DNA of 64,000 nt, taken from the NCBI GenBank assembly GCA_034401795.1, contig CM067372.1, forward strand, positions 38,630,861 to 38,694,860. Direction: 5' to 3'. The notes beneath the pieces are model-generated. The model ran no database searches. It had not been told where the DNA came from and saw nothing but the letters and a program-made list of their open reading frames with translations. Below, in pieces: positions 1-64,000 of this stretch; the stretch's first letter is position 1, and the number at the start of each line of letters is the position of its first letter. Origin of the DNA: Chaetoderma sp. LZ-2023a (Eukaryota > Mollusca > Caudofoveata > Chaetodermatida > Chaetodermatidae). Made by a program: the position numbers and the translations under genes.

Positions 1-303
1 TGTAATCGCCTCCGTCCGCCTGTCCGTCCATCCATCACGCTATCTCCTCCCAAACTGTTCGGTTGAATTCAACCAGATTGGTATGTGTTACCCATATTAT
101 TCCGCTTTGCAAGACGATATTTTACATTTGGCTCCGCCCCAGGGAGGTGGGGAAGGGGTCAAAAGGTCAAATCACTTGTAACGCAACTCCTCGGAAACCT
201 TTAGACAAAACTCAACCAAATTTGATATGTGAGTTACCCATATGATTGCGGAGTGCATGAGCCCATTTACATTTCGCTCTGCCATGGGGTGTCAAAAGAT
301 CAA
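1..303. repeat. Degenerate ~135-bp tandem repeat, about two units
   Basis: Two diverged units start near 53 and 186. Each carries an 'aaactcaaccaaattt'-like stretch, then 'gttacccatat', then 'catttacatttcgctct'-like sequence and a run ending in 'caaaagrtcaa'. The left edge is cut by the window. No coding signal is seen. Confidence 0.5.
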
Positions 304-1396
304 CTTTTTATGTGCAGAAATTAATTTGACTTTGCCCCCTGGTTTAGGCTTGCACGATTTCGCGATTTAATCAAAAATCATGATTTTCTATGATGTAATT
401 GAAAAAAAAATCGAAAAATCATGAAAAAATTGAGCAGACTAATCAAAACACAAAGCTCTATGGTTAACAAGGTAACAATAGCGAGGTAACACCTTTGTCA
501 TTGAGAAAACCAGCTAGTTACTCTGTCGAATCGCCGTATAATTTTATTTCTTTCGCTGCAGACCCTGAGTCTGTCGTGAAATACCAAGTATATACTTAGT
601 TGCAGAGTGTTAGCCAATAATCACTGAACATAATTCTTTTAAGTTCTTGTAGCAATTTCAGGCGGTGTACTAATTTTAACTTTTTGATTCGGTTGTCATG
701 CCTAGTTAAAGAAAATAACGCAACAGCATTCCAGATTGTTGTATTTTGAACTGTGCGTTCTGTTGACTACTCTTAAATGTAAATCGTACATTCTGAAAGC
801 AACTACAGTGCGCTATAGGACAAGTTTATGCCGTTGCTATCGTAGCTACTCAAAGCTACCATCCTATGTATTTGGATTGTGCAGTAGCTCCCTGGGTACT
901 AATATTAGTGTCTTCGCGCTACTCGTGTAATGACCTAAACTCGTCTTACAAAGGGAGGCTATAAGCGGAAGCCGATACATAATGTGATTTATATTTTTTC
1001 TCGACGAAATTTTATGTCAAATTTTTATGAAATGAACAATGTTTATTAAACTATACGCAATATTTAGGCGGTCCCAATTATTAATTTCACTCCCGTGATG
1101 ATGGATATAAGGTATACATTAAGCATAGGCGTAGGATAGTAAGAATTTGTTGCACGTATTGTGTTCTAATTTTGTGCTATTTTTGTATCATTTATTTCAA
1201 CTTTTTCTAGAAATTCCAAGTCCCAGTTTTCATGACTTGTTTATACTTTTGTGAATGTGGACCTACGATTTAATCGAAAATCCTGATTGGTCAAAGGTTC
1301 AAAGCAGTGAATGTGGGTATTTGCGATGACGCATCATCGACTGAGCAATCTAGTTCTCTACTTGTAATACCTGTTTTATATAATACCTGATTGTAG
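304..1396. other. Intronic sequence upstream of the first visible receptor exon
   Basis: AT-rich with no convincing open frame. It ends in the acceptor 'cctgattgtag' at 1386-1396. The receptor's GS box and transmembrane exons must lie further upstream, outside the window. Confidence 0.5.
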
Positions 1397-1589
1397 GTGC
1401 AAAGAACAATAGCCAAGCAAATCCATTTAAGCAGGAGCATAGGTAAAGGTCGCTACGGTGAAGTGTGGAAAGGTAAATGGCGTGGTGAGAATGTGGCTGT
1501 GAAAATATTCTTCACCACAGAGGAGGATAGCTGGTTCAGAGAGACAGAGCTCTACCAAACTGTTCTGCTTAGACATGACAACATACTCG
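1397..1589 (+). CDS. BMPR1: BMPR1 exon a: kinase N-lobe
   Basis: Acceptor 'ttgtag' precedes GTG, a valine codon inside the protein and not a start. The exon encodes VQRTIAKQI, the Gly-rich loop, the catalytic lysine (VAVKIF) and helix C (WFRETELYQ). It ends after the first base of a glycine codon at donor gtacgt (1590). The split glycine is completed by the next exon. Confidence 0.93.
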
Positions 1590-3789
1590 GTACGTAGCAG
1601 AGTTGTAAGATAAGATTTATTGTACCAAACACAGGCCATGAAATTTGGAAAATCTGCCGAACCTAATAATAGGTTACGGATATTTCTTTCACGTAACCAG
1701 TAGTTCAGGTATGTATCTTTCATTTGCATATACTCATTGGTTGACTACCTAATATTGTACTGTCAGAGATTAATATGTACAGCACAGGTGTTTTCCAGGT
1801 TGTTATTTACATGTACGTTTGTTGTAGTGTATGAGTTAGACTATTTTCCACTTGAAAATAAATCAACAGCTTATTTTCACGTAACCTACTTTTGCACTTT
1901 TTATAACCCGCCAAAAAATTTGACATGGTATTATGTAATGGCGCCGTCTGTCGGGGCCATCTTGAAAATTGGTTTCCGGATGATAACTCCTTTACCGTTT
2001 GTCGGAGCCATCTTGAAAATTGGTTTCCAGATGATAACTCCGTTACCGTTTATCGGATCGCTTTGAAACTTCATGGAGTGGTTGGACTAGGTCTGCGGAA
2101 GAAACCTATCGAAATCGATGATGATGCGAAATCCAAGATGGCCGCCAGCCACAGGCAGCCATCTTGAAAATTGGTTTCAGGATGATAACTCCGTTACCGT
2201 TTATCGTATCACTTTGAAACTTCATAGAGTGGTTGGACTAGGTCTGCGGAAGAAACCTATCGAAATCGATGATGATCTAAAATCCAAGATGGCCGTCAGC
2301 CACCAGTGGTCATCTTGAAAATTGGTTTCCAGATGATAACTCCGTTATCGTTTATCGGATCGCTATGAAACTTCATAGGGTGGTTGGACTACCTCTGGGG
2401 AAGAAACCTTTCGAGATTGACAATGATCCAAAATGGCCACCAGTGGCCATCTTGAAAATTGGTTTCCAGATGATAACTCCGTTACCGTTTATCGGATCGC
2501 TTTGAAGCTTCATAGAGTGGTTGGACTAAGTCTAAGGAAGAAACCTATCAAAATCGACAATGATCTGAAATCCAAGATGGCCACCAGCCACCGGTGGTCA
2601 TCTTGAAAATTGGTTTCCAGATGATAACTCCATTATCATTTATCGGATCGTTGTGAGATTTCATAGGGTGGTTCGACTACCTCTTGGGAAGAAACCTATC
2701 AAGATTGGCAATACTACGAACTCCAAGATGGCTGCAAGCCACCGGTGGCCATCTTGAAAATTGGGTTCTAAATGATGTCTGTTTTTTCGATCCCTTTGAA
2801 CTTCATAGGGTGGTTGGACTAGGTGTGGAGAAGAAACCTATCAAAATTGACGATGATCCAAACTCCAAGATGGCCGCCAGCCATGGGCTGCCATCTTGAA
2901 AGTTGGTTTCTGGATTTCATTTATTGGATCACTTCCTATGGTCGTTGGAATATGTCTGGTGAAGAAACTTATCAAAATTTACGATAATCCGAAGTCTAAT
3001 ATGGCTGCCAGTCAGCAGCAGCCATCTTGAAAATTGGTTTCCGGATGATACCTCCTTGACCGTTTAGCGGATCGCTTTGACACTTCATAAGGATGACTGG
3101 TTTGATGGGGCTGTGGAAGAAATAAATATTTTCTGATAGCTCTCATTCATTGGTTTGTCATCATGGCAGGGTATTATGCGTCAATTGCGGAGCTCTTGTT
3201 GGGATAGTATTTTTCGATTGATTTTGCGTAACCAACATAGGAAATATTGATTTGGTTATACCAAATTCCGAGGTCTGCTGAAACACAATCCGATTATAGT
3301 ACACTCAACAATATTGTTTAACCATATACTTGTTATTATTGGTCAAGAAAATATTTGTTTAGTAAATGTCCATTGGCAGGCTAAGACAAGACTGTTTTTT
3401 AAATTTACCATTGGAATGACTCGCTTGTTTATCCGGCTTCTTTATCATTGTACACTCACCGATAAAGTTTAACCCTGTACTGTCTGTGTGTGTGTGTGCG
3501 TGTGCGTGCGTGCGTGTGATTCATATATATATTAATTGTATTTTCTAACTTTATTTTAAATAATTAGTAGTAAAGTTTTACTTGCGTCATGTTGACATAA
3601 TAACATGAACAACATCGACTCATTTACTTCTCCAAAGTGTCAGCCGCCATCACACCGCTATATCGTCTTAAGCTAGGATTGCATTAACGTGTATGCATAT
3701 CCCTATGCCTATGCGTATCCGAATGAGTGATTCCATTTGTATGTATGCGTATGCGTATCCGAAAGTAGAGTTTTTATTCAATCAATTGG

Positions 3790-3847
<58 letters not shown>

Positions 3848-6800
3848 TGAATATGTTCTAAAATAGTTTATCAGTCTTTCAGTGAGTTTCACATTCCAGC
3901 GTGCTTACTATGAATTTAACTTATATATTGGAACACATGTACAGAATAATAGTGCCGATTTGGGGAAAGCCCATGAATGACGTAATGAAAACGTCATTTT
4001 CAAGGAAACCCACATCCGAATGGTGTCTATCCGAATGAAATCGCTACATGTAGCGATCGGATTCGGATACTGACAGGTTTTGCATATGCATATGGACATA
4101 TGGAATCATACTATCTATTTGTAATGGGAGCGAAAAGAAATTTGGATACGCATACGCGTTAATGGAATCCTAGCTTTACACACTGGCAGATTTCTGGGTA
4201 GTGATGAGTTCCAGCTATAACAAGAGCAAATGTAAACTGTTTAAAACATTAACAGCATCCATATAAAAATGAGAGATAAAAGCTTAACCCTTTAACACTC
4301 AAATTTATTAAAGAAAATTTCAAATTTTCTCATAGAAAATGTCCATTTGCAGACCGAGAGAAGATTGTTTTTAAAAATTTACCACTGGAATGACTGGCTT
4401 GGTTATCGAGCCAGTCATTTCAGTGGTAAATTTTCAAAAATAGTCTCCTCTGCAAATGGACATTTCTCAAGACTACTGCAGAAGCTGTTTTTGGCTGATA
4501 CGAGTGTTAGGGGGTTAATGTAGTGAATAGTCTCTCAAAGAGTCAAACTCATTGCTATTTGATATGAAATGTATCCTACTTGTTTACTAAGGTCTCATCT
4601 GGCCATCGCTAGACCGAGTTCCTGATGAGACCTTACTAAGCGTGTGTTAGATGAATGGAGAGCCCGGTGTATGTGTTAATTCTGTCTATGTTACTTTTGC
4701 AGGTTTTATAGCTGCTGACATCAAAGGTACCGGTTCTTGGACACAACTGCTTCTTATCACAGACTATCATGATCTCGGATCTTTATATGACTATTTAAAT
4801 GAAAATATGCTGGACAAGAATGAAATGTTGCAATTATGTCACACGGCATCGTGTGGTTTGTCACATCTTCACACGGAGATATTCGGAACACGAGGTAACG
4901 TTCGTGCTTTATCAGACAGACAACACACGGGGTGTTAGTGAGAGTTAACTCGTTAACACACAAATTTGTTCATGTCAGAAAATGTAAATGGGCAAACCTA
5001 GAGAATTTTTTTTTAATTTACGACGGTTATTGAGCCAGTCATTCCAGTGGTAAACGTTCATAAATAATCTTCACTTAGTCTGCAAATGAGCATCTTAAGA
5101 CCAGTGCAGAAGCTGTTTTTAGCCGATGAGTGTGAAAGGGTTAAAATAATGAACTACATTATATATTACACTTATTAGCTACCGTATTTCATTTCTGCAC
5201 AACAAAGCACTGCACTATTTCTCTGTACTGACTGAATGTATTATAAACCAGAAGTGTGTTGTTTTAGCAATCATTCACTAACCTTGTCCATACAGTTGGT
5301 TAACTATAACATGGTTTAGTGAACTTGTCTTATAGTAATTCTTTTTTTTTCTTCTTTTTTTTTAGGCAAACCTGCTATGGCTCACCGAGACATCAAAAGT
5401 AAAAATATTCTGGTTAAGCGACCAGGGGTGACGTGTATAGCTGATCTCGGACTGGCTGTGAAATATAACAGGTACAGAGATTATCATCACGGCAGTCTTC
5501 TCGGATGGGACTTTAAACTGAGGTCCCGTCACACAGTGCCCATCACTGTGTGAACGTGAGCTAGGGTTAGGTAGGCAAGAAATTTCGGCATAGTCAAAGT
5601 AAACCGGATGCTGAATGGATCCCTCCTCGGATGGAACCACGCAACATACGGATTACAAAACCAAAACCAAATTGCTAGAATTAGAATCTTTCGGAATTTT
5701 CGAGGGGACTATGGAGGGATGTAACCCGGATGACTGACCGAGTTCGTCCTCGGACGGACACAGTCACCATACGGGCTACCTAACCAATCAAAATCAAACA
5801 AGTGCGCGCTGGTGCCTGCTCGGATGATGGCCAGAAGACCAAATGGGTCCCAGGACCCGAAAGACCCCACACCCCAACCTCCCCACTCCCCCCAAAGGGG
5901 CCGGGAGGTCTCTGACCTAAAGCCCCCCCCCCTTGGGTGCATCAGGTCATAAGACCGTACGCACCTCCCCCGACCCAACACCTACCCCATCCCTTACCCA
6001 CCCCTGTTAGGTCCAGGTTAGGCCATCCCCATTACACACGCCCAAGCATGAGGAGCAACAAAAAAAAAGCCATGGAAAAGAACAGCAACATGAGACAAAA
6101 TCGAGAGACAACGATCAACACACACACACACACACACACACACAGAGAGAGACACAAGCTAATGCACAAACCGACGTCACAAGAATTCACAAGAATTCAA
6201 CAGAAACCATAAAGGCCAGGCGTGAGTCTAGACCCTAGCATTGGGAACTGGCATATAAACGCCTCAAATATTACAACACACACCACACACACACTATCAT
6301 CACGGCAATAAGATTTTAACCTTCAAATTTGTTCAAGAAAAATTTTAATTTCTCAAAGAAAATGCCAATTTGCAGACCAAGAGAAAACAATTTTTGAAAA
6401 TTTACCACTTGAATGACTGTCTCGGTTATCGAGCCAATCATTGCAGTGGGAAATTTTCTAAAATACTCTTCTCTTGGTCTACACATGGACATTTCTCATG
6501 ACCATGGCAGAATCTGTTTTGGACGGTTTGAGTGTTAAACAGTAACTTTATTAGTGAAAGTTCAGGCTTAATGCGTTCTTCCATGAAACCTCCGTTTCAA
6601 GACGATTTAAAAAAGAATTCAACTAGAGACTGTCGCTAGTTTATGCAATAAGGCAGACCCGCCAACTAGAGTAGCTCAACGCGATCTTGTGTGGCAAGGG
6701 AGACAACTCTTAACTAGTGTAGCTCCCCTAAAGGGACACAACTCTTGTACAGTCCAGTAAGTTCATTTCAAATTAGTTTCAAAATATTCAGCAGGTTTCC

Positions 6801-9800
6801 CTATATAGTTGTATAGTTGATAATCTGAGCCAGTCATTCCAGTGATAAATTAAGAAAGACTTCCCCTTGGTCTGCAAATGGACATTTTCTATGATAGAAA
6901 TTCAATTTTCGTGAACAGATTTTAGTGTTAAAGTTTTAATGGTCAAGCTTGGTCAAGAAGAGGCGAGGAGAAGCCTATTTTAAGCAAACAATTGTTGAGA
7001 CAGTTATTCCAGTGATAAATTTTCAAAAATCCTTTCTTGGCCTGCAAATGGATATTAGAAAAAAGGCTGAATGTGTTGACCATGAGAGGGTTAACGCACT
7101 AATAAAACTTGTTTTTCTTTGCAGTGATGCCAATGAAGTTGATATCGCGCCAAACACGCGGCAGGGAACCAAACGTTACATGGCTCCCGAGGTGCTAGAT
7201 GAGACGATCAATACGTCACACTTTGATTGCTACAAGCAGGCTGATATGTATTCATTTGGACTTGTACTTTGGGAGATTTCACGCAGGTGTATTATACAAG
7301 GTGAGACTTCATCTATTATGCTTATATATCGTGTCACTGGACATTTGTCCTCTCATGATTAAAACCTTACATGTTAACACTTTAATGGTCAAGCCGGCCA
7401 AAACCGGCCTCTACTGTGGAATGTCCATTTACAGGTCAAGAGAATACAAATTTTTTTTTTTTTCCTGTCATTCCAGTGATACATTTTTAAAAATTGTATT
7501 CTTTTGACCTGTAAATGGACATTTAATAAGCAGATATTTAGATTTTCTTGACCAAATTTCACCATTAAAGGGTTAAGTAGATGAGTGTCAAGCCCTCGTG
7601 TTTTGCTTGTTTCGTTTTTATTTTATTTATGTATCCTGGAAATGTTACATTTGTACTCTACTGTACTTGAAAATGCTTAGACATATTCTGTTCAAATTTA
7701 GTACATGTGTACTGTGTGTGAGAACCTAAGTTATGATTGTGTTTCAGTCAAATCTGGAGTAGGGTCTGATTCAGTGCCATAATTTCATTCTTCATTGTTT
7801 AATTTAAGATGCCGCACAGAGCATGGTCATTATGCGATAGTGCTCATCATCTGTCTGTCTGTCTATCGATTTATCTGATTCTTTTTCGCATTTATATTAG
7901 GGAGTGATGCGGTGCCATGATTTCATTTCGGCGAAATCGATCCATATAAGCTAGACTTATCTCCCCTGAAAACCATAAGATTTATTAAAGATGTTCTTGT
8001 CGGGTTCAGATCTCGATTCTTTTTTCAAGGGATATATTATGAGGAAACGCAATATATTGATTTAATTTCACTTAAATTCATCTGTATTGACCAGTGTTAG
8101 CGGCCCGAAAAGCAATAAAATTTATAAATAATTTGTTGTCTGGTCAAGATCCCCACGATTTTTTAGCCTACACCTGTAATTAATTTTAAGCAAATATATT
8201 GTTGGAATCGCAGTGGCATGATTTCATTTCAACAAAATCTGTCCAGATCTGCCTAATTCTGGCAAAGTAACTCAGAAAAATGTTTAATTCATCAAAATGT
8301 TCTTGTCTGGTCCAGATCTTGAAGTGGTTGAAAGCTAATCAAAAATCTGTTTCAATGGATATATAATTGGAGAAGCAGGGGCATGATTTGCTTTGTGGTG
8401 ATCCATCCATATCTACCAGAGTAATCTCCCCTGACACAATCACAAACTAAATTCACATTTATCTTTACCATTCCGCCAATGTGTGAATTTTGTGGACATA
8501 GATCGTTTCACTAAAACTCTTCTTCTAAAGTATGGTCTTTTCCCGTTAATGATATGTCAACTCTCGGTGTGTGCAATGTTTGTGTCCGGTGAAATATACC
8601 ATCTTCTTATGGCTCTTGTTTTTGTATAGGTATTGTGGAGGAATATCAGATTCCTTATTATGACTGCGTACCCAGTGACCCAAGTTTTGATGACATGAAA
8701 AAAGCAGTTTGTCTTGATAGACGTCGACCAGAGATCCCTAATAGATGGAGTGGAGATGAGGTGAGTTAGAGTAAAGGGATTGTAAGGCCTTATAAATATT
8801 ATCAATATTATTATTATCTCCACTCAGGATTTGATACTTTCACAGCTGGTTTGAGATTTAAAGGCGTCATTAAGACACTCTTAATATTTGTGATTTTTAT
8901 CGGCACCGAGAAATTATTAATGAGGTTGTAATTATGTTATGCTATTGTTTGCATGATGCAATTCACCTTTCCAGAGTGTCCATCCATCATCTTACCGCGT
9001 ATAATGTCATAATCATCTCAGTGCGTGTATGATGACATCACAATCATTACGTCACAAAGAATTCCATATAGACTGTCACCAAATCTCAAATACTCCGACA
9101 CGTTGTATGAATTGTATGTCTTTGTAATTCTTTGCTATTGAAGAAACATGCTGTTGAATATTTTGAAACTAATTTGACTGGGTGCTGTTGAGGCAGCAAC
9201 AGCACCCAGTCAAATTAGTTTCACACTCAGTCAAATTAGTTTCAAAACATTCAAAATCTTAACTGTAGTTTTCTTGAGATCGATAGTCAGGGAGTTCAGA
9301 GATCGATCGATCCGAACACGAGCGAGGTGTGGGTGAAGCTTAGCTAGAGATGGGCGGGGCATAGCTAAAAATGGAAAGGTCCATTACCATTCAAGACTTC
9401 ACTGTTGTGTGCAGCAGGTGCGACCCTTTGCTGCCGATAATGGTCCAGGCCACCTTGCTTACTCCAGACTGTATTGGCCCAGGCCACCCCATATACTTTA
9501 CCAATGGTAATGATAACAAAATCTTTCCTGGAAGAGTGCTCTCCCCTTAGTCGCTAGCCATCTGTTATGCAGGCATATTTGTGTGGTGAAAGATGCGTTG
9601 ACATTATTTTAAGACGTTTGGCACGTTGGCCATCCGCCAGATGAAGTAATATCGCAAAAAATCATCACAGGGCATATGGAGATTTAATTTATAATTACAT
9701 AGCATTGTCAGATATGCCCTTGGTAAAGTATGTGCCGTTGCACTCTGGAATGAGACGTAATTTCATTTATTTCACCAAAGATTTTCATGATTTTCTGAAA

Positions 9801-12800
9801 AATGCCAAATTTATGGAAAGTTTTGAAAATTAATTTAGTCCACACAGAACATTGCATAAATATATTCAGGCTTAAAAGCGTTAATGGTCATGGCGCCTAA
9901 AATTGTGTAAACCTGTGGTTGTTATTACACCACAAAAACATCCATTACCGTTCAATCACTACTTGCTAAATCAAATATCTGCATTTAGCTATCAGAATAA
10001 AGTTTTTATTCTTGCCTATACACTCCCTAATGCCTATACCATCACCATGTAGACCCTCCACCAGGCTTTTGGTAGAGGGACCCCCTGCATTAGCCTTACA
10101 ATAGACTGGCACCAGTCTATACTCACTCCTTGGTGACGCTTGTCACTAAGCACGCTCGCGCATGCGCAGTAGGTCCCACTTGTGAAAACTGAAGCACTTT
10201 TCAAATATTCTGCTAGCTATACAGTACTGTCAGCTATCAAATCGATATAAAAGTTTTAGCTTGCTAACTAGAAATTTTCCAGTTATCACGAGTTGACTCG
10301 GGAATGCCTACCATGAAGTCTGTTCTTCCTAAGTTATGTTTAACTTATATATCATGGTGTTTTAGAGGTGTTTGTAACTCTAACGTTTGGAGTTACCAGT
10401 TTTCGTGTCACTACTCCCGTTTTCGAGGTTAGAGTAACCATGCCTATTATATACCATCAAGAGATAACCATGTAGTAATAATAATAGCCAGTACCACTCC
10501 TAGTAACGTAGGTCCTAGTGCTCTCAAACATATATCAGAATCTTTACTGATTCTTTCTTCAAACACTTTATTTAAATAGGCCAAGGCGTAGCGTCTGTGA
10601 TATCTCAGGTTTGCTTAAAGCTAGTTGCTTTATTTCGCATCATTTCTTATTTTTTATAGGAAGTGTCAGTATCTTCTGAGAAAATAAAGTGTACGTCGAA
10701 TAAGTGTGATCGGGTTCACGCTAAGGATTATACGGGGCATGTTTGCCTGAGGTGTACCACCTGCACCCCTTTAAAAATGTGTGGAGTGTGCAAGGGTTGG
10801 CCATTGGTCGTATCTAAAGCGTTTTTTAAGGATTTCGTGGTTAAGCCTGCATTGCCCTCAAGTCGCTCTCCCTCCGTTGTTGAAGGTCCTAAAGCAGTAA
10901 CATCTGCTTCCACCTCTATTAATACGTCGGGTTCAGCAAAGGAGGGGGGCAGCTCCTCTATCACAGATCCGGTTATGGCATTATTCGCCAGATTTGAATC
11001 CTTCGCAAATGTATTGACGAAATCTTTAGACGAGCGTATTACATCTGCTATTAAGGCCGCTAAAGAGGAGTCATCAGACTCCGAATTTAGCCCTCAGTCG
11101 CGATCTCGTAAATGGGGAAAGCCGGTTTCCTTAACATCAAGACAACAAATCAAGTCTCCCAAAGGAAAGTCCGGCGAGACAAGAAAGAAACCTGGTAAGG
11201 CATCCTCCGGTAGGAGCCAGGTCAAAGACCATGTTAGACTTGAGGACCAGCTTAAGTCTCAAGCGGTGGTATTGGGGGCGGAAGCTTCCGATGTGTCACC
11301 TCAAGCTAAGGTCCGGTTCACAGTGATTCCAATTGCAAGGAAGGTGGTAAGATCGCCGATCGCCTCTAAGGAAGCACCCGTCTATGCTCCTGGCTTGTCC
11401 GGGCAAGCGGGTTTGCTGTCCGGAATGTCTTCTGGTTTTACCGGGCATCCGGAAATGAGCACCGTTATTGTTTCTGGCTTGGCTGAACATCCGGTGACTC
11501 ATGAGAATATGGCTTATGCGTCAACATCCGTTTCCGGTTCTTCAGTATCCGGCTATAGAGTTTCCGGTTCCGGGAGGAACAATGTAGTTCCGGGTCTGTT
11601 GGACCCGGCGGTGCATCATATGGCGTCTTCCGTTTCCGGTTCGTCGACTTCCGCTTCCGGTAGTAGTGCTGCTACTTCCGGTAGGAAGAATGGGCATCCG
11701 GGTCTGTTGGACCCGTCTATGCACCGTTCAGTGTCCGGATTGTCAGGCTCTTCTTCCGGTAGTAGTGTGACTACTTCCGGTGGGAATTATGCTTATCCGA
11801 GTCAGTTGGATCCGTTGTTGCATACATCCTCCTTTTCCGGCCCAGTTTTGGTTAGTTCCGGTTCCGGCGGTGGTGTAGACACTTCCGGTCCAACTTATGC
11901 ATGTCCGGGTCGTTTTGACCCGTCCTTGCAAGCGACTTCCGGTTCCGTTTCGGGGTTTCCTATTTCCGCTTCTGGTGACAGTTTTTCTACTTCCGGATTA
12001 GGAGATATGAAGCGTTCTATTTCCGGTCTCGGTGTTTCAGTCCCGACGGGAACTTCTGTTTATGCATCAAGTTATGAGCTGCCGAATAACTCAGATTCCC
12101 AGTCCAGTAATAGGTCTGTTAATTCCGATTCTAGTTATTTTTGCGCCGGTCCTCCCGTTTTTGATAGACATTATTCTGATCGTTCTTCTAGTGCTCAGTC
12201 TGTTTCGGCGTCAGATTCTGGTCAGCATTCCTTTCGTGAGGTAGTATCTCTCTCTCGTTCTTCATCTCCTTCCTTGTTCTCTCAAGCAGGTTCTCAGAAG
12301 AGTAGTAGTCATCCGTCCTCTTCGTCTGTATCTGGCTTGTCTGCTAGGGATTTTTCGTCTTCTCATGTTTCTAATTCGTCTTCTCTTTTTCATCCATCAT
12401 CTATATCTCCGCCTCCAGGTTTTCTTCATATTCCGGCTTCCCTTCAGCAGAATTATTCTGCGCAGTCTCACATACCTTCTTCTTCTGATCCGTCTGTTCC
12501 TACTTTGCCTTCTTATTCTTCATCTTCTCCGGAGTTTGATCATTCGGATCCTATTGTTTCGGTCGTTCTGTCTCCAGAATTAGAGTTCCAGATAGTTGAT
12601 TCGGGTTTAGATTTTTCCTTGTTTTCAGTAAGCCGCGATTCCTCTCTTCACCGATCTGTTATTTCAGCTAGATTTTCAATTTTGTCCAGATTTTCAGCTA
12701 GTGAGTTGGATCCTTATTTTTTCAGTTCTAGTCAGCCTGAGGCCCGTGTTGCTAGTGCTTATCAGTCTCCATTGACGTTGGACACTCTCTCGGACGCTCC

Positions 12801-15800
12801 TTCTAGAGCTTTAGCTTCTCCTTCCTCTCTGAGGATCGTGGATGCTTCTGTTTCGCTAGATTCAGACATCTGTCCTCCTCCTTCTTCTTCTTCTTCTTCT
12901 CCGTCTCACCTTTCTGTCAAGGCTACTCAAAGATCAGTCAGGGCCAGGGATCTGAAGAGGTTCTATCACGAGAGGGCCTCGCCAGATGACTGGTCTAGGG
13001 CTCATCAATGGATAGCTTCGTCTCTATCTCTTCCTCTTCAGGATGAATTTTCGCTTGATCCTCCGTCGTTTGGTTCTGCGCTGTCATCTTCAGTCTCTTC
13101 AGCTAATGTTCCTTCTGTTCTTCCGGTAGATAACTTGGTAGTAGACATGTTAGATTTTTACATTAACGATGTCCAACTGAAAGATTTTTCTCTTACTCCC
13201 AAGGTAGATGCTCCAGTTCAGATTCCGAAAGAGGATTACATTAGATTGGCTTCTACTCAATCTCTTAATGGTCCGACATGGGATGTTCTTTCATCGCATC
13301 TGAAGGAAGCGGCTAAGGTAGAATCTTCATCAGACCTTTTTAGATGGGAGTCTGTCTGTCGGGCTCAGTTGATGTCAGCAAACTTTTTGGCCCTTCTTTC
13401 AGAGGCTATGCTCAAAACTCACGAGAAAGGGGGTCAGGTTCCTCCGGAGATATTTCGTTCGTTAGTTGACCTGTCAAGAGGTTCGTTGAATTCAGTTTGC
13501 CGTTCACTAGGTTTCATCACCTCTAAGAGAAGGTCAAGGAAGCTTGCTGAGGTGAATATTTCTGATTCCCTCAGGAGTAACCTGATATCTGCTCCGCCTT
13601 TCGGATCAGATATTTTCGGTCAGGATTCTACATCGATCTTTAGGGCGGAGTCTGATCGTCTCAGATCAGATAAGGATCTGCGGGATCAGATTTCGGTTTT
13701 GAGGCCGTCAGTTAAAAGGGACTCTTCTGCGGTGAAGAGTCCCTCCTCCTCTCCCAGGAGGAAGAGTCTTAGGCCGGATGAATATGGGGCTTATCCGTCA
13801 AGGGTGTTTACGAACTCTAATCGGTCCTCTCCTTCCCATTCCAGATCTGCGGAGGAGGATCGTTTTAAATCCATTTCATCTCATAGACCTAGAGCCCAGG
13901 TTCGTCAAGCCCCTCCTCAGGCGAGAAGGGGTCAATTTTTCTCTCGAGGTTACAGGTCTAGTTCTAGAGGACGCTCCTCTAGAGGTTTTCAACCTAGACG
14001 GGTTTGAAGGGGTGGCCTCAGCCCGGGCAGGCCTTTCCCAATCTCATTTACCAGTCCTTCCTCCTCTTCTACAACTTTTGGATCTATCGGTGCAATCCCT
14101 TCTTCCCAGCATGCCAGTAGGAGGGCGCTTGTCTCTGTTCTGGGAGACATGGAAAGCCCTTGCTCAGGACTCCTGGCTGTTAGATCAAATCCGCTGGGGT
14201 TATGCTCCGTCTTGGATAGAACTGCCTCCTCCTCTGTCTTACCAGCCCAAATGGACTCCAGTTCCATCCAATCTGGAGAAGTTGGTAGCCTTGGAAGACG
14301 AATTGGAGTCAATGTGGTTGAAGAAGGCTATAGAAGAGGTTCCATGTTGGAGAGTAGACCCGGGATTCTACTCAACTCTATTTCTAGTCCCCAAGAAATC
14401 AGGTGGATGGCGTCCAATCATCAATCTGAGGAGATTAAATCTGCATATATCCACCCCAAAATTCAAGATGGAGACGGTATCTCAGATTATCGCCGGTCTG
14501 AGTCCAGGCATGTGGACAGCGTCCATAGATCTCAAGGACGCCTATTTTCACATTCTCATCCACCCTCCATTCAGAAAATTCATGAGATTCGCGTTCAAGG
14601 GGAGGGTATGGCAATTCAGAGTCATGCCGTTCGGCTTGACCACGGCCCCTTTCTTCTTCACCCGCCTAGTGTCAGCAGTGGCAGGTTTTCTGCACAGTCG
14701 TTCTATTCCCCTTCACGTTTACATAGACGACTGGTTGCTAAAAGCAGAATCTGCCTCAATTCTGGCAAGCATCATTCCAGAGGTCTGCAGTCTGGCTTCC
14801 AGTCTAGGATGGGTTTTAAATCTAGAAAAATCATCTTTGGTCCCGTCTCAGGTTTTCACCCACCTAGGTGTGGCTTTCGACCTTGGTCAAGGCTTAGTCT
14901 TCCCTTCAGAGGTAAGAGTAGAAGCAATCCTAGTAGCCATGGAAATTCTGGCTTCCTCTGCCGTGGTCAGAGCAATATTCTTTCTCCGGGTGATAGGCTT
15001 GATGGTCAGCGTCGAGAACATCATTCCGTGGGCGGCGCTGATGAGGAGACCTTTCCAAATGTATCTAATGTCCCTGTGGAAACAGTCGACCCATTCAGTG
15101 TACCATCAGATCCCGGTCAGAGATCATTTGAGGCCCCATCTAGATTTTTGGAAGGATCGCTCTCTGCTGATGATGGGTGTTCCTCTGGTCAAGTCTTCTC
15201 CTCAGGCGGTCATTTTTACAGATGCTTCCCAGGAGGGATGGGGAGCAGTCTGGGGTTCCCTTTCGGTCTCAGGCCTGTGGTCCCGAGAGGAGTCGTCAGC
15301 CCACATCAACATTCTGGAATTGTGGGCTGTCAAGAAGACTCTCCTTGCCTGGTCGGATCAAGTGCAGGGCCTCAAGATCTCGATTCGATCAGACAATTCC
15401 ACAGTAGTCTTGTATATCAACAAGCAGGGAGGCACGAAGTCGTCTCGCCTGTGTTTGGAGGTGTGGAATCTCCTCATGTGGTGTCGTATGAAGCAGATTT
15501 TCCTGGTGTCCTCCCATGTACCAGGATGTCTGAATTTTCTGGCGGATCAGTTGTCTCGCCCTTCCAAATTCGCCCACACAGAGTGGCAGTTAAAGAGGTC
15601 GGTTGTCAAAGCGATCTTCAACCTCCTGGATCGTCCCCATGTAGACCTGTTCGCGACCTCTCTGAATGCCCAGATCTCCTCTTTCATGTCTCCTTTTCCG
15701 GACGATCAGGCGTTGGCGGTGGACACCCTGGCTCAGTCCTGGACAGGAATCTTCGCGTATGCGTTCCCTCCGACTATCCTGCTTCCCCTGGTTCTGAAGA

Positions 15801-18800
15801 AAGTCAAGGATCAAGTATGCGAGATTTTGTTGATAGCTCCATTTTGGCCAAAAAGGATCTGGTTCGTAGACCTTCTCGATCTTCTAGTAGACTTCCCACG
15901 TCTGCTGCCAGTGTCCCCAGATCTGTTATCCCAAGTAAGGGGAAGGTGCCTTCATCCAAACCCAGGAATCTTCAGTCTGTGTGTTTGGAGAATATCGAGT
16001 GCTCGGTCACTGAGAATAAATTTTCTGCAAGGTCTCAGGAAATTATTAATTCGGCCAGGAGGGAGTCGACCCGAAGAGTTTACAAGGGTCGACTTAAGAT
16101 ATTCGGAGAATGGTGCTCAAATCATGATCTCGTGCCCGATTCTGTTTCTATATCCCAAGTGTTAGACTTTTTATCTTATCTGTTCGATTCCCTTCATCTG
16201 ACTGCTAACACGGTTAGAGGATATAGATTTTCCTTAGCATCTTCTCTTCCTTGTTTGTTAAATGCAGATGTTAAGGATACTAAGGTGCTGAATGGGTTCA
16301 TCAGAGGTTTAGGTAATATTCGGCCTCCTATTGCTAAACCGTTACCTTCCTGGAACTTGGCGCTGATTCTTCAGGTTTTGGCAGGGCATCATTTTGAACC
16401 TATCGCCTCGATTAGCTTAAAGCTTTTAACTTTTAAGGCGGTTTTTCTAGTAGCGGCTGCTTCTGCTAGAAGACGATCTGAGATCCATGCATTTTCCGCT
16501 GAAAAGGATAGATTTATTGAAGCTGGGGACGGTTTGGTATTATATCCTAGAAGGGATTTTTTGTCAAAAACGCAATCAAACCGTTATCCAGCTAAGCCGA
16601 TTATTTTAAATTCTTTATCTTCGTTTTCTCCGTCTGACAGATTTTGGTGTCCAGTCAGAGCTCTTAAGGCTTATAAGCGTCGTACCGATTTTAAAAGATC
16701 CGATCCGTCTCATTTATGGGTTCCCTACGCGGAAGGGGTAGCCAGACCGGTCTCTAAAGCTTCCATCGCTAGATGGATTTGTGACACCATTCAACTATGC
16801 TACGAGATTGCTTCTCCTGAGCAAGTCAATCTCTCTCACATTAAGGCTCATGATGTTAGAGGGATGGCTACCTCTTTTGCTTTGTTTGCTGGCTCTTCTG
16901 TAGACGAAGTTATGCAAGTTGCAGGATGGAAATCTGAGTCTACTTTTACCTCTTTTTATTTGAAAGACCAGAGCGCAGCGGCATCTTTCTTTAGGAACAT
17001 TACTATTTTAACCAAGAAGGCTGAAGACCATTTACCAAGCACATCCCACCATTTTCGTTAGGACTGTGCGTCTGCGGAGAATGGTGAGAGTTATTCCTTG
17101 GTTGTTGGTTTAAATCTTTATGTTTAAAGTTTTATTTGGTTGTTAATCACTGTGTGATTGATTAGGATGCACCATTATGTTATGTTATTAACATTTGTTT
17201 ATGTTTGGTTTGATTTTTATCCTTGCTTATGGATTCTCAAATCACCTCCCACCAAAGTTTCGTAGTGGGGCACTGACCAAATCTACGGGTTTAGCAAGTA
17301 GTGATTGAACGGTAATGGATGTTTTTGTGGTGTAATAACAACCCCCAACAGACCCCCCTTTAGTGGGTTGGTCTGTAGTTTTATTAACCACTATAAAAAC
17401 ATACTTACCGTTCAATCACTACGACCCGGCCTCAGCCACCCCGCTGGGTATTGATTTGAGAATCTAGGCTGGATGTACAGCACTTAAATTTAGAAAAGTG
17501 CTTCAGTTTTCACAAGTGGGACCTACTGCGCATGCGCGAGCGTGCTTAGTGACAAGCGTCACCAAGGAGTGAGTATAGACTGGTGCCAGTCTATTGTAAG
17601 GCTAATGCAGGGGGTCCCTCTACCAGAAGCCTGGTGGAGGGTCTACATGGTGATGGTATAGGCATTAGGGAGTGTATAGGCAAGAATAAAAACTTTATTC
17701 TGATAGCTAAATGCAGATATTTGATTTAGCAAGTAGTGATTGAACGGTAAGTATGTTTTTATAGTGGTTAATAAAACTACAGACCAACCCACTAAAGGGG
17801 GGTCTGTTGGGGGTTTTGAGAAATGTCCGTTTGCAGACCAAGAGAAGATTTTCGAAAACATAGCATTGGAATGACTGGCTCAGTAATAAAGCCAGTCATT
17901 CCAGTAGTAAGTTTTCTAAAATATTCTTGCTCTGCAAATGGAAATTTTTTTTCCCAGGTCAAAGGGTCAAATATCTATGTCACAGTATTACTAAGCAATA
18001 ATTGTGGAGTGCAAGAAGGTAGAATCACTAGATTTTGCTCAGCCCATCATATTGCTATTGTTTAGAATAAATATCTATGTCAAGGGGAGGGGACCCCTGG
18101 TAAATGCATTGGCAAAGTAAGGCATAGAGTCATCAGTAGACTCCCCCCCCCCCATCAGTAGACTCCCCCCCCCCCCCCCATCCTGTCACTTTTCACCAAT
18201 ATCAATCATGAGCGACCATACAGGGAAGCTGTTGAATATTCTGACTGATTTGACTGGGAACTGTTGCTGCAGTAAACCACTAGTCCAACTCCTGAATCCA
18301 TTTCCTCACTCAATCAGGCTGATGCCATAATCATGACATCATGAATGACTCGATATAGACCGTCTTTACCTCTTAACAGTCCGACATGTTAGACGAATCA
18401 TATGTCTTTACCATTTAATAAACATTCTGTTGAATATTTGGAAACTAATTTAACTGGACGCGGCATCAACAGCGTCCACTCAAATTAGTTTCAAAATATT
18501 TAACAGCTTGCTTGGATAGTTTTCGGGAAATGAATAGTCAGGTTTTTCAGAGATCAATTCATCCCAACACGGACAAGGTGTGGGTGGAGCTTAGATAAAG
18601 ATGGGCAGGGCATAGCTAAAACTGGAATGGTCCATTACTTTCATAATATTCAACAGAATGTTTCATATATTTATTTGCTAGCTTCTCTATGGTGATGAGA
18701 ATGCTATAACGGGGGTACTGATGTCAGTTTAATTTCATATATTATATTTTATTATGACTATCCAAATGTTTAATAACCGTGGTGTTGTACTTTCAGTATT

Positions 18801-18937
18801 TACGCGGTATTGGTAAAGTCATGTTTGAATGCTGGAATGTGAGCGCTATGGCACGACTCACAGCTTTACGTGTGAAAAAGACAATCGGTAAAATGCACGA
18901 AAATCTTGAACATAGTATGAAGATCATTCCGGAATGA
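1397..18937 (+). CDS. BMPR1: Type I BMP receptor Ser/Thr kinase, 3' part of gene (six exons)
   Basis: Transmembrane receptor kinase that, once activated by a type II receptor, phosphorylates SMAD1/5/8. Exons 1397-1589, 4703-4894, 5366-5471, 7125-7300, 8630-8760 and 18797-18937 join with consistent phases into 312 residues plus TGA. Visible kinase landmarks (first visible residue = 1): Gly-rich loop GKGRYGEVW at 16-24, ATP lysine K36, helix C glutamate E49, HRD motif at 135-137, DLG (DFG equivalent) at 155-157, and GTKRYMAPE in the activation segment. The L45 loop ADIKGTGSW is the BMPR1 (ALK3/6) type rather than the TGFBR1/activin or ALK1/2 type. Ectodomain, membrane helix and GS box are upstream of the window. 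The last intron (8761-18796) is about 10 kb because of a DIRS insertion. BMPR1A versus BMPR1B is not meaningful if this is an invertebrate single-copy gene. Confidence 0.93.
1590..1951. other. Intron sequence, nothing recognised
   Basis: AT-rich intron between exon a and the minisatellite. No gene, RNA or clear repeat seen. Confidence 0.4.
1952..3218 (+). repeat. Minisatellite array 1, ~134-151-bp units, with defined 3' tail
   Basis: About eight units restart at 'catcttgaaaattggtttcc' near 1960, 2010, 2161, 2309, 2448, 2599, 2748, 2890 and 3024. The first interval is truncated. Each has 'ttatcggatcgctttgaa', 'gtggttggacta', 'gaagaaacctatc' and 'ccaagatggccgccagcc'. The tail from about 3040 to 3218 is not repeated here but recurs after the array at 36.5 kb. 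Units stay open in one frame, but this is periodicity and not a gene. Confidence 0.85.
3342..3450. repeat. Family A palindrome fragment
   Basis: Contains 'aaatgtccattggcaggc', 'taaatttaccattggaatga' and a partial second arm. It is a truncated relative of the full copy at 4284-4518. Confidence 0.5.
3480..3530. repeat. TG-rich microsatellite
   Basis: Imperfect (TG)n/(CG-TG)n followed by a short AT run. Confidence 0.8.
3790..3847. repeat. (ACT)n microsatellite, ~19 units
   Basis: Uninterrupted ACT trinucleotide run inside the first long intron. Confidence 0.95.
4284..4518. mobile_element. Family A palindromic MITE, full-length copy (piggyBac-like ends)
   Basis: Reference copy, 235 bp. It is flanked by TTAA and begins CCCTTTAACACTC; the right end is the mirror image (gagtgttagggggttaa). 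The arms contain 'aatgtccatttgcagacc' and 'ggtctgcaaatggacatt' types, with the centre around 'ggcttggttatcgagcc'. The whole unit is one long imperfect hairpin. A TTAA target with CCCTTT ends is the hallmark of piggyBac-type elements. No coding capacity. Confidence 0.7.
4703..4894 (+). CDS. BMPR1: BMPR1 exon b: L45 loop and hinge
   Basis: Acceptor 'ttacttttgcag' (4691-4702), donor gtaacg at 4895. The exon encodes [14 protein letters not shown] (L45 specificity loop), the hinge [15 protein letters not shown], and HLHTEIFG. It ends on the first base of a glycine codon completed in exon c. A family A palindrome starts 50 bp beyond the donor. Confidence 0.93.
4945..5144. mobile_element. Family A palindromic MITE
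   Basis: Bounded by TTAA at both ends, 200 bp, with several arm deletions. It lies 50 bp after the exon b donor. Confidence 0.6.
5145..5365. other. Intron 3' end with T-rich tract
   Basis: AT-rich. The 5340-5363 polypyrimidine run serves the exon c acceptor. Confidence 0.5.
5366..5471 (+). CDS. BMPR1: BMPR1 exon c: catalytic loop and DLG motif
   Basis: A long T-rich tract and 'tttag' precede the exon; the donor is gtacag at 5472. It encodes [17 protein letters not shown] and [12 protein letters not shown], so the catalytic Asp and the Mg-binding Asp (DLG, normal for this family) are both present. An 800-bp LINE tail with a 13-bp target duplication lies immediately downstream of the donor. 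Confidence 0.93.
5495..6294 (+). mobile_element. LINE 3'-tail insertion (800 bp) with 13-bp target site duplication
   Basis: The perfect 13-bp direct repeat tatcatcacggca flanks it (5482-5494 and 6295-6307). The insert is much more GC-rich than the intron, contains 'tcggatgggactttaaac' and 'ctcggatgga' motifs of LINE 3'-UTR type, and ends in a CA-rich tail, as expected for 5'-truncated target-primed retrotransposition on the + strand. A copy of its last ~75 bp occurs on the minus strand near 63303-63368. It sits only about 10 bp past the exon c donor hexamer. The exact LINE clade is not determined. Confidence 0.75.
6118..6147. repeat. (CA)n microsatellite
   Basis: Short CA run inside the LINE tail. 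Confidence 0.8.
6316..6539. mobile_element. Family A palindromic MITE
   Basis: TTAA-bounded hairpin unit with 'aatgccaatttgcagacc' and 'gtctacacatggacatt' arms. It lies immediately after the LINE tail. Confidence 0.65.
6540..6815. other. Intron sequence, nothing recognised
   Basis: Unique-looking intron DNA between two family A copies. Confidence 0.4.
6816..6933. repeat. Family A palindrome, half copy
   Basis: Only the second arm is present: 'gagccagtcattccagtg', 'ggtctgcaaatggacatt', 'cagattttagtgttaaag'. Confidence 0.6.
6934..7095. mobile_element. Family A palindromic MITE, 'ttaatggtcaagc' subtype
   Basis: Starts ttaatggtcaagcttggt and ends gaccatgagagggttaa. It lies about 30 bp upstream of the exon d acceptor, so it occupies the normal branch-point and polypyrimidine zone. 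Confidence 0.6.
7125..7300 (+). CDS. BMPR1: BMPR1 exon d: activation segment and helix F
   Basis: Acceptor 'tttctttgcag' ends at 7124; donor gtgagac starts at 7301. It encodes [25 protein letters not shown] and [12 protein letters not shown]. Most BMP type I receptors have PPE where this has APE; the APE form is common in other kinases. Family A palindromes lie about 30 bp upstream and 74 bp downstream. Confidence 0.93.
7374..7576. mobile_element. Family A palindromic MITE, 'ttaatggtcaagc' subtype
   Basis: TTAA-bounded, arms 'aatgtccatttacagg' and 'cctgtaaatggacattt'. It lies 74 bp after the exon d donor. Confidence 0.65.
7577..7885. other. Intron sequence, nothing recognised
   Basis: AT-rich, with a short 'tctgtctg' run at its end. 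Confidence 0.4.
7886..8440. repeat. Degenerate ~150-bp tandem repeat, three to four units
   Basis: Units share 'gccatgatttcatttc' (near 7912, 8213, 8380) and 'tgttcttgtctggtccaga'-like sequence (near 7992, 8133, 8298). Strongly diverged. Confidence 0.55.
8630..8760 (+). CDS. BMPR1: BMPR1 exon e: C-lobe
   Basis: Acceptor 'tttgtatag' ends at 8629 and donor gtgagtt begins at 8761. It encodes [20 protein letters not shown] and [13 protein letters not shown], a signature of TGF-beta family type I receptors. It ends in phase 0. Confidence 0.93.
8966..9383 (+). mobile_element. Family B TIR element (non-autonomous)
   Basis: Ends in the inverted pair cctttccag / atggaaagg. It contains paired CRE-like tgatgtcataatc motifs, then a near-perfect internal palindrome (gttgaatattttgaaactaa with its complement around 9170-9245), then 'gagatcgatcgatcc' and 'agatgggcggggcatagct'. 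No coding frame. Autonomous partner unknown. Confidence 0.65.
9384..9867. other. Intron sequence, nothing recognised
   Basis: No gene or clear repeat seen between the family B copy and the palindrome hit by the DIRS element. Confidence 0.4.
9868..9916. mobile_element. Family A palindrome, left part interrupted by the DIRS insertion
   Basis: Carries 'cgttaatggtcatggcgcc' and 'cctgt'. The other part resumes at 17816 with 'ttgagaaatgtccgtttgca', matching uninterrupted copies where 'gtggtcttgaga' is continuous. Confidence 0.6.
9945..10202 (+). repeat. DIRS left inverted terminal repeat
   Basis: Complementary to 17493-17750 over 258 bp, with one mismatch seen ('gcttttgg' here against 'gcttctgg' in the complement). 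It includes a perfect 20-bp palindrome at 10101-10120 (atagactgg-ca-ccagtctat) and cgcgcatgcgc, possible recombinase or promoter sites. Confidence 0.93.
10203..10662 (+). promoter_or_regulatory. DIRS 5' leader; putative splice acceptor before ORF1
   Basis: Between the left repeat and ORF1. It contains 'gatataaaag' (TATA-like, ~10241), a small ATG frame at 10313 (about 39 codons), and 'tttcttattttttatag' (10643-10659) directly before the open ORF1 frame. ORF1 lacks an ATG before its Cys cluster, so a spliced leader supplying the start is plausible but unproven. Confidence 0.4.
10663..14007 (+). CDS. DIRS ORF1, Gag-like Ser-rich protein
   Basis: Open for 1,114 codons. The first codon counted is GTG, not ATG; the frame is open only from just after the TAG of an acceptor-like site. 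N-terminus: a cluster of Cys and His (C10, C15, H19, H26, C28, C31, C34, C40, C43) suggesting a zinc-binding knuckle. Then a basic stretch, then a Ser/Gly-rich region with four 33-36-residue repeats marked by a PGLLDP-type motif at about 310, 346, 379 and 415. A more ordered region (about 750-1,010) is followed by an Arg/Ser/Gly-rich C-terminus ([15 protein letters not shown]) likely to bind nucleic acid. It is placed like DIRS Gag. ORF2 starts inside its last 230 bp in another frame. First internal Met is about residue 39. Confidence 0.8.
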   Translation: MSVSSEKIKCTSNKCDRVHAKDYTGHVCLRCTTCTPLKMCGVCKGWPLVVSKAFFKDFVVKPALPSSRSPSVVEGPKAVTSASTSINTSGSAKEGGSSSITDPVMALFARFESFANVLTKSLDERITSAIKAAKEESSDSEFSPQSRSRKWGKPVSLTSRQQIKSPKGKSGETRKKPGKASSGRSQVKDHVRLEDQLKSQAVVLGAEASDVSPQAKVRFTVIPIARKVVRSPIASKEAPVYAPGLSGQAGLLSGMSSGFTGHPEMSTVIVSGLAEHPVTHENMAYASTSVSGSSVSGYRVSGSGRNNVVPGLLDPAVHHMASSVSGSSTSASGSSAATSGRKNGHPGLLDPSMHRSVSGLSGSSSGSSVTTSGGNYAYPSQLDPLLHTSSFSGPVLVSSGSGGGVDTSGPTYACPGRFDPSLQATSGSVSGFPISASGDSFSTSGLGDMKRSISGLGVSVPTGTSVYASSYELPNNSDSQSSNRSVNSDSSYFCAGPPVFDRHYSDRSSSAQSVSASDSGQHSFREVVSLSRSSSPSLFSQAGSQKSSSHPSSSSVSGLSARDFSSSHVSNSSSLFHPSSISPPPGFLHIPASLQQNYSAQSHIPSSSDPSVPTLPSYSSSSPEFDHSDPIVSVVLSPELEFQIVDSGLDFSLFSVSRDSSLHRSVISARFSILSRFSASELDPYFFSSSQPEARVASAYQSPLTLDTLSDAPSRALASPSSLRIVDASVSLDSDICPPPSSSSSSPSHLSVKATQRSVRARDLKRFYHERASPDDWSRAHQWIASSLSLPLQDEFSLDPPSFGSALSSSVSSANVPSVLPVDNLVVDMLDFYINDVQLKDFSLTPKVDAPVQIPKEDYIRLASTQSLNGPTWDVLSSHLKEAAKVESSSDLFRWESVCRAQLMSANFLALLSEAMLKTHEKGGQVPPEIFRSLVDLSRGSLNSVCRSLGFITSKRRSRKLAEVNISDSLRSNLISAPPFGSDIFGQDSTSIFRAESDRLRSDKDLRDQISVLRPSVKRDSSAVKSPSSSPRRKSLRPDEYGAYPSRVFTNSNRSSPSHSRSAEEDRFKSISSHRPRAQVRQAPPQARRGQFFSRGYRSSSRGRSSRGFQPRRV
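13778..16165 (+). CDS. DIRS reverse transcriptase / RNase H / methylase-like polyprotein
   Basis: 795 codons from an ATG that overlaps the end of ORF1; the true start is uncertain. [22 protein letters not shown] from residue 202, [12 protein letters not shown] in palm motif A, and YIDD at 315-318 as the catalytic box. RNase H: D482 (IFTDAS), E514 (ILELW), D539 (IRSDNS). C-terminal methylase-like domain: [12 protein letters not shown] at 621-632 and AFPP near 662-665, the position where Dam-type enzymes have N/DPPY, so catalysis is doubtful. Copies the element RNA and removes the template. No internal stop or frameshift is seen. It overlaps the YR frame by about 2 kb. Confidence 0.9.
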   Translation: MNMGLIRQGCLRTLIGPLLPIPDLRRRIVLNPFHLIDLEPRFVKPLLRREGVNFSLEVTGLVLEDAPLEVFNLDGFEGVASARAGLSQSHLPVLPPLLQLLDLSVQSLLPSMPVGGRLSLFWETWKALAQDSWLLDQIRWGYAPSWIELPPPLSYQPKWTPVPSNLEKLVALEDELESMWLKKAIEEVPCWRVDPGFYSTLFLVPKKSGGWRPIINLRRLNLHISTPKFKMETVSQIIAGLSPGMWTASIDLKDAYFHILIHPPFRKFMRFAFKGRVWQFRVMPFGLTTAPFFFTRLVSAVAGFLHSRSIPLHVYIDDWLLKAESASILASIIPEVCSLASSLGWVLNLEKSSLVPSQVFTHLGVAFDLGQGLVFPSEVRVEAILVAMEILASSAVVRAIFFLRVIGLMVSVENIIPWAALMRRPFQMYLMSLWKQSTHSVYHQIPVRDHLRPHLDFWKDRSLLMMGVPLVKSSPQAVIFTDASQEGWGAVWGSLSVSGLWSREESSAHINILELWAVKKTLLAWSDQVQGLKISIRSDNSTVVLYINKQGGTKSSRLCLEVWNLLMWCRMKQIFLVSSHVPGCLNFLADQLSRPSKFAHTEWQLKRSVVKAIFNLLDRPHVDLFATSLNAQISSFMSPFPDDQALAVDTLAQSWTGIFAYAFPPTILLPLVLKKVKDQVCEILLIAPFWPKRIWFVDLLDLLVDFPRLLPVSPDLLSQVRGRCLHPNPGIFSLCVWRISSARSLRINFLQGLRKLLIRPGGSRPEEFTRVDLRYSENGAQIMISCPILFLYPKC
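14149..17061 (+). CDS. DIRS tyrosine recombinase frame
   Basis: 970 codons open, same frame as ORF1. Only the C-terminal ~350 residues look conserved. They begin near [20 protein letters not shown] (about nt 15998 on), with an N-terminal SAM-like core-binding region ([17 protein letters not shown]) and the catalytic domain: R775 ([12 protein letters not shown]), H901-x-x-R904 ([11 protein letters not shown]) and nucleophile Y937 (FTSFYLKD), preceded by AGWKSEST. It would integrate a circular DNA intermediate without target duplication. The first ~600 codons are the RT/RNase H sequence read in another frame and are Ser/Arg/Gly rich; whether they are translated is unknown. The functional start is probably internal or reached by frameshift or splicing. 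Confidence 0.88.
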   Translation: MESPCSGLLAVRSNPLGLCSVLDRTASSSVLPAQMDSSSIQSGEVGSLGRRIGVNVVEEGYRRGSMLESRPGILLNSISSPQEIRWMASNHQSEEIKSAYIHPKIQDGDGISDYRRSESRHVDSVHRSQGRLFSHSHPPSIQKIHEIRVQGEGMAIQSHAVRLDHGPFLLHPPSVSSGRFSAQSFYSPSRLHRRLVAKSRICLNSGKHHSRGLQSGFQSRMGFKSRKIIFGPVSGFHPPRCGFRPWSRLSLPFRGKSRSNPSSHGNSGFLCRGQSNILSPGDRLDGQRREHHSVGGADEETFPNVSNVPVETVDPFSVPSDPGQRSFEAPSRFLEGSLSADDGCSSGQVFSSGGHFYRCFPGGMGSSLGFPFGLRPVVPRGVVSPHQHSGIVGCQEDSPCLVGSSAGPQDLDSIRQFHSSLVYQQAGRHEVVSPVFGGVESPHVVSYEADFPGVLPCTRMSEFSGGSVVSPFQIRPHRVAVKEVGCQSDLQPPGSSPCRPVRDLSECPDLLFHVSFSGRSGVGGGHPGSVLDRNLRVCVPSDYPASPGSEESQGSSMRDFVDSSILAKKDLVRRPSRSSSRLPTSAASVPRSVIPSKGKVPSSKPRNLQSVCLENIECSVTENKFSARSQEIINSARRESTRRVYKGRLKIFGEWCSNHDLVPDSVSISQVLDFLSYLFDSLHLTANTVRGYRFSLASSLPCLLNADVKDTKVLNGFIRGLGNIRPPIAKPLPSWNLALILQVLAGHHFEPIASISLKLLTFKAVFLVAAASARRRSEIHAFSAEKDRFIEAGDGLVLYPRRDFLSKTQSNRYPAKPIILNSLSSFSPSDRFWCPVRALKAYKRRTDFKRSDPSHLWVPYAEGVARPVSKASIARWICDTIQLCYEIASPEQVNLSHIKAHDVRGMATSFALFAGSSVDEVMQVAGWKSESTFTSFYLKDQSAAASFFRNITILTKKAEDHLPSTSHHFR
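17062..17289 (+). other. DIRS 3' untranslated segment
   Basis: AT-rich stretch between the YR stop and the internal complementary region. No reading frame. Confidence 0.6.
17290..17422 (+). repeat. DIRS internal complementary region
   Basis: 17290-17343 is the reverse complement of 9917-9970 (left end); 17340-17422 is the reverse complement of 17733-17815 (right end). The halves overlap by aacc, the complement of the terminal GGTT, so the region is a template for joining the two ends in a circle, as in the DIRS-1 replication model. Confidence 0.92.
17493..17750 (-). repeat. DIRS right inverted terminal repeat
   Basis: 258 bp complementary to 9945-10202. It is followed by 65 bp of right-end sequence (17751-17815) that is represented in the internal complementary region. 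Confidence 0.93.
17816..17965. mobile_element. Family A palindrome, right part after the DIRS insertion
   Basis: Begins ttgagaaatgtccgtttgca and carries both hairpin arms around 'ggctcagtaataaagcc'. It ends near 'caggtcaaagggtcaa'. Confidence 0.65.
17966..18221. other. Intron sequence with C-runs
   Basis: Two close copies of 'catcagtagactccccccc' (18128-18181), otherwise nothing recognised. Confidence 0.5.
18222..18639 (+). mobile_element. Family B element
   Basis: Same internal order as the copy at 8966: 'tagaccgtctttacctctta', 'gttgaatatttggaaactaa', palindrome, 'cccaacacggacaaggtgtg', 'actggaatggtccatt'. It carries AATAAA at 18417-18422, inside the last intron shortly before the final exon. 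Confidence 0.6.
18797..18937 (+). CDS. BMPR1: BMPR1 terminal exon with stop codon
   Basis: Acceptor 'gtactttcag' ends at 18796. It encodes [13 protein letters not shown], then [14 protein letters not shown] and a short tail ending KIIPE, with TGA at 18935-18937. The segment between ECW and RLTA reads NVSAMA, where the family normally has an Asn-Pro pair. Length is conserved, so this is substitution rather than frameshift. Confidence 0.9.
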
Positions 18938-19680
18938 AACATCATCAACTCTGTGCATTCATTTCACGTCAATGCAGCGCAGATAATCTCAGTGTTTTCT
19001 GCCATTGTGTGACTCAGTGTTGGCTAATTCAGTATTGGTGCATGACTTCTGGTCACTGGACTCTGATGAAGAGGTGTTTTATAACAGAAATGATTTCTGG
19101 TATTACTGATTCCGCTATATTTATGTCTGGATGTAATTGTTAAGTGCTACATTGATAGCTAAGCATGTACACGAGAATGGCATGTGGAGTGCTTAGGAAC
19201 ACAGTATGAGGCAGAGTGGAGCGGTACAATGGAAGCTTTGGTGTCTATAATGGAATAGATATGTTCAGTGACATGTTTTCTGCTCGGTTACATTGTGTAA
19301 GGAGGTCTGCATTACTTGCTATGAATAATGCTCTGTTGTTTTCAATGTTTACAAATCTCAAAGTGAAATTAGTTCTTCAAATTTATTTCTGACCTATGTT
19401 TTCAGTGATTACTGCTATAAAGAGTTAGATCGTTGTAGGACATGTGATTATCAAATTATTATGTTCAATCTTAATTCACTGAGAACTTTGATATATGCAG
19501 TTCTGTGTAGAATCATGTAACTGTTGTCGATTTTGAAAATGATTTTGCTGAAAGTTGGTGTCTAGCAACACCATTCTAATCAAGTACAGAAGATATCTTT
19601 GTATGAATTCATAATAGTTTGATTCCCGACAGTCTTCTGTATACATGTTAATTTCAAGCCTTGTGTTCAGGGTGTTAAAA
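18938..19680 (+). other. BMPR1 3' flank, probable 3' UTR start
   Basis: Directly follows the receptor stop. No AATAAA was noticed before 20639-20644, so the polyadenylation site is unresolved. No other gene seen. Confidence 0.4.
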
Positions 19681-19895
19681 TTAACCCTTTAATACTTAAT
19701 CTGGCCAAAAATATATTTTACAGTGTTCTTGAGAATTGTCCATTTGCAGGACAAGTGAGGACTTTTTGAAAATTAGCCACTGAAATGTCTGGCTTGGTAA
19801 GCGAGCCAGTCATTCCAGTTTTATTTTTTCAAAAAAGTATACTTGTCCTACAAATAAGCAAATATTGTGATTTTCCTGACCAAATTTGAGTATTA
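19681..19895. mobile_element. Family A palindromic MITE
   Basis: Begins TTAACCCTTTAATACTTAA and ends gagtattaa. Arms 'tgtccatttgcaggacaag' and 'cttgtcctacaaataag'. Directly followed by another copy. Confidence 0.7.
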
Positions 19896-19898
19896 AAT

Positions 19899-20116
19899 CT
19901 AACCCTCTAATTTGTTCAAGAAAATTTCAATTTTCTCACAGATAATGTCCATTTACAGACCAAGAGACTATTTTTGAAAATTTACCATTGGAATAACTGG
20001 CTTGGTTATCGAGCCAGTCATTCAAGTGGTAATTTTTCAAAAATAGTCTCATGGTCTGTAAATGAACATTTCTTAAGATCATTGCAAAAGCCGGATTTGG
20101 CTGTTATGAGTGTTAA
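19899..20116. mobile_element. Family A palindromic MITE
   Basis: Tandem with its neighbours. Its right boundary TTAACCC is also the left boundary of the next copy. Confidence 0.7.
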
Positions 20117-20335
20117 CCCTTTAGCACTCATATGAGCGAAAACGGCTTCTGCAATCGTCTTCAGAAATGTCCATTTGCAGACCAAGAGAAGACTATTTTT
20201 GAAAAATTACCACTTGAATGACTGGCTCGATAACCAAGCCAGTTATTCCAATGGTAAATTTTCAAAAATAGTCTTGTGGTCTACAAATGAGCATTTCTCA
20301 AGACCACTGCAGAAGCTGTTCTGCGGGTTAGTTAG
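20113..20335. mobile_element. Family A palindromic MITE
   Basis: Starts TTAACCCTTTAGCACTCA. The last arm ends 'ccactgcagaagctgttct' and then decays. Confidence 0.7.
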
Positions 20336-20779
20336 TGCATATATGGATGTGGTTGCTGGGACTGCATAGATAAATTCTAATCTCACTTTCTGACCAAATG
20401 TCTTTAGTCAGTATTAGTTTATTGTATAAACATTATCAGATCTGTTACTTAATTATAAAAACTTGACTATTTGTTAATTGGTTTTATATTATAAATTATG
20501 TTATCAATGCAACTCTACTTAAACATATATAGCAAAAGCTATATCTCATATCTACCTAGCGTTGTTCACATACATACATACATATATATACAGGTATATA
20601 TATATATATATAAAGTAAACTATGCCAATTTTATAATGAATAAAGTTGATAAATTGTGTGTAAGTAACCTTAACCCTACCCCTTATACTGATATTTTTTT
20701 CTGTGTTCTCATTGTTAGTTAGCCTGTGGTAGAAGTACTACTTGAAAATCATCTTGCTAATAGTTGTTCTGGTTATAGA
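20336..20779. other. 3' flank, AT-rich
   Basis: Contains a short (TA)n run at 20580-20613 and an AATAAA at 20639-20644 that could serve the receptor transcript. No gene. Confidence 0.4.
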
Positions 20780-21230
20780 CCTGGGCCCCGTTTTCGTGAC
20801 TGAATTGATTCATGAAACCAGGAACCACGAACCAGAAATGCCAAAAAGACATTTTTGTAAATTGACGGGGCTTGCCGAATGCAATGTCATGGCAATGTTC
20901 TGAACCCAAGCATTCTAAATTGTGTTAACTTTAGCAATTAATTTGATCATGATTCGATTTAAAATTTCATGTTCATGTAAATCGCAGAGGACTGGATACA
21001 CTAAAAATAATAACAAGATCCCGTCATTCAAATGTAAAATTTAGGGGGCTGCCGCCATCTTGAAATTTACGAACCAGTAACCATTTGCAACAATGAACCG
21101 AGATCAAAACTCGGTTCCTGGTTCAACAAACCAAGTCAGTAAATCTTGAACTTCCGGAACGCCAAACGCATGAACCACGGACTACGTCACTCAACCATGA
21201 ACCAATTTAGTCACGAAAACAGACCCCTGG
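20780..21230. mobile_element. TIR-bounded non-autonomous DNA element (~450 bp)
   Basis: The left end cctgggccccgttttcgtga and the right end are inverted repeats with a few mismatches (cgttttcgtgac / gtcacgaaaac), continuing through 'attgattcatg' / 'catgaaccaattt'. The interior repeats 'gaaccaggaaccacgaacc'-like sequence. No obvious target duplication; superfamily undetermined. Confidence 0.6.
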
Positions 21231-22470
21231 AACAGCTTTTATAAATAAAATTGTCAAAATGAATATCACACCACTTTAATGTCGAATAAATGGTGTTTTG
21301 TTGAGTGTTGCTTAAATTAACTGAGTTCATCTAGTACTGCATACTGTACAATGGTATAGTTACTTAGTCATTGTCATGCTCTACAGCACAGAAATAACGT
21401 AACACGCTCACAAAGTAAAGTAAAACATACTGTGGAATATTGTAAATATAATTGTATTGAAAGACATTGCTGCCTAATCCAGTTATGTTCAAAATATTCA
21501 ACAGAACCTTTCTTACTAACATGTTTCTGTACTTGTTTTGGGAAACATGATAACCTATTTATAAGCTGCACTGGAGCTCTGTACTTAAAGCTTCTATGGC
21601 TTGTTAAAATAATCACCTCTATCCAATATTGGTTATATAGTCAGATAAACGCATGTCCGTTTTTTGTTAACTCATCATTATGATTTCGGTCATATATATT
21701 TTGAATGCGACTAATCTCTCCTAGCTGAGAATAAAACTACTCAATACATTAATCTTCTCATTCCACCAGGAAGTCAGTGTGTGAGTGCTACTATGTATGT
21801 AGGCAAGAGACAACAATGCTCAATAGTGACCACTGTCAGCACTCGAAATAAACCAAAACAACTAAGACAAGCCCGTGCCTCTTGCCTTAATGCTTCTAGC
21901 GAACATGCATTGGTTTCACATCGTATCAGCATTGGCTATGGTTATCTATATTAACATGACATGCCAGCTTTAAGATTATCATCACTGTAAATAATTCCTG
22001 TTACCCATAGATGGCTGTGTCGGGTGTTTATAACAGGAATAATGTGCTAATTGCGTTATCATCCCAGCATTATCATTAGCTGGTCTATAAAGAGACACAT
22101 CCCTGTATGTGATTGTATATGGAGTTCTGTGCTGCACGTCATACAACTATTTTCAATCATCCGTCATTTCTGTAACTAGTCACCAATGCAACAATCACAA
22201 GCAACAACTTCAAAAAAAATATCTCAAAATATCATAATTTTGTGGGTTTATTCTGCATATGTAATAGAAGTTTGAATTCTTAGATAGACATTGTGATTTT
22301 CAGAACAAAGTTCATTCATATGATAATTGTTATACATTTTGGAAACACTGGCGCAATTTAGCTGTATTAGATGGCAACAGATATCAATCAGAAATATTGT
22401 TTTCCAAATATACACCTGTCTTTCTTTCACTAACTGCACTGTAATCAGTTTGAGGTAATTATGTTATGTT
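21231..22470. other. Intergenic, no gene seen
   Basis: AT-rich. A 'caaaatattcaacagaac' motif near 21490 recalls the family B core but without its palindrome. Nothing else recognised. Confidence 0.4.
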
Positions 22471-22705
22471 TGACCCTTATCCTTCAAATTTATTCAAGAA
22501 AATTTCAATTTTATAGAAGTTGTCCATTTGCAGACCAAGAGAAGACTATTTTAGAAAATTTAGAACTGGAATAACTGGCTCCGTTATCGAGCCAGTTATT
22601 CGAGTGGTAAATTTTCAAAAATAGTCTTCTCTTGATCTGCAAATGGACAATTCCAAAGACCACTACAGAAGCTGTTTTTGGTTGATATGAGTGTTAAAGG
22701 GTTAA
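22471..22705. mobile_element. Family A palindromic MITE
   Basis: Full hairpin; ends gagtgttaaagggttaa, the TTAA being shared with the following copy. Confidence 0.7.
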
Positions 22706-22895
22706 TGGTCGAATCAATCAAAACCAGCCTTTGCCATGGTCTTGAGGAATGTCCATTTGCAGGCCAAGAGAAGACATTTCTTAAAAATTATCATTGAAAT
22801 TCCTGGCTTGATAACCGAGTCAGTTATTCCAGTGGTAAATTAAAAAAAATAGTGTTCTCTATAAATGGGCTTTCAATAAACAAATATCTTAATTT
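22702..22895. mobile_element. Family A palindromic MITE, 'ttaatggtc' subtype
   Basis: Adjacent to the previous copy and sharing its TTAA. The second arm is partly decayed. Confidence 0.65.
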
Positions 22896-22899
22896 TTGT

Positions 22900-23645
22900 C
22901 CCGTCTGCGAAGCAGAAAGCGAGACATATGTATCACTTTCGATGGTGGCGACGGCGTTAACAATGTTAAGTTTTTGCGTTTAGCAAAACTTCTCAGCTTA
23001 TATTTCAGGATTAGTTAATCCTATTGCAACTAACCTTGGTTATGTGGTTGCCTATACTGTTAGAAAGCAATAGACTTTTAAAGTAAACTGCCCCTACTGG
23101 GCAGGTAAACACATCTGACAGCTCGGCGGATGTGTGGCCAATGGCGCACATGCGCAGAGTGTCACATCCTCTTTCCTCAATATTGGCCGCCATTGCACCG
23201 TGCCTCGCTATTTTCTGTAAGCTTCTTTGCGCATTGGCGTCCAAATTTGTATCATCTAAGTCTATTCTATTATGACCTCTACAAACTTTGTTATTTTTCA
23301 ATGTTAAGTTTTTTGGGCGTAGCAAATCTTATCTGGTTATAATTCGGGATTGCTTAACCTTAATGGAACACAACTTGGGTACATGGTTGCTTATGCCAAG
23401 AGATACAAGATGGTGACATGGTGGTCACCAGGTTAAAGGTAAAGGTCATTCTGACCTTGCTATTTGACCTCTGTTCTTTTATCCTTAAGATTTTCCATTC
23501 AGCAAATCAATTATATTTCAGGATTGTATAATCCTATTGGAACTAATTTTGAATACATGGTTACCTATAGTGTTAGGAAGTAGCATGATAATACGCAGCT
23601 CACAAGGTCAAAGGTCAATGCCACTGTGATAAACAGGAGACAGAC
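22900..23645. repeat. Degenerate tandem repeat, three units, with a possible insertion
   Basis: Starts 'gtcccgtctgcgaagcagaa'. Units share 'aatgttaagttttt', 'cagcttatatttcagga' and 'ggttgcctatactgttag' near 22960, 23300 and 23500. The first and second units are separated by a block (23080-23290) rich in CG and 'gcgcacatgcgcagag' that may be inserted. Confidence 0.5.
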
Positions 23646-24223
23646 GAGCCATTTAATTCCTCTGAATTCTTGTTTTGAGGATATATGATTATTGAACTGC
23701 TAAAAGGCTAGGCAATAGATATTTAAATCACGTATTTAAAAAAAAGATAATTTCTATTTTTTAAATGTTGGTCATATTTCTTAATTAATTATAAACTATA
23801 ATTTAGGCACGATATTTAATTTAGGTTTAAGTTTTCAACTTTTGTAATATTTTCAGAGAAACCAATCACCTTATTATAGTTTTCCATTGACCAATAGATT
23901 CTGATCCTTCTCATGATCATGTATTTAACCATAGTACTGCTCAGCTGCTAGCTTGCCTTTTGTTTCCATTGTTTGTACGTGGCTGGTTTCATTTTGCAAA
24001 CATGTGGGGTGTGTTTCTGTCTAACATGCAACAAATCTTCTCAACAATGCTTGTAAAATTAACGATTATCCTCCAAACATTAGTTTTTAGTTTGTAAAAA
24101 TTACTGTTTTACTTGTAAAATGATTAATAATCATTGATATCCATATTCAGGAATTGTGTAGTCAAATTAAATGTCATATAGCTCAGAAGTAAGTTAACAT
24201 GGTTCCAAAATTTTGTGGTCAAA
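23646..24223. other. Intergenic, no gene seen
   Basis: AT-rich, nothing recognised. Confidence 0.4.
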
Positions 24224-24272
24224 TTAACCCTTTAACACTCATATCATCCAAAAACGGATTCTGCAGTGGACT
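24224..24272. mobile_element. Family A palindrome, left part split by a LINE fragment
   Basis: TTAACCCTTTAACACTCATA through 'gcagtggactt'. Continues at 24621. Confidence 0.65.
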
Positions 24273-24620
24273 TCTTCTTTTCGATCGCTGGTATCACACT
24301 TGGAGAGCCGTTCTCAAGATGAAATCTGTGGTTTTCTGCAGTTCTTCCACAGGCCCATACAGCTTTTCAAGAAAAGAGGTTGACAAAGGCCAGATCTCTT
24401 CTCTCAGCAGCTGATACGTACTGCAACATTGAAGTATGTGCTCTGTGGTCTGTTCTGCCTCTCCACAAGGACAAGCGGGCGATGTCGTAAGGTGGAACCG
24501 CCTGTACATGTGTTGGTTTAGTCTGTTGTGTCAAGTTCTGAGACGAAAAATGGTCACTTGCTCTGGCCTCGAGAGATGATGGTAGGCATCTTCTGATTGA
24601 GGTGTTCTATAGAGTGACTT
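24273..24620 (-). pseudogene. LINE ORF2 C-terminal fragment (CCHC-type knuckle)
   Basis: The minus strand encodes LSRPEQVTIFRLRT, then a stop, then HNRLNQHMYRRF, SPACPCGEAEQTTEHILQ and REEIWPL. This matches the C-terminal region that follows RT in many non-LTR elements (RLR-H-RLN...C-CG...QT-EHIL). It is 5'-truncated and has an in-frame TGA. It splits a family A palindrome; agtggactt and agtgggctt at the two edges look like a 9-bp target duplication with one change. Confidence 0.75.
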
Positions 24621-24784
24621 GATGATAGTGGGCTTGAGAAATGTCCGTTGGCGGACCAAGTAAAGACAATTTTTGAAAATTTACCACAGGAATGACTGGC
24701 TCGATAACGATGTCTTCTCTTGGTCTGCAAATGGACATTTTCTATGAGAAAATTTAAATTTTCTTGAACAAATTCGAGGGTTAA
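24621..24784. mobile_element. Family A palindrome, right part
   Basis: Resumes cttgagaaatgtccgttggc and ends gagggttaa. The central loop is shortened. Confidence 0.65.
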
Positions 24785-25106
24785 AATGATTAAATATGTC
24801 ATACAGCTGATAAGTAAGTTAGAATGTTTCCAAAACAAAGACAGGAACATGTTAGTTAGTTTCAATTCTAAACACAATCTGCACAGAAATGTTCTGTTGC
24901 TAGGGAACAATGTCTTCCAAAACAATCATGTTCCAACTATTCAACAGTACATTTTATTTTGTTAAGTTATGTTAAGTTATTTCCTAGTTGTACTGTTCAG
25001 TCTAACCTGTCTAAATGAGCCACAATCTTTTAGCCCCACACCAGGTCTATCATATAGCAAGTCTGTTTTATTAATAAACCACCTTGAGGTGTTGCATAAG
25101 AATGCT
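24785..25106. other. Intergenic, no gene seen
   Basis: AT-rich. Contains weak inverted motifs around 'gttccaactattcaacag' resembling the family B core. Confidence 0.4.
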
Positions 25107-25327
25107 TTAACCCTTAAATTTGTTCAAGAAAATTTCAAATTTCTCAGAAAATGTCCATTTGCAGACCTAGAGAAGAGTATTTTTGAAAATTTACCACGAA
25201 TGGCTGGCTCGGTTAACCGATCCAGTCATTTCAGTTTTAAGTTTTCAAAAATACTCTTCTCTTGCTCTGTAAATGAACATTTCTAAAGACCACTGCAGAA
25301 GCCATTTGTGGCATGTTAAAGGGTTAA
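25107..25327. mobile_element. Family A palindromic MITE
   Basis: TTAACCCTTAAATTTG to gttaaagggttaa. Arms and centre recognisable. Confidence 0.7.
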
Positions 25328-25673
25328 CTCTAATGTATCGTGAATATGTGTGTGTGTGTAATTAAAAAGAATATCATGTTAAGTTTAAATTAACTGTCCT
25401 GTCAATGTAATACCAGTGGAATAATTGTATATTTGGTTGAATGCATACCACAGCCATGAATCTGTTCTTCCAGTTTTGTATTTTACTCCTCAGATTTTGG
25501 CCAAGCCAATGTTTCTTTGCGAATGTACTTAGCTTGTCATTGTCAATTTAGCAACTGTAATTATTAAATGCCTTGAGCTATTTAATTCTGTATATTTAGA
25601 AATCTTGATTTAAAAATAAGCTCAATATGAACCAATTTTTTGAAAATAATTTGTCTGAAAATCTCACAGGCAG
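25328..25673. other. Intergenic, no gene seen
   Basis: AT-rich, nothing recognised. Confidence 0.4.
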
Positions 25674-25857
25674 TTAACCCTTTAATGTTCACAATCTGTC
25701 AAGAGATTTAACATTTTGCTTAGAAAATGCCGATTTGCAGGATGAGCTAGGACTATTCTTGAAAATCTGGCACTGTAATGATTGGCTCGGTTATCTATCC
25801 AGTAATTTTAGTGGTAGAATTTTAAAGAAAGTCTCTTTGCCTGCAAATTTTGAAAAC
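25674..25857. mobile_element. Family A palindrome, diverged
   Basis: Starts gttaaccctttaatgttcac. Central 'ggctcggttatctatccag' and a decayed right arm. Confidence 0.55.
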
Positions 25858-25961
25858 ATGATAATAAATTAAACTCATTGTAGTTTGCTATGGAAATCCT
25901 CCTTTGGAATGTATCCAAATGAGAAAAGTTCATTGCTATGATCTGTCCTTAATCTTTTTAA

Positions 25962-26108
25962 TTTAATGGTCAAGAAAATTGAATTTTGTCTTAGCATCCA
26001 TTATTTAGCCAGTCATTCCAGTGGTTTCCAAATTCTTTTCTTTGCCTACAAATGGAGATTCCTCAGCACCAGTACAATGGCTTGTTTTGATGGTTTGATC
26101 ATTAAAAG
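25962..26108. mobile_element. Family A palindrome, deleted copy
   Basis: ttaatggtcaagaaaattga, then only one arm, ending tggtttgatcattaaa. Confidence 0.5.
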
Positions 26109-26345
26109 GGATTGCTTGTTAAAAATTAGTCAGGAGAATATACGTTTTCTAATGGGGACTGTCCATCTGTTAGCCAAGAGAGGAAGACTTTTTTTAATTA
26201 TCACGCGTGACTTGCCCGTCATTTCAGTGATACGTTTTCTAAAATAACCATCTCTTTCTGCAGTTGAGCATTTCTCAAGAGCACTGCAGAAGCCATCTTT
26301 AGCCAGCTTGACCAGTACTGGTTAGAGGAAGCTTGACCATTGTTG
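26105..26345. mobile_element. Family A palindrome, diverged
   Basis: Arms 'gactgtccatctgttagcca' and 'tttctgcagttgagcattt'. Ends near 'cttgaccattgttggttag'. Confidence 0.5.
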
Positions 26346-26849
26346 GTTAGAGAGCCAGCCGGTCAGTCATATCAATCAAAATGTTGCCAAACAGATTTTC
26401 ATGGTTCTAACGTAGAGTTCTCTCCCTTGTCTCTAACATTACACATGTTTTGTTTTGTGTTTGTTTTTATTAAATAATCCTTCATTTAATTTAATTTTTC
26501 AAATATTTATGATTATAATTATTTGAATACTAACGAAGTCTATGACAAACTGACCTCTGCATATTGATGTAAATACCAGCTATTAAATTTATTTGAAGAT
26601 ATAACTCGACAAGAATCGGTATCAGTTTTGCTAGTGAAATATTTAAATACATAATTGACAGAGTAATTTTTATATAGTTACTGGTTGTAGTTTGTCAATT
26701 CACGCCTGCACGCTTTTTAGCATCAGCTCACTATTTCACATGCTTCTGCCCATCTGAGATCGCTGACACAATCCAATATTTTACAATTGTACTATGCATG
26801 ATATTACTTGAATTTGTAAGAGAGGGATCCATGTCTAGCTACATGTATG
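26346..26849. other. Intergenic, no gene seen
   Basis: AT-rich, nothing recognised. Confidence 0.4.
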
Positions 26850-27150
26850 CCCGGCACATTTCTGGTTAATCTCCGTCCACACTTTGCCCGTGTTGGAATC
26901 GATCGAACCCTGAATTTTCAGAATTCCAATGTCACAAACTAATTTGACTGGTACCCAGTCAAATTAGTTTCAAGATATTCAACCGACTGCTTATTAAATA
27001 GTAAAGACATACAATTTGTTCGCTTGATTGCCTATTGAATGTTCATGACGGCGCTGCAGGCATCATTCAGTACGCATTTTGATTGTGATGTCAGTCTACA
27101 TGTGACGTAATTGTTTATGAAGTCATATACTTGAGTGACAGATCAGATCT
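26850..27150 (-). mobile_element. Family B element, minus orientation
   Basis: Reads 'actttgcccgtgttgg', 'atcgatcgaaccctgaattt', the short palindrome 'tttgactggtacccagtcaaa', then 'gcttattaaatagtaaagac' and 'atgtgacgtaatt', the reverse order of the + copies. Confidence 0.6.
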
Positions 27151-27905
27151 ATCCATTGACTAGTCTCTCGTAATTGAATAATTTCTTTATTCATACCTCA
27201 GTCACACAGTTTGAAGATTAGATATGAGCCAGACTTGCCCGTCACATCAACATTGAAATACCAGTAGTTGTGTTTCTAAACATCCATACAGGAGCACGTT
27301 TTCTCTATTTTGAGACTACTAATTACAAATTTGAAGTCAATGTAACACGTGCGAACCCGCTACAGTCCCGATATAGACAGCTTTGCCAAAAGTGTCAAAG
27401 ATTTGAGTAACAGACTACGTGCGGCGCAAATAAAAATGTGTTATGTGTCATTCATATCAAACCAAATCTAAAATTATCTAAATGGTGCAGCAGCAAATAG
27501 TCTTAGTGCTGGAACTAAAGGGAGATAATATATATTATTGCGATGCCTATAAATTTAAGCAACACCTAAAGGGAGATAACTGATATGATTGAGTTGCCAT
27601 ATTCACAAGCCTTCATTGTATCATGTAGGTTGTCTACCATGACTAGGATAGCCCTTTAAACTTCAAAATCCTGGTGTCTATTTCAAGGCAACCATACAGG
27701 ATTTAGCTGGTCAATATTTTCATAATATTTTCATAATATTTATAGACTGGAAGGGAAGTAATGTGAAATTACTGATTTTTGTTTCCTCTAAGAAATGTCT
27801 TCCATGGCCAGACAATCATGATGACCTTATTTGTCACCCTTAAGCAAACTTGTATTTTAATTCGTGTGGAAATTGTACATTAAAATAACATGCCAACAAG
27901 CTGAG
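27151..27905. other. Intergenic, no gene seen
   Basis: Nothing recognised beyond a short direct repeat 'ttcataatatt' (27718-27742). Confidence 0.4.
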
Positions 27906-28056
27906 CATTAACTCTCTGACTGCTGTGAGCCACTAGACAATAATTGCAATTGGCATAGCCAATAACAACTTTCAGTCAAATTGTTTTAAAATATTCATCC
28001 AGTCCGGAGTTATATCTCCTGAAACAAGTTGTCTACAAATTCAGCACTCATCCATT
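27906..28056. repeat. Arm related to the 58.8-kb hairpin family
   Basis: 'tagccaataacaactttca', 'gtcaaattgttttaaaatat' and 'gttatatctcctg' match the right arm of the hairpin at 58811-59020. Confidence 0.45.
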
Positions 28057-28283
28057 TAACCCTTTAATGGTCAAGCCGGCCTTGGCAGTGGTCCTGATGA
28101 ATGGTCATTTGCAGGCCAAGACAAGACTATTTTTATAATTTACCACTAGAATGCTTGGCTCGATAACCGAGCCAGTGATTTCAGTGGTAAATTTCCAAAA
28201 AATAGTCTTCTTGGCCTGCAAATGGACATTCAGTAAGTAAATATTTTTATTTTCTTGACAAAATTTGACCACTAAAGTGTTAA
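28057..28283. mobile_element. Family A palindromic MITE, 'ttaatggtcaagc' subtype
   Basis: Starts ttaaccctttaatggtcaag and ends gaccactaaagtgttaa. Near-complete hairpin. Confidence 0.7.
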
Positions 28284-28631
28284 TGTAGCACCTGTACGTC
28301 CGCATATATGCGCAGATACTGACTTGAATGCAAATTGAATATCTTATGAACATGTGCCTCTTGTGTTCTATTGTACTATATAGTGCTGATTACCTTGTTA
28401 ATCAATGATCAAAAAAAACTGTACCTGGATAGTAGATTTATTTTGTAATTAATTAATGATTGAATTAGACTGTATTATTTCCTGTGATTATTGGTTATAT
28501 ATGCAAATTAATCGCTGATGCAGTAATGCTGATAATTAATATGAATATTTTTATTATTATGTAAATTGTGAAGTTGCTTATCTCATTGAAGTTAATGTAC
28601 CATGATGTCATCAAACTTCTTATATAGTGTG
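28284..28631. other. Intergenic, no gene seen
   Basis: AT-rich, nothing recognised. Confidence 0.4.
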
Positions 28632-28825
28632 TTAACCCTTACATTTTTTCAAGAAATGTTAATTTTCTCATAGCAAATGTCCATTTGCAGACCAAAAGAA
28701 GATTATTTCTGAAGATGTGTCACTGGAATAACGGGCTCTGTTATCGAGCCAGTCATTCCATTGATAAATTTTCAAAAATAATCTCTTACAGACGCCGTTT
28801 TTGGCTGATATGAGTTAAAGGGTTC
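28632..28825. mobile_element. Family A palindromic MITE
   Basis: TTAACCCTTACATTTTTTCA to 'gctgatatgagttaaagg'. The right arm is shortened. Confidence 0.6.
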
Positions 28826-28929
28826 AGAAGGAAACAAGCCAGTAATAATTCATGTCCAGTGTCCATTTTACTGTAGATTTAAATAAAAGATTACTATAGT
28901 GTAAAAATAACTTGAGGCCTAGATCAATC

Positions 28930-29283
28930 TTATGATATCACATCACATGTAGTCTGATGACATAATCAATTACGTCATGAGTGACATAATTAACCCGTCA
29001 CAAATGCTTAATATTCCATCAAGTTGTATGAATTGTATGTCTACTATTTAATAAACATTCTGTTGAATATTTTGAAATTAATTTGACTGGGCACTTTTGC
29101 TGCCGTAGGCTGCAACAGCACCAAGTCAAATTAGTCTCAAAATATTCAATGGCTTACCAGTAATGTTTTCTGGAAATGTAGATTCAGGGAGTACAGGGAT
29201 CGATCAATCCCAACACAGGCAAAGCGTGGTTGGAGCTTAGCTAAAGATGGGCGGGGTATAGCTAAAACTGTATTCCTCCATTG
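28930..29283 (+). mobile_element. Family B element
   Basis: 'caattacgtcatgagtgac', 'gttgaatattttgaaattaa', palindrome around 29070-29150, 'gggatcgatcaatcccaac', 'gatgggcggggtatagct'. The left TIR is not clear. Confidence 0.6.
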
Positions 29284-29605
29284 TACCTGTAGTTCAAACA
29301 TATGTTCTCGAGAGACAGGAAATGTGACAATCATTAGTCTGGATGCCTCTAGAATAACACTAAATATTACCAAGTTTCATTACTGTGCATCTTACACTTC
29401 ATTATGAAACTAACCATTTTATATTCACACAGTCCATGTGCTAATATAGGGATTATTATTTTGACCAATGAATGCGTTGAGATCTGATTTTTGCCGGATG
29501 TGAATCTCTACTCTATGTCTTGATCTACTAGATAGGAACTATTGCGATATGTTTTAGGACTTGTGGGTAGCAAGTGATATACCAGCACCTCGCTATAAAC
29601 ACCAA
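29284..29605. other. Intergenic, no gene seen
   Basis: Nothing recognised. Confidence 0.4.
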
Positions 29606-29898
29606 TGCTGAATATGTGGTCAATGATGATATATGTGTAACACTGTGTGACGCTGATGTTAACTCATTAACAGTTAATACTGGCCGAGAAAATAGAGATC
29701 TTTGCTGAATATGTGGTCAATAATGATATATGTGTAACACTGTGACGCTGATGTTAACTCATTAACAGTTAATACCAGCCGAGAAAATAGAGATCTTTGC
29801 TGAATATGTGGTCAATAATGATATATGTGTAACACTGTGTGACGCTGATGTTAACTCATTAACAGTTAATACTGGCCGAGAAAATAGAGATCTTTGCT
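29606..29898. repeat. ~98-bp tandem repeat, three nearly identical copies
   Basis: Three units each run 'gctgaatatgtggtcaatra' ... 'gttaactcattaacagttaa' ... 'gaaaatagagatctt'. Copy 2 lacks a TG in 'cactgtgtgacgctg'. The last unit continues into a family A arm, so part of the unit is family A sequence. Confidence 0.85.
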
Positions 29899-30000
29899 CA
29901 GGGAATGGCCATGTGCAGGCCAAGAGAAGACTATTTTTGACAATTTATCACCAAATTGACTTGCTGTTATCGAGCCAGTCATTCCAGTGTTAAATTATTT
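29899..30000. mobile_element. Family A palindrome, partial
   Basis: 'aatggccatgtgcaggcca' and 'ttatcgagccagtcattcca'. The right arm is lost. Confidence 0.55.
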
Positions 30001-30090
30001 ATTTTAAATCAGTCCTTCTTCACCTTTGACTACTGTGTCATGTCTTCAGCTAAGCTCTTTAGAGTCCTCGGGTCCATTCTTGACTTGACA

Positions 30091-30302
30091 TTTTAAATTT
30101 CTGTTTAATGAGTGTTCATCTACATGCCAAGATAAGAATTTTTTTAAATTTACAACGAATGGTTTACTCGGTTATCAAGCCAGTCAGCCATTCCAGTTGT
30201 AAATTTTCAAAAATAGTTTTCTTTAACCGTTTACTTGTAAATGTACTTTTCTCAATACCACAGCAGGTGCCATTTTCATCTGGTTTTCCTATTAAAGGGC
30301 TA
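30091..30302. mobile_element. Family A palindrome, diverged
   Basis: 'agtgttcatctacatgcca' pairs with 'ttacttgtaaatgtac'. The centre is 'ctcggttatcaagccagt'. Confidence 0.55.
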
Positions 30303-31026
30303 CAGGTGGTAGTTTAGCCCTGGGAAGTTTTGCTGATCACATCTGCAAATAAAGATTAATATCGATCAATGCTATAGTTAATTTTTCAGTCGGCCATTAC
30401 TAAACTGATGACATTTCTTTCTTGTCATTACCAGCTCATTTGCTTCAGTACAGATTGTGATATGCTGAGATCCCCACAAAATAACCATATATGCATGAAA
30501 TCATGCTGAGAACGAATTTAAAGCACCTAGTACTGATTATAACAAAGCTACCGTCGTACATGTTAGGATGTATACTGCAAAATCACTCGTCAAAGATATT
30601 TTAATATAAAGCAATTAAAAGTATTGTCAGTCATTTTGTACCTACACAGAGCAAAATTGCTGATTTAGAATATGCAGTACATGTAACAGTATCTCTGTCA
30701 GTATCTGATATATGGGTCAATTTTATAACTAATCAGTATCTCAACAAAACCAGTCAGTGACTTTACTGGTACTCATGCACTGGTATCTATTGCAAAAATA
30801 GCCAACAGGAAGGGAGAAAAGTTGTGTTGAAAACTTTCTACTAGATGTAGTCGCATGAGAGTCTCTTGTCTATAAGTGGCTTATTGTAATATAAATGAAG
30901 TTTTAGAAATATTTGTCCATTTCCAGAGCATGTCATATATAAATACATGTAGTTATCTCCCCTGTTTCATTCATGGATGCAGGGAAAGATGGACCTCACC
31001 AACATGCTGAAAGTTATACCTCTGTG
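30303..31026. other. Intergenic, no gene seen
   Basis: AT-rich, nothing recognised. Confidence 0.4.
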
Positions 31027-31260
31027 TTTAACCCTTCAACTCTCACGCCGGCCTTAAATGCCTTTGGGCAATAGTCTTGAGAGATGTCCATTTGCAGACC
31101 AAGTGAAGACTATTTTTGAAAATCCATCACTTGAATAACTGTCTTCATTACTGTGCCAGTCATTCCAGTGGTAAATTTGTAAAAATGATATCCTCTTGGT
31201 CTGCAAATGGACATTTTCTATGAGAAAATTGAAGTTTTTTAGAGCAAATTCAAAGGTTAA
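31027..31260. mobile_element. Family A palindromic MITE
   Basis: TTAACCCTTCAACTCTCAC to 'caaattcaaaggttaa'. The TTAA is shared with the next copy. Confidence 0.7.
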
Positions 31261-31486
31261 CCGTCGAATTTGTTCAAAAAAATTTCAATTTTCTCTTAGA
31301 AGTTGTCCATTTGCAGACCAAGGGAAGACCGTTTGAAAATTTACAATTGGAATGGCTGGCTCAGTTATCTAGCAAGCCATTCCCATGGTAAATTTTGAAA
31401 AATTGTCTTCTCTTGGTCTGTAAATGGACGTTTCTCAAGACCACATCAGAAGCCATTTTTGGCTGATGTGAGTGCTAAAGGGTTAA
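31257..31486. mobile_element. Family A palindromic MITE
   Basis: Shares TTAA with the copy on its left; ends gagtgctaaagggttaa. The last full copy before a ~32-kb gap in the family's distribution. Confidence 0.7.
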
Positions 31487-31614
31487 GACACAAAATCAAA
31501 CTCTCTAAATGTCTGTATTTTCTCCATAGAGTAACGTAAGTTTGTGATCATACCACCGCAATGTTGGTCACTGAGCTTCAGGAAAAGGGAGATAATCATT
31601 GGGGGTCCTAGTGC

Positions 31615-31725
31615 ACTGTTGTGGCATAACACAGGGGTAACATAATGTCCATGATGTTGACATGGATCCATGATGTTGACATGGGCTAACATCAGACATT
31701 ATGTTATGCCCATGTTACCAGATGT
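31615..31725. repeat. Small inverted/direct repeat cluster
   Basis: 'catgatgttgacatgg' twice (31652, 31670), flanked by the inverted pair 'ataacacaggggtaaca' and 'gttatgcccatgttacc'. Confidence 0.5.
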
Positions 31726-32098
31726 AGAGGAATACGCCGCATTCACAAATCGTGTATATATGGATGCTATATTCTGTAACTATACAAATAGATAATTATA
31801 CTGGTTACAAACTACACTGATGCGCTAGATAAGTGTGTGATTGCTATGTACTTAAGTCATCTGTGTCAATCAGCGATAATAATCACATTGCCAGAGCTGT
31901 TATTCTCTTCTCTCAACGTATTATTTACCCTGTTACCGAAGAACTTATCCTTTTTATTAACATGTTCCAATTAGACGGATTATTGTTCTTGAAAAATGCT
32001 GTTGTTGCTGAAAGCTGTTGCTGTGTCACCATCATGTTCATAACTTAACTGTTTACACCTTAAAGACCAGAAAGGACAAATTATTTTTGAGATAACAA
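31726..32098. other. Intergenic, no gene seen
   Basis: Nothing recognised. Confidence 0.4.
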
Positions 32099-32200
32099 TA
32101 GACTGTTGAGTATTTTGGAACTAATTTGACTGGCAGTGCTTGCTGCATATAGTATCAACAGGTTCCAGTCAAATTAGCTTCAGGATATTGAACGTCCTGC
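32099..32200. repeat. Family B core palindrome, isolated
   Basis: 'gactgttgagtattttgga', 'ctaatttgactgg' and the complement 'ccagtcaaattagcttcagg'. Only the hairpin part is present. Confidence 0.55.
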
Positions 32201-32364
32201 CTGTATAGGGGGCTTGTAATTGAGAAACTGAAATTGGAAGGGTTAAACAGATTCTATTACTGGTAGGCCTTACAACAACTTACATTAGTGAATCAGAAAT
32301 AATAAAATGGTGAAATAAAGTGTTATTCAATCTGGATTACAGAATTAAGCTCATGGAGGGTTCC

Positions 32365-32745
32365 AGTTCCTCAGGCAATCGTGATGTCATAATAAACTAT
32401 GTGACGTGTAGGAGGATGTCATAATCAATTATGTCATGAATGACAGGCTATGATCGTCATGAACGCTTAATTGAAGACGGATTAAACGGTGTTGTACGAA
32501 TTGTATGGCTTTACGATTTAATAAACAGACTGTTGAATATTACGAGACTAATTTGACTTGGCGGTGCTTCTGCCTATGGTAGCAGCAACACTCAGTCAGA
32601 TTAGTTTGAACATATTCAACAGCTTACCCGTATAGTTTTCTGGAAATTGATAGGCAGGGAGTTCATGGATCAACACGGGTGAAGTGTTGGTGGAGCTTAG
32701 CTAGAGATGGGCGGGGCCTAGCAAAAACTGGAGTCCTCCATTCCT
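32365..32745 (+). mobile_element. Family B element
   Basis: Ordered motifs: 'cgtgatgtcataataaac', 'gtcatgaatgac', 'gttgaatattacgagacta', palindrome, 'gagatgggcggggcctagc', 'actggagtcctccatt'. Confidence 0.6.
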
Positions 32746-32814
32746 CGTGATAGCCATGCCTATTATTATTCGTTGCCATCACCCACTAAGGCTATTGCAT
32801 TCTGGTGTGGCCAT

Positions 32815-32915
32815 CTGTCTGCCCCTTCATCCGTCTGTACGCCTGCCTGCCTGTGTCTGTATGCCTGCCTGCCTGCTCGCCTGCCTGTCTGTATGCCTGC
32901 CTGTCTGGAGTAGTG
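32815..32915. repeat. CTGC/CTGT-rich simple repeat
   Basis: Imperfect 'cctgcctgcctgtctg' tetranucleotide tract, a common prefix of degenerate repeats in this window. Confidence 0.7.
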
Positions 32916-33269
32916 TCTCAAAAACTACTGATCAGATTTAGCTTGAATTTAGCACTGCAAATTATATAACTGTAAAAGATGATTTCCAGACTTCTGCCAT
33001 GAAATTTTGTCTGTGATCCAGATAAACAAATCTGCATTCAGATTGGATCAAATTCTGGATCTCTGGCTCTATATCAGTCCAATTTGGCTAAAATACAGGA
33101 ATGAGTCTGACCGTACATTATGATTTCACAGCTCTTGTCATGATAAGAAAAAATCCAGGAAATCTGACAAATCAAATTTGTACTATGTAGCGAAAAGAGA
33201 ATGGCAAGGGTTTGCAATGTCTGACTGCCCTTGTTAATAATAAAATAATAAAATTATTGATTTTTATAT

Positions 33270-33358
33270 GCGGAAGCAAGCTGGGAAGCAAGCCAGCCAG
33301 CCAGCAAGCAAACAAGCTGGGAAGCAAGCAAGCCAGCCAGCCAGCAAGCAAGCCAGTT
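33270..33358. repeat. AAGC/CAGC tetranucleotide repeat
   Basis: Runs of 'agccagccagcaagcaa' and 'gctgggaagcaagc'. Confidence 0.8.
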
Positions 33359-33502
33359 CACTGAATATTATTACTGAGTATCTGTAATAAGTTCCTTCTG
33401 AAGAAGTTTCATTATTAATCCATTTCATTCAGCTACAGTATGGCACAGAAATAAGTCTAGACGTGTTACCAAAACATATTAATTACAATTTCGAACAAGA
33501 TG

Positions 33503-33600
33503 TAAGAAATGTTCTGGTGAATATTTATGACGACAATGGCTTCCAATTAAATTACGTCTAACATATTCAACAGAACATTTTATTTGGTTTCGTAAACATG
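33503..33600. repeat. Family B-like core palindrome fragment
   Basis: 'gaaatgttctggtgaatatt' against 'aacatattcaacagaacatt'. Weak. Confidence 0.4.
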
Positions 33601-34269
33601 TTGACTTATTTCTAAGCTGTACTGTATCAGTTACATTGTTCTCAAATGTATTGTAAGAGTTTAACTATATTGTGCTGCTGACATCATGCACAAACGTGTT
33701 CAGTGAAATGGATTAAACGTTGTAGTAATTAAACTTATTAGAATTATTATTTTAATTATAATTTAAATTTGAACGGGTCTACTTACAACCACCTTAATTA
33801 ATGCTAAAACTACGCATCTTTTAAAATGTTATTACGTAATTAAATTATTACTATTGTGTACAGTAATAGCAAGTTATTTTTACTTTTTCTAAAATATTTA
33901 GTTTTATTGTTTTTGACTATTTTCACCCTGTGCATGCATTTATAATAATTATAAATTATGATAGCATCATTATTATATTGTTGTTTGAGACCGGCTTCAT
34001 AGGAGCTCCAGTTAACATCCTGGGTACACATAATTTTTGTAGATACAATATTTTCAATAAAATGGTGTATATAATACCAGAAATGTGCTTGCTTGTGTAC
34101 TGTACTCACCAGCATTACTGCTGACAACTGGCCAATAGAGGAAATGCTGATGTACATACAATGGCATCATTGTGACTGAATACTGACTGACTGTACCATA
34201 TAACACACTGTAACATATAACGCACTAACATATAGCAAATAACAGTTGTCAATGGATGAATCTGATCTG
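33601..34269. other. Intergenic, no gene seen
   Basis: Very AT-rich, nothing recognised. Confidence 0.4.
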
Positions 34270-34505
34270 TTGCTCAAGTATATGACATCATGATCAACAT
34301 GATGTCATAATCATGATGTCACGGATGATTGGATATAGTCCGTCTTTAGGGCTTAATAGTCTGACACGTATGAATTGTATGTCTATACTATTTAATAAAC
34401 ATTCTGTCGAATATTTTGAAACTAATTTGACGGATTTAGTATTGGTGGAGCTTTGATTGAGATGGGCGGGGGCATAGCTAAAAGGAGAAAGGTCTATTAC
34501 ATGAC
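34270..34505 (+). mobile_element. Family B element with internal deletion
   Basis: 'tgatgtcataatcatgatgt', 'tatagtccgtctttagggct', 'gtcgaatattttgaaactaa', then a jump directly to 'tggtggagctttgattgaga', so the palindrome's second arm is missing. Confidence 0.6.
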
Positions 34506-35424
34506 ATGTAGGCTGACGCCACAATCATAATTGACAGAGAATACTCTGTCATGAAGATGGAATAGTCTCAGTGTTATTGTGAGGGATATAGGTGTCACAA
34601 GAAGTGTCGTTTCCACATAACAGGCATGTTGAATTGATAACTATTGTGAAGTGTGTTTCATGCCATGTTGCTGATGTGAGATAGGATGGTGTGAAATAGA
34701 CCACGGTCAAATGCTACCATGTTAACCTGTTTAAAATGGCCTTCAGCAATACCTTTTGAAAAGTACCATGCTGCACCTGTGGGGTGTGTGTGCGCGTGCG
34801 TGCGTGAAAATTGGTATAACATTAATATGATAGAAATATAGAAATTTCCTAGAGGAGATATGGTTCAGTAAATATTTGTCTATCTATATCCAAACAATGG
34901 CGTTCTGACGACAGAGAGTGATGTGAGGTCCCCGCAGGGTTGATTCTCCACTCACTTGTGTGGAGCTTGCGAGATCAATCTTTCAGGCTGTGTTATTCCA
35001 GTACATCATCATCGTGTTCATAACTTACCCCTTTAACCCATACATCTTTATCAAATAGGAAATAGAGGGCAGTAACCGCTTCCAGTTGAATTAGTTTCAA
35101 ATTATTCACCAGGTTTTTTGTAAAGCTGTCTTGGAATTGTGACGCTTGTATGTTAAGGTTTTAAAGGTTATCAGGCAGTAAATGCTGGATGTTGACTTAG
35201 TCTTCCTAGTATATTTGCATCTGTTCAACGTTTAGTGTATGTTACGAGCATACATACAGATTTGGATCAAGCTTATTGTTCTGGATCTCTACCCAGAGAT
35301 AATATTGATATTTGCTCTTTTCCTTAGCTGAATATTGTTCAATACAGAGAGTAATATTTGTCAGCATTAACATATTGTTTCAGTTCTTCTGATACATTTT
35401 GACCCTTATGGTCAACTTTCCCCT
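34506..35424. other. Intergenic, no gene seen
   Basis: A short GTGCG tract at 34787. No gene recognised. Confidence 0.4.
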
Positions 35425-35838
35425 TCAACAAATCCATGAAATATTTAAAGTGCCATTCCTCTCATGGCCATACCAATCATGAACCGTACCAACTAGCTCC
35501 TGCAAAGCATCTTTCGATTTCTGATGTATGTTCTGTAGCTTGAGCGGATGGTTTTGTGGAGCGGATGGTTTTGTGGAGCTGGATGGTTTTGTGGAGCTGG
35601 ATGGTTTTGTGGAGCTGGATGGTTTTGTGGAGCTGGATGGTTTTGTGGAGCGGATGGTTTTGTGGAGCGGATGGTTTTGTGGAGCGGATGGTTTTGTGGA
35701 GCGGATGGTTTTGTGGAGCGGATGGTTTTGTGGAGCTGGATGGTTTTGGTTTCCACCGCAATCTCCAAAATAATCGTCACCCATTTTCATAAGTTTGGAA
35801 AATGATGCCATTCCTCTAACCTGCAAATCTCTAAGCAC
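35425..35838 (-). other. Unidentified 137-codon ORF built around a minisatellite
   Basis: Starts MLRDLQVRGMASFSKLMKMG and ends LVGTVHDWYGHERNGTLNIS. Between the two lie about 80 codons of minisatellite in which all three minus-strand frames (PQNHP, KTIRST, KPSSST) and all + frames stay open. The non-repeat ends could be a remnant of a real protein; I do not recognise it. No splice signals were established. Confidence 0.3.
35540..35750. repeat. 17/18-bp minisatellite, ~12 units
   Basis: Units 'agcggatggttttgtgg' (17) and 'agctggatggttttgtgg' (18), in the order two 17s, four 18s, five 17s and a terminal 18. Mixing 17- and 18-bp units rotates the frame, yet no stop appears in any of the six frames. 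Confidence 0.9.
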
Positions 35839-36467
35839 CTGTAAAGCTTAGTCCTTCAGGCTGGCTGCCAAATAAGCCCCTTTCGCTTCCGTATCCAGCC
35901 CATTCTTGCAATCGTCTTCATTTAGTTTCACCAAAGGGTTTGTCTATTCGGGAGGTAAGATAATGTTTCCAGGTGATCTGGAAGTTCGACTATAATGTCT
36001 TCAGCTGCTCGTTTAAGATATGATATTCATTATAGTCAGACTTCGTGCTCTCTATGAAAAACCGCTTCCAAAGCAGGTGAAGAGTCTGTTAGTGAGTCTG
36101 TATCATCTTTACTCTCCTCTCAGACTGGTGTCCTGGAATGTTGCTGTTGCTGCGAACACAATTACTGAATCTCTTACTCTGTACATCACTAAGCAGATCA
36201 TGAACCCGCTAGGATCTACCTGAAAGATCAAGAGGTTACGCCAAACTGTCCTCCAGAATCTGTATTTTTGTCCTGGAGTCATACGTCTAATTTGTTAGAG
36301 CTGAAAGCTTGTTAGAGCTGAAAGCTACTTCGAATCATTTGATAATGATCAACTTTTGGCCCTGACATCTGACATCACATGTCATAGATGTCGCTCTCAT
36401 CAGAAACTGGTGACGGACAGAGATGGCAGCATTTGGTGCATGACTGGATGTGGATTGTGGAATCGTA
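35839..36467. other. Possible decayed coding patch, unassigned
   Basis: The + strand at about 36355-36465 reads LTSDITCHRCRSHQKLV and SIWCMTGCGLWNR, with CxxC and CxxxC spacing. It runs straight into minisatellite array 2. No start, stop or splice context. Treated as unresolved. Confidence 0.25.
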
Positions 36468-37462
36468 AGAAACCTATCGAGGTTGAAACTGATCCGAAAT
36501 TAAAGATGGTCGCCAGCCAACAGCGGCCATCTTGAAAATTGGTTTCCAGATGATAACTCTGTTACCCTTTATCGGATCGCTTTGAAACTTCATAGAGTGG
36601 TTGGACTGGAATTGAGGAAGAAACCTATCGAAATCAACAATGATCCAAATTCCAAGATGGCCGCCAGCCACTGGTGACCGTTGAAAATTGGTTTCCAGAT
36701 GATAACTCCGTTATCGTTTATCGGATCGCTATGAAACGTCATAGGGTGGTTCGACTACCTCTGGTGAAGAAACCTATCAAGATTGACAATGATCCAAAAT
36801 CCAAGATGGCCGCCAGCCACTGGTGGCCATCTTCAAAATTGGTTTCCAGATGATAACTTCGTTACCGTTTATCAGATCGCTTTGAAACTTCATAGGGTGG
36901 TTGGACTAGGTGTGGAGAAGAAACCTATTAAAATTGACAGTGATCTGAAATTCAAGATGGCCACCAGCCATCATCTTGAAAATTGGTTTCCGGATAATAA
37001 CTCTGTTCCCGTTTATTTGATCGCTTTGAAACTTCATAGGTTGGTTGGACTAGGTCTGGAGAAAAAAAACCTATAGAAATTGACGATGATCCGAACTCCA
37101 AGATGGCCACCAGCCACGGGCTGCCATATTGAAAGTTGGTTTCTGGGAGATATCTCCATTACCATTTATCGGATCACTTCCTAGGGTCGTTGGAATATGT
37201 CTGGTGAAGAAACTTATCAAAATTTACGATAATCCGAAATCCAATATGGCTGCCAGTCAGTGGTGGCCATCTTGAAAATTGGTTTCCGGACAATACCTTC
37301 TTGACCGTTTAACGGATCGCTTTGATACTTCATAAGGATAACTGGTCTGATGGGTCTGAGGAAGAAATAAATATTTTCTGAAAGCTCTCATTCATTGGTT
37401 TGTCATCATGGCGGGGTATTATGCGCCGTTTGTGGAGCTCTTGTTTGGATAGTATTTTTCGA
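36468..37462 (+). repeat. Minisatellite array 2, same family as 1952-3218
   Basis: About six units of 143-150 bp restart at 'cttgaaaattggtttcc' (near 36530, 36680, 36830, 36972, 37122, 37268). Same orientation as array 1, and the same non-repeated tail (37270-37462: 'tcataaggataactggtctg', 'gaaataaatattttctgaa', 'catcatggcggggtattatg'). Confidence 0.85.
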
Positions 37463-37574
37463 AACTTCAGGATCCGCCTTTTTGGGTACCTCCTTTTTAT
37501 CTTAGCTTTGTCCTCTGAGGGTGACACCAAATTTGTGCGGTGTTAGATCGGATGTCAGTCAAGCGTTCCTAGTT

Positions 37575-37601
37575 CACACGCACACGCACACACGCACACG
37601 C

Positions 37602-37657
<56 letters not shown>
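37575..37657. repeat. (CA)n/(CACACG)n microsatellite
   Basis: CA run with CG interruptions at its left side. Confidence 0.9.
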
Positions 37658-38279
37658 CTGTCTTTGGCCAGTGTAAGCCTCTGACCAGTCTCTACAATAA
37701 CAGGAGCTTGATTCGAATGTCAAGCAGAACCCCATGCTAACATGAACATGGTATGCACCAGAGAACCAGTTTTGCATGGTTTTTCAACATCTTATTGACT
37801 GATTCACTGTGTATTATGACAGCAGCTATCCTTGTTAAGTGATCGTATTATTTTCTATCCTGCGTTCTGTTTATCCGATTTTTTCTTTAAAATTTCTACA
37901 AATTCTAGCTCGTCTAAAAAATAATGGTTATGGTTACATGACGTAAACTTGTATTTTGTCCAGCAAAATTATTAACATACATTCTCATGTATAATTATAC
38001 ATTCTCATCCAGCGAAACAATACAATTCGGAAATACTGATTCTGTACTATCTCTCATGTATGTTGGTACCCAATCGTACTGATCAAAAACAGTCTCCGCT
38101 ACATCATTTATGCGATATTAAATTAGGTGTTGATTACGCTCTTCTGTCATGTAGTACTAAGTATAACACTATTTATATTATGGTATATAGTATGTGTTCA
38201 TCTTGGGGTCTCTGAATGTTGTTACCCCTTAGCACTTTGGTGTCAAAAATTTTACGTTTTCAAATTAAATTAAAAGATG
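37658..38279. other. Intergenic, no gene seen
   Basis: AT-rich, nothing recognised. Confidence 0.4.
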
Positions 38280-38373
38280 AACTGGTGTTAATTTTTCAAC
38301 AAATTTGGTGGGAGATGGTGCTGTCGTAGACAGCAACATCTTCCACCAAAATTGTTGAAAAATGTACACCAGT
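38280..38373. repeat. Long hairpin, ~44-bp arms
   Basis: 'aactggtgttaatttttcaa' through 'gatggtgctgtc' pairs with 'gacagcaacatc' through 'ttgaaaaatgtacaccagtt', with a 3-6-base loop at 38324-38329 and few mismatches. Unrelated to families A and B by eye. Confidence 0.75.
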
Positions 38374-38377
38374 TTCT

Positions 38378-38379
38378 GT

Positions 38380-38414
<35 letters not shown>
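38378..38414. repeat. (GT)n microsatellite
   Basis: Directly after the hairpin. Confidence 0.9.
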
Positions 38415-38415
<1 letters not shown>

Positions 38416-38744
38416 TTAAGCTCGTGAAGTGGTTAACGCTGTTTACATTAACTTATCTAATATAAATAAAGTGTCATACATTCTGTTATAATCACGACAA
38501 AAAGTTTTCGCATTGTCGTTTCTTTTCCACAGGAAGCGCAGATTTTTTTATCTGTACTGCAATGTGTCATCATGGGCGGAGACTGGGAACACATATCCTG
38601 CCCATTCATTGATATATAATAGAATACTGATAACGCAAATACAGGACTGGAAAATTTATTATACATCTACATATTCAATGAGGTACACACACTACTACTT
38701 GAAGATGTCAACTACGGACACGTTTTAAATTTAAAAGGCCATAA

Positions 38745-38890
<146 letters not shown>

Positions 38891-39084
38891 TAGTAAGGAA
38901 TATACAAAAATAGAGAACCTTGATTCGTTTGTAATGTTACATAACTCCAGTTACAACTAGGATGTTGAATTTATGATAAGGCATGTATGTTTCCATTAGG
39001 ATATCTGACCTTGGCATGTCTCCTCTGTTCGTTCCTACACGTCTGGTGGAAGCGCGTCATTAGGTTTTAAGAGGTGGCTACAGA

Positions 39085-39460
39085 ATGGAGAATAGCTATT
39101 CCCCGCCCATCTTTAGCTAAGCTCCACCCACACTTCGCCCGTGTTGGGATAGATCGATCCGTGAATTCCCTGGCAATCGATTTTCAGAAAACTATAGGTA
39201 AGCTGTTGAATATTTTGAAACTAATTTGACAGGGTGCTGTTGCTGCCAAGCGTGTTTATTAAATAGTACAAGACATACAATGCGTACAGCAACGCTTATA
39301 GTCTGTCACCAATTAAGCTCTCGTGATGAACTTAGCTACGCCATTCATGACGTGTATGATAATGATTATGACGTCATCTTGCCTGTTAATTACGATTGAC
39401 GGAGAAACTGGAATCCTCCATTTATGAATCCAGTTTCTCAGTCAATCATGTGACGTCATA
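39085..39460 (-). mobile_element. Family B element, minus orientation
   Basis: 'ccccgcccatctttagctaa', 'gggatagatcgatccgtgaa', 'gttgaatattttgaaactaa', 'tatgacgtcatcttg'. The right part (39400-39460) adds an inverted 'aaactggaatcctcca' / 'tgaatccagtttctcag' and a perfect TGACGTCA at 39451. Confidence 0.6.
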
Positions 39461-39499
39461 ATCACCTACGTGATGTGAAGGCTGACTCATAATTAATTA

Positions 39500-40890
39500 G
39501 GCCCCCCCCCCCACACACCGAAGTCCTATAGTATTCACCACGTCTGTCCGTCTGTCTGTCCACAATATCTCGTAAACAGCATATCATACAGAAACGCTTC
39601 AGATATGTTAATGAAACGTGCTGTATGCCTCAGTTATGATACGCAGATGTGCCTTTTGAAGAATTCACGTTTATAGGTCCAATATCTTGGGTGAAAATGG
39701 GCTTTTAAATGCAAAAACACGATTTTTGTAAATTTTCTCGTAAACACAACATCATACAGAACGGCTTCAGATATTTTAATGAAACGTGGTGTATGTCTCA
39801 GTTATGATACGCAGATGTGCATTTTGAAGAATTCACGTTTATAGGTCCAATATTTTGGGTGAAAATGGACTTTTTAATGCAAAAACACGATTTTTGTCAA
39901 TTTCCTCATAAACACTATATCATACAGAATCGCTTAAGATAATTTAAAGAAACTTGGCAGATGGCTTCTTTATGATTGGTAGATGTTCCTTTTGAAGGAT
40001 TCACGTTTACAGGTCACAGATTGTGGGTGAAAAAATGGCTTTTTAATGCAAAAGCTCGGGATTTCTGTCTATTTTCTCGTACGCACCATATCATATAGAA
40101 TTGCTTAAAATAAGTTAGTGAAACTTTGCACATGTCTCAGTTAGGATCCGCAGACGTACCTTTTGAAGGATTAACCTTTATAGGTCCAAGATTTTTGGTG
40201 AAAATTGTTTTTTAATGCTAAAACTCACTAGTTTTGAATCGCTTAAAATAATTTAATGAATCTTTGCGGGTAGTTTCTTTATGATGGGTAGAGGTGCCAT
40301 TTGGAGGATTCAACTTTATAGGTCCCAGAATTTGGGTGAAAATTGTCTTAATACAAGAACTCGTGGTTTTGGCCAATGCTCTCGTAAACAGCATATCATA
40401 TTGAATCGCTTAAAGTAATTTAATGAAACTTGGCAGGTGGTTTCTTTATGATGGGTGGTCTCTTTATGATGTGTAGATGTGCCTTTTGAAGGATTCAGCT
40501 TTATAGGTCCAATATTTTGGGCTAAAATTAGCTTTTCAAAGCAAAAACTCATGATTTTGTCAATGTTCTCGTAATATCATACAGATCGCCTTATGTATTT
40601 TAATGAAACTTGATATATGCCTCAGCTATGATACGCAGATGTACCTTTTGAGGGATTCGCCTTTATTGATCCAGGATCTTGGGTGAACATGGGCCTTTTA
40701 ATACAAAAACTCACGATTTTTGTCAGTTTTCGCATAAGTACCATATCACAGATTCGCTTAAAATAATTTAATGAAACTTGGCAAGTGGCTTCTTTATTAT
40801 GGGTAGATGCACCGTTTGAAGGATTTGCCTGTATAGGTCCAAGGTTTTTGGTGAAAAGGCCTTTTAATGCAAAAACACTTTACTAGTAAT
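39500..40890 (+). repeat. Tandem array, ~165-185-bp units, about eight copies
   Basis: Units restart at 'tctcgtaaacagcatatcat'-like sequence near 39568, 39737, 39904, 40074, 40215 (deleted), 40379, 40567 and 40730. Each has 'taatgaaacttgg', 'tatgatgggtagatgtgcc' and 'ttgaagrattcacgtttat'. Preceded by a C-run and 'gtctgtccgtctgtctgtcc'. Non-coding. Confidence 0.8.
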
Positions 40891-41295
40891 TTTATTTATT
40901 TATTCTTTTAAATAATATGAATGCTTTGAATAAAATTGCTACCTACTACATACAGAAGGGTATTTTCAGTGATTGGGTGGGGGTGGGGGTGCTCTGAGTC
41001 AAACAACGTTTTCCAGTTTCTGATGTAACCGTATTAACCAAACGCCACAGCTTGTTTCATATAGGGTCCTTTGTGAAAAAATTATCTTTGAAAGTGAGCT
41101 GCTCTTCTAAATTGTAGAGAAAATGTCTGAAAACAAAGTCAATATGTTTTATTGAAGATCCGAAAAATGAAAGTGTTATTTTTGTGTTATCTACTATCAA
41201 ACTTCTTTGTCTTAATAAGTATAGTCCGTGCCACTTGAGGGGTAAATGACCCCGCACCAGCTCTCTTTTGGTGATCTGACCACACTTCCCACGTT
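40891..41295. other. Intergenic, no gene seen
   Basis: Includes a G-rich 'gggtgggggtgggggtg' stretch at 40976-40990. Confidence 0.4.
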
Positions 41296-41890
41296 CATAT
41301 AATTTTTTTAATCCATAAGCATACTACTTTGGTTTGACAAAATTTGGTCCATGTAGTGTATGGGGTAAATGATCCTCCCCATGGGACTCTGTACGGCGTC
41401 CATCAAAGACGGTCTGACCCCATCATCACCACTCAGAAATCTGGTCAGTTTCATTGTTTTGTAATCTACCATCGTGCTGCCCTGTTTTGACACTGTTTGA
41501 TCTGTAGCTTATGCATCGTCCAACACCCCCCCCCAGCCCCCCCCCCCCCCCGACACACACACACGCACGCACGCACGCACGCACGCGCAAACACACCACC
41601 CAACCCCACCCCGCCCACTCCGAAATTTGGTTAGTTTCATTTTTTCGTTATCTACCTTCATGTTACTTTATTTTGAGCAAATTTGGTCCATTTATAACTT
41701 ATGGGGTAAATAAAGCTCATTTTGTGGCTCTGTGTGTGAGGGTGTTTTCTGACCCCCGCCCACCCCTAAAGTTAAGGTCAGCTTTTCCATTTTTGTAGTC
41801 TACTGGCATAATACTTTGTGTTGATAACTTTTTGTCCATGCATTAGATGGGGGTAAATAAACTCCACAGGAACGTCTTTTCAAGGGACTC
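41296..41890. repeat. Degenerate ~180-bp tandem repeat, three to four units
   Basis: Shared landmarks: 'catactactttggtttgaca', 'aaatttggtccat', 'tatggggtaaat', 'ctgacccc', 'ggtcagtttcatt' near 41320, 41480, 41665 and 41810. Interrupted by C-runs and CACG repeats at 41523-41590. Confidence 0.6.
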
Positions 41891-42735
41891 CAGGAGTTCC
41901 ACCCAGCAAAATGGAAGCAGCTGATAAACCTTTTGTGGATCACTTAGGTGGCCTAAGTAACTTTAAGGGTCAGACTTTCTGGGTGAAATGCGGTGAAATC
42001 CTCTGTCACGCGCTCCTGGACATAATAAACAATAAAAACTAGATTCTAGCTAATGCAATGCCATACTTCGCCAGATCAGTGAATTACTGAAGAAATCGTC
42101 GCCCTACAAACAGACTCTGGCAGATGGCATCCCAGCCACAGATGATTGTCGTACATGTCTAAGGTGTCTCTGACCGCTGAGAGATGCTCATCTACCACCA
42201 TCAATTTCTGTGCATAACACCGACGGTAACTTCATCGGGACCGAGCAGGGAAAAAGCAGATGTGATCAGAGAATGGTCTGAGAACCAGTAATAACATCTC
42301 CAAACCAATCACGCATATAGTAAACTCTGTCTTCATGCAACACCTCCCAATCGACTCTGTTGTCCAATATACCCCTATCACGCTGCGTAAACCCAAGAAA
42401 ACGCATTGACAACCAACAACCCAGTGGCCTATTGTACTCAGCTACAGCATACCGAAAATCTTGTCCAATGTGACGCTGTGCCACATCCGAGTAAAGATTG
42501 ACACTCACTAGAGACTCTAAGATTATGTGGCTTTAAATGAGCACGCAGCTGCGCAGACATTGTATCAGCGCAGCAAAGGCTCGCGTGAGTAGTCACGTCG
42601 AAGCACTGGTACTTTCACAAGATGGCCATTGACATGTCACAGGCTTTTTGCACCAGAAAACGGTCAATGATCCTGGACATCAAGCTGGCTCTAATGACGA
42701 TGAACTGCGACTAGTCAGATTGTTATTCGTAAATA
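41891..42735. other. No assignable gene; possible upstream LINE debris
   Basis: Mixed short open frames on both strands; an 80-codon minus frame at 42266-42508 has no family I recognise. It lies just upstream of an RT fragment on the + strand and may belong to the same decayed element. Confidence 0.3.
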
Positions 42736-43515
42736 CCAAGTTGTAAGTGTGATAAAGAAAAATATTAGGTTCTGCAGTGTTCGAGAACCCTATTGGCTCT
42801 CCACAGAAAGATGGCATTTCTCCAGTGCTGTTTACATACTACCTTGCCGCACCCCTCTCATCTGTGCGAGAACATTCCACAAGACTAAATCCACTTTGGA
42901 TCTCCGACAAGAGATGGAGTACATGGATGATGTAGACTTCATAGATTAGGAACGGAAGCCTCTCAATGACCTCCATATAACTGCAGAAGATTAGAAATCT
43001 CTTCATGAACTACACCAGGACCGCTTAGGTTATTAGAACACATCTATTAGCAGCAGACGAAATCAGTGACAAAGGCATCCCACTGCGTGGCTGGAGGAGT
43101 TGGAGAAAGAGCAAACTCCTTGATTCACTAATGTGGAGCTCCTCTCGCGTCGCTGCACTTTGAGTCATGGGAAACATTGCATTCCAGTAGCCCTTTTGGA
43201 AAATGTGAGTTCGTGGATCACGGATCCTTCATGCAATAGCTGGAGAAGATGAACGAAGACCAGGTCGCCTCTACCTATGTACACCTATACGCAACAGATG
43301 AAGTCAGTGAGAAGGGCTTGGAATTCACCCTAATGGGAGCCGGTAAATATAAAGTCAGGAGAGGACGTCATTGCATGAATATGTTAAGAGTGCTGCGAGG
43401 TGACCTCAAGAAAGCAGGACTCGGTACACTCAGATCAAGAATGGACCTGAGGAAGCTAAAGATTTTGGCTGAGAACAAGACACAGTGGTCAAAAATGAAG
43501 AAGGACTGACTGCGG
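42736..43515 (+). pseudogene. Degenerate non-LTR reverse transcriptase fragment
   Basis: The + strand at 42749-42949 ends LRQEMEYMDDVDFID, an RT palm box (YMDD) preceded by remnants of the motif B region. After a decayed stretch, 43249-43509 reads VLRGDLKKAGLG and LRKLKILAENKTQWSKMKKD, resembling the C-terminus of RTE/craniate-type LINE proteins. Several stops and frame changes lie between, so it is not functional. Clade assignment is tentative. Confidence 0.55.
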
Positions 43516-43560
43516 TAGATGATGATTCCACTACTACTGCTGATGTTGCTGCTGCTGCTG

Positions 43561-43598
<38 letters not shown>

Positions 43599-43889
43599 AC
43601 TACTACTACTACTACTACTACTGCAGCGGAAGCAGAATACAGTAATCATACATACAGACTGCATTCACACTTTGACCATCGAGATTCTTACCAGTTAGCA
43701 CATGTAACTAAACAGCTTCTCCGTATGCGATACAGTTTTCTTCAGGTAGATCATATAGCGCATACAATCCAAGTTCTGCGTAATTTAACTCATACCATCA
43801 AACTCACTTATAAAACCGTTAATTCGTACAATCGGATTTTTGTACCGCTCGTTGACTCATGGAATCCAATTATGCATGCGATCCACTAG
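43516..43889 (+). other. Open frame across a trinucleotide repeat, unassigned
   Basis: The frame from 43485 stays open through poly-Ala/poly-Thr codons and on through about 70 ordinary codons (SHFDHRDSYQLAHVTKQLL, NSYNRIFVPLVDSW) to 43889. The post-repeat part is not obviously random, but I recognise no family. Confidence 0.2.
43530..43623. repeat. (GCT)n(ACT)n trinucleotide repeat
   Basis: About 18 GCT units followed by about 8 ACT units. Confidence 0.95.
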
Positions 43890-45065
43890 TCAAGTTGCAC
43901 CTTGTTGTGGCATGCTTCTATAAGGATGTCGTAAACATTTAAAACAAAATTAGGAAATAAGCCATCCTGGCATCTTTCCTATTAGGCGGCCATCTCGGAT
44001 CTCAAGACGGCCGTCATAAAAAAAATCACATTTTCCTGATATCTCAGCTTCTTGACTAGATAGAAGCATAACATTGATGTCGATACTCTTATAAATGTGG
44101 GTAACGGTTATATTTAGAACACTTTAAAGAGTCTTCGATGGCAAATATTTCCGATATCATCAGTAAAACACTTGAGAATCTACCAACATAATTAATATCG
44201 ACCGTGATGTTGTACTTTCTCAATGTCCACAAGACGAGAAAGATTAACTCCAGCTGATATTCATTGGGGAAAGTGTTTTGCTAGATATTATATGACAGTC
44301 ATATTGATATCCAAGATCCCACCAAATTCGCAAGATTTCAGTGCTATCGCCATTCAGTATATCTGGATCTACTGCTGAATAATGCAAACACTGTTTTGTA
44401 AAAGTAATTTTTCAATGCCTACAACTGGACGTCAAATAGATAAGGAACACCTTATGGCTTTAGAATATATTCTTGATTAAAACTGACGTGTACTAAGCGA
44501 TTTCTCCACAGTGACTACTTCTTGTGGTCAGTACGGGCATGTTTCAGAGCTCTCAACCATTGAAAACTGAAAGAATGAGATTTGCGGGCGGGTCTGGGAG
44601 GGTCTGTCCCACTCCCTAAAGTGGAAGTCCGGGGGCACTTCCCTGGAAATTTGTTTTAAATTATATTCTCCGTGAAGCAATCTGAGACGCAAAAACATCA
44701 ATTTCTCTCAAATATCTTGGCTCCAGGATGGCACTATGTAGGTCATCTTTACCCAGCAACATATTTTTGTCAGATAATCTGACGTTTGATGTATGAAATC
44801 TGCCGTTTTACAGTAAATACTGCATCATAATGATTATACTATAATGAAAATGCCAGATGCGTAAGATTGGCATGTCGTTGTGTGAGAGAGTGAAGTCAAA
44901 TGCGTGAGTCTCACCCTGAATGCGTGAGAATTGAGAGGCCTGATGTTTGTATCTACTTATAAAACACCTGATCTACTTTCTCTCGCTCTAAATTGGTTAT
45001 CACACGAATCAAATTAAAACCATAGCTAACACAGACAATATTCACAAAAACGCAATATTATCAAC
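43890..45065. other. Intergenic, no gene seen
   Basis: Contains 'ggcggccatctcggatctca' / 'agacggccgtcat', found again at 49321, and otherwise nothing recognised. Confidence 0.4.
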
Positions 45066-46100
45066 ATGACTAGTTTAGATTCTTTGGCTATAACACCAGA
45101 CTGGATGGACAAATTTATCCGCGAACTGAACAGAGTTATGCGCTTAAACCAATCTAATATCATGGGCTGCGATGTGAAAGGAAAATACTGTAATTTTGAA
45201 AATACTATTATCGGAAACTGTTGCTGCATTAAACACCAACAGGTTACAAGAGCTCTATTTTAAAAATTATACATGCAAAAAATTTAATAATACGCGATTA
45301 TAATTCGATAATAGAGCCATAGGATTCAAAGGTTGTTGAATCCATCAATTAACGACTGGTATACAATGCTTAGTAGAATTGGCTGGTTACTAGATCTAAT
45401 GGCTAGTGGAGCATCCAGATTAGTTTAATCTCTCAAAATGTCACTCTTAATCAATCACGAGGATTGAACGTTGTTGGTATTGATTTCTAAAACAATTCGT
45501 TGCACGGACAAGTTCTTGCACATCTTGATATCTACACGATGTCAATTCTAAGCCACAATGCAGATATTGGCTCAATTGTTAGACGTCATGGCTTCAATGT
45601 GCTACTTTGTTTTGGTATGAGCTGACCACTCTCTTCTACATAAGGCAAAGATGGACACGGTCCAAGGAATTTCATAGTAATTAAGGCTTGATAGCATGCT
45701 CTCCTTTTATGCAGATATACGCCCTCTTTTGTTGGAAGTAGCGAGTCAATATCTTTCTTGGCTTTGCAGTATAATGACCTACGTATGTGATGTATTTAAT
45801 TTGATTTAGAAGCCGGGTCATACACTCAATGGTTGGTTCAGCATCGGGAAGTACTGATTCAGTAGGAAAGTCGCTTTCTCCAATAGGTTCAAGTAACTGC
45901 GGGAAGTTGACATAAATATTTCACGCAGATTGTTTTCCAATACCAATCAATTGATTATAGTTGTGTCTGATCAAGTTATATCCTGGAAAGCCAACACTCG
46001 TTCTCTAACATCAATAATTATTTAATCTTATGTATGGGAATGCAACATCTTTTCCTTGTGGTTCCTGCTTACATTCATAATATAAGGCATAACGCCGCAT
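45066..46100. other. Decayed coding-like tract of unknown origin
   Basis: + strand patches: MTSLDSLAITPDWMDKFIRE (45066), INDWYTMLSRIGWLLDLMAS (45346 on), QVLAHLDIYTMSILSHNADI (45509 on). Minus-strand patches at 45640-46090: LNQIKYITYVGHYTAKPRKI and LMRRYALYYECKQEPQGKDV. They have stops and frameshifts but look less random than the flanks. Could be an old transposon or other insertion; not identified. Confidence 0.25.
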
Positions 46101-46154
46101 AAGCTTGGAATGTAGGCCGCGAGAAGGATCACAACGTCAGTTTCTCGACAGATT

Positions 46155-47692
<1,538 letters not shown>

Positions 47693-48086
47693 CCTTTCCA
47701 GAGTATCCATCTATCACGTGACGTCATATGACGTCATAACCAGCTAAACGGCGTGTAGTATGACGTCGTAATCATTGCGTCATAAATAAATCTATTTGGC
47801 CCGTCTTTAACTCTTAGTAGTTTGACACGTTGTACGATTTGTATGGCTCTACTTTTAATAAACATGCGGTTGAATATTTTGAAACTAATTTAGCTGGACG
47901 CTGTTGTTGCCATCGGCAGCAACAGCGCCCAGCCAAATTAGTTTCAAAATATTTAACAGCTTACCTGTATAGTTTTCTGGAAACTTATAGTCAGAGAGTT
48001 CAGAGATCGATCGATCCCAACACGAGCGTGGTGTGGGTGGAGCTTAGCTAGAGATGGGCAGGGCATAGCTAAAACTGGAAAGGTCC
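47693..48086 (+). mobile_element. Family B element, well-preserved copy
   Basis: Ends cctttccag / ctggaaagg. Two perfect TGACGTCA palindromes (47719-47726, 47729-47736), AATAAA in 'acttttaataaacatgcg', core palindrome 47870-47960 (gctggacgctgttgttgcc with its complement), 'agagatcgatcgatccc', 'gagatgggcagggcatagc'. Best reference copy for the family in this window. Confidence 0.7.
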
Positions 48087-48559
48087 ATTGGAGCATTTTG
48101 ATCTTACAGTAATGTTGTTCATCAAATGTGAGCATTCTGTCTCTCTCGAAGATTCTTTGTCATCATTTCACAGCTCTTCATTACTATCCAATGGTATTAC
48201 ATTCATGTGCAGAGGCATTAATGATTGGAGGAGGTCCAACCTGAGTTCGTGGAGAATCACCTTCTGGCAGCATTTAATTGAATCCACTTCATCCTGGAAC
48301 ATGTCGGTCTGGTCGTCGGTTGGCTCCTGGTGAGAAAACTCCATGCCATATCTCTGGTGGAACACGGACCTATTTTCTCTTTATCTGGTTCAGTGTTCTT
48401 GCACAAACAGAAATAAAATATTATGTTTTCTGGTTTATCAGAACCCATATGCTAATCTTGAATATTATGGATATCTGAAGGCATCTTCAAAACTCTAGAT
48501 GAGCTTGGTTTAATAGTAACCCTTGCACCGACAACTCCCTGAATAAGTTAATTCTTCAC
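48087..48559. other. Intergenic, no gene seen
   Basis: Short open frames on both strands overlap; none recognised. Confidence 0.35.
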
Positions 48560-48672
48560 AATATATTCTATTGAATATTTTGAGCCAATTTTACTGGAAT
48601 CCGTTGCTGCCTAAAGGCAGCACTGTTCGGCCGAACTGGTTTCCAGTCATAATAAATTCAAAATATTCAACA
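48560..48672. repeat. Family B-like core palindrome, diverged
   Basis: 'attgaatattttgagccaat' against 'ttcaaaatattcaacagctt', with 'ctgcctaaaggcag' at the tip. Confidence 0.5.
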
Positions 48673-49679
48673 GCTTTACTACTTGTTTACACTGAGATTG
48701 AGATACGGGAAATTTATAGGTGAAAAGTTTAATATCCAGTTTTGTCTCATGGGAGCCTTTCTTTTTAATCGGATATATGCGTCCTGCTTACCCTAACCCA
48801 ATGTCATGATAAGTCTGAAGGCATCTTCAAAACATTAGATGAGCTTGGTCTAATATTCTGTGAATAAGACGGGCAATTCCTTCTGTTGTAGACTTTTACA
48901 AACGATCATTCTTGGTCACACCATTTTCTATTGAATATCAGCCAGCGTCACCATATCTTTTCTTATAGCTATTGACACCGAGACAACGTTTTCCATCATA
49001 TTAGTTCTGAGAAATAAATTAAAACAGTCAGTTATTCGATAGCAATTAAGTAAACGCTAACTAACCATAATTTAGGCAAGTAAATTTTTAAAGAAACCAC
49101 TAAAATATTAACAACACATTAACAATATATCCAGCGTATTGGTTTTTCTAAATCTGGGTCAGGCACGAATCGTATGCTAACTATCCGCCATGATTACCAT
49201 GAGAGACTGTTACTGATGATCTTAATTTATTCAGTACCCACATGTATATGGGCATAGACACCAATTGCATGTTTCTATCTAGTCTAGAAGCTGATATTTT
49301 AGGGAACGAGGATTTTTCAAGACGGCCGTCATGAAATTAAAGATGGCCGCCATATAAGAGAAATGTCAGGGTTGAAACAAGCTTATTTCCATTCAGTACG
49401 ATCAATACAAGTTGTCTATACATATTTCCAAATTCTACTCAACATGTTCAGCGAAAGAAGTTTTTTCTGTATCTGCATCTATGTTATTCTACAAAGGTCT
49501 ACAGCAACAAGCAAGCATATCATTAAACAGTCTACAGACGCCAATCCGGAAAACCAAAAACATACACAATAGCCACTTCAACAAAGTTTATCCGAGAACC
49601 GATGTTTATAAATTCGGCTTTATTCCCAGCACGGTAAGGAACCGCACTGTCACGGGATCTTCTAAGCAGTTCAGAAAGC
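48673..49679. other. Intergenic, no gene seen
   Basis: Repeated phrase 'gaaggcatcttcaaaac' at 48477 and 48811 with 'tagatgagcttggt' after it, a diverged direct repeat. No gene recognised. Confidence 0.4.
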
Positions 49680-49687
49680 CCAACACA

Positions 49688-49982
49688 CAGGGCCGTATTT
49701 AAGGGGGGCAAGCGGGGCAAAATCCCCGGGGCCCCCCACAAGCAAACTCTTAATCATGCATTATAATTCTATTCTAATATTTGTGGGGGCCCCAATTCTT
49801 GTTTGGTGTTTGGCAACAATGTTAATTACGAAAATTTGCAAAATAAAATAATTTTACAACGAAAGAAAGCGCCATAATTCACCCTATGGCCGTCTCAGAG
49901 CACCTAGATATAAAAAAAATTCTGACCCCCCCCCCCGTTCATTCTTTGCCCCAGGGCCCTCACATATCTAAATACGGCCCTG
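49688..49982. mobile_element. hAT-type MITE, 295 bp, perfect 8-bp target duplication
   Basis: Ends CAGGGCCGTATTTAA and taaatacggccctg are inverted repeats. The flanks carry ccaacaca at 49680-49687 and 49983-49990. CAGGG(G/C)C ends with an 8-bp duplication are diagnostic of hAT elements. No coding capacity. The perfect duplication suggests a fairly recent insertion. Confidence 0.88.
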
Positions 49983-49990
49983 CCAACACA

Positions 49991-50500
49991 TCCTACTAGT
50001 ACATTTACAGAATTAATCAGAGGGAAACAACATATTTGACTTAGCTATTCAAAATCAAATTTAAATTCAAACTTGTTTACTTTGCTGCATAATAGTATAT
50101 GTACAAAGTCAGAATGGATAGTCCATCAAGGTCTAAGCCTATAATCGGATGGACCCCCCTACATTAAACAATCACAATATTTAACATTGACAGACACAAA
50201 TCACAAAACGAAGTATATTATTAGGAGTAGCATCTATTATTTATATCTAATTACTTTTATAGAATTGATATATCACAGTCACCGGGTTGCAATATATATT
50301 GTCTATGGCGGTTTCTACGGTATGGAGTATGATATGTTAATTATAAACAAATGTCATCATGTGGGTGACACAGAATTTATGTTTTTTGGTCTCAGTTGAT
50401 GATGGGGAAAGTGATGTGTGTCATGTTATTGCCTAATATGCCAGGACGGCAACACATTACAAAACATGGAAAACACACATACATGAAAACATATGAGGAT
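49991..50500. other. Intergenic, no gene seen
   Basis: AT-rich, nothing recognised. Confidence 0.4.
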
Positions 50501-50548
50501 GGACTTGGGGGGGGGGGGTGGGGGTGGGGGTGGGGGGGGGGGGGGGTG
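50500..50548. repeat. G-rich tract, potential G-quadruplex
   Basis: Runs of six to eleven G separated by single T on the + strand. Confidence 0.85.
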
Positions 50549-50849
50549 CAATCACGGGATATCAGTATGGTGAGGGCGTTCTATGCTATAGCGAGGATAT
50601 AGTAATTATAGTAATTTTCTGTGGTGACTGTACGCTTTTTAATGTTTATGGCGAGACTGGAATTAGATGCTGTCATGGTGGTGCGAGGGTACTAGCAGTA
50701 GTAGTGCTTAGTGATCGTGGTGGTAGTCCTGAGGGGTAGTTGTGGTGGTTGTAGGAATTGTTTGCGTATTGACTGTGAAGTTTATAATGTGTGTTTGTAA
50801 GTGCTAGTATTTACTTATAATGTATTGCGTTATAGTTTTCTTGTCAAAT

Positions 50850-51567
50850 ATTTGTGTGCGTATTTGTATTTGGACATCTGGTTCAGTTTCATTCCAGAGC
50901 TTAGTTGCAGAGATTGAGATTTGGTGTCTACCTAATTCTGTTCTGATATATTGGTTGTGCAATTTATTCTTTGATCTAGTGTTGTGTGCATGGACTTGTG
51001 TGTTACTCTTGATTAATTTTGATAAGGATTAAGGAGGTTATCCTGGTGTAGTTGTCTTAGCAGAGTCCCAATATCTGTGAGTTTCAGCACGTCTTCTGTC
51101 TTGAAGATATATTCACCCTTTGCTGTTTTAGAGAACATTTTAAAACTTTTTTGCTGTAACCGTTTTAGCCGTGTTAGTTTAATTTCATGTGCGCCATTCC
51201 AGATTGTGTTACAATATGTGATGTGTGGAAGGATTAGAGTAGAGTAGAGTAGAGAGCTTTAACAGTGTCAAGTGGCAGGTACGGCTTAAGTCGTTGGACG
51301 ACACCGATGCCTTTTGATACTTTCGCTGAAATTGTTTCAATTTGTTTATCACAGGCTAGCCTAGGGTCCAGATAAACTCCCAAAAATTTAGTAAATGAGA
51401 CTTCCTGGATTTCTTGTTTATTTATATAAAGTTTTAGTATATTTGTTTTTAATTTCTTTGAATTTGTTAAAAGAATGAAATTGATTTTATCTACATTTAA
51501 TGATAATTTATTTATTGCAAACCAGGTTGTAACCTCTTCCATTTCTCTATTAGCATTGTTGTATAAT
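50850..51567 (-). pseudogene. LINE (CR1/Jockey-like) 3' part: RT thumb and C-terminus
   Basis: Minus-strand residues include MEEVTTWFAINKLSLNVDKI, TKFLGVYLDPRLACDKQIE, HITYCNTIWNGAHEIKLTRL and LQQKSFKMFSKTAK. These are the thumb and downstream region of CR1/Jockey-type RTs. The upstream RT part lies on the far side of a 5.2-kb insertion (56777 on). The frame is fairly well preserved to about 51030; stops in the rest make it a pseudogene. Confidence 0.75.
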
Positions 51568-51571
51568 CTAT
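51568..51571. other. Target site duplication CTAT, left
   Basis: Matches CTAT at 56773-56776, either side of the TGTAG...CTACA insertion. Confidence 0.6.
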
Positions 51572-52027
51572 TGTAGTTCGGATCGACCGGTAGGGTGCCG
51601 CCGTACCAGCTAAGCTGGGTACGCGCCGTCTGTCCTGAATTCGTTCCCTGAACACGCTGGGTAGAGCTATAAGCGTATATGGGCCTATCAGAGAGATCGC
51701 GTTGTGAAAACGACTAAGTTGGTTATGGCGCATAGTGCGCATGCGCACGCTTAGATGCTATTTTTACAGAGCACGTAGTTTACGACCAAGAGGGGGTGAC
51801 GTTTTTAGTGTACCGAGAAGGTACAATGTAATCCTTTGTAATCACTTGTTCCCGCCTAACCTGGCATCAATCAAGACCAGAATTCGACGGGCTTTCCAAA
51901 TCTGTAAACCATTTCAAAATCGGTTAAGAAATGTCTGAGTTATCCACGAAAACCCCCTTTTGATTATCTTCAAGGTATTGCCGTGACGTCATAACCACGT
52001 GTACGCAGAACTGTTGCTCGACCGATG

Positions 52028-52070
52028 ATTGGTTGGAGCCTGCGGCTATGACGTCACGAGTAGTATAAAA
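52028..52070 (+). promoter_or_regulatory. Promoter-like cluster: ATTGG, CRE, TATA box
   Basis: Inverted CCAAT (attgg at 52028), perfect TGACGTCA at 52049-52056 (another at 51984-51991) and TATAAAA at 52064-52070, in the expected order and spacing for an RNA polymerase II promoter firing to the right. Would suit an LTR or an element's own promoter. Confidence 0.5.
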
Positions 52071-52233
52071 GGAGACGAAATCCAGAACTCCAGAGCATCC
52101 TCGGCCAGGGGCCGAATAGGTTGGAACTGAGTCAGCTACAATCACAAGACAGTCATTAAGCAAATGACTTCGGGCTCGAAGCTTTCTCTCCCGTAGCCAG
52201 CAGCAACCCAACCCACCGCACTAAATCAATTTT

Positions 52234-53065
52234 GTATCTCCCGTTTGTGCGGGAGTAATTTTGGAACTTTTGAATATTGTTCACGAATACATCAAGAACT
52301 AACTCGGAACACGAAATTGTGGTGAGGCCTTTCCTGGCCTAAAATGTGATTCTACAGATGTAGAGGCAGCGATGTTCTTTGGTGGATGACTCGCCAGATC
52401 TGCCGACCACGCCAAAAAGTGGTTATTCAGCCATCCCCGTACTGATGCGCACTGATGTCGTGCAAGTTTATCTAAACTTTTTGACCGCAGCAAAGTAAAC
52501 TTTGCCCGGTATGCCTTCAGAGCTGGCTGACGTACCCCCACACCATTAAGCTTAGTTATGTATCTTCATCCACATTCAACAACCTCCGCTCATGATCGGG
52601 TTGTTGGCAACTTCCATCCGTACCATCGGTGTACGGGAACAGTATTGTTAATTGTATCTCTTGCCGACTACTCGTTAGACATTCTATATTGTGATTACAG
52701 TCCTGAGTTCGATCTGCTCCCGTCATGGGCTGCTTGCGTGAATCCTGTTTGCGGAAACCGGCATGCGGAAACTTTCCAGCTTCCAGGGAACACATGACGT
52801 ATCAATTTCAGTAACACGATAGCCCAGGCTTAAGAATGGCTACCGATTATTCAAGTAACTACACTTTACATTTTAATTATCCCGTTAATTACATCTTTGA
52901 TAAGTGTATCGTATCTGTATAAATGGTCCCGATGACTAAAAGACACATTAACGGTCTTAGGACCGCTAGTTATAATTTCTGTATCTGTTTGTAGTTATTC
53001 TTATTTCCTGTAAGGTGTTTTTGCTAACCGCACCGTAGTAGGTTCCTCAAGCTGTACTATATATA
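52234..53065. other. Interior of the 5.2-kb insertion, left of the Tc1
   Basis: Contains a short stem-loop 'ctcccgtttgtgcgggag'. Overlapping ~80-codon frames on both strands (52299-52797) are not recognised. Confidence 0.35.
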
Positions 53066-54722
53066 CACCTGTGCAAAGGTTAAGCACCAGCAAAAACAAT
53101 AGAACGTAGAAACATGATGGTACAACTAGGCTGCCATACTTTTTGTCCCCGCGTTAGCTGACATAATTCCAAGTACGAAATGCACATGCATGCATGACTT
53201 CACGCCGCTTGATGTCCGTGCGTGGCGGGAAACAGCACACGTGTTCAGTTATGTAAAAGTCCAGTTTGAGGTGTAGAACATTACATACAGATTTAGGCGA
53301 CAAGATTAGGAATTTTGTGTTCATGACCGTGGTTTATTTGTACAGAGAGAAATAGCTCTTGATTGTGAACCGCTATGGCAAGACGAAGGTTAAGTGATCG
53401 TGTGAAATGGCAAATCATAGGCATGCATACCACTGGTATGTCATGCAGAGAGATTGGCAGACAGCTGAACATTAACCATACTGTAATCAGTCGTTTGATT
53501 GCAAAACATGGGCAAACTAACGAGGTGAAGGACAGGCCTAGATCTGGAAGACCGAAGAAGACTACTGCCCGTGATGATCGAGCCCTAGTACGCCTTGTTA
53601 GGAGATCTCCATTCACCAACAGCAGAGTGCTCAGCCAGCAATGGGAAACGCGCAATAGAGTGTCAATGTCTACCGTCAAAAGGAGACTGTATGCTGCTGG
53701 CATGAAAGCTAGGAGACCTGTCAGACGTCCTCTCCTCACTGCACACCACAAAGAGGAGCGTCTGAGGTGGTGCAACGAAAGAAGACACTGGAACATGAGA
53801 TCCTGGAGACGGGTACACTGGTCCGATGAAAGTCGGTTCCTGCTTCATGCCACAGATGGTCGAACTCGTGTATGGAGGTCCAGACGCACGGCATACGACC
53901 AACGTAACATCATGGAAGAAGTTCCATTTGGTGGAGGTTCCGTTATGATATGGGGGTGCATCTCATTTGATTGTAAGCTGGATCTGTTGACTGTACCTGG
54001 AACACTAAATGGACAAAGATATCAAGATTCCATACTGGATAGAGTTGTGGTCCCTCATTTTGTAAATCATGCACCTGGAACCCACCCTATATTCATGGAT
54101 GACAACGCCCGACCACATCGTGCTAGAGCTGTGCATGAATACCTGCGCCAGAATGCCATCGAAACCCTACCATGGCCAGCAAGGAGCCCTGACATGAACC
54201 CTACTGAGCATATCTGGGGCATTCTGGGAAACATGGTGAGAAGGAGGGATCCTCCTGTGCAGAACCTACATGAATTAACAGACGCACTCCATCTTGAATG
54301 GCAACGAATACCACAATGGCGTATCAGTCGGTTGGTGACCAGCATGAGACGTCGTGTCCAGGCCGTCATCCAGGCACAAGGTGGATATACCCGGTATTAA
54401 TAATGACAGTCTCAAACTCGTGCACAGATGTTAAACTTCGTTTTCAGACACCATTAATGACAATCTAGCCAAGTGTGTCAACTGTAGGGCAATAGTTGTC
54501 AGTTGTGTCAATGTAACCATATTCAGGCCTCGTTTTCAAGTTCAAACAAAGACATACAGTGTTTCCCCACCATCATAATCAGCATTCTTCTAGTTGCATT
54601 ATTACCTCTTGCACTAAGATGGATGGGTACATAAATGTTTATGCTATTGCTTTCTTCATAGCACATGAATATACCCTCGCATGTGCGTAAACATAGGGTG
54701 GTGCTTAACTTTTACACAGGTG
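53066..54722 (+). mobile_element. Tc1-like DNA transposon, complete
   Basis: 1,657 bp between TA dinucleotides. Inverted ends: CACCTGTGCAAAGGTTAAGC on the left, and on the right the complement of CACCTGTGTAAAAGTTAAGC, about 25 bp matching with two differences. One intact transposase frame inside. Inserted in a TATATA context within the 5.2-kb element. Structure complete enough to be autonomous. Confidence 0.92.
53375..54400 (+). CDS. Tc1-family DD34E transposase, intact
   Basis: 341 residues from an ATG, no stops. N-terminal paired-like helix-turn-helix (SDRVKWQIIGMHTTGMSCRE, about 6-50), an AT-hook-like GRPKK near 60, a second HTH about 65-120, then the DDE catalytic domain: D151 in WSDESRF, D243 in MDDNARPHRA, and E278 in SPDMNPTEHIWG. 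There are 34 residues between the second D and E, hence DD34E. Length is normal for Tc1 transposases. Cuts and pastes the element at TA sites. The leader of about 310 bp before the ATG and the ~320-bp trailer are non-coding. Confidence 0.95.
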   Translation: MARRRLSDRVKWQIIGMHTTGMSCREIGRQLNINHTVISRLIAKHGQTNEVKDRPRSGRPKKTTARDDRALVRLVRRSPFTNSRVLSQQWETRNRVSMSTVKRRLYAAGMKARRPVRRPLLTAHHKEERLRWCNERRHWNMRSWRRVHWSDESRFLLHATDGRTRVWRSRRTAYDQRNIMEEVPFGGGSVMIWGCISFDCKLDLLTVPGTLNGQRYQDSILDRVVVPHFVNHAPGTHPIFMDDNARPHRARAVHEYLRQNAIETLPWPARSPDMNPTEHIWGILGNMVRRRDPPVQNLHELTDALHLEWQRIPQWRISRLVTSMRRRVQAVIQAQGGYTRY

Positions 54723-54724
54723 TA

Positions 54725-56772
54725 TATATTATTCTGATCATTTCACATTGTGTTGATTGTTCTGGTTGGTTTTTATATGGCAAGTGGCCATCAGTTTATA
54801 TGTTTTGTTTATTTGTAGAAAAATATAGGACTGCAGTGCACGTAGGAAACACTATACAGCAACATTTATATATGCAGCACTTTCTCCCGCCACCAACAAT
54901 TTTTCACTGAGGTCGCTGTCCGTGCTATAACTCTGTTTAGGCCGGCATGCTACCGACTAAAAAACTTTTCTATTCAGCTCGATAGGATAGGTTTAATATG
55001 ATTAGAGACAATCTCTTCGTTAGGAGATGCGTAGTGTACGCCTCTTTTCCGGTAGTTGCGATAATTTAGCCCCGCACTCCAGCAAGGTTGTGTAAGATTG
55101 GCCAACATACCTAAAGGGCCTCATATTTCTAAGTTATTGTCTCTCTTCATGTGCCACTAAGCCTTATGGCTTCTCAATTGTTTGGATGTCCCTATCCGCA
55201 CCATGGGCTGATCCGACCCTGGGAAACTATTGGGGTTTCCGAGCGGTGATGGCCAGGGAATGACACATTCCCCGCGTATCTTCAGATACTCAGTAGTTAG
55301 TTACCTTTGCCAATGTAGGAACGCACTGCTAAAACATATCTTAATTATTATTTTCTTTAATCTGCTGAACAATCCTCCCACACCACAGTGCATAACTGGG
55401 CAACTGGTGTTTAAACCTAACGCCAGGTTAAAAAGTTAGTTCCGTAGGACCTGGTGACGGGCGAGATGCGCATCCCCACCGAATTCCGTAAGAATGTCTG
55501 GGCATGATATTAAGATCTGCCACGCCTTCATGGGAAGGACATTCACGGTGGGTATTCGTCTCTCTTACCCCCACCATAACGATAGATCAGTTACCTAAAA
55601 TGCTTTTGTGGAAAGTAACCAATGTCCTGTGATGTTTTTGTGGTTACGGAGCGAGATGTCCGGATTCTTACCCAGTTCGGAGGTTTTGCAGAGTAACATG
55701 TATGCACACTGTCTTCAGTATTGATGTCTTAGGGCAGCCATTCTCAATGACAGCCGTATCTAAAAAGCTAGGTAGACGCCAGCCATTTGCGGCCTAAAAT
55801 AGCTCTTGTCCCTAAAAATTAAATATTAGGTTAGGCATAGAAGAAGGCCCGCATAAATAAAAGCGGCAACTACTAATTCAGCATGTTAAGAATTACATAA
55901 GACGGTGACGTGGGAATCCTTCGGGAATCGGTTGTCCCGTCTTCACGTAAAACAGCACGCAACCTTACAGTCATAATTTCACTAGGTATGGTCTTTTTTT
56001 TTACAGCATTTTGGTTGAATATTAGAGTGGGCCCTTTTCAGCCAAACTCTTCCCCCGCTTTAAGCAATGGTGATATTTTCCCGTGATGGAGGCCCGCGTG
56101 AGGCACTTGCCTCTCGCAAGGATTCAGTAATGACGGCCCGTGCGAGGATAATCCTCCTCACCCAAACTAGCACTAGGAGTAGTGCCCGCGTGAGGCACAT
56201 GATTTTCCGACACTACAAAAGATAATTTTCTTTCCTTTCAGCTTACAGGTGTCATAGCTTATATTAAGTTAATTAGTTATCTCGTGTACGGGAGCCTCCC
56301 TTACGAAGATACCTCTGCGGACCTACAAGTCTGTGTGGTACCTCCGGGAGCCCCATGTTTAGAAGTTCATCAGGCTGTCTCTATGTCTTGTATTTTCGTA
56401 TGCTCATTATATTTATCTAGCATACTTGACGGTCTGTTTAGGTAAAAAATATTGTGTAGACTTATGTTAATTAGGTCACCAAATCAAATCTTGTAAGTCC
56501 ATAGATCACAAAATTGCTATGTACAGGCATACTGGTGACACAAACTCTTGGGATGAGACTGTAGTGTTTAATGTTCGCGACGATGGTCGCACGGCCCCAC
56601 CGGAATGATTAAGTTCCACCGGCCTTAGGAGCCGGTGTTTGTTACCCGTAGGGCAGTATCGTACAGGATCCGTCACCCCGAGACCGGAAGCTAACCAGCG
56701 TCATCATTAGTCGTGCACTTGCGGCACGGAGAGTTGACACCGGAACGGCCCGACACTACCCCGCGAGCTACA
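54725..56772. other. Interior of the 5.2-kb insertion, right of the Tc1
   Basis: GC-rich for the window. Repeated phrase 'gcccgcgtgaggcac' (56092, 56187). No frame longer than ~70 codons and no recognised domain. Ends 'ccccgcgagctaca'. Confidence 0.4.
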
Positions 56773-56776
56773 CTAT

Positions 56777-57200
56777 GGATATCCATGTCACTGCAGAAAG
56801 CCATTATATCATCTGCGAAGAGGAGTCGTGATAGATCTTTGCAGACAACTGGTACATCATTCATATACATAGGAACAGCAAAGGGCCAAGAATGGATCCC
56901 TGGGGAACACTGCAGGCTAAATTTCAGGTTTCAGAGCATACGCCATTATACTGAACGCATTGCGTTCTATTTGAATGATAATTCTGAAATCTGTCGAGTG
57001 AAACACCATACTTGACGAATGTGCGGTATAAATAATGTCTTTTATAGATGTTTCGGCAAAACTAAGCAAGATCAAGATCAAGCTTCCATGAGATAACTCG
57101 ATGAGATAGTAATTTCCTAATGACACAAAATCTTGGAAATCAATTAGGAGAGGTATAGGGATGGTCCCGATCAAAATTAGTTTGTACACGAAATTCAAGA
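56777..57200 (-). pseudogene. LINE (CR1/Jockey-like) RT palm fragment, upstream part
   Basis: Minus strand, read from right to left: FVKYGVS, then after a stop SVPQGSILGPLLFL (motif B region), then in a shifted frame DVPVVCKDLSRLLFADDIMA (FADD catalytic box) ending DMDIH at the insertion edge. The thumb continues at 51567 downward. Stops and one frameshift make it non-functional. Confidence 0.75.
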
Positions 57201-57530
57201 TGACTGCAAAGCAGCTCTATTTGAGAATTCATTTCAATGAGATAATTCTGTAGCTGTGACTGATTGACTGACAATTTTGAACAATCCAAACGGCCATTTG
57301 GTAGCCATCTTGCGAATTTCTTTTCGTGCAAGAACTAAATTATTTTGAGTAGTTAATTTGCGTAAATCAATTAAGTATTGTATGGAGGGTCGTATACTAT
57401 AGTATTATTGCGGTTCATGATTTAAGTAGGTTGAGCTTGTCTGCTTGTGGTCATTCGGTCATTTATTACCATTGCCCTGCAATGGGAGGGGGGGGGGGTA
57501 TTGCATTAGGTTGAATCGGGTCGGCGTGTG
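57201..57530. other. Intergenic, no gene seen
   Basis: A G-run at 57486-57498; otherwise nothing. Confidence 0.4.
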
Positions 57531-57645
57531 TGCGTGTGTGCACCTGTCTGTCTGTCTGCCTGCCTGCCGCTCTCTCTGTCTGTATGTCTGCCCATCCATC
57601 CGTCTGTCCGTCCGTCCGTCCATCCGGCCCGTACATACGCACGAA
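57531..57645. repeat. CTGT/CTGC/CCGT-rich simple repeat
   Basis: 'ctgtctgtctgcctgcctgc' then 'gtctgtccgtccgtccgtcc', like the prefix of other degenerate repeats here. Confidence 0.75.
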
Positions 57646-58810
57646 CACCTCTCTATTTTAAAACCGTGGATCCGCATGATCAGATCTAATTCCGGATTGA
57701 TATCAATGGATATCTCGGAAACTAGTGATCCGAGACTCCGGATCCGAGATTCATTTCGCATTGAGTTAACACACGAAAGGCTGTGACAGTACACTAGGAC
57801 TACACTTCTTTGGTCGTGATCCGAAGAGCAAAAAATGTAGAAAATCCGAAATGCGACAAAACGGTAAGGCGACTGTGGAAGTCTGTGTTTATAATCTCTT
57901 GCTATTGTTTTAGATATTATTTATATGGACATTCTTCGGTCTAGTTTTAACGTAATACAGAATACTTAAAATTTAAATAAAAACTAGTTTTAAGTTGGCT
58001 CGTGCAACGTTTTCGTTAAGCAAGCACCAGTAATAAAAGACGACATGACGTAGTTGTCGTTACACAGCTTTAACACAGAATCTCAGATCCTCAAGACTAT
58101 TCATAGTTAAAGGATACTTTGCCCAATTTATGAGCACTCGTTCTAAGGTTATGAAGTTGAAGAGAAATGTATAACTGATGTAGGGATATTATATATTACA
58201 CAGTGAACGACGAACTAGAGTCAAGCGCGTGTCCTTATAAAACAAGTCGTCATGAAATGCGTCAGCAATCTGTTCATATGCTGGTATTTTCCATGTAACT
58301 CTAGCCCTCTCTTGGCGCTCTAGTTTGTACAGCGCGCCGTTTAACAGCTGATGCAGTCACGGTCCTGTCGGATGTGACAAAATAGTGGAGGGGAAGGATG
58401 GTGGAGGAGGTAGGATTGGGGTAGTCTATCCCTCGTTATTCACTAGTGCGAATTCATATACTGCTCAATGTAGCAAAGTATTTCTCACTTTCTAGGTCAG
58501 TGACAATACACTGGTTCAGATTGTGTTGATATGTTGACAAATTACGGTCTGATTATGTGTCTGCAGGTGCACATTAGGAGTAAACAATGATAAGATAGCA
58601 GCATTGCGTTGTAAGGGCCGAGTATTTGCGCATGTTTATTACTGGAATAAGGTAGGTCTAGCACACGCTATCGATGTAAGTCCGTGGTTTAAAAAAAGGC
58701 CAGTTTTCGATGGCGTGTAGTCCATATGCCTTAATTGTTCTCGTTGTCATCGTGATTACCCGTCTCGGCGCTGCAACCCAACAGGAATAATGTTAATGAG
58801 CAAAACGCTT
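57646..58810. other. Intergenic, no gene seen
   Basis: Contains 'tatcaatggatatctcggaa' and a 'gatccgagactccggatccg' inverted motif near 57728. No gene. Confidence 0.4.
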
Positions 58811-59020
58811 GACTTGCTGGATACTTTAAAAACAATTTGGCTGAAAGTTGTTACCCTGATAACGCAGCTTACTGGGACGATGCTGGACCGATACCGGGCC
58901 AATACTGAAAGTATCGGCCCGGTATCGGCCCTGCATCGGCCCAGTAAGCTGCGTTATCTGGGTAGTGGCTTAGCCAGCAACAACTTTCAGTCAAATTGTT
59001 TTCAGAATATTTAGCAGGTC
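58811..59020. repeat. Large hairpin element (~210 bp) with GC-rich core
   Basis: Outer arms 'gacttgctggatactttaaa' / 'tcagaatatttagcaggtc' and 'aacaatttggctgaaagttg' / 'caactttcagtcaaattgtt'. Inner core 58858-58959: 'gataacgcagcttactggg' pairs with 'cccagtaagctgcgttatc', and 'ccgataccgggcc' with 'ggcccggtatcgg'. One arm carries an extra ~25 bp. A related arm is at 27906-28056. Confidence 0.75.
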
Positions 59021-59274
59021 CAGAGATATCGTATAGCCCCTGGAGTATGTCGTTTGCAAAAACTCAGCAGTCGCGCAAATGAATGGCTCGGTCATGGCGG
59101 GTAACGCAGACCGTGACGGTGGCAATCACACCCGGTCATGGCGATTGGGCATTTAATTTCGTGACCAGTATAAATCAGTTTAACAAGCGGCGAGATAGTT
59201 AAGCCATTCGACCAGTCCCATGCAAATTATGATACATAGATCATGATCCCACTAGGTTATCATGAGAAAGGAAA
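59021..59274. other. Intergenic, no gene seen
   Basis: Repeated 'ggtcatggcg' motifs (59091, 59132). Nothing else. Confidence 0.4.
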
Positions 59275-59690
59275 CATACGACTGGAAATATATCAGCAGC
59301 GGTGTACCACAGGGGTCCGTTCTTGGCCCAATTCTCTTCATCATATATACATTAATGATCTACCAGACTAATGACTGACGGCAAAGACAGTGAGTCTCAT
59401 ACCTCTTTGCCGGCGACTCTAAAGTAGTAAGGGCCATCTTCGACAAATCCGACTTTGAAATTCTGCAGAAAGATATTTTCAGCATATATCGATGGTCACA
59501 CGATTCATCCTGAAAAGTGTATGGTCATGAGAATAGTGACAAACACAGCCGGCATTGGGAAGTACACAATAAACCAGAATCTATGAACTAGGACTCGCGT
59601 GCAAGTAGAGAAGGGCATCGTCGTATCCATAGACAACAAACTCTCATTCGATCAACACATCTTGGAAAGGATAAATAAAAGCGGATTCGA
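59275..59690 (+). pseudogene. Degenerate LINE RT fragment
   Basis: + strand: SGVPQGSVLGPILFIIYIND, then, after frame changes, SLFAGDSKVVRAIFDKSDFE (the FADD box mutated to FAGD) and VEKGIVVSIDNKLSFDQHI. Non-LTR RT order (motif B, C, thumb). Several stops; the catalytic DD is lost. Confidence 0.65.
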
Positions 59691-60640
59691 TGATGTGATT
59701 AATACGTCGACAAGTGGAATTCCTGGATAATAAAATGTGCAAACAGCTTTATACTGCCACCCCCCCCCCCTCACCCCCGCGATTAATTGCTTGTGATTGG
59801 TTGCATCGTGTGTAACCACATTAACAATGACAACGATCATTCAGCGTCAGTTTTGCTGGAATATGTAACGAGAGTATTAATAAACAGCTAAAAACGCCAA
59901 TTTTGAAAATAGTTATTGGATCCGCGAGTGTGAAATGTCCAAATTCGCTCAACGTCATTCGATATGCCAAAACTAATTTTTATCAATGAAAAATGTTGCC
60001 TTATCAAATAGTTAGTTGTTTGCTGTTTGGACACACCCTTTAGGCTACTAAGAAGGACTTTTCCGCATATTCAGCGAAATGGCTAAATTATCTATATCCA
60101 AACATGTTATTTACATGTCTAACTGATTCACTTATGAATACGGTATTGTGTGCATAGGATGTTTCTAGAGTCAATAGCGGTGTGTGCATAGCGTTTCTTA
60201 TATGGTTTAGAACAATTTTATAACTATGAAACTGAGAAGCCATGTTGTTTTAACCTATTTATAGGTCTTATCCTCAGCCACAAAGCTTTAGCTTACCCCG
60301 GGTCAGTCTTGATCTGAGCGTACCGAGTCCCGCTGTTTAGGTCACCTCGCAGAACTAGTTATGCAATGACGCCCTCTCGTGCCTTTATATTTGCTTGCTC
60401 CCAGTATGTGTCGAATTCCAAGATTCTCTGTGCTTGTGTGTCTTCTGGCATCCTTAGCACATGATCAAATATGGGCCATCTTTGCTGTAATGTTCCATGA
60501 TCTCATAACACTAGGTAGCCTTTATAGTTACTAATATATTTTTATTCTAAACTTACTACATTTGAAATACTGTATACTTATGAATATTAATGATTTGACA
60601 CGAAGTCTAACTTAGTTCTCACACAGAGATTCTGTCTGGG
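59691..60640. other. Intergenic, no gene seen
   Basis: A C-run at 59758-59770; otherwise nothing. Confidence 0.4.
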
Positions 60641-61745
60641 CCTCAGTCTCTAGCTCGGTAGTTTCCGTGACCGCTCGGGATAGTTCGGAGAACATCACAT
60701 TTGCGGGGAGACTTTTACAGACAGCAGCGATGTGCTACCCATCTTGTATAGTCAGTGTATCGTTGGAAATTATGCTGTCTGGCCATCGGTGTCCAGTGAT
60801 GGTGCGTATGCATTTGCGACGGCAGGCATCACGTATATACGCCTTTGGAGCTACCCAGCTGTTACAGTTATACAGCGTCAATGATAGGCATGTCGCGGTG
60901 CGATCAACGTAGTATTTTTGTCAAGGGCATCTTTGATCTATGAATCCATAGCTTCCAGAACGGCTGGGCAGCTATGTTCCCCATGACGCAGCGGGCAGCA
61001 ATGCCAGCAGTACTGTAGCGCAGTGAGCCCAGGATTGTACCTTTCCTGCATAATTCGGCGCCACGATTTGGATCATCATTTTTTTCTGTAATTTCATGCT
61101 TTGCGATAGATATATGCAGGCGAACTCTGTTTTTTATTCATTCATAAGGAAATTCTCAATTTTAAGCTTGCTTGCAGCTATTGGAGACCACATTGGGGGT
61201 TGGTCTTGTGTGGGATTTTCCCGCATACATTTCAATGCAGCTGCAAGGTAACAGGTGAAAAACACAGGAGATAGACCATCTCCCTATGGGGAGCCAATTG
61301 ATGTCTCAGATTTCACTGGCCTGACTTGTGCTCTCCGCTTGGTGTCTGCAAGTAGCAGTCTCACTAGACATAGCTCATCTTCATTAAACTGGCCTGGAGT
61401 AGTACATCTAGCCCTAGGATATCTGTGGAAATCCCAGTGTTTGGACATGACTAGGCCCTACTGACATTAGCATTCGTTGAGCCCATACAATCCTGCCCAT
61501 CTGCATCCACGTTTAAAGCCACCTTGGCATGTGAAGACATCGATCTTGTCTCAGATGCTCCATAGAGTAGCAGTTTCCGTATGCTGTTGAGCGCAATGGG
61601 CCGCAGATTGTCTGAGTCGTCGGGTGGCCTCTTGGGCTTGGGTAGCGCGATAAAGAAAGACGGGGTGGGGGAAGACACCTCCACGCCGGTTTCTTCCGTA
61701 AGCAGCAATCTTGTTGGAAAACTAAGTCATCAAGGATTACCAGAG
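60641..61745 (-). pseudogene. Degenerate LINE ORF2 (RT to C-terminus), minus strand
   Basis: Minus strand from right to left: FFIALPKPKRPPDDSDNLRP and NSIRKLL (fingers), then GDGLSPVFFTCYLAAALKC (motif B), then, near the left end, YNCNSWVAPKAYIRDACRRK and HRWPDSIISN (C-terminal region). Frames change at least three times and stops are frequent. A different clade from the CR1/Jockey-like copy at 51-57 kb. Confidence 0.65.
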
Positions 61746-62125
61746 GCAATGCTGATTATTATAACCTATTTCGAACTAGAAATTGTGTTCGACATCCTCA
61801 AACCACGCGATCCTCCAATGAGCTTACCATAGCTACGTGAAATGTACATGGAATGTATGTGGTCTGATTGCAACATCAAAGAGGCAAACCTTAGGTGCAG
61901 ACTGAACACTATAACATCGATATTACATGCATTCAAGAGACTAATGTAGCTACTCACTCAGAGCAGCAACTTCAGACAGGCATGGAGCAAAAACAGGCCA
62001 TGCACATACCGGGGTTTAGGCTTCGTAATCAGACCAAGGCTCTTGGGCCATGCCATTAGTTTTGGACACGTCAGTGATCACGTTGCATTCATCGACCTCG
62101 CTATATTATTATATTATTATTATTT
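61746..62125. other. No gene seen; possible LINE debris
   Basis: Short frames on both strands, none recognised. Confidence 0.35.
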
Positions 62126-62347
62126 GACCACTAAGCAGATAATGAGGTGTTTGCGGTGGCAGGCATCAAGTTTGTCTAGACTCTAGAGCTGCCTTTGGAG
62201 CTACCCTGCTGTTAACGTTATGCAGCATTAAGGACTACGTTTATACAATGCAACCTGTGTATAACTATAACAACTTGGCAGCTCCAAAGGCAGCTCTAGA
62301 TACACTCGATGCCTGCTACCGCAAACATCTCATTATCTGCTTAGTGT
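62126..62347. repeat. Inverted repeat made of a LINE 3' segment
   Basis: 62131-62212 ('cactaagcagataatgaggt' ... 'agctgcctttggagctacc') pairs with 62278-62345 ('ggcagctccaaaggcagctc' ... 'catctcattatctgcttagt'). The arm sequence resembles 60815-60865, so two LINE ends lie head to head. Confidence 0.7.
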
Positions 62348-62702
62348 TCGCATAAGGAAGTCAGCGAGAATCTCTGAGAGGTTGACAAAATGTCTGCTTC
62401 TCTGAAGAATGTCTGCGATGCATATTTGCTCTTGTCATTGCAGCTCCATAAGACAGTGAAGGTCGATGGACGATAGTCCGTGGGCTGGAGGGGCCCACCT
62501 GCCACAAGCCCCTCCACAATCGAGTAAACTATATTTTTCAAAGAGTTTTCGATGGCCTCTTTTTGTATATATAAGTTAACATGCAATAAAGTGTGACTAT
62601 GTTTTTGGTTGGTTATGTTTACACATAAGACCCACATTGAAGCCAGCCATATTGAGGGATAAGAAAATGGTCATAACCTTTGAAACAATCCTAGACTAGC
62701 AA
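62348..62702. other. Intergenic, no gene seen
   Basis: Nothing recognised. Confidence 0.4.
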
Positions 62703-63001
62703 TGGACCTTTCCAGTTTATCCATCTAGCATATGACGTCATAATCAACTACGTAACGTGTAAGATGGTGTCATAATCAATGACGTCATGAATGACGTAGA
62801 TACGTTCGTCACGAACGCTTAATTGAAAACGAACTAAGCATTGTTGTAGTAATTGTATGTCTTTACTATTTAATAAACAATCTGGTGAATATTTAGAAAA
62901 CACCTTATCTGTATAGTTTTCTGGAAATTGAGAATCGGGGGGAGTGCAGGGTTCGCTCGATCCCAACACGGGCGAAGCGTGGGTGGAGCTTAGCTAGAGA
63001 T
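62703..63001 (+). mobile_element. Family B element, 3'-truncated
   Basis: Left end cctttccagtttatccatct, TGACGTCA at 62733 and 62780, AATAAA at ~62872. It lacks the core palindrome's second arm and breaks off after 'gcttagctagagat'. Confidence 0.6.
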
Positions 63002-63302
63002 TTCCCTATTACCCTTTGGAAAGGGTTATTTGGCCACTCATCATGCTGCTCCTATGGTTCTCTACCATTTAATATATGATATATGCAAATCAGCCGATGA
63101 GTTCGGTTATGACACAGGGGCGGCGCGGAAAAGGGGGTGGGGTGGATGCGGGGGCTGCAGCCCCACCATTTTTATGAATGTGGGAGCAGAGCCCACTCAT
63201 TCAAATGGTCTTGTACTGTAAAAAATATAGGTACTTCTTTATTCATCAGAACGCAGGAAACGGCTTCTCAGAGCATCTAATCTTCACAATTTTCTTGGGG
63301 AT
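63002..63302. other. Intergenic, no gene seen
   Basis: Short GC-rich stretch 'ggggcggcgcggaaaagggg'; nothing recognised. Confidence 0.4.
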
Positions 63303-63370
63303 GTGTGTTGTAATATTTGAGGCGTTTATATGCTAGTTCCCAATGCTAGGGTCTAGACTCACGCCTGGTG
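63303..63370 (-). repeat. LINE 3'-tail copy, same family as 5495-6294
   Basis: The reverse complement of about 6213-6285: 'gtgtgttgtaatatttgagg', 'cccaatgctagggtctagac', 'tcacgcctgg'. Severely 5'-truncated or extending beyond recognisable sequence. Confidence 0.7.
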
Positions 63371-63654
63371 GATCCCGGCGCCTCATTATTTGAAGTAACC
63401 ATTTAAAATTTGATTATCTCCCTTGAGTTGAGCGATGGAGATCATTGTCACCAAGCTTTCTCAAATCTTAACATAGCTCATCTCTTGATTGAATAGTTTA
63501 TTCTTATTTGTACATGATGTGTTCGTTGCAGGCGTTGTTTATACTAGCTACGCTGTTAATCGTTGCTAAATTTATTCTAGTTTCAAATATTTCCAATGTG
63601 GTTTTTTTCTGAGTTCAAGTCAATGAGAATTCTTATCAAATCGTTGCCAAGAAA

Positions 63655-63735
63655 GATTAAACTTTAGAGATTTGACGGCACGAAAATGCCCATTTGTAGA
63701 CCAAGAGAAAATTTTTAGAAAATTTACCCACGGGC
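63655..63735. repeat. Family A arm fragment
   Basis: 'gaaaatgcccatttgtagac', 'caagagaaaat' and 'agaaaatttaccc' match one family A arm. The only trace of the family right of 31.5 kb. Confidence 0.5.
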
Positions 63736-63797
63736 TTCTTTATTACTCAGAACGCAGAAAATTGCTTCTCATGCCATCTCTTTTTTTCTTTTTGGGA

Positions 63798-63823
63798 GAC
63801 CCCCCCCCCCCCCCCCCCCCCAC
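63798..63823. repeat. C homopolymer run
   Basis: About 22 consecutive C. Confidence 0.9.
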
Positions 63824-64000
63824 ACCGCCTCTCTAGGTTCAGTCCCTCATCATTTTAAAGACCTTCCGCCGCCCCTGGCACAGGTCAATAGGTCACCAAG
63901 CTTGCCCGCAGCTTATAAATGGAGCTCTGTGAATTCTACTTACCAACAATGTGCTATAGTAAATGAGTATTTTGATGGAAATCTGGCTATTTACAGAGCC
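63824..64000. other. Window end, nothing recognised
   Basis: Unassigned sequence running off the window. Confidence 0.4.

Follow-up and report, generated by a model that had tools for sequence, protein, structure and literature searches.

A very probable, recently inserted DIRS1-like retrotransposon in Chaetoderma sp. with reverse transcriptase and recombinase genes overlapping in different reading frames

A preliminary description of this locus, made from the letters alone, had read 9917..17815 as an apparently intact, very young DIRS-type retrotransposon whose ends are defined by its own internal complementary region (ICR). The locus therefore raises two questions: whether that reading holds, and what to make of a recombinase frame that runs open across the reverse transcriptase gene. 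We addressed these within the window, i.e., the whole stretch of 64,000 nucleotides that was analysed. The reading of an intact element with ICR-defined ends stood up, as repeat anatomy, ICR match, open frames, and profile matches to reverse transcriptase (RT) and tyrosine recombinase (YR) were all found. From its sequence, 9917..17815 is very probably an autonomous DIRS1-like (tyrosine-recombinase) retrotransposon that was recently inserted, and its anatomy supports a structurally complete copy with ends given by its own ICR. It looks like an ordinary member of its class, except for its large size and the two genes overlapping in different reading frames. The element occupies 7,899 bp on the forward strand when GGTT is counted at both ends (a circular form with one GGTT would be 7,895 bp), and its parts are as follows:

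9917..17815, forward: whole probable DIRS1-like element; ends matched to the ICR, flanks compared with insertion-free repeat copies
9917..9944, forward: left outer end, divergent part of the inverted terminal repeat (ITR); inside the 54/54 match to the left ICR (lICR), partly like the right end
9945..10205, forward: left ITR, conserved part; 261 nt, 2 mismatches to 17490-17750
10660..14007, forward: ORF1, gag by position; no accepted family match
11520..11930, forward: four degenerate tandem repeats inside ORF1 (family D1 in the repeat listing of the window)
13736..16165, forward: RT / RNase H-like / MT-like ORF; Pfam RVT_1 and motifs
14008..17061, forward: putative tyrosine recombinase ORF; phrog_1 integrase match, core 16039-17058
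17290..17343, forward: lICR; 54/54 to the left end
17340..17422, forward: right ICR (rICR); 83/83 to the right end
17490..17750, forward: right ITR, conserved part; 261-nt match to the left copy
17751..17815, forward: right outer end, divergent ITR (~28 nt) plus right extension (~37 nt), split by eye from the alignment
17816..17947, forward: right flank, palindromic repeat adjoining the element; repeat copies in the window

Repeats, internal complementary region and ends

Alignment of 9945-10202 with 17493-17750 gave 257 identical positions in 258, an identity not below 98% and in agreement with the single differing base that had been counted by eye in the preliminary description. When the repeats are extended by three bases (9945-10205 and 17490-17750) the match becomes 259/261 over the 261 nt, and the two differences between left and right ITR fall at positions 125 and 259. 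The complementarity of 17290-17422 to 54 bp and 83 bp of the ends was also as described: the left end 9917-9970 is the reverse complement of 17290-17343 (54/54), and the right end 17733-17815 that of 17340-17422 (83/83). BLAST E-values within the window (~1e-135 for the inverted repeats, ~1e-21 for the left ICR and ~2e-37 for the right ICR) exclude chance for these matches. The description had further claimed termini at base level; the ends are indeed set by the ICR, but only to within 4 bp, as the lICR and rICR overlap by the four bases AACC at 17340-17343, which contain the AAC circular junction, and GGTT therefore stands at both ends. The right end is longer than the left by ~37 nt, the right extension.

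In the part of PMC3266345 available to us, DIRS1-like elements are described as having three ORFs, an MT domain, ITRs, a right extension, and two ICRs overlapping on a 3-bp junction, and inverted repeats with ICRs mark the DIRS1-like type while split direct repeats mark the PAT type. The present element has inverted terminal repeats with a right extension and two ICRs overlapping on the junction, the overlap being 4 bp here vs 3 bp in that account. We consider it extremely unlikely that this is instead an element of PAT, kangaroo or Ngaro type, with split direct repeats; while RT and YR are common to both kinds, and a search for repeats of 20 nt or more did return a direct repeat of 26 nt, with copies at 17290 and 17725, that repeat is the ITR/ICR match itself, and the search found no other long-range direct repeat inside the element and hence no split pair. 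Moreover, the ends are 261-nt inverted repeats and the ICR matches both of them, in keeping with the DIRS1-like reading.

Coding frames and comparison with described elements

The three long open frames of the preliminary description were recovered in our frame listing, stop to stop, at 10660-14007 (1115 aa), 13736-16165 (809 aa) and 14008-17061 (1017 aa), and the catalytic motifs that it had named for RT (YIDD), RNase H and YR could all be located. The second frame contains the Pfam RVT_1 match (1.5e-19) at 14387-14875, with YIDD at 14720-14731. An RNase H-like region follows at ~15200-15430, which scores below the curated cut-off for Pfam RT_RNaseH (0.0021; 18.6 bits vs 24.8) and holds the motifs FTDAS, ILELWA and SDNST in order from 15215, 15311 and 15389; after it, at the place where the methyltransferase of DIRS1-like elements is found, comes an MT-like region (~15578-16036) that may resemble a methyltransferase but for which neither of two Pfam scores is significant (PCIF1_WW 0.063, Dam 0.19). 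For the end of the third frame, a phrog_1 integrase match (4e-07) over residues 7-303 of the 340-aa core supports assignment as a putative integrase-type tyrosine recombinase; Pfam matched it only weakly (SAM-like part 0.0056, catalytic (integrase) part 0.17), and its motifs are an 11-residue stretch from 16468, AHDVRG from 16846 (H-D-V-R) and FTSFYL from 16945. The RT, RNase H and YR motifs presumably have their usual catalytic roles in this element. The YR frame gave no match to PDB sequences at E 10 and a poor, unusable predicted structure (mean pLDDT 39.3), and NCBIfam searches with four stretches of the element gave no match at E 1.

For the whole of ORF1, which we regard as gag by position, searches of Pfam, NCBIfam and PHROGs returned nothing at E 1; a SprA-related match to one piece of it (0.013) was below the cut-off and was taken as chance. 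Its product is 22.8% serine, its four tandem repeats are spaced 99-108 nt apart (66-74% to the reference copy), and it ends with a TGA at 14005. Its true start is uncertain, since a cysteine-rich stretch precedes the first ATG (10777). We considered and rejected an intron 5' of ORF1, with the acceptor-like TTTTTTATAG at 10650-10659, as there was no convincing in-phase donor after an ATG; the best candidates agreed at 6/9 consensus positions and followed very short exons.

The DIRS1-like assignment thus rests on the repeat anatomy, the RT and phrog_1 matches, and a list of parts (gag, RT/RH/MT and YR ORFs, ITRs, right extension, two ICRs) that is the same as in the accessible part of PMC3266345. 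The sizes of the conserved ITR, divergent ITR, extension and ICRs also lie within the ranges of Table 3 in that source. Among the elements seen there, GaDIRS1, GaDIRS2 and SkoDIRS2 are nearest in junction (GTT, GTT and AAC, as in our element); a long ORF overlap, present in half of the 28 tabulated elements, is shared with GaDIRS1 and GaDIRS2, unlike SkoDIRS2. The HxxR motif reads HDVR here, whereas HSTR is found in 13/28 of the elements in the same tables. At 7.9 kb the element is longer than all 28 (3,974-6,283 bp), and its ORF1, with 1115 aa and internal repeats, differs from the DIRS1-like elements as far as these are covered in PMC3266345. DIRS-like families of Xenopus, as described in the portion of PMC9210276 at hand, likewise have three ORFs with overlap mainly between ORF2 and ORF3 and the ITR plus ICR structure; however, their termini are TTT and their lengths 4,146-6,224 bp, while our element has GTT termini and is longer, and their ORF1 product (~650 aa) has a LAP2alpha domain, which Pfam did not find in ours. 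The greater length relative to these 28 elements and Xenopus families is a difference of degree, and apart from the overlap result described below, this element joins a kind that is already well described.

Searches beyond the element's own frames added little. Viral contigs, where relatives are hardly to be expected, were scanned with the RT/RNase H and YR proteins and gave 1 and 10 pattern matches, respectively, none of which was confirmed; the 26-base ITR/ICR motif had 0 matches in the same contigs, and tRNA and Rfam scans of the window returned 0 and 0.

The recombinase frame across the reverse transcriptase gene

The YR frame is the gag frame beyond the single TGA at 14005, and over 14008-16165 it overlies the RT frame. 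Across 550 RT-frame codons (14387-16036) it contains no stop. We compared this with two null models of 2000 trials each, one in which the 550 codons were re-coded synonymously with gag/YR codon usage and one in which the region's own codons were shuffled; the expected numbers of YR-frame stops were 35.3 (sd 4.4, minimum 17) and 18.9 (sd 3.2, minimum 6), respectively. The third frame over the same region holds 43 stops, above the expected 32.7 (gag/YR usage) and 34.2 (own codons). In control regions the two other frames had 42 and 78 stops vs 33.5 (sd 3.5) and 86.3 (sd 6.0) expected for non-overlapping gag, and 15 and 31 vs 13.8 and 30.1 for non-overlapping YR. The reverse test, in which the frame-0 protein of 14008-16038 was held fixed, gave an expectation of 17.0 stops in the RT frame (minimum 8 in 2000), vs none observed. 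Selection for an open YR frame is therefore well supported in this one element, and the overlapping YR frame is probably translated.

One could argue that the open frame is an untranslated by-product of base composition or codon choice. Such a view draws on the overlap product being serine-rich (18.2%) and matching no family in NCBIfam, PHROGs or Pfam, and on shifts in codons other than stops: compared with the expectation from the region's own codons, frame 0 of the overlap has 7 tyrosine codons vs 15.7 and 68 TCN serine codons vs 38.5, and as it is not only stops that shift, codon context or amino-acid selection also acts. Still, a by-product is very unlikely, given that re-coding never produced fewer than 17 or 6 stops under the two models and that the third frame carries more stops than the 33-34 expected. 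Third positions of the RT gene differ as well, with codons ending in T making up 22.5% in the overlap vs 43.4% in its non-overlapping parts.

How the selected frame would be translated is a further matter. Selection for openness extends upstream as far as 14147 at least (14147-14386, P 0.001), and the segment 14009-14146, with 0 stops where 1.05 are expected (P 0.30), is uninformative as to whether YR starts at 14149 or continues from gag. The first ATG of the frame, at 14149, has the context GACATGG, which is a good start context. YR might be translated separately, starting at the ATG at 14149, or arise by reading through the single TGA as a gag-YR product. With the RT frame excluded, the sharing of a frame by YR and gag is by itself a one-in-two coincidence. 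We hold the gag-YR fusion to be possible but rather doubtful; if it were made, ~2 kb over RT would be translated as a serine-rich arm tying the recombinase to the gag particle, and the recombinase would travel with the cDNA circle. A non-exhaustive search of the literature, as far as its texts were accessible, found no selection test on ORF overlap in DIRS-like elements. What had been a descriptive trait of the group, the long ORF overlap, thus becomes evidence that the frame is kept open in this element, and one is led to ask how YR comes to be expressed.

Age, insertion site and proposed integration

The preliminary description had called the insertion very young. This is supported by the perfect match between ICR and ends (54/54 and 83/83, the junction bases being counted in both) and by the lack of stops in ~6.3 kb, but the identity of the inverted repeats, which it had also used, is no established clock. 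Of the 18,846 single-base changes that 10777-17058 could undergo, 995 would introduce a stop into one or more of the three frames, counted from the ATGs at 10777, 13778 and 14149. As none is present, divergence after insertion is at most ~0.9% (95%), or 1.3% with the overlapping frame left out, on the assumption of a copy intact at insertion and of neutral decay. Together, the ICR/end match and the stop-free frames point to a divergence below about 1%. Gene conversion can occur between inverted repeats separated by a few kb, and might have kept the repeats and ICR of an older, immobile copy alike; however, random substitution would be expected to give 3.3 stops per 1% divergence and the three frames have none, so that an older copy is highly improbable and a recent insertion is the better reading.

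A palindromic repeat, present in many copies in the window, forms the right flank from 17816 onward. With the flanks joined at one GGTT the sequence reads GTGGT[T]TTGAG here, where typical copies have GTGGTCTTGAG; the junction is crossed without a gap. Seventeen alignments cross this junction, two of which are not significant (E 6.8 and 0.018), and they reach only 5-8 bases to its left in 12 cases and further in five. We therefore compared the left flank, ungapped, with 13 of the 22 repeat arms in the window (the element's own flank excluded); of the nine not used, one is the other arm of the same copy and the rest differ in their outer sequence, which mostly ends in TTTTCTC or similar. The 13 are not fully independent, as arms 20160+ and 20301- belong to one palindrome. 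Seven of the 13 agree with the left flank at 22-25 of 50 bases, where window positions sampled every 7 bases average 13.0, with the 99th percentile at 20; the other six share only 13-19 and do not stand out, and the last 20 left-flank bases agree with the arms at only 6-11. On these likenesses the left flank is probably the same palindromic repeat as the right flank. The target trinucleotide is GTT in 0/13 arms and GTC in 10/13, so GTT was either present in the interrupted copy beforehand or arose there by correction. DIRS1-like elements are stated to integrate without target duplication in the part of PMC3266345 that we could use; here, related repeats without the insertion carry a single site, a comparison made on paralogous copies with thin left-side likeness and not on an empty allele.

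The anatomy, open frames, exact ICR match and single junction site in related insertion-free repeats are observed here, and the RNA, circle and recombination steps are inferred from the published model. The Cappello model, part of which is contained in the above account of DIRS1-like elements, reportedly runs as follows. The RNA of the element would be copied by its own RT/RNase H; the two ends would pair with the ICR, which is complementary to both, and be completed along it, producing a circle that has a single GTT; and the tyrosine recombinase would exchange the GTT of the circle with a genomic GTT, without target duplication, the target in this case being the edge of a palindromic repeat. 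Circular intermediates of DIRS-1 have been verified experimentally, according to the part of PMC5633606 consulted. The circle/recombinase model can usefully be tested on complete, recent copies of DIRS1-like elements whose insertion site is readable. As a minor observation on the structures themselves, a right-end hairpin is no better than shuffles (z -1.16); the ICR folds strongly on itself (z -9.98 vs shuffles).

ICR fold and upstream edge of ORF1

When folded as single-stranded DNA, the internal complementary region (ICR; 17290-17422) of the DIRS element, which is complementary to both element ends, gave a long hairpin with an energy of -37.1 kcal/mol and a z of -9.98, which none of 200 shuffles matched; in this predicted fold an internal loop adjoins the AACC junction bases (17340-17343) where the two ICR halves overlap. 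Within 10650-10777, the splice-acceptor-like TTTTTTATAG lies immediately upstream of the ORF1 frame (the first long frame, gag by position), and because this and a cysteine-rich stretch precede the first ORF1 ATG, the sequence hints at a 5' exon. A donor search for this putative exon identified no convincing in-phase donor.

Dispersed repeats around the element

The DIRS element is located at the edge of one copy of a palindromic repeat family with many copies in the window, and is flanked on each side by one copy of a distinct second dispersed repeat (copies ~70-79% alike).

Palindromic family: 4336-4470, 17816-17947, 19721-20309, 22478-22873, 31023-31492 and others
Second repeat: 9027-9387, 18316-18638, 28945-29282, 32404-32745, 47686-48090

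Tc1/mariner-type transposon and tandem arrays

The transposase frame of the DNA transposon is open (343 aa), with Pfam matches to HTH_Tnp_Tc3_2 (4e-17) and DDE_3 (1.2e-10), and is bounded by inverted repeats of 31 nt (94% complementary). Two tandem arrays share the same ~151-bp unit, with ~34 kb between them.

53059-54729: Tc1/mariner-type DNA transposon, transposase frame and inverted repeats
2006-3092 and 36467-37334: arrays of the ~151-bp unit
39568-40878: 168-bp tandem array
46155-46772: very long array of the dinucleotide AC, with 309.5 copies and 99% matches
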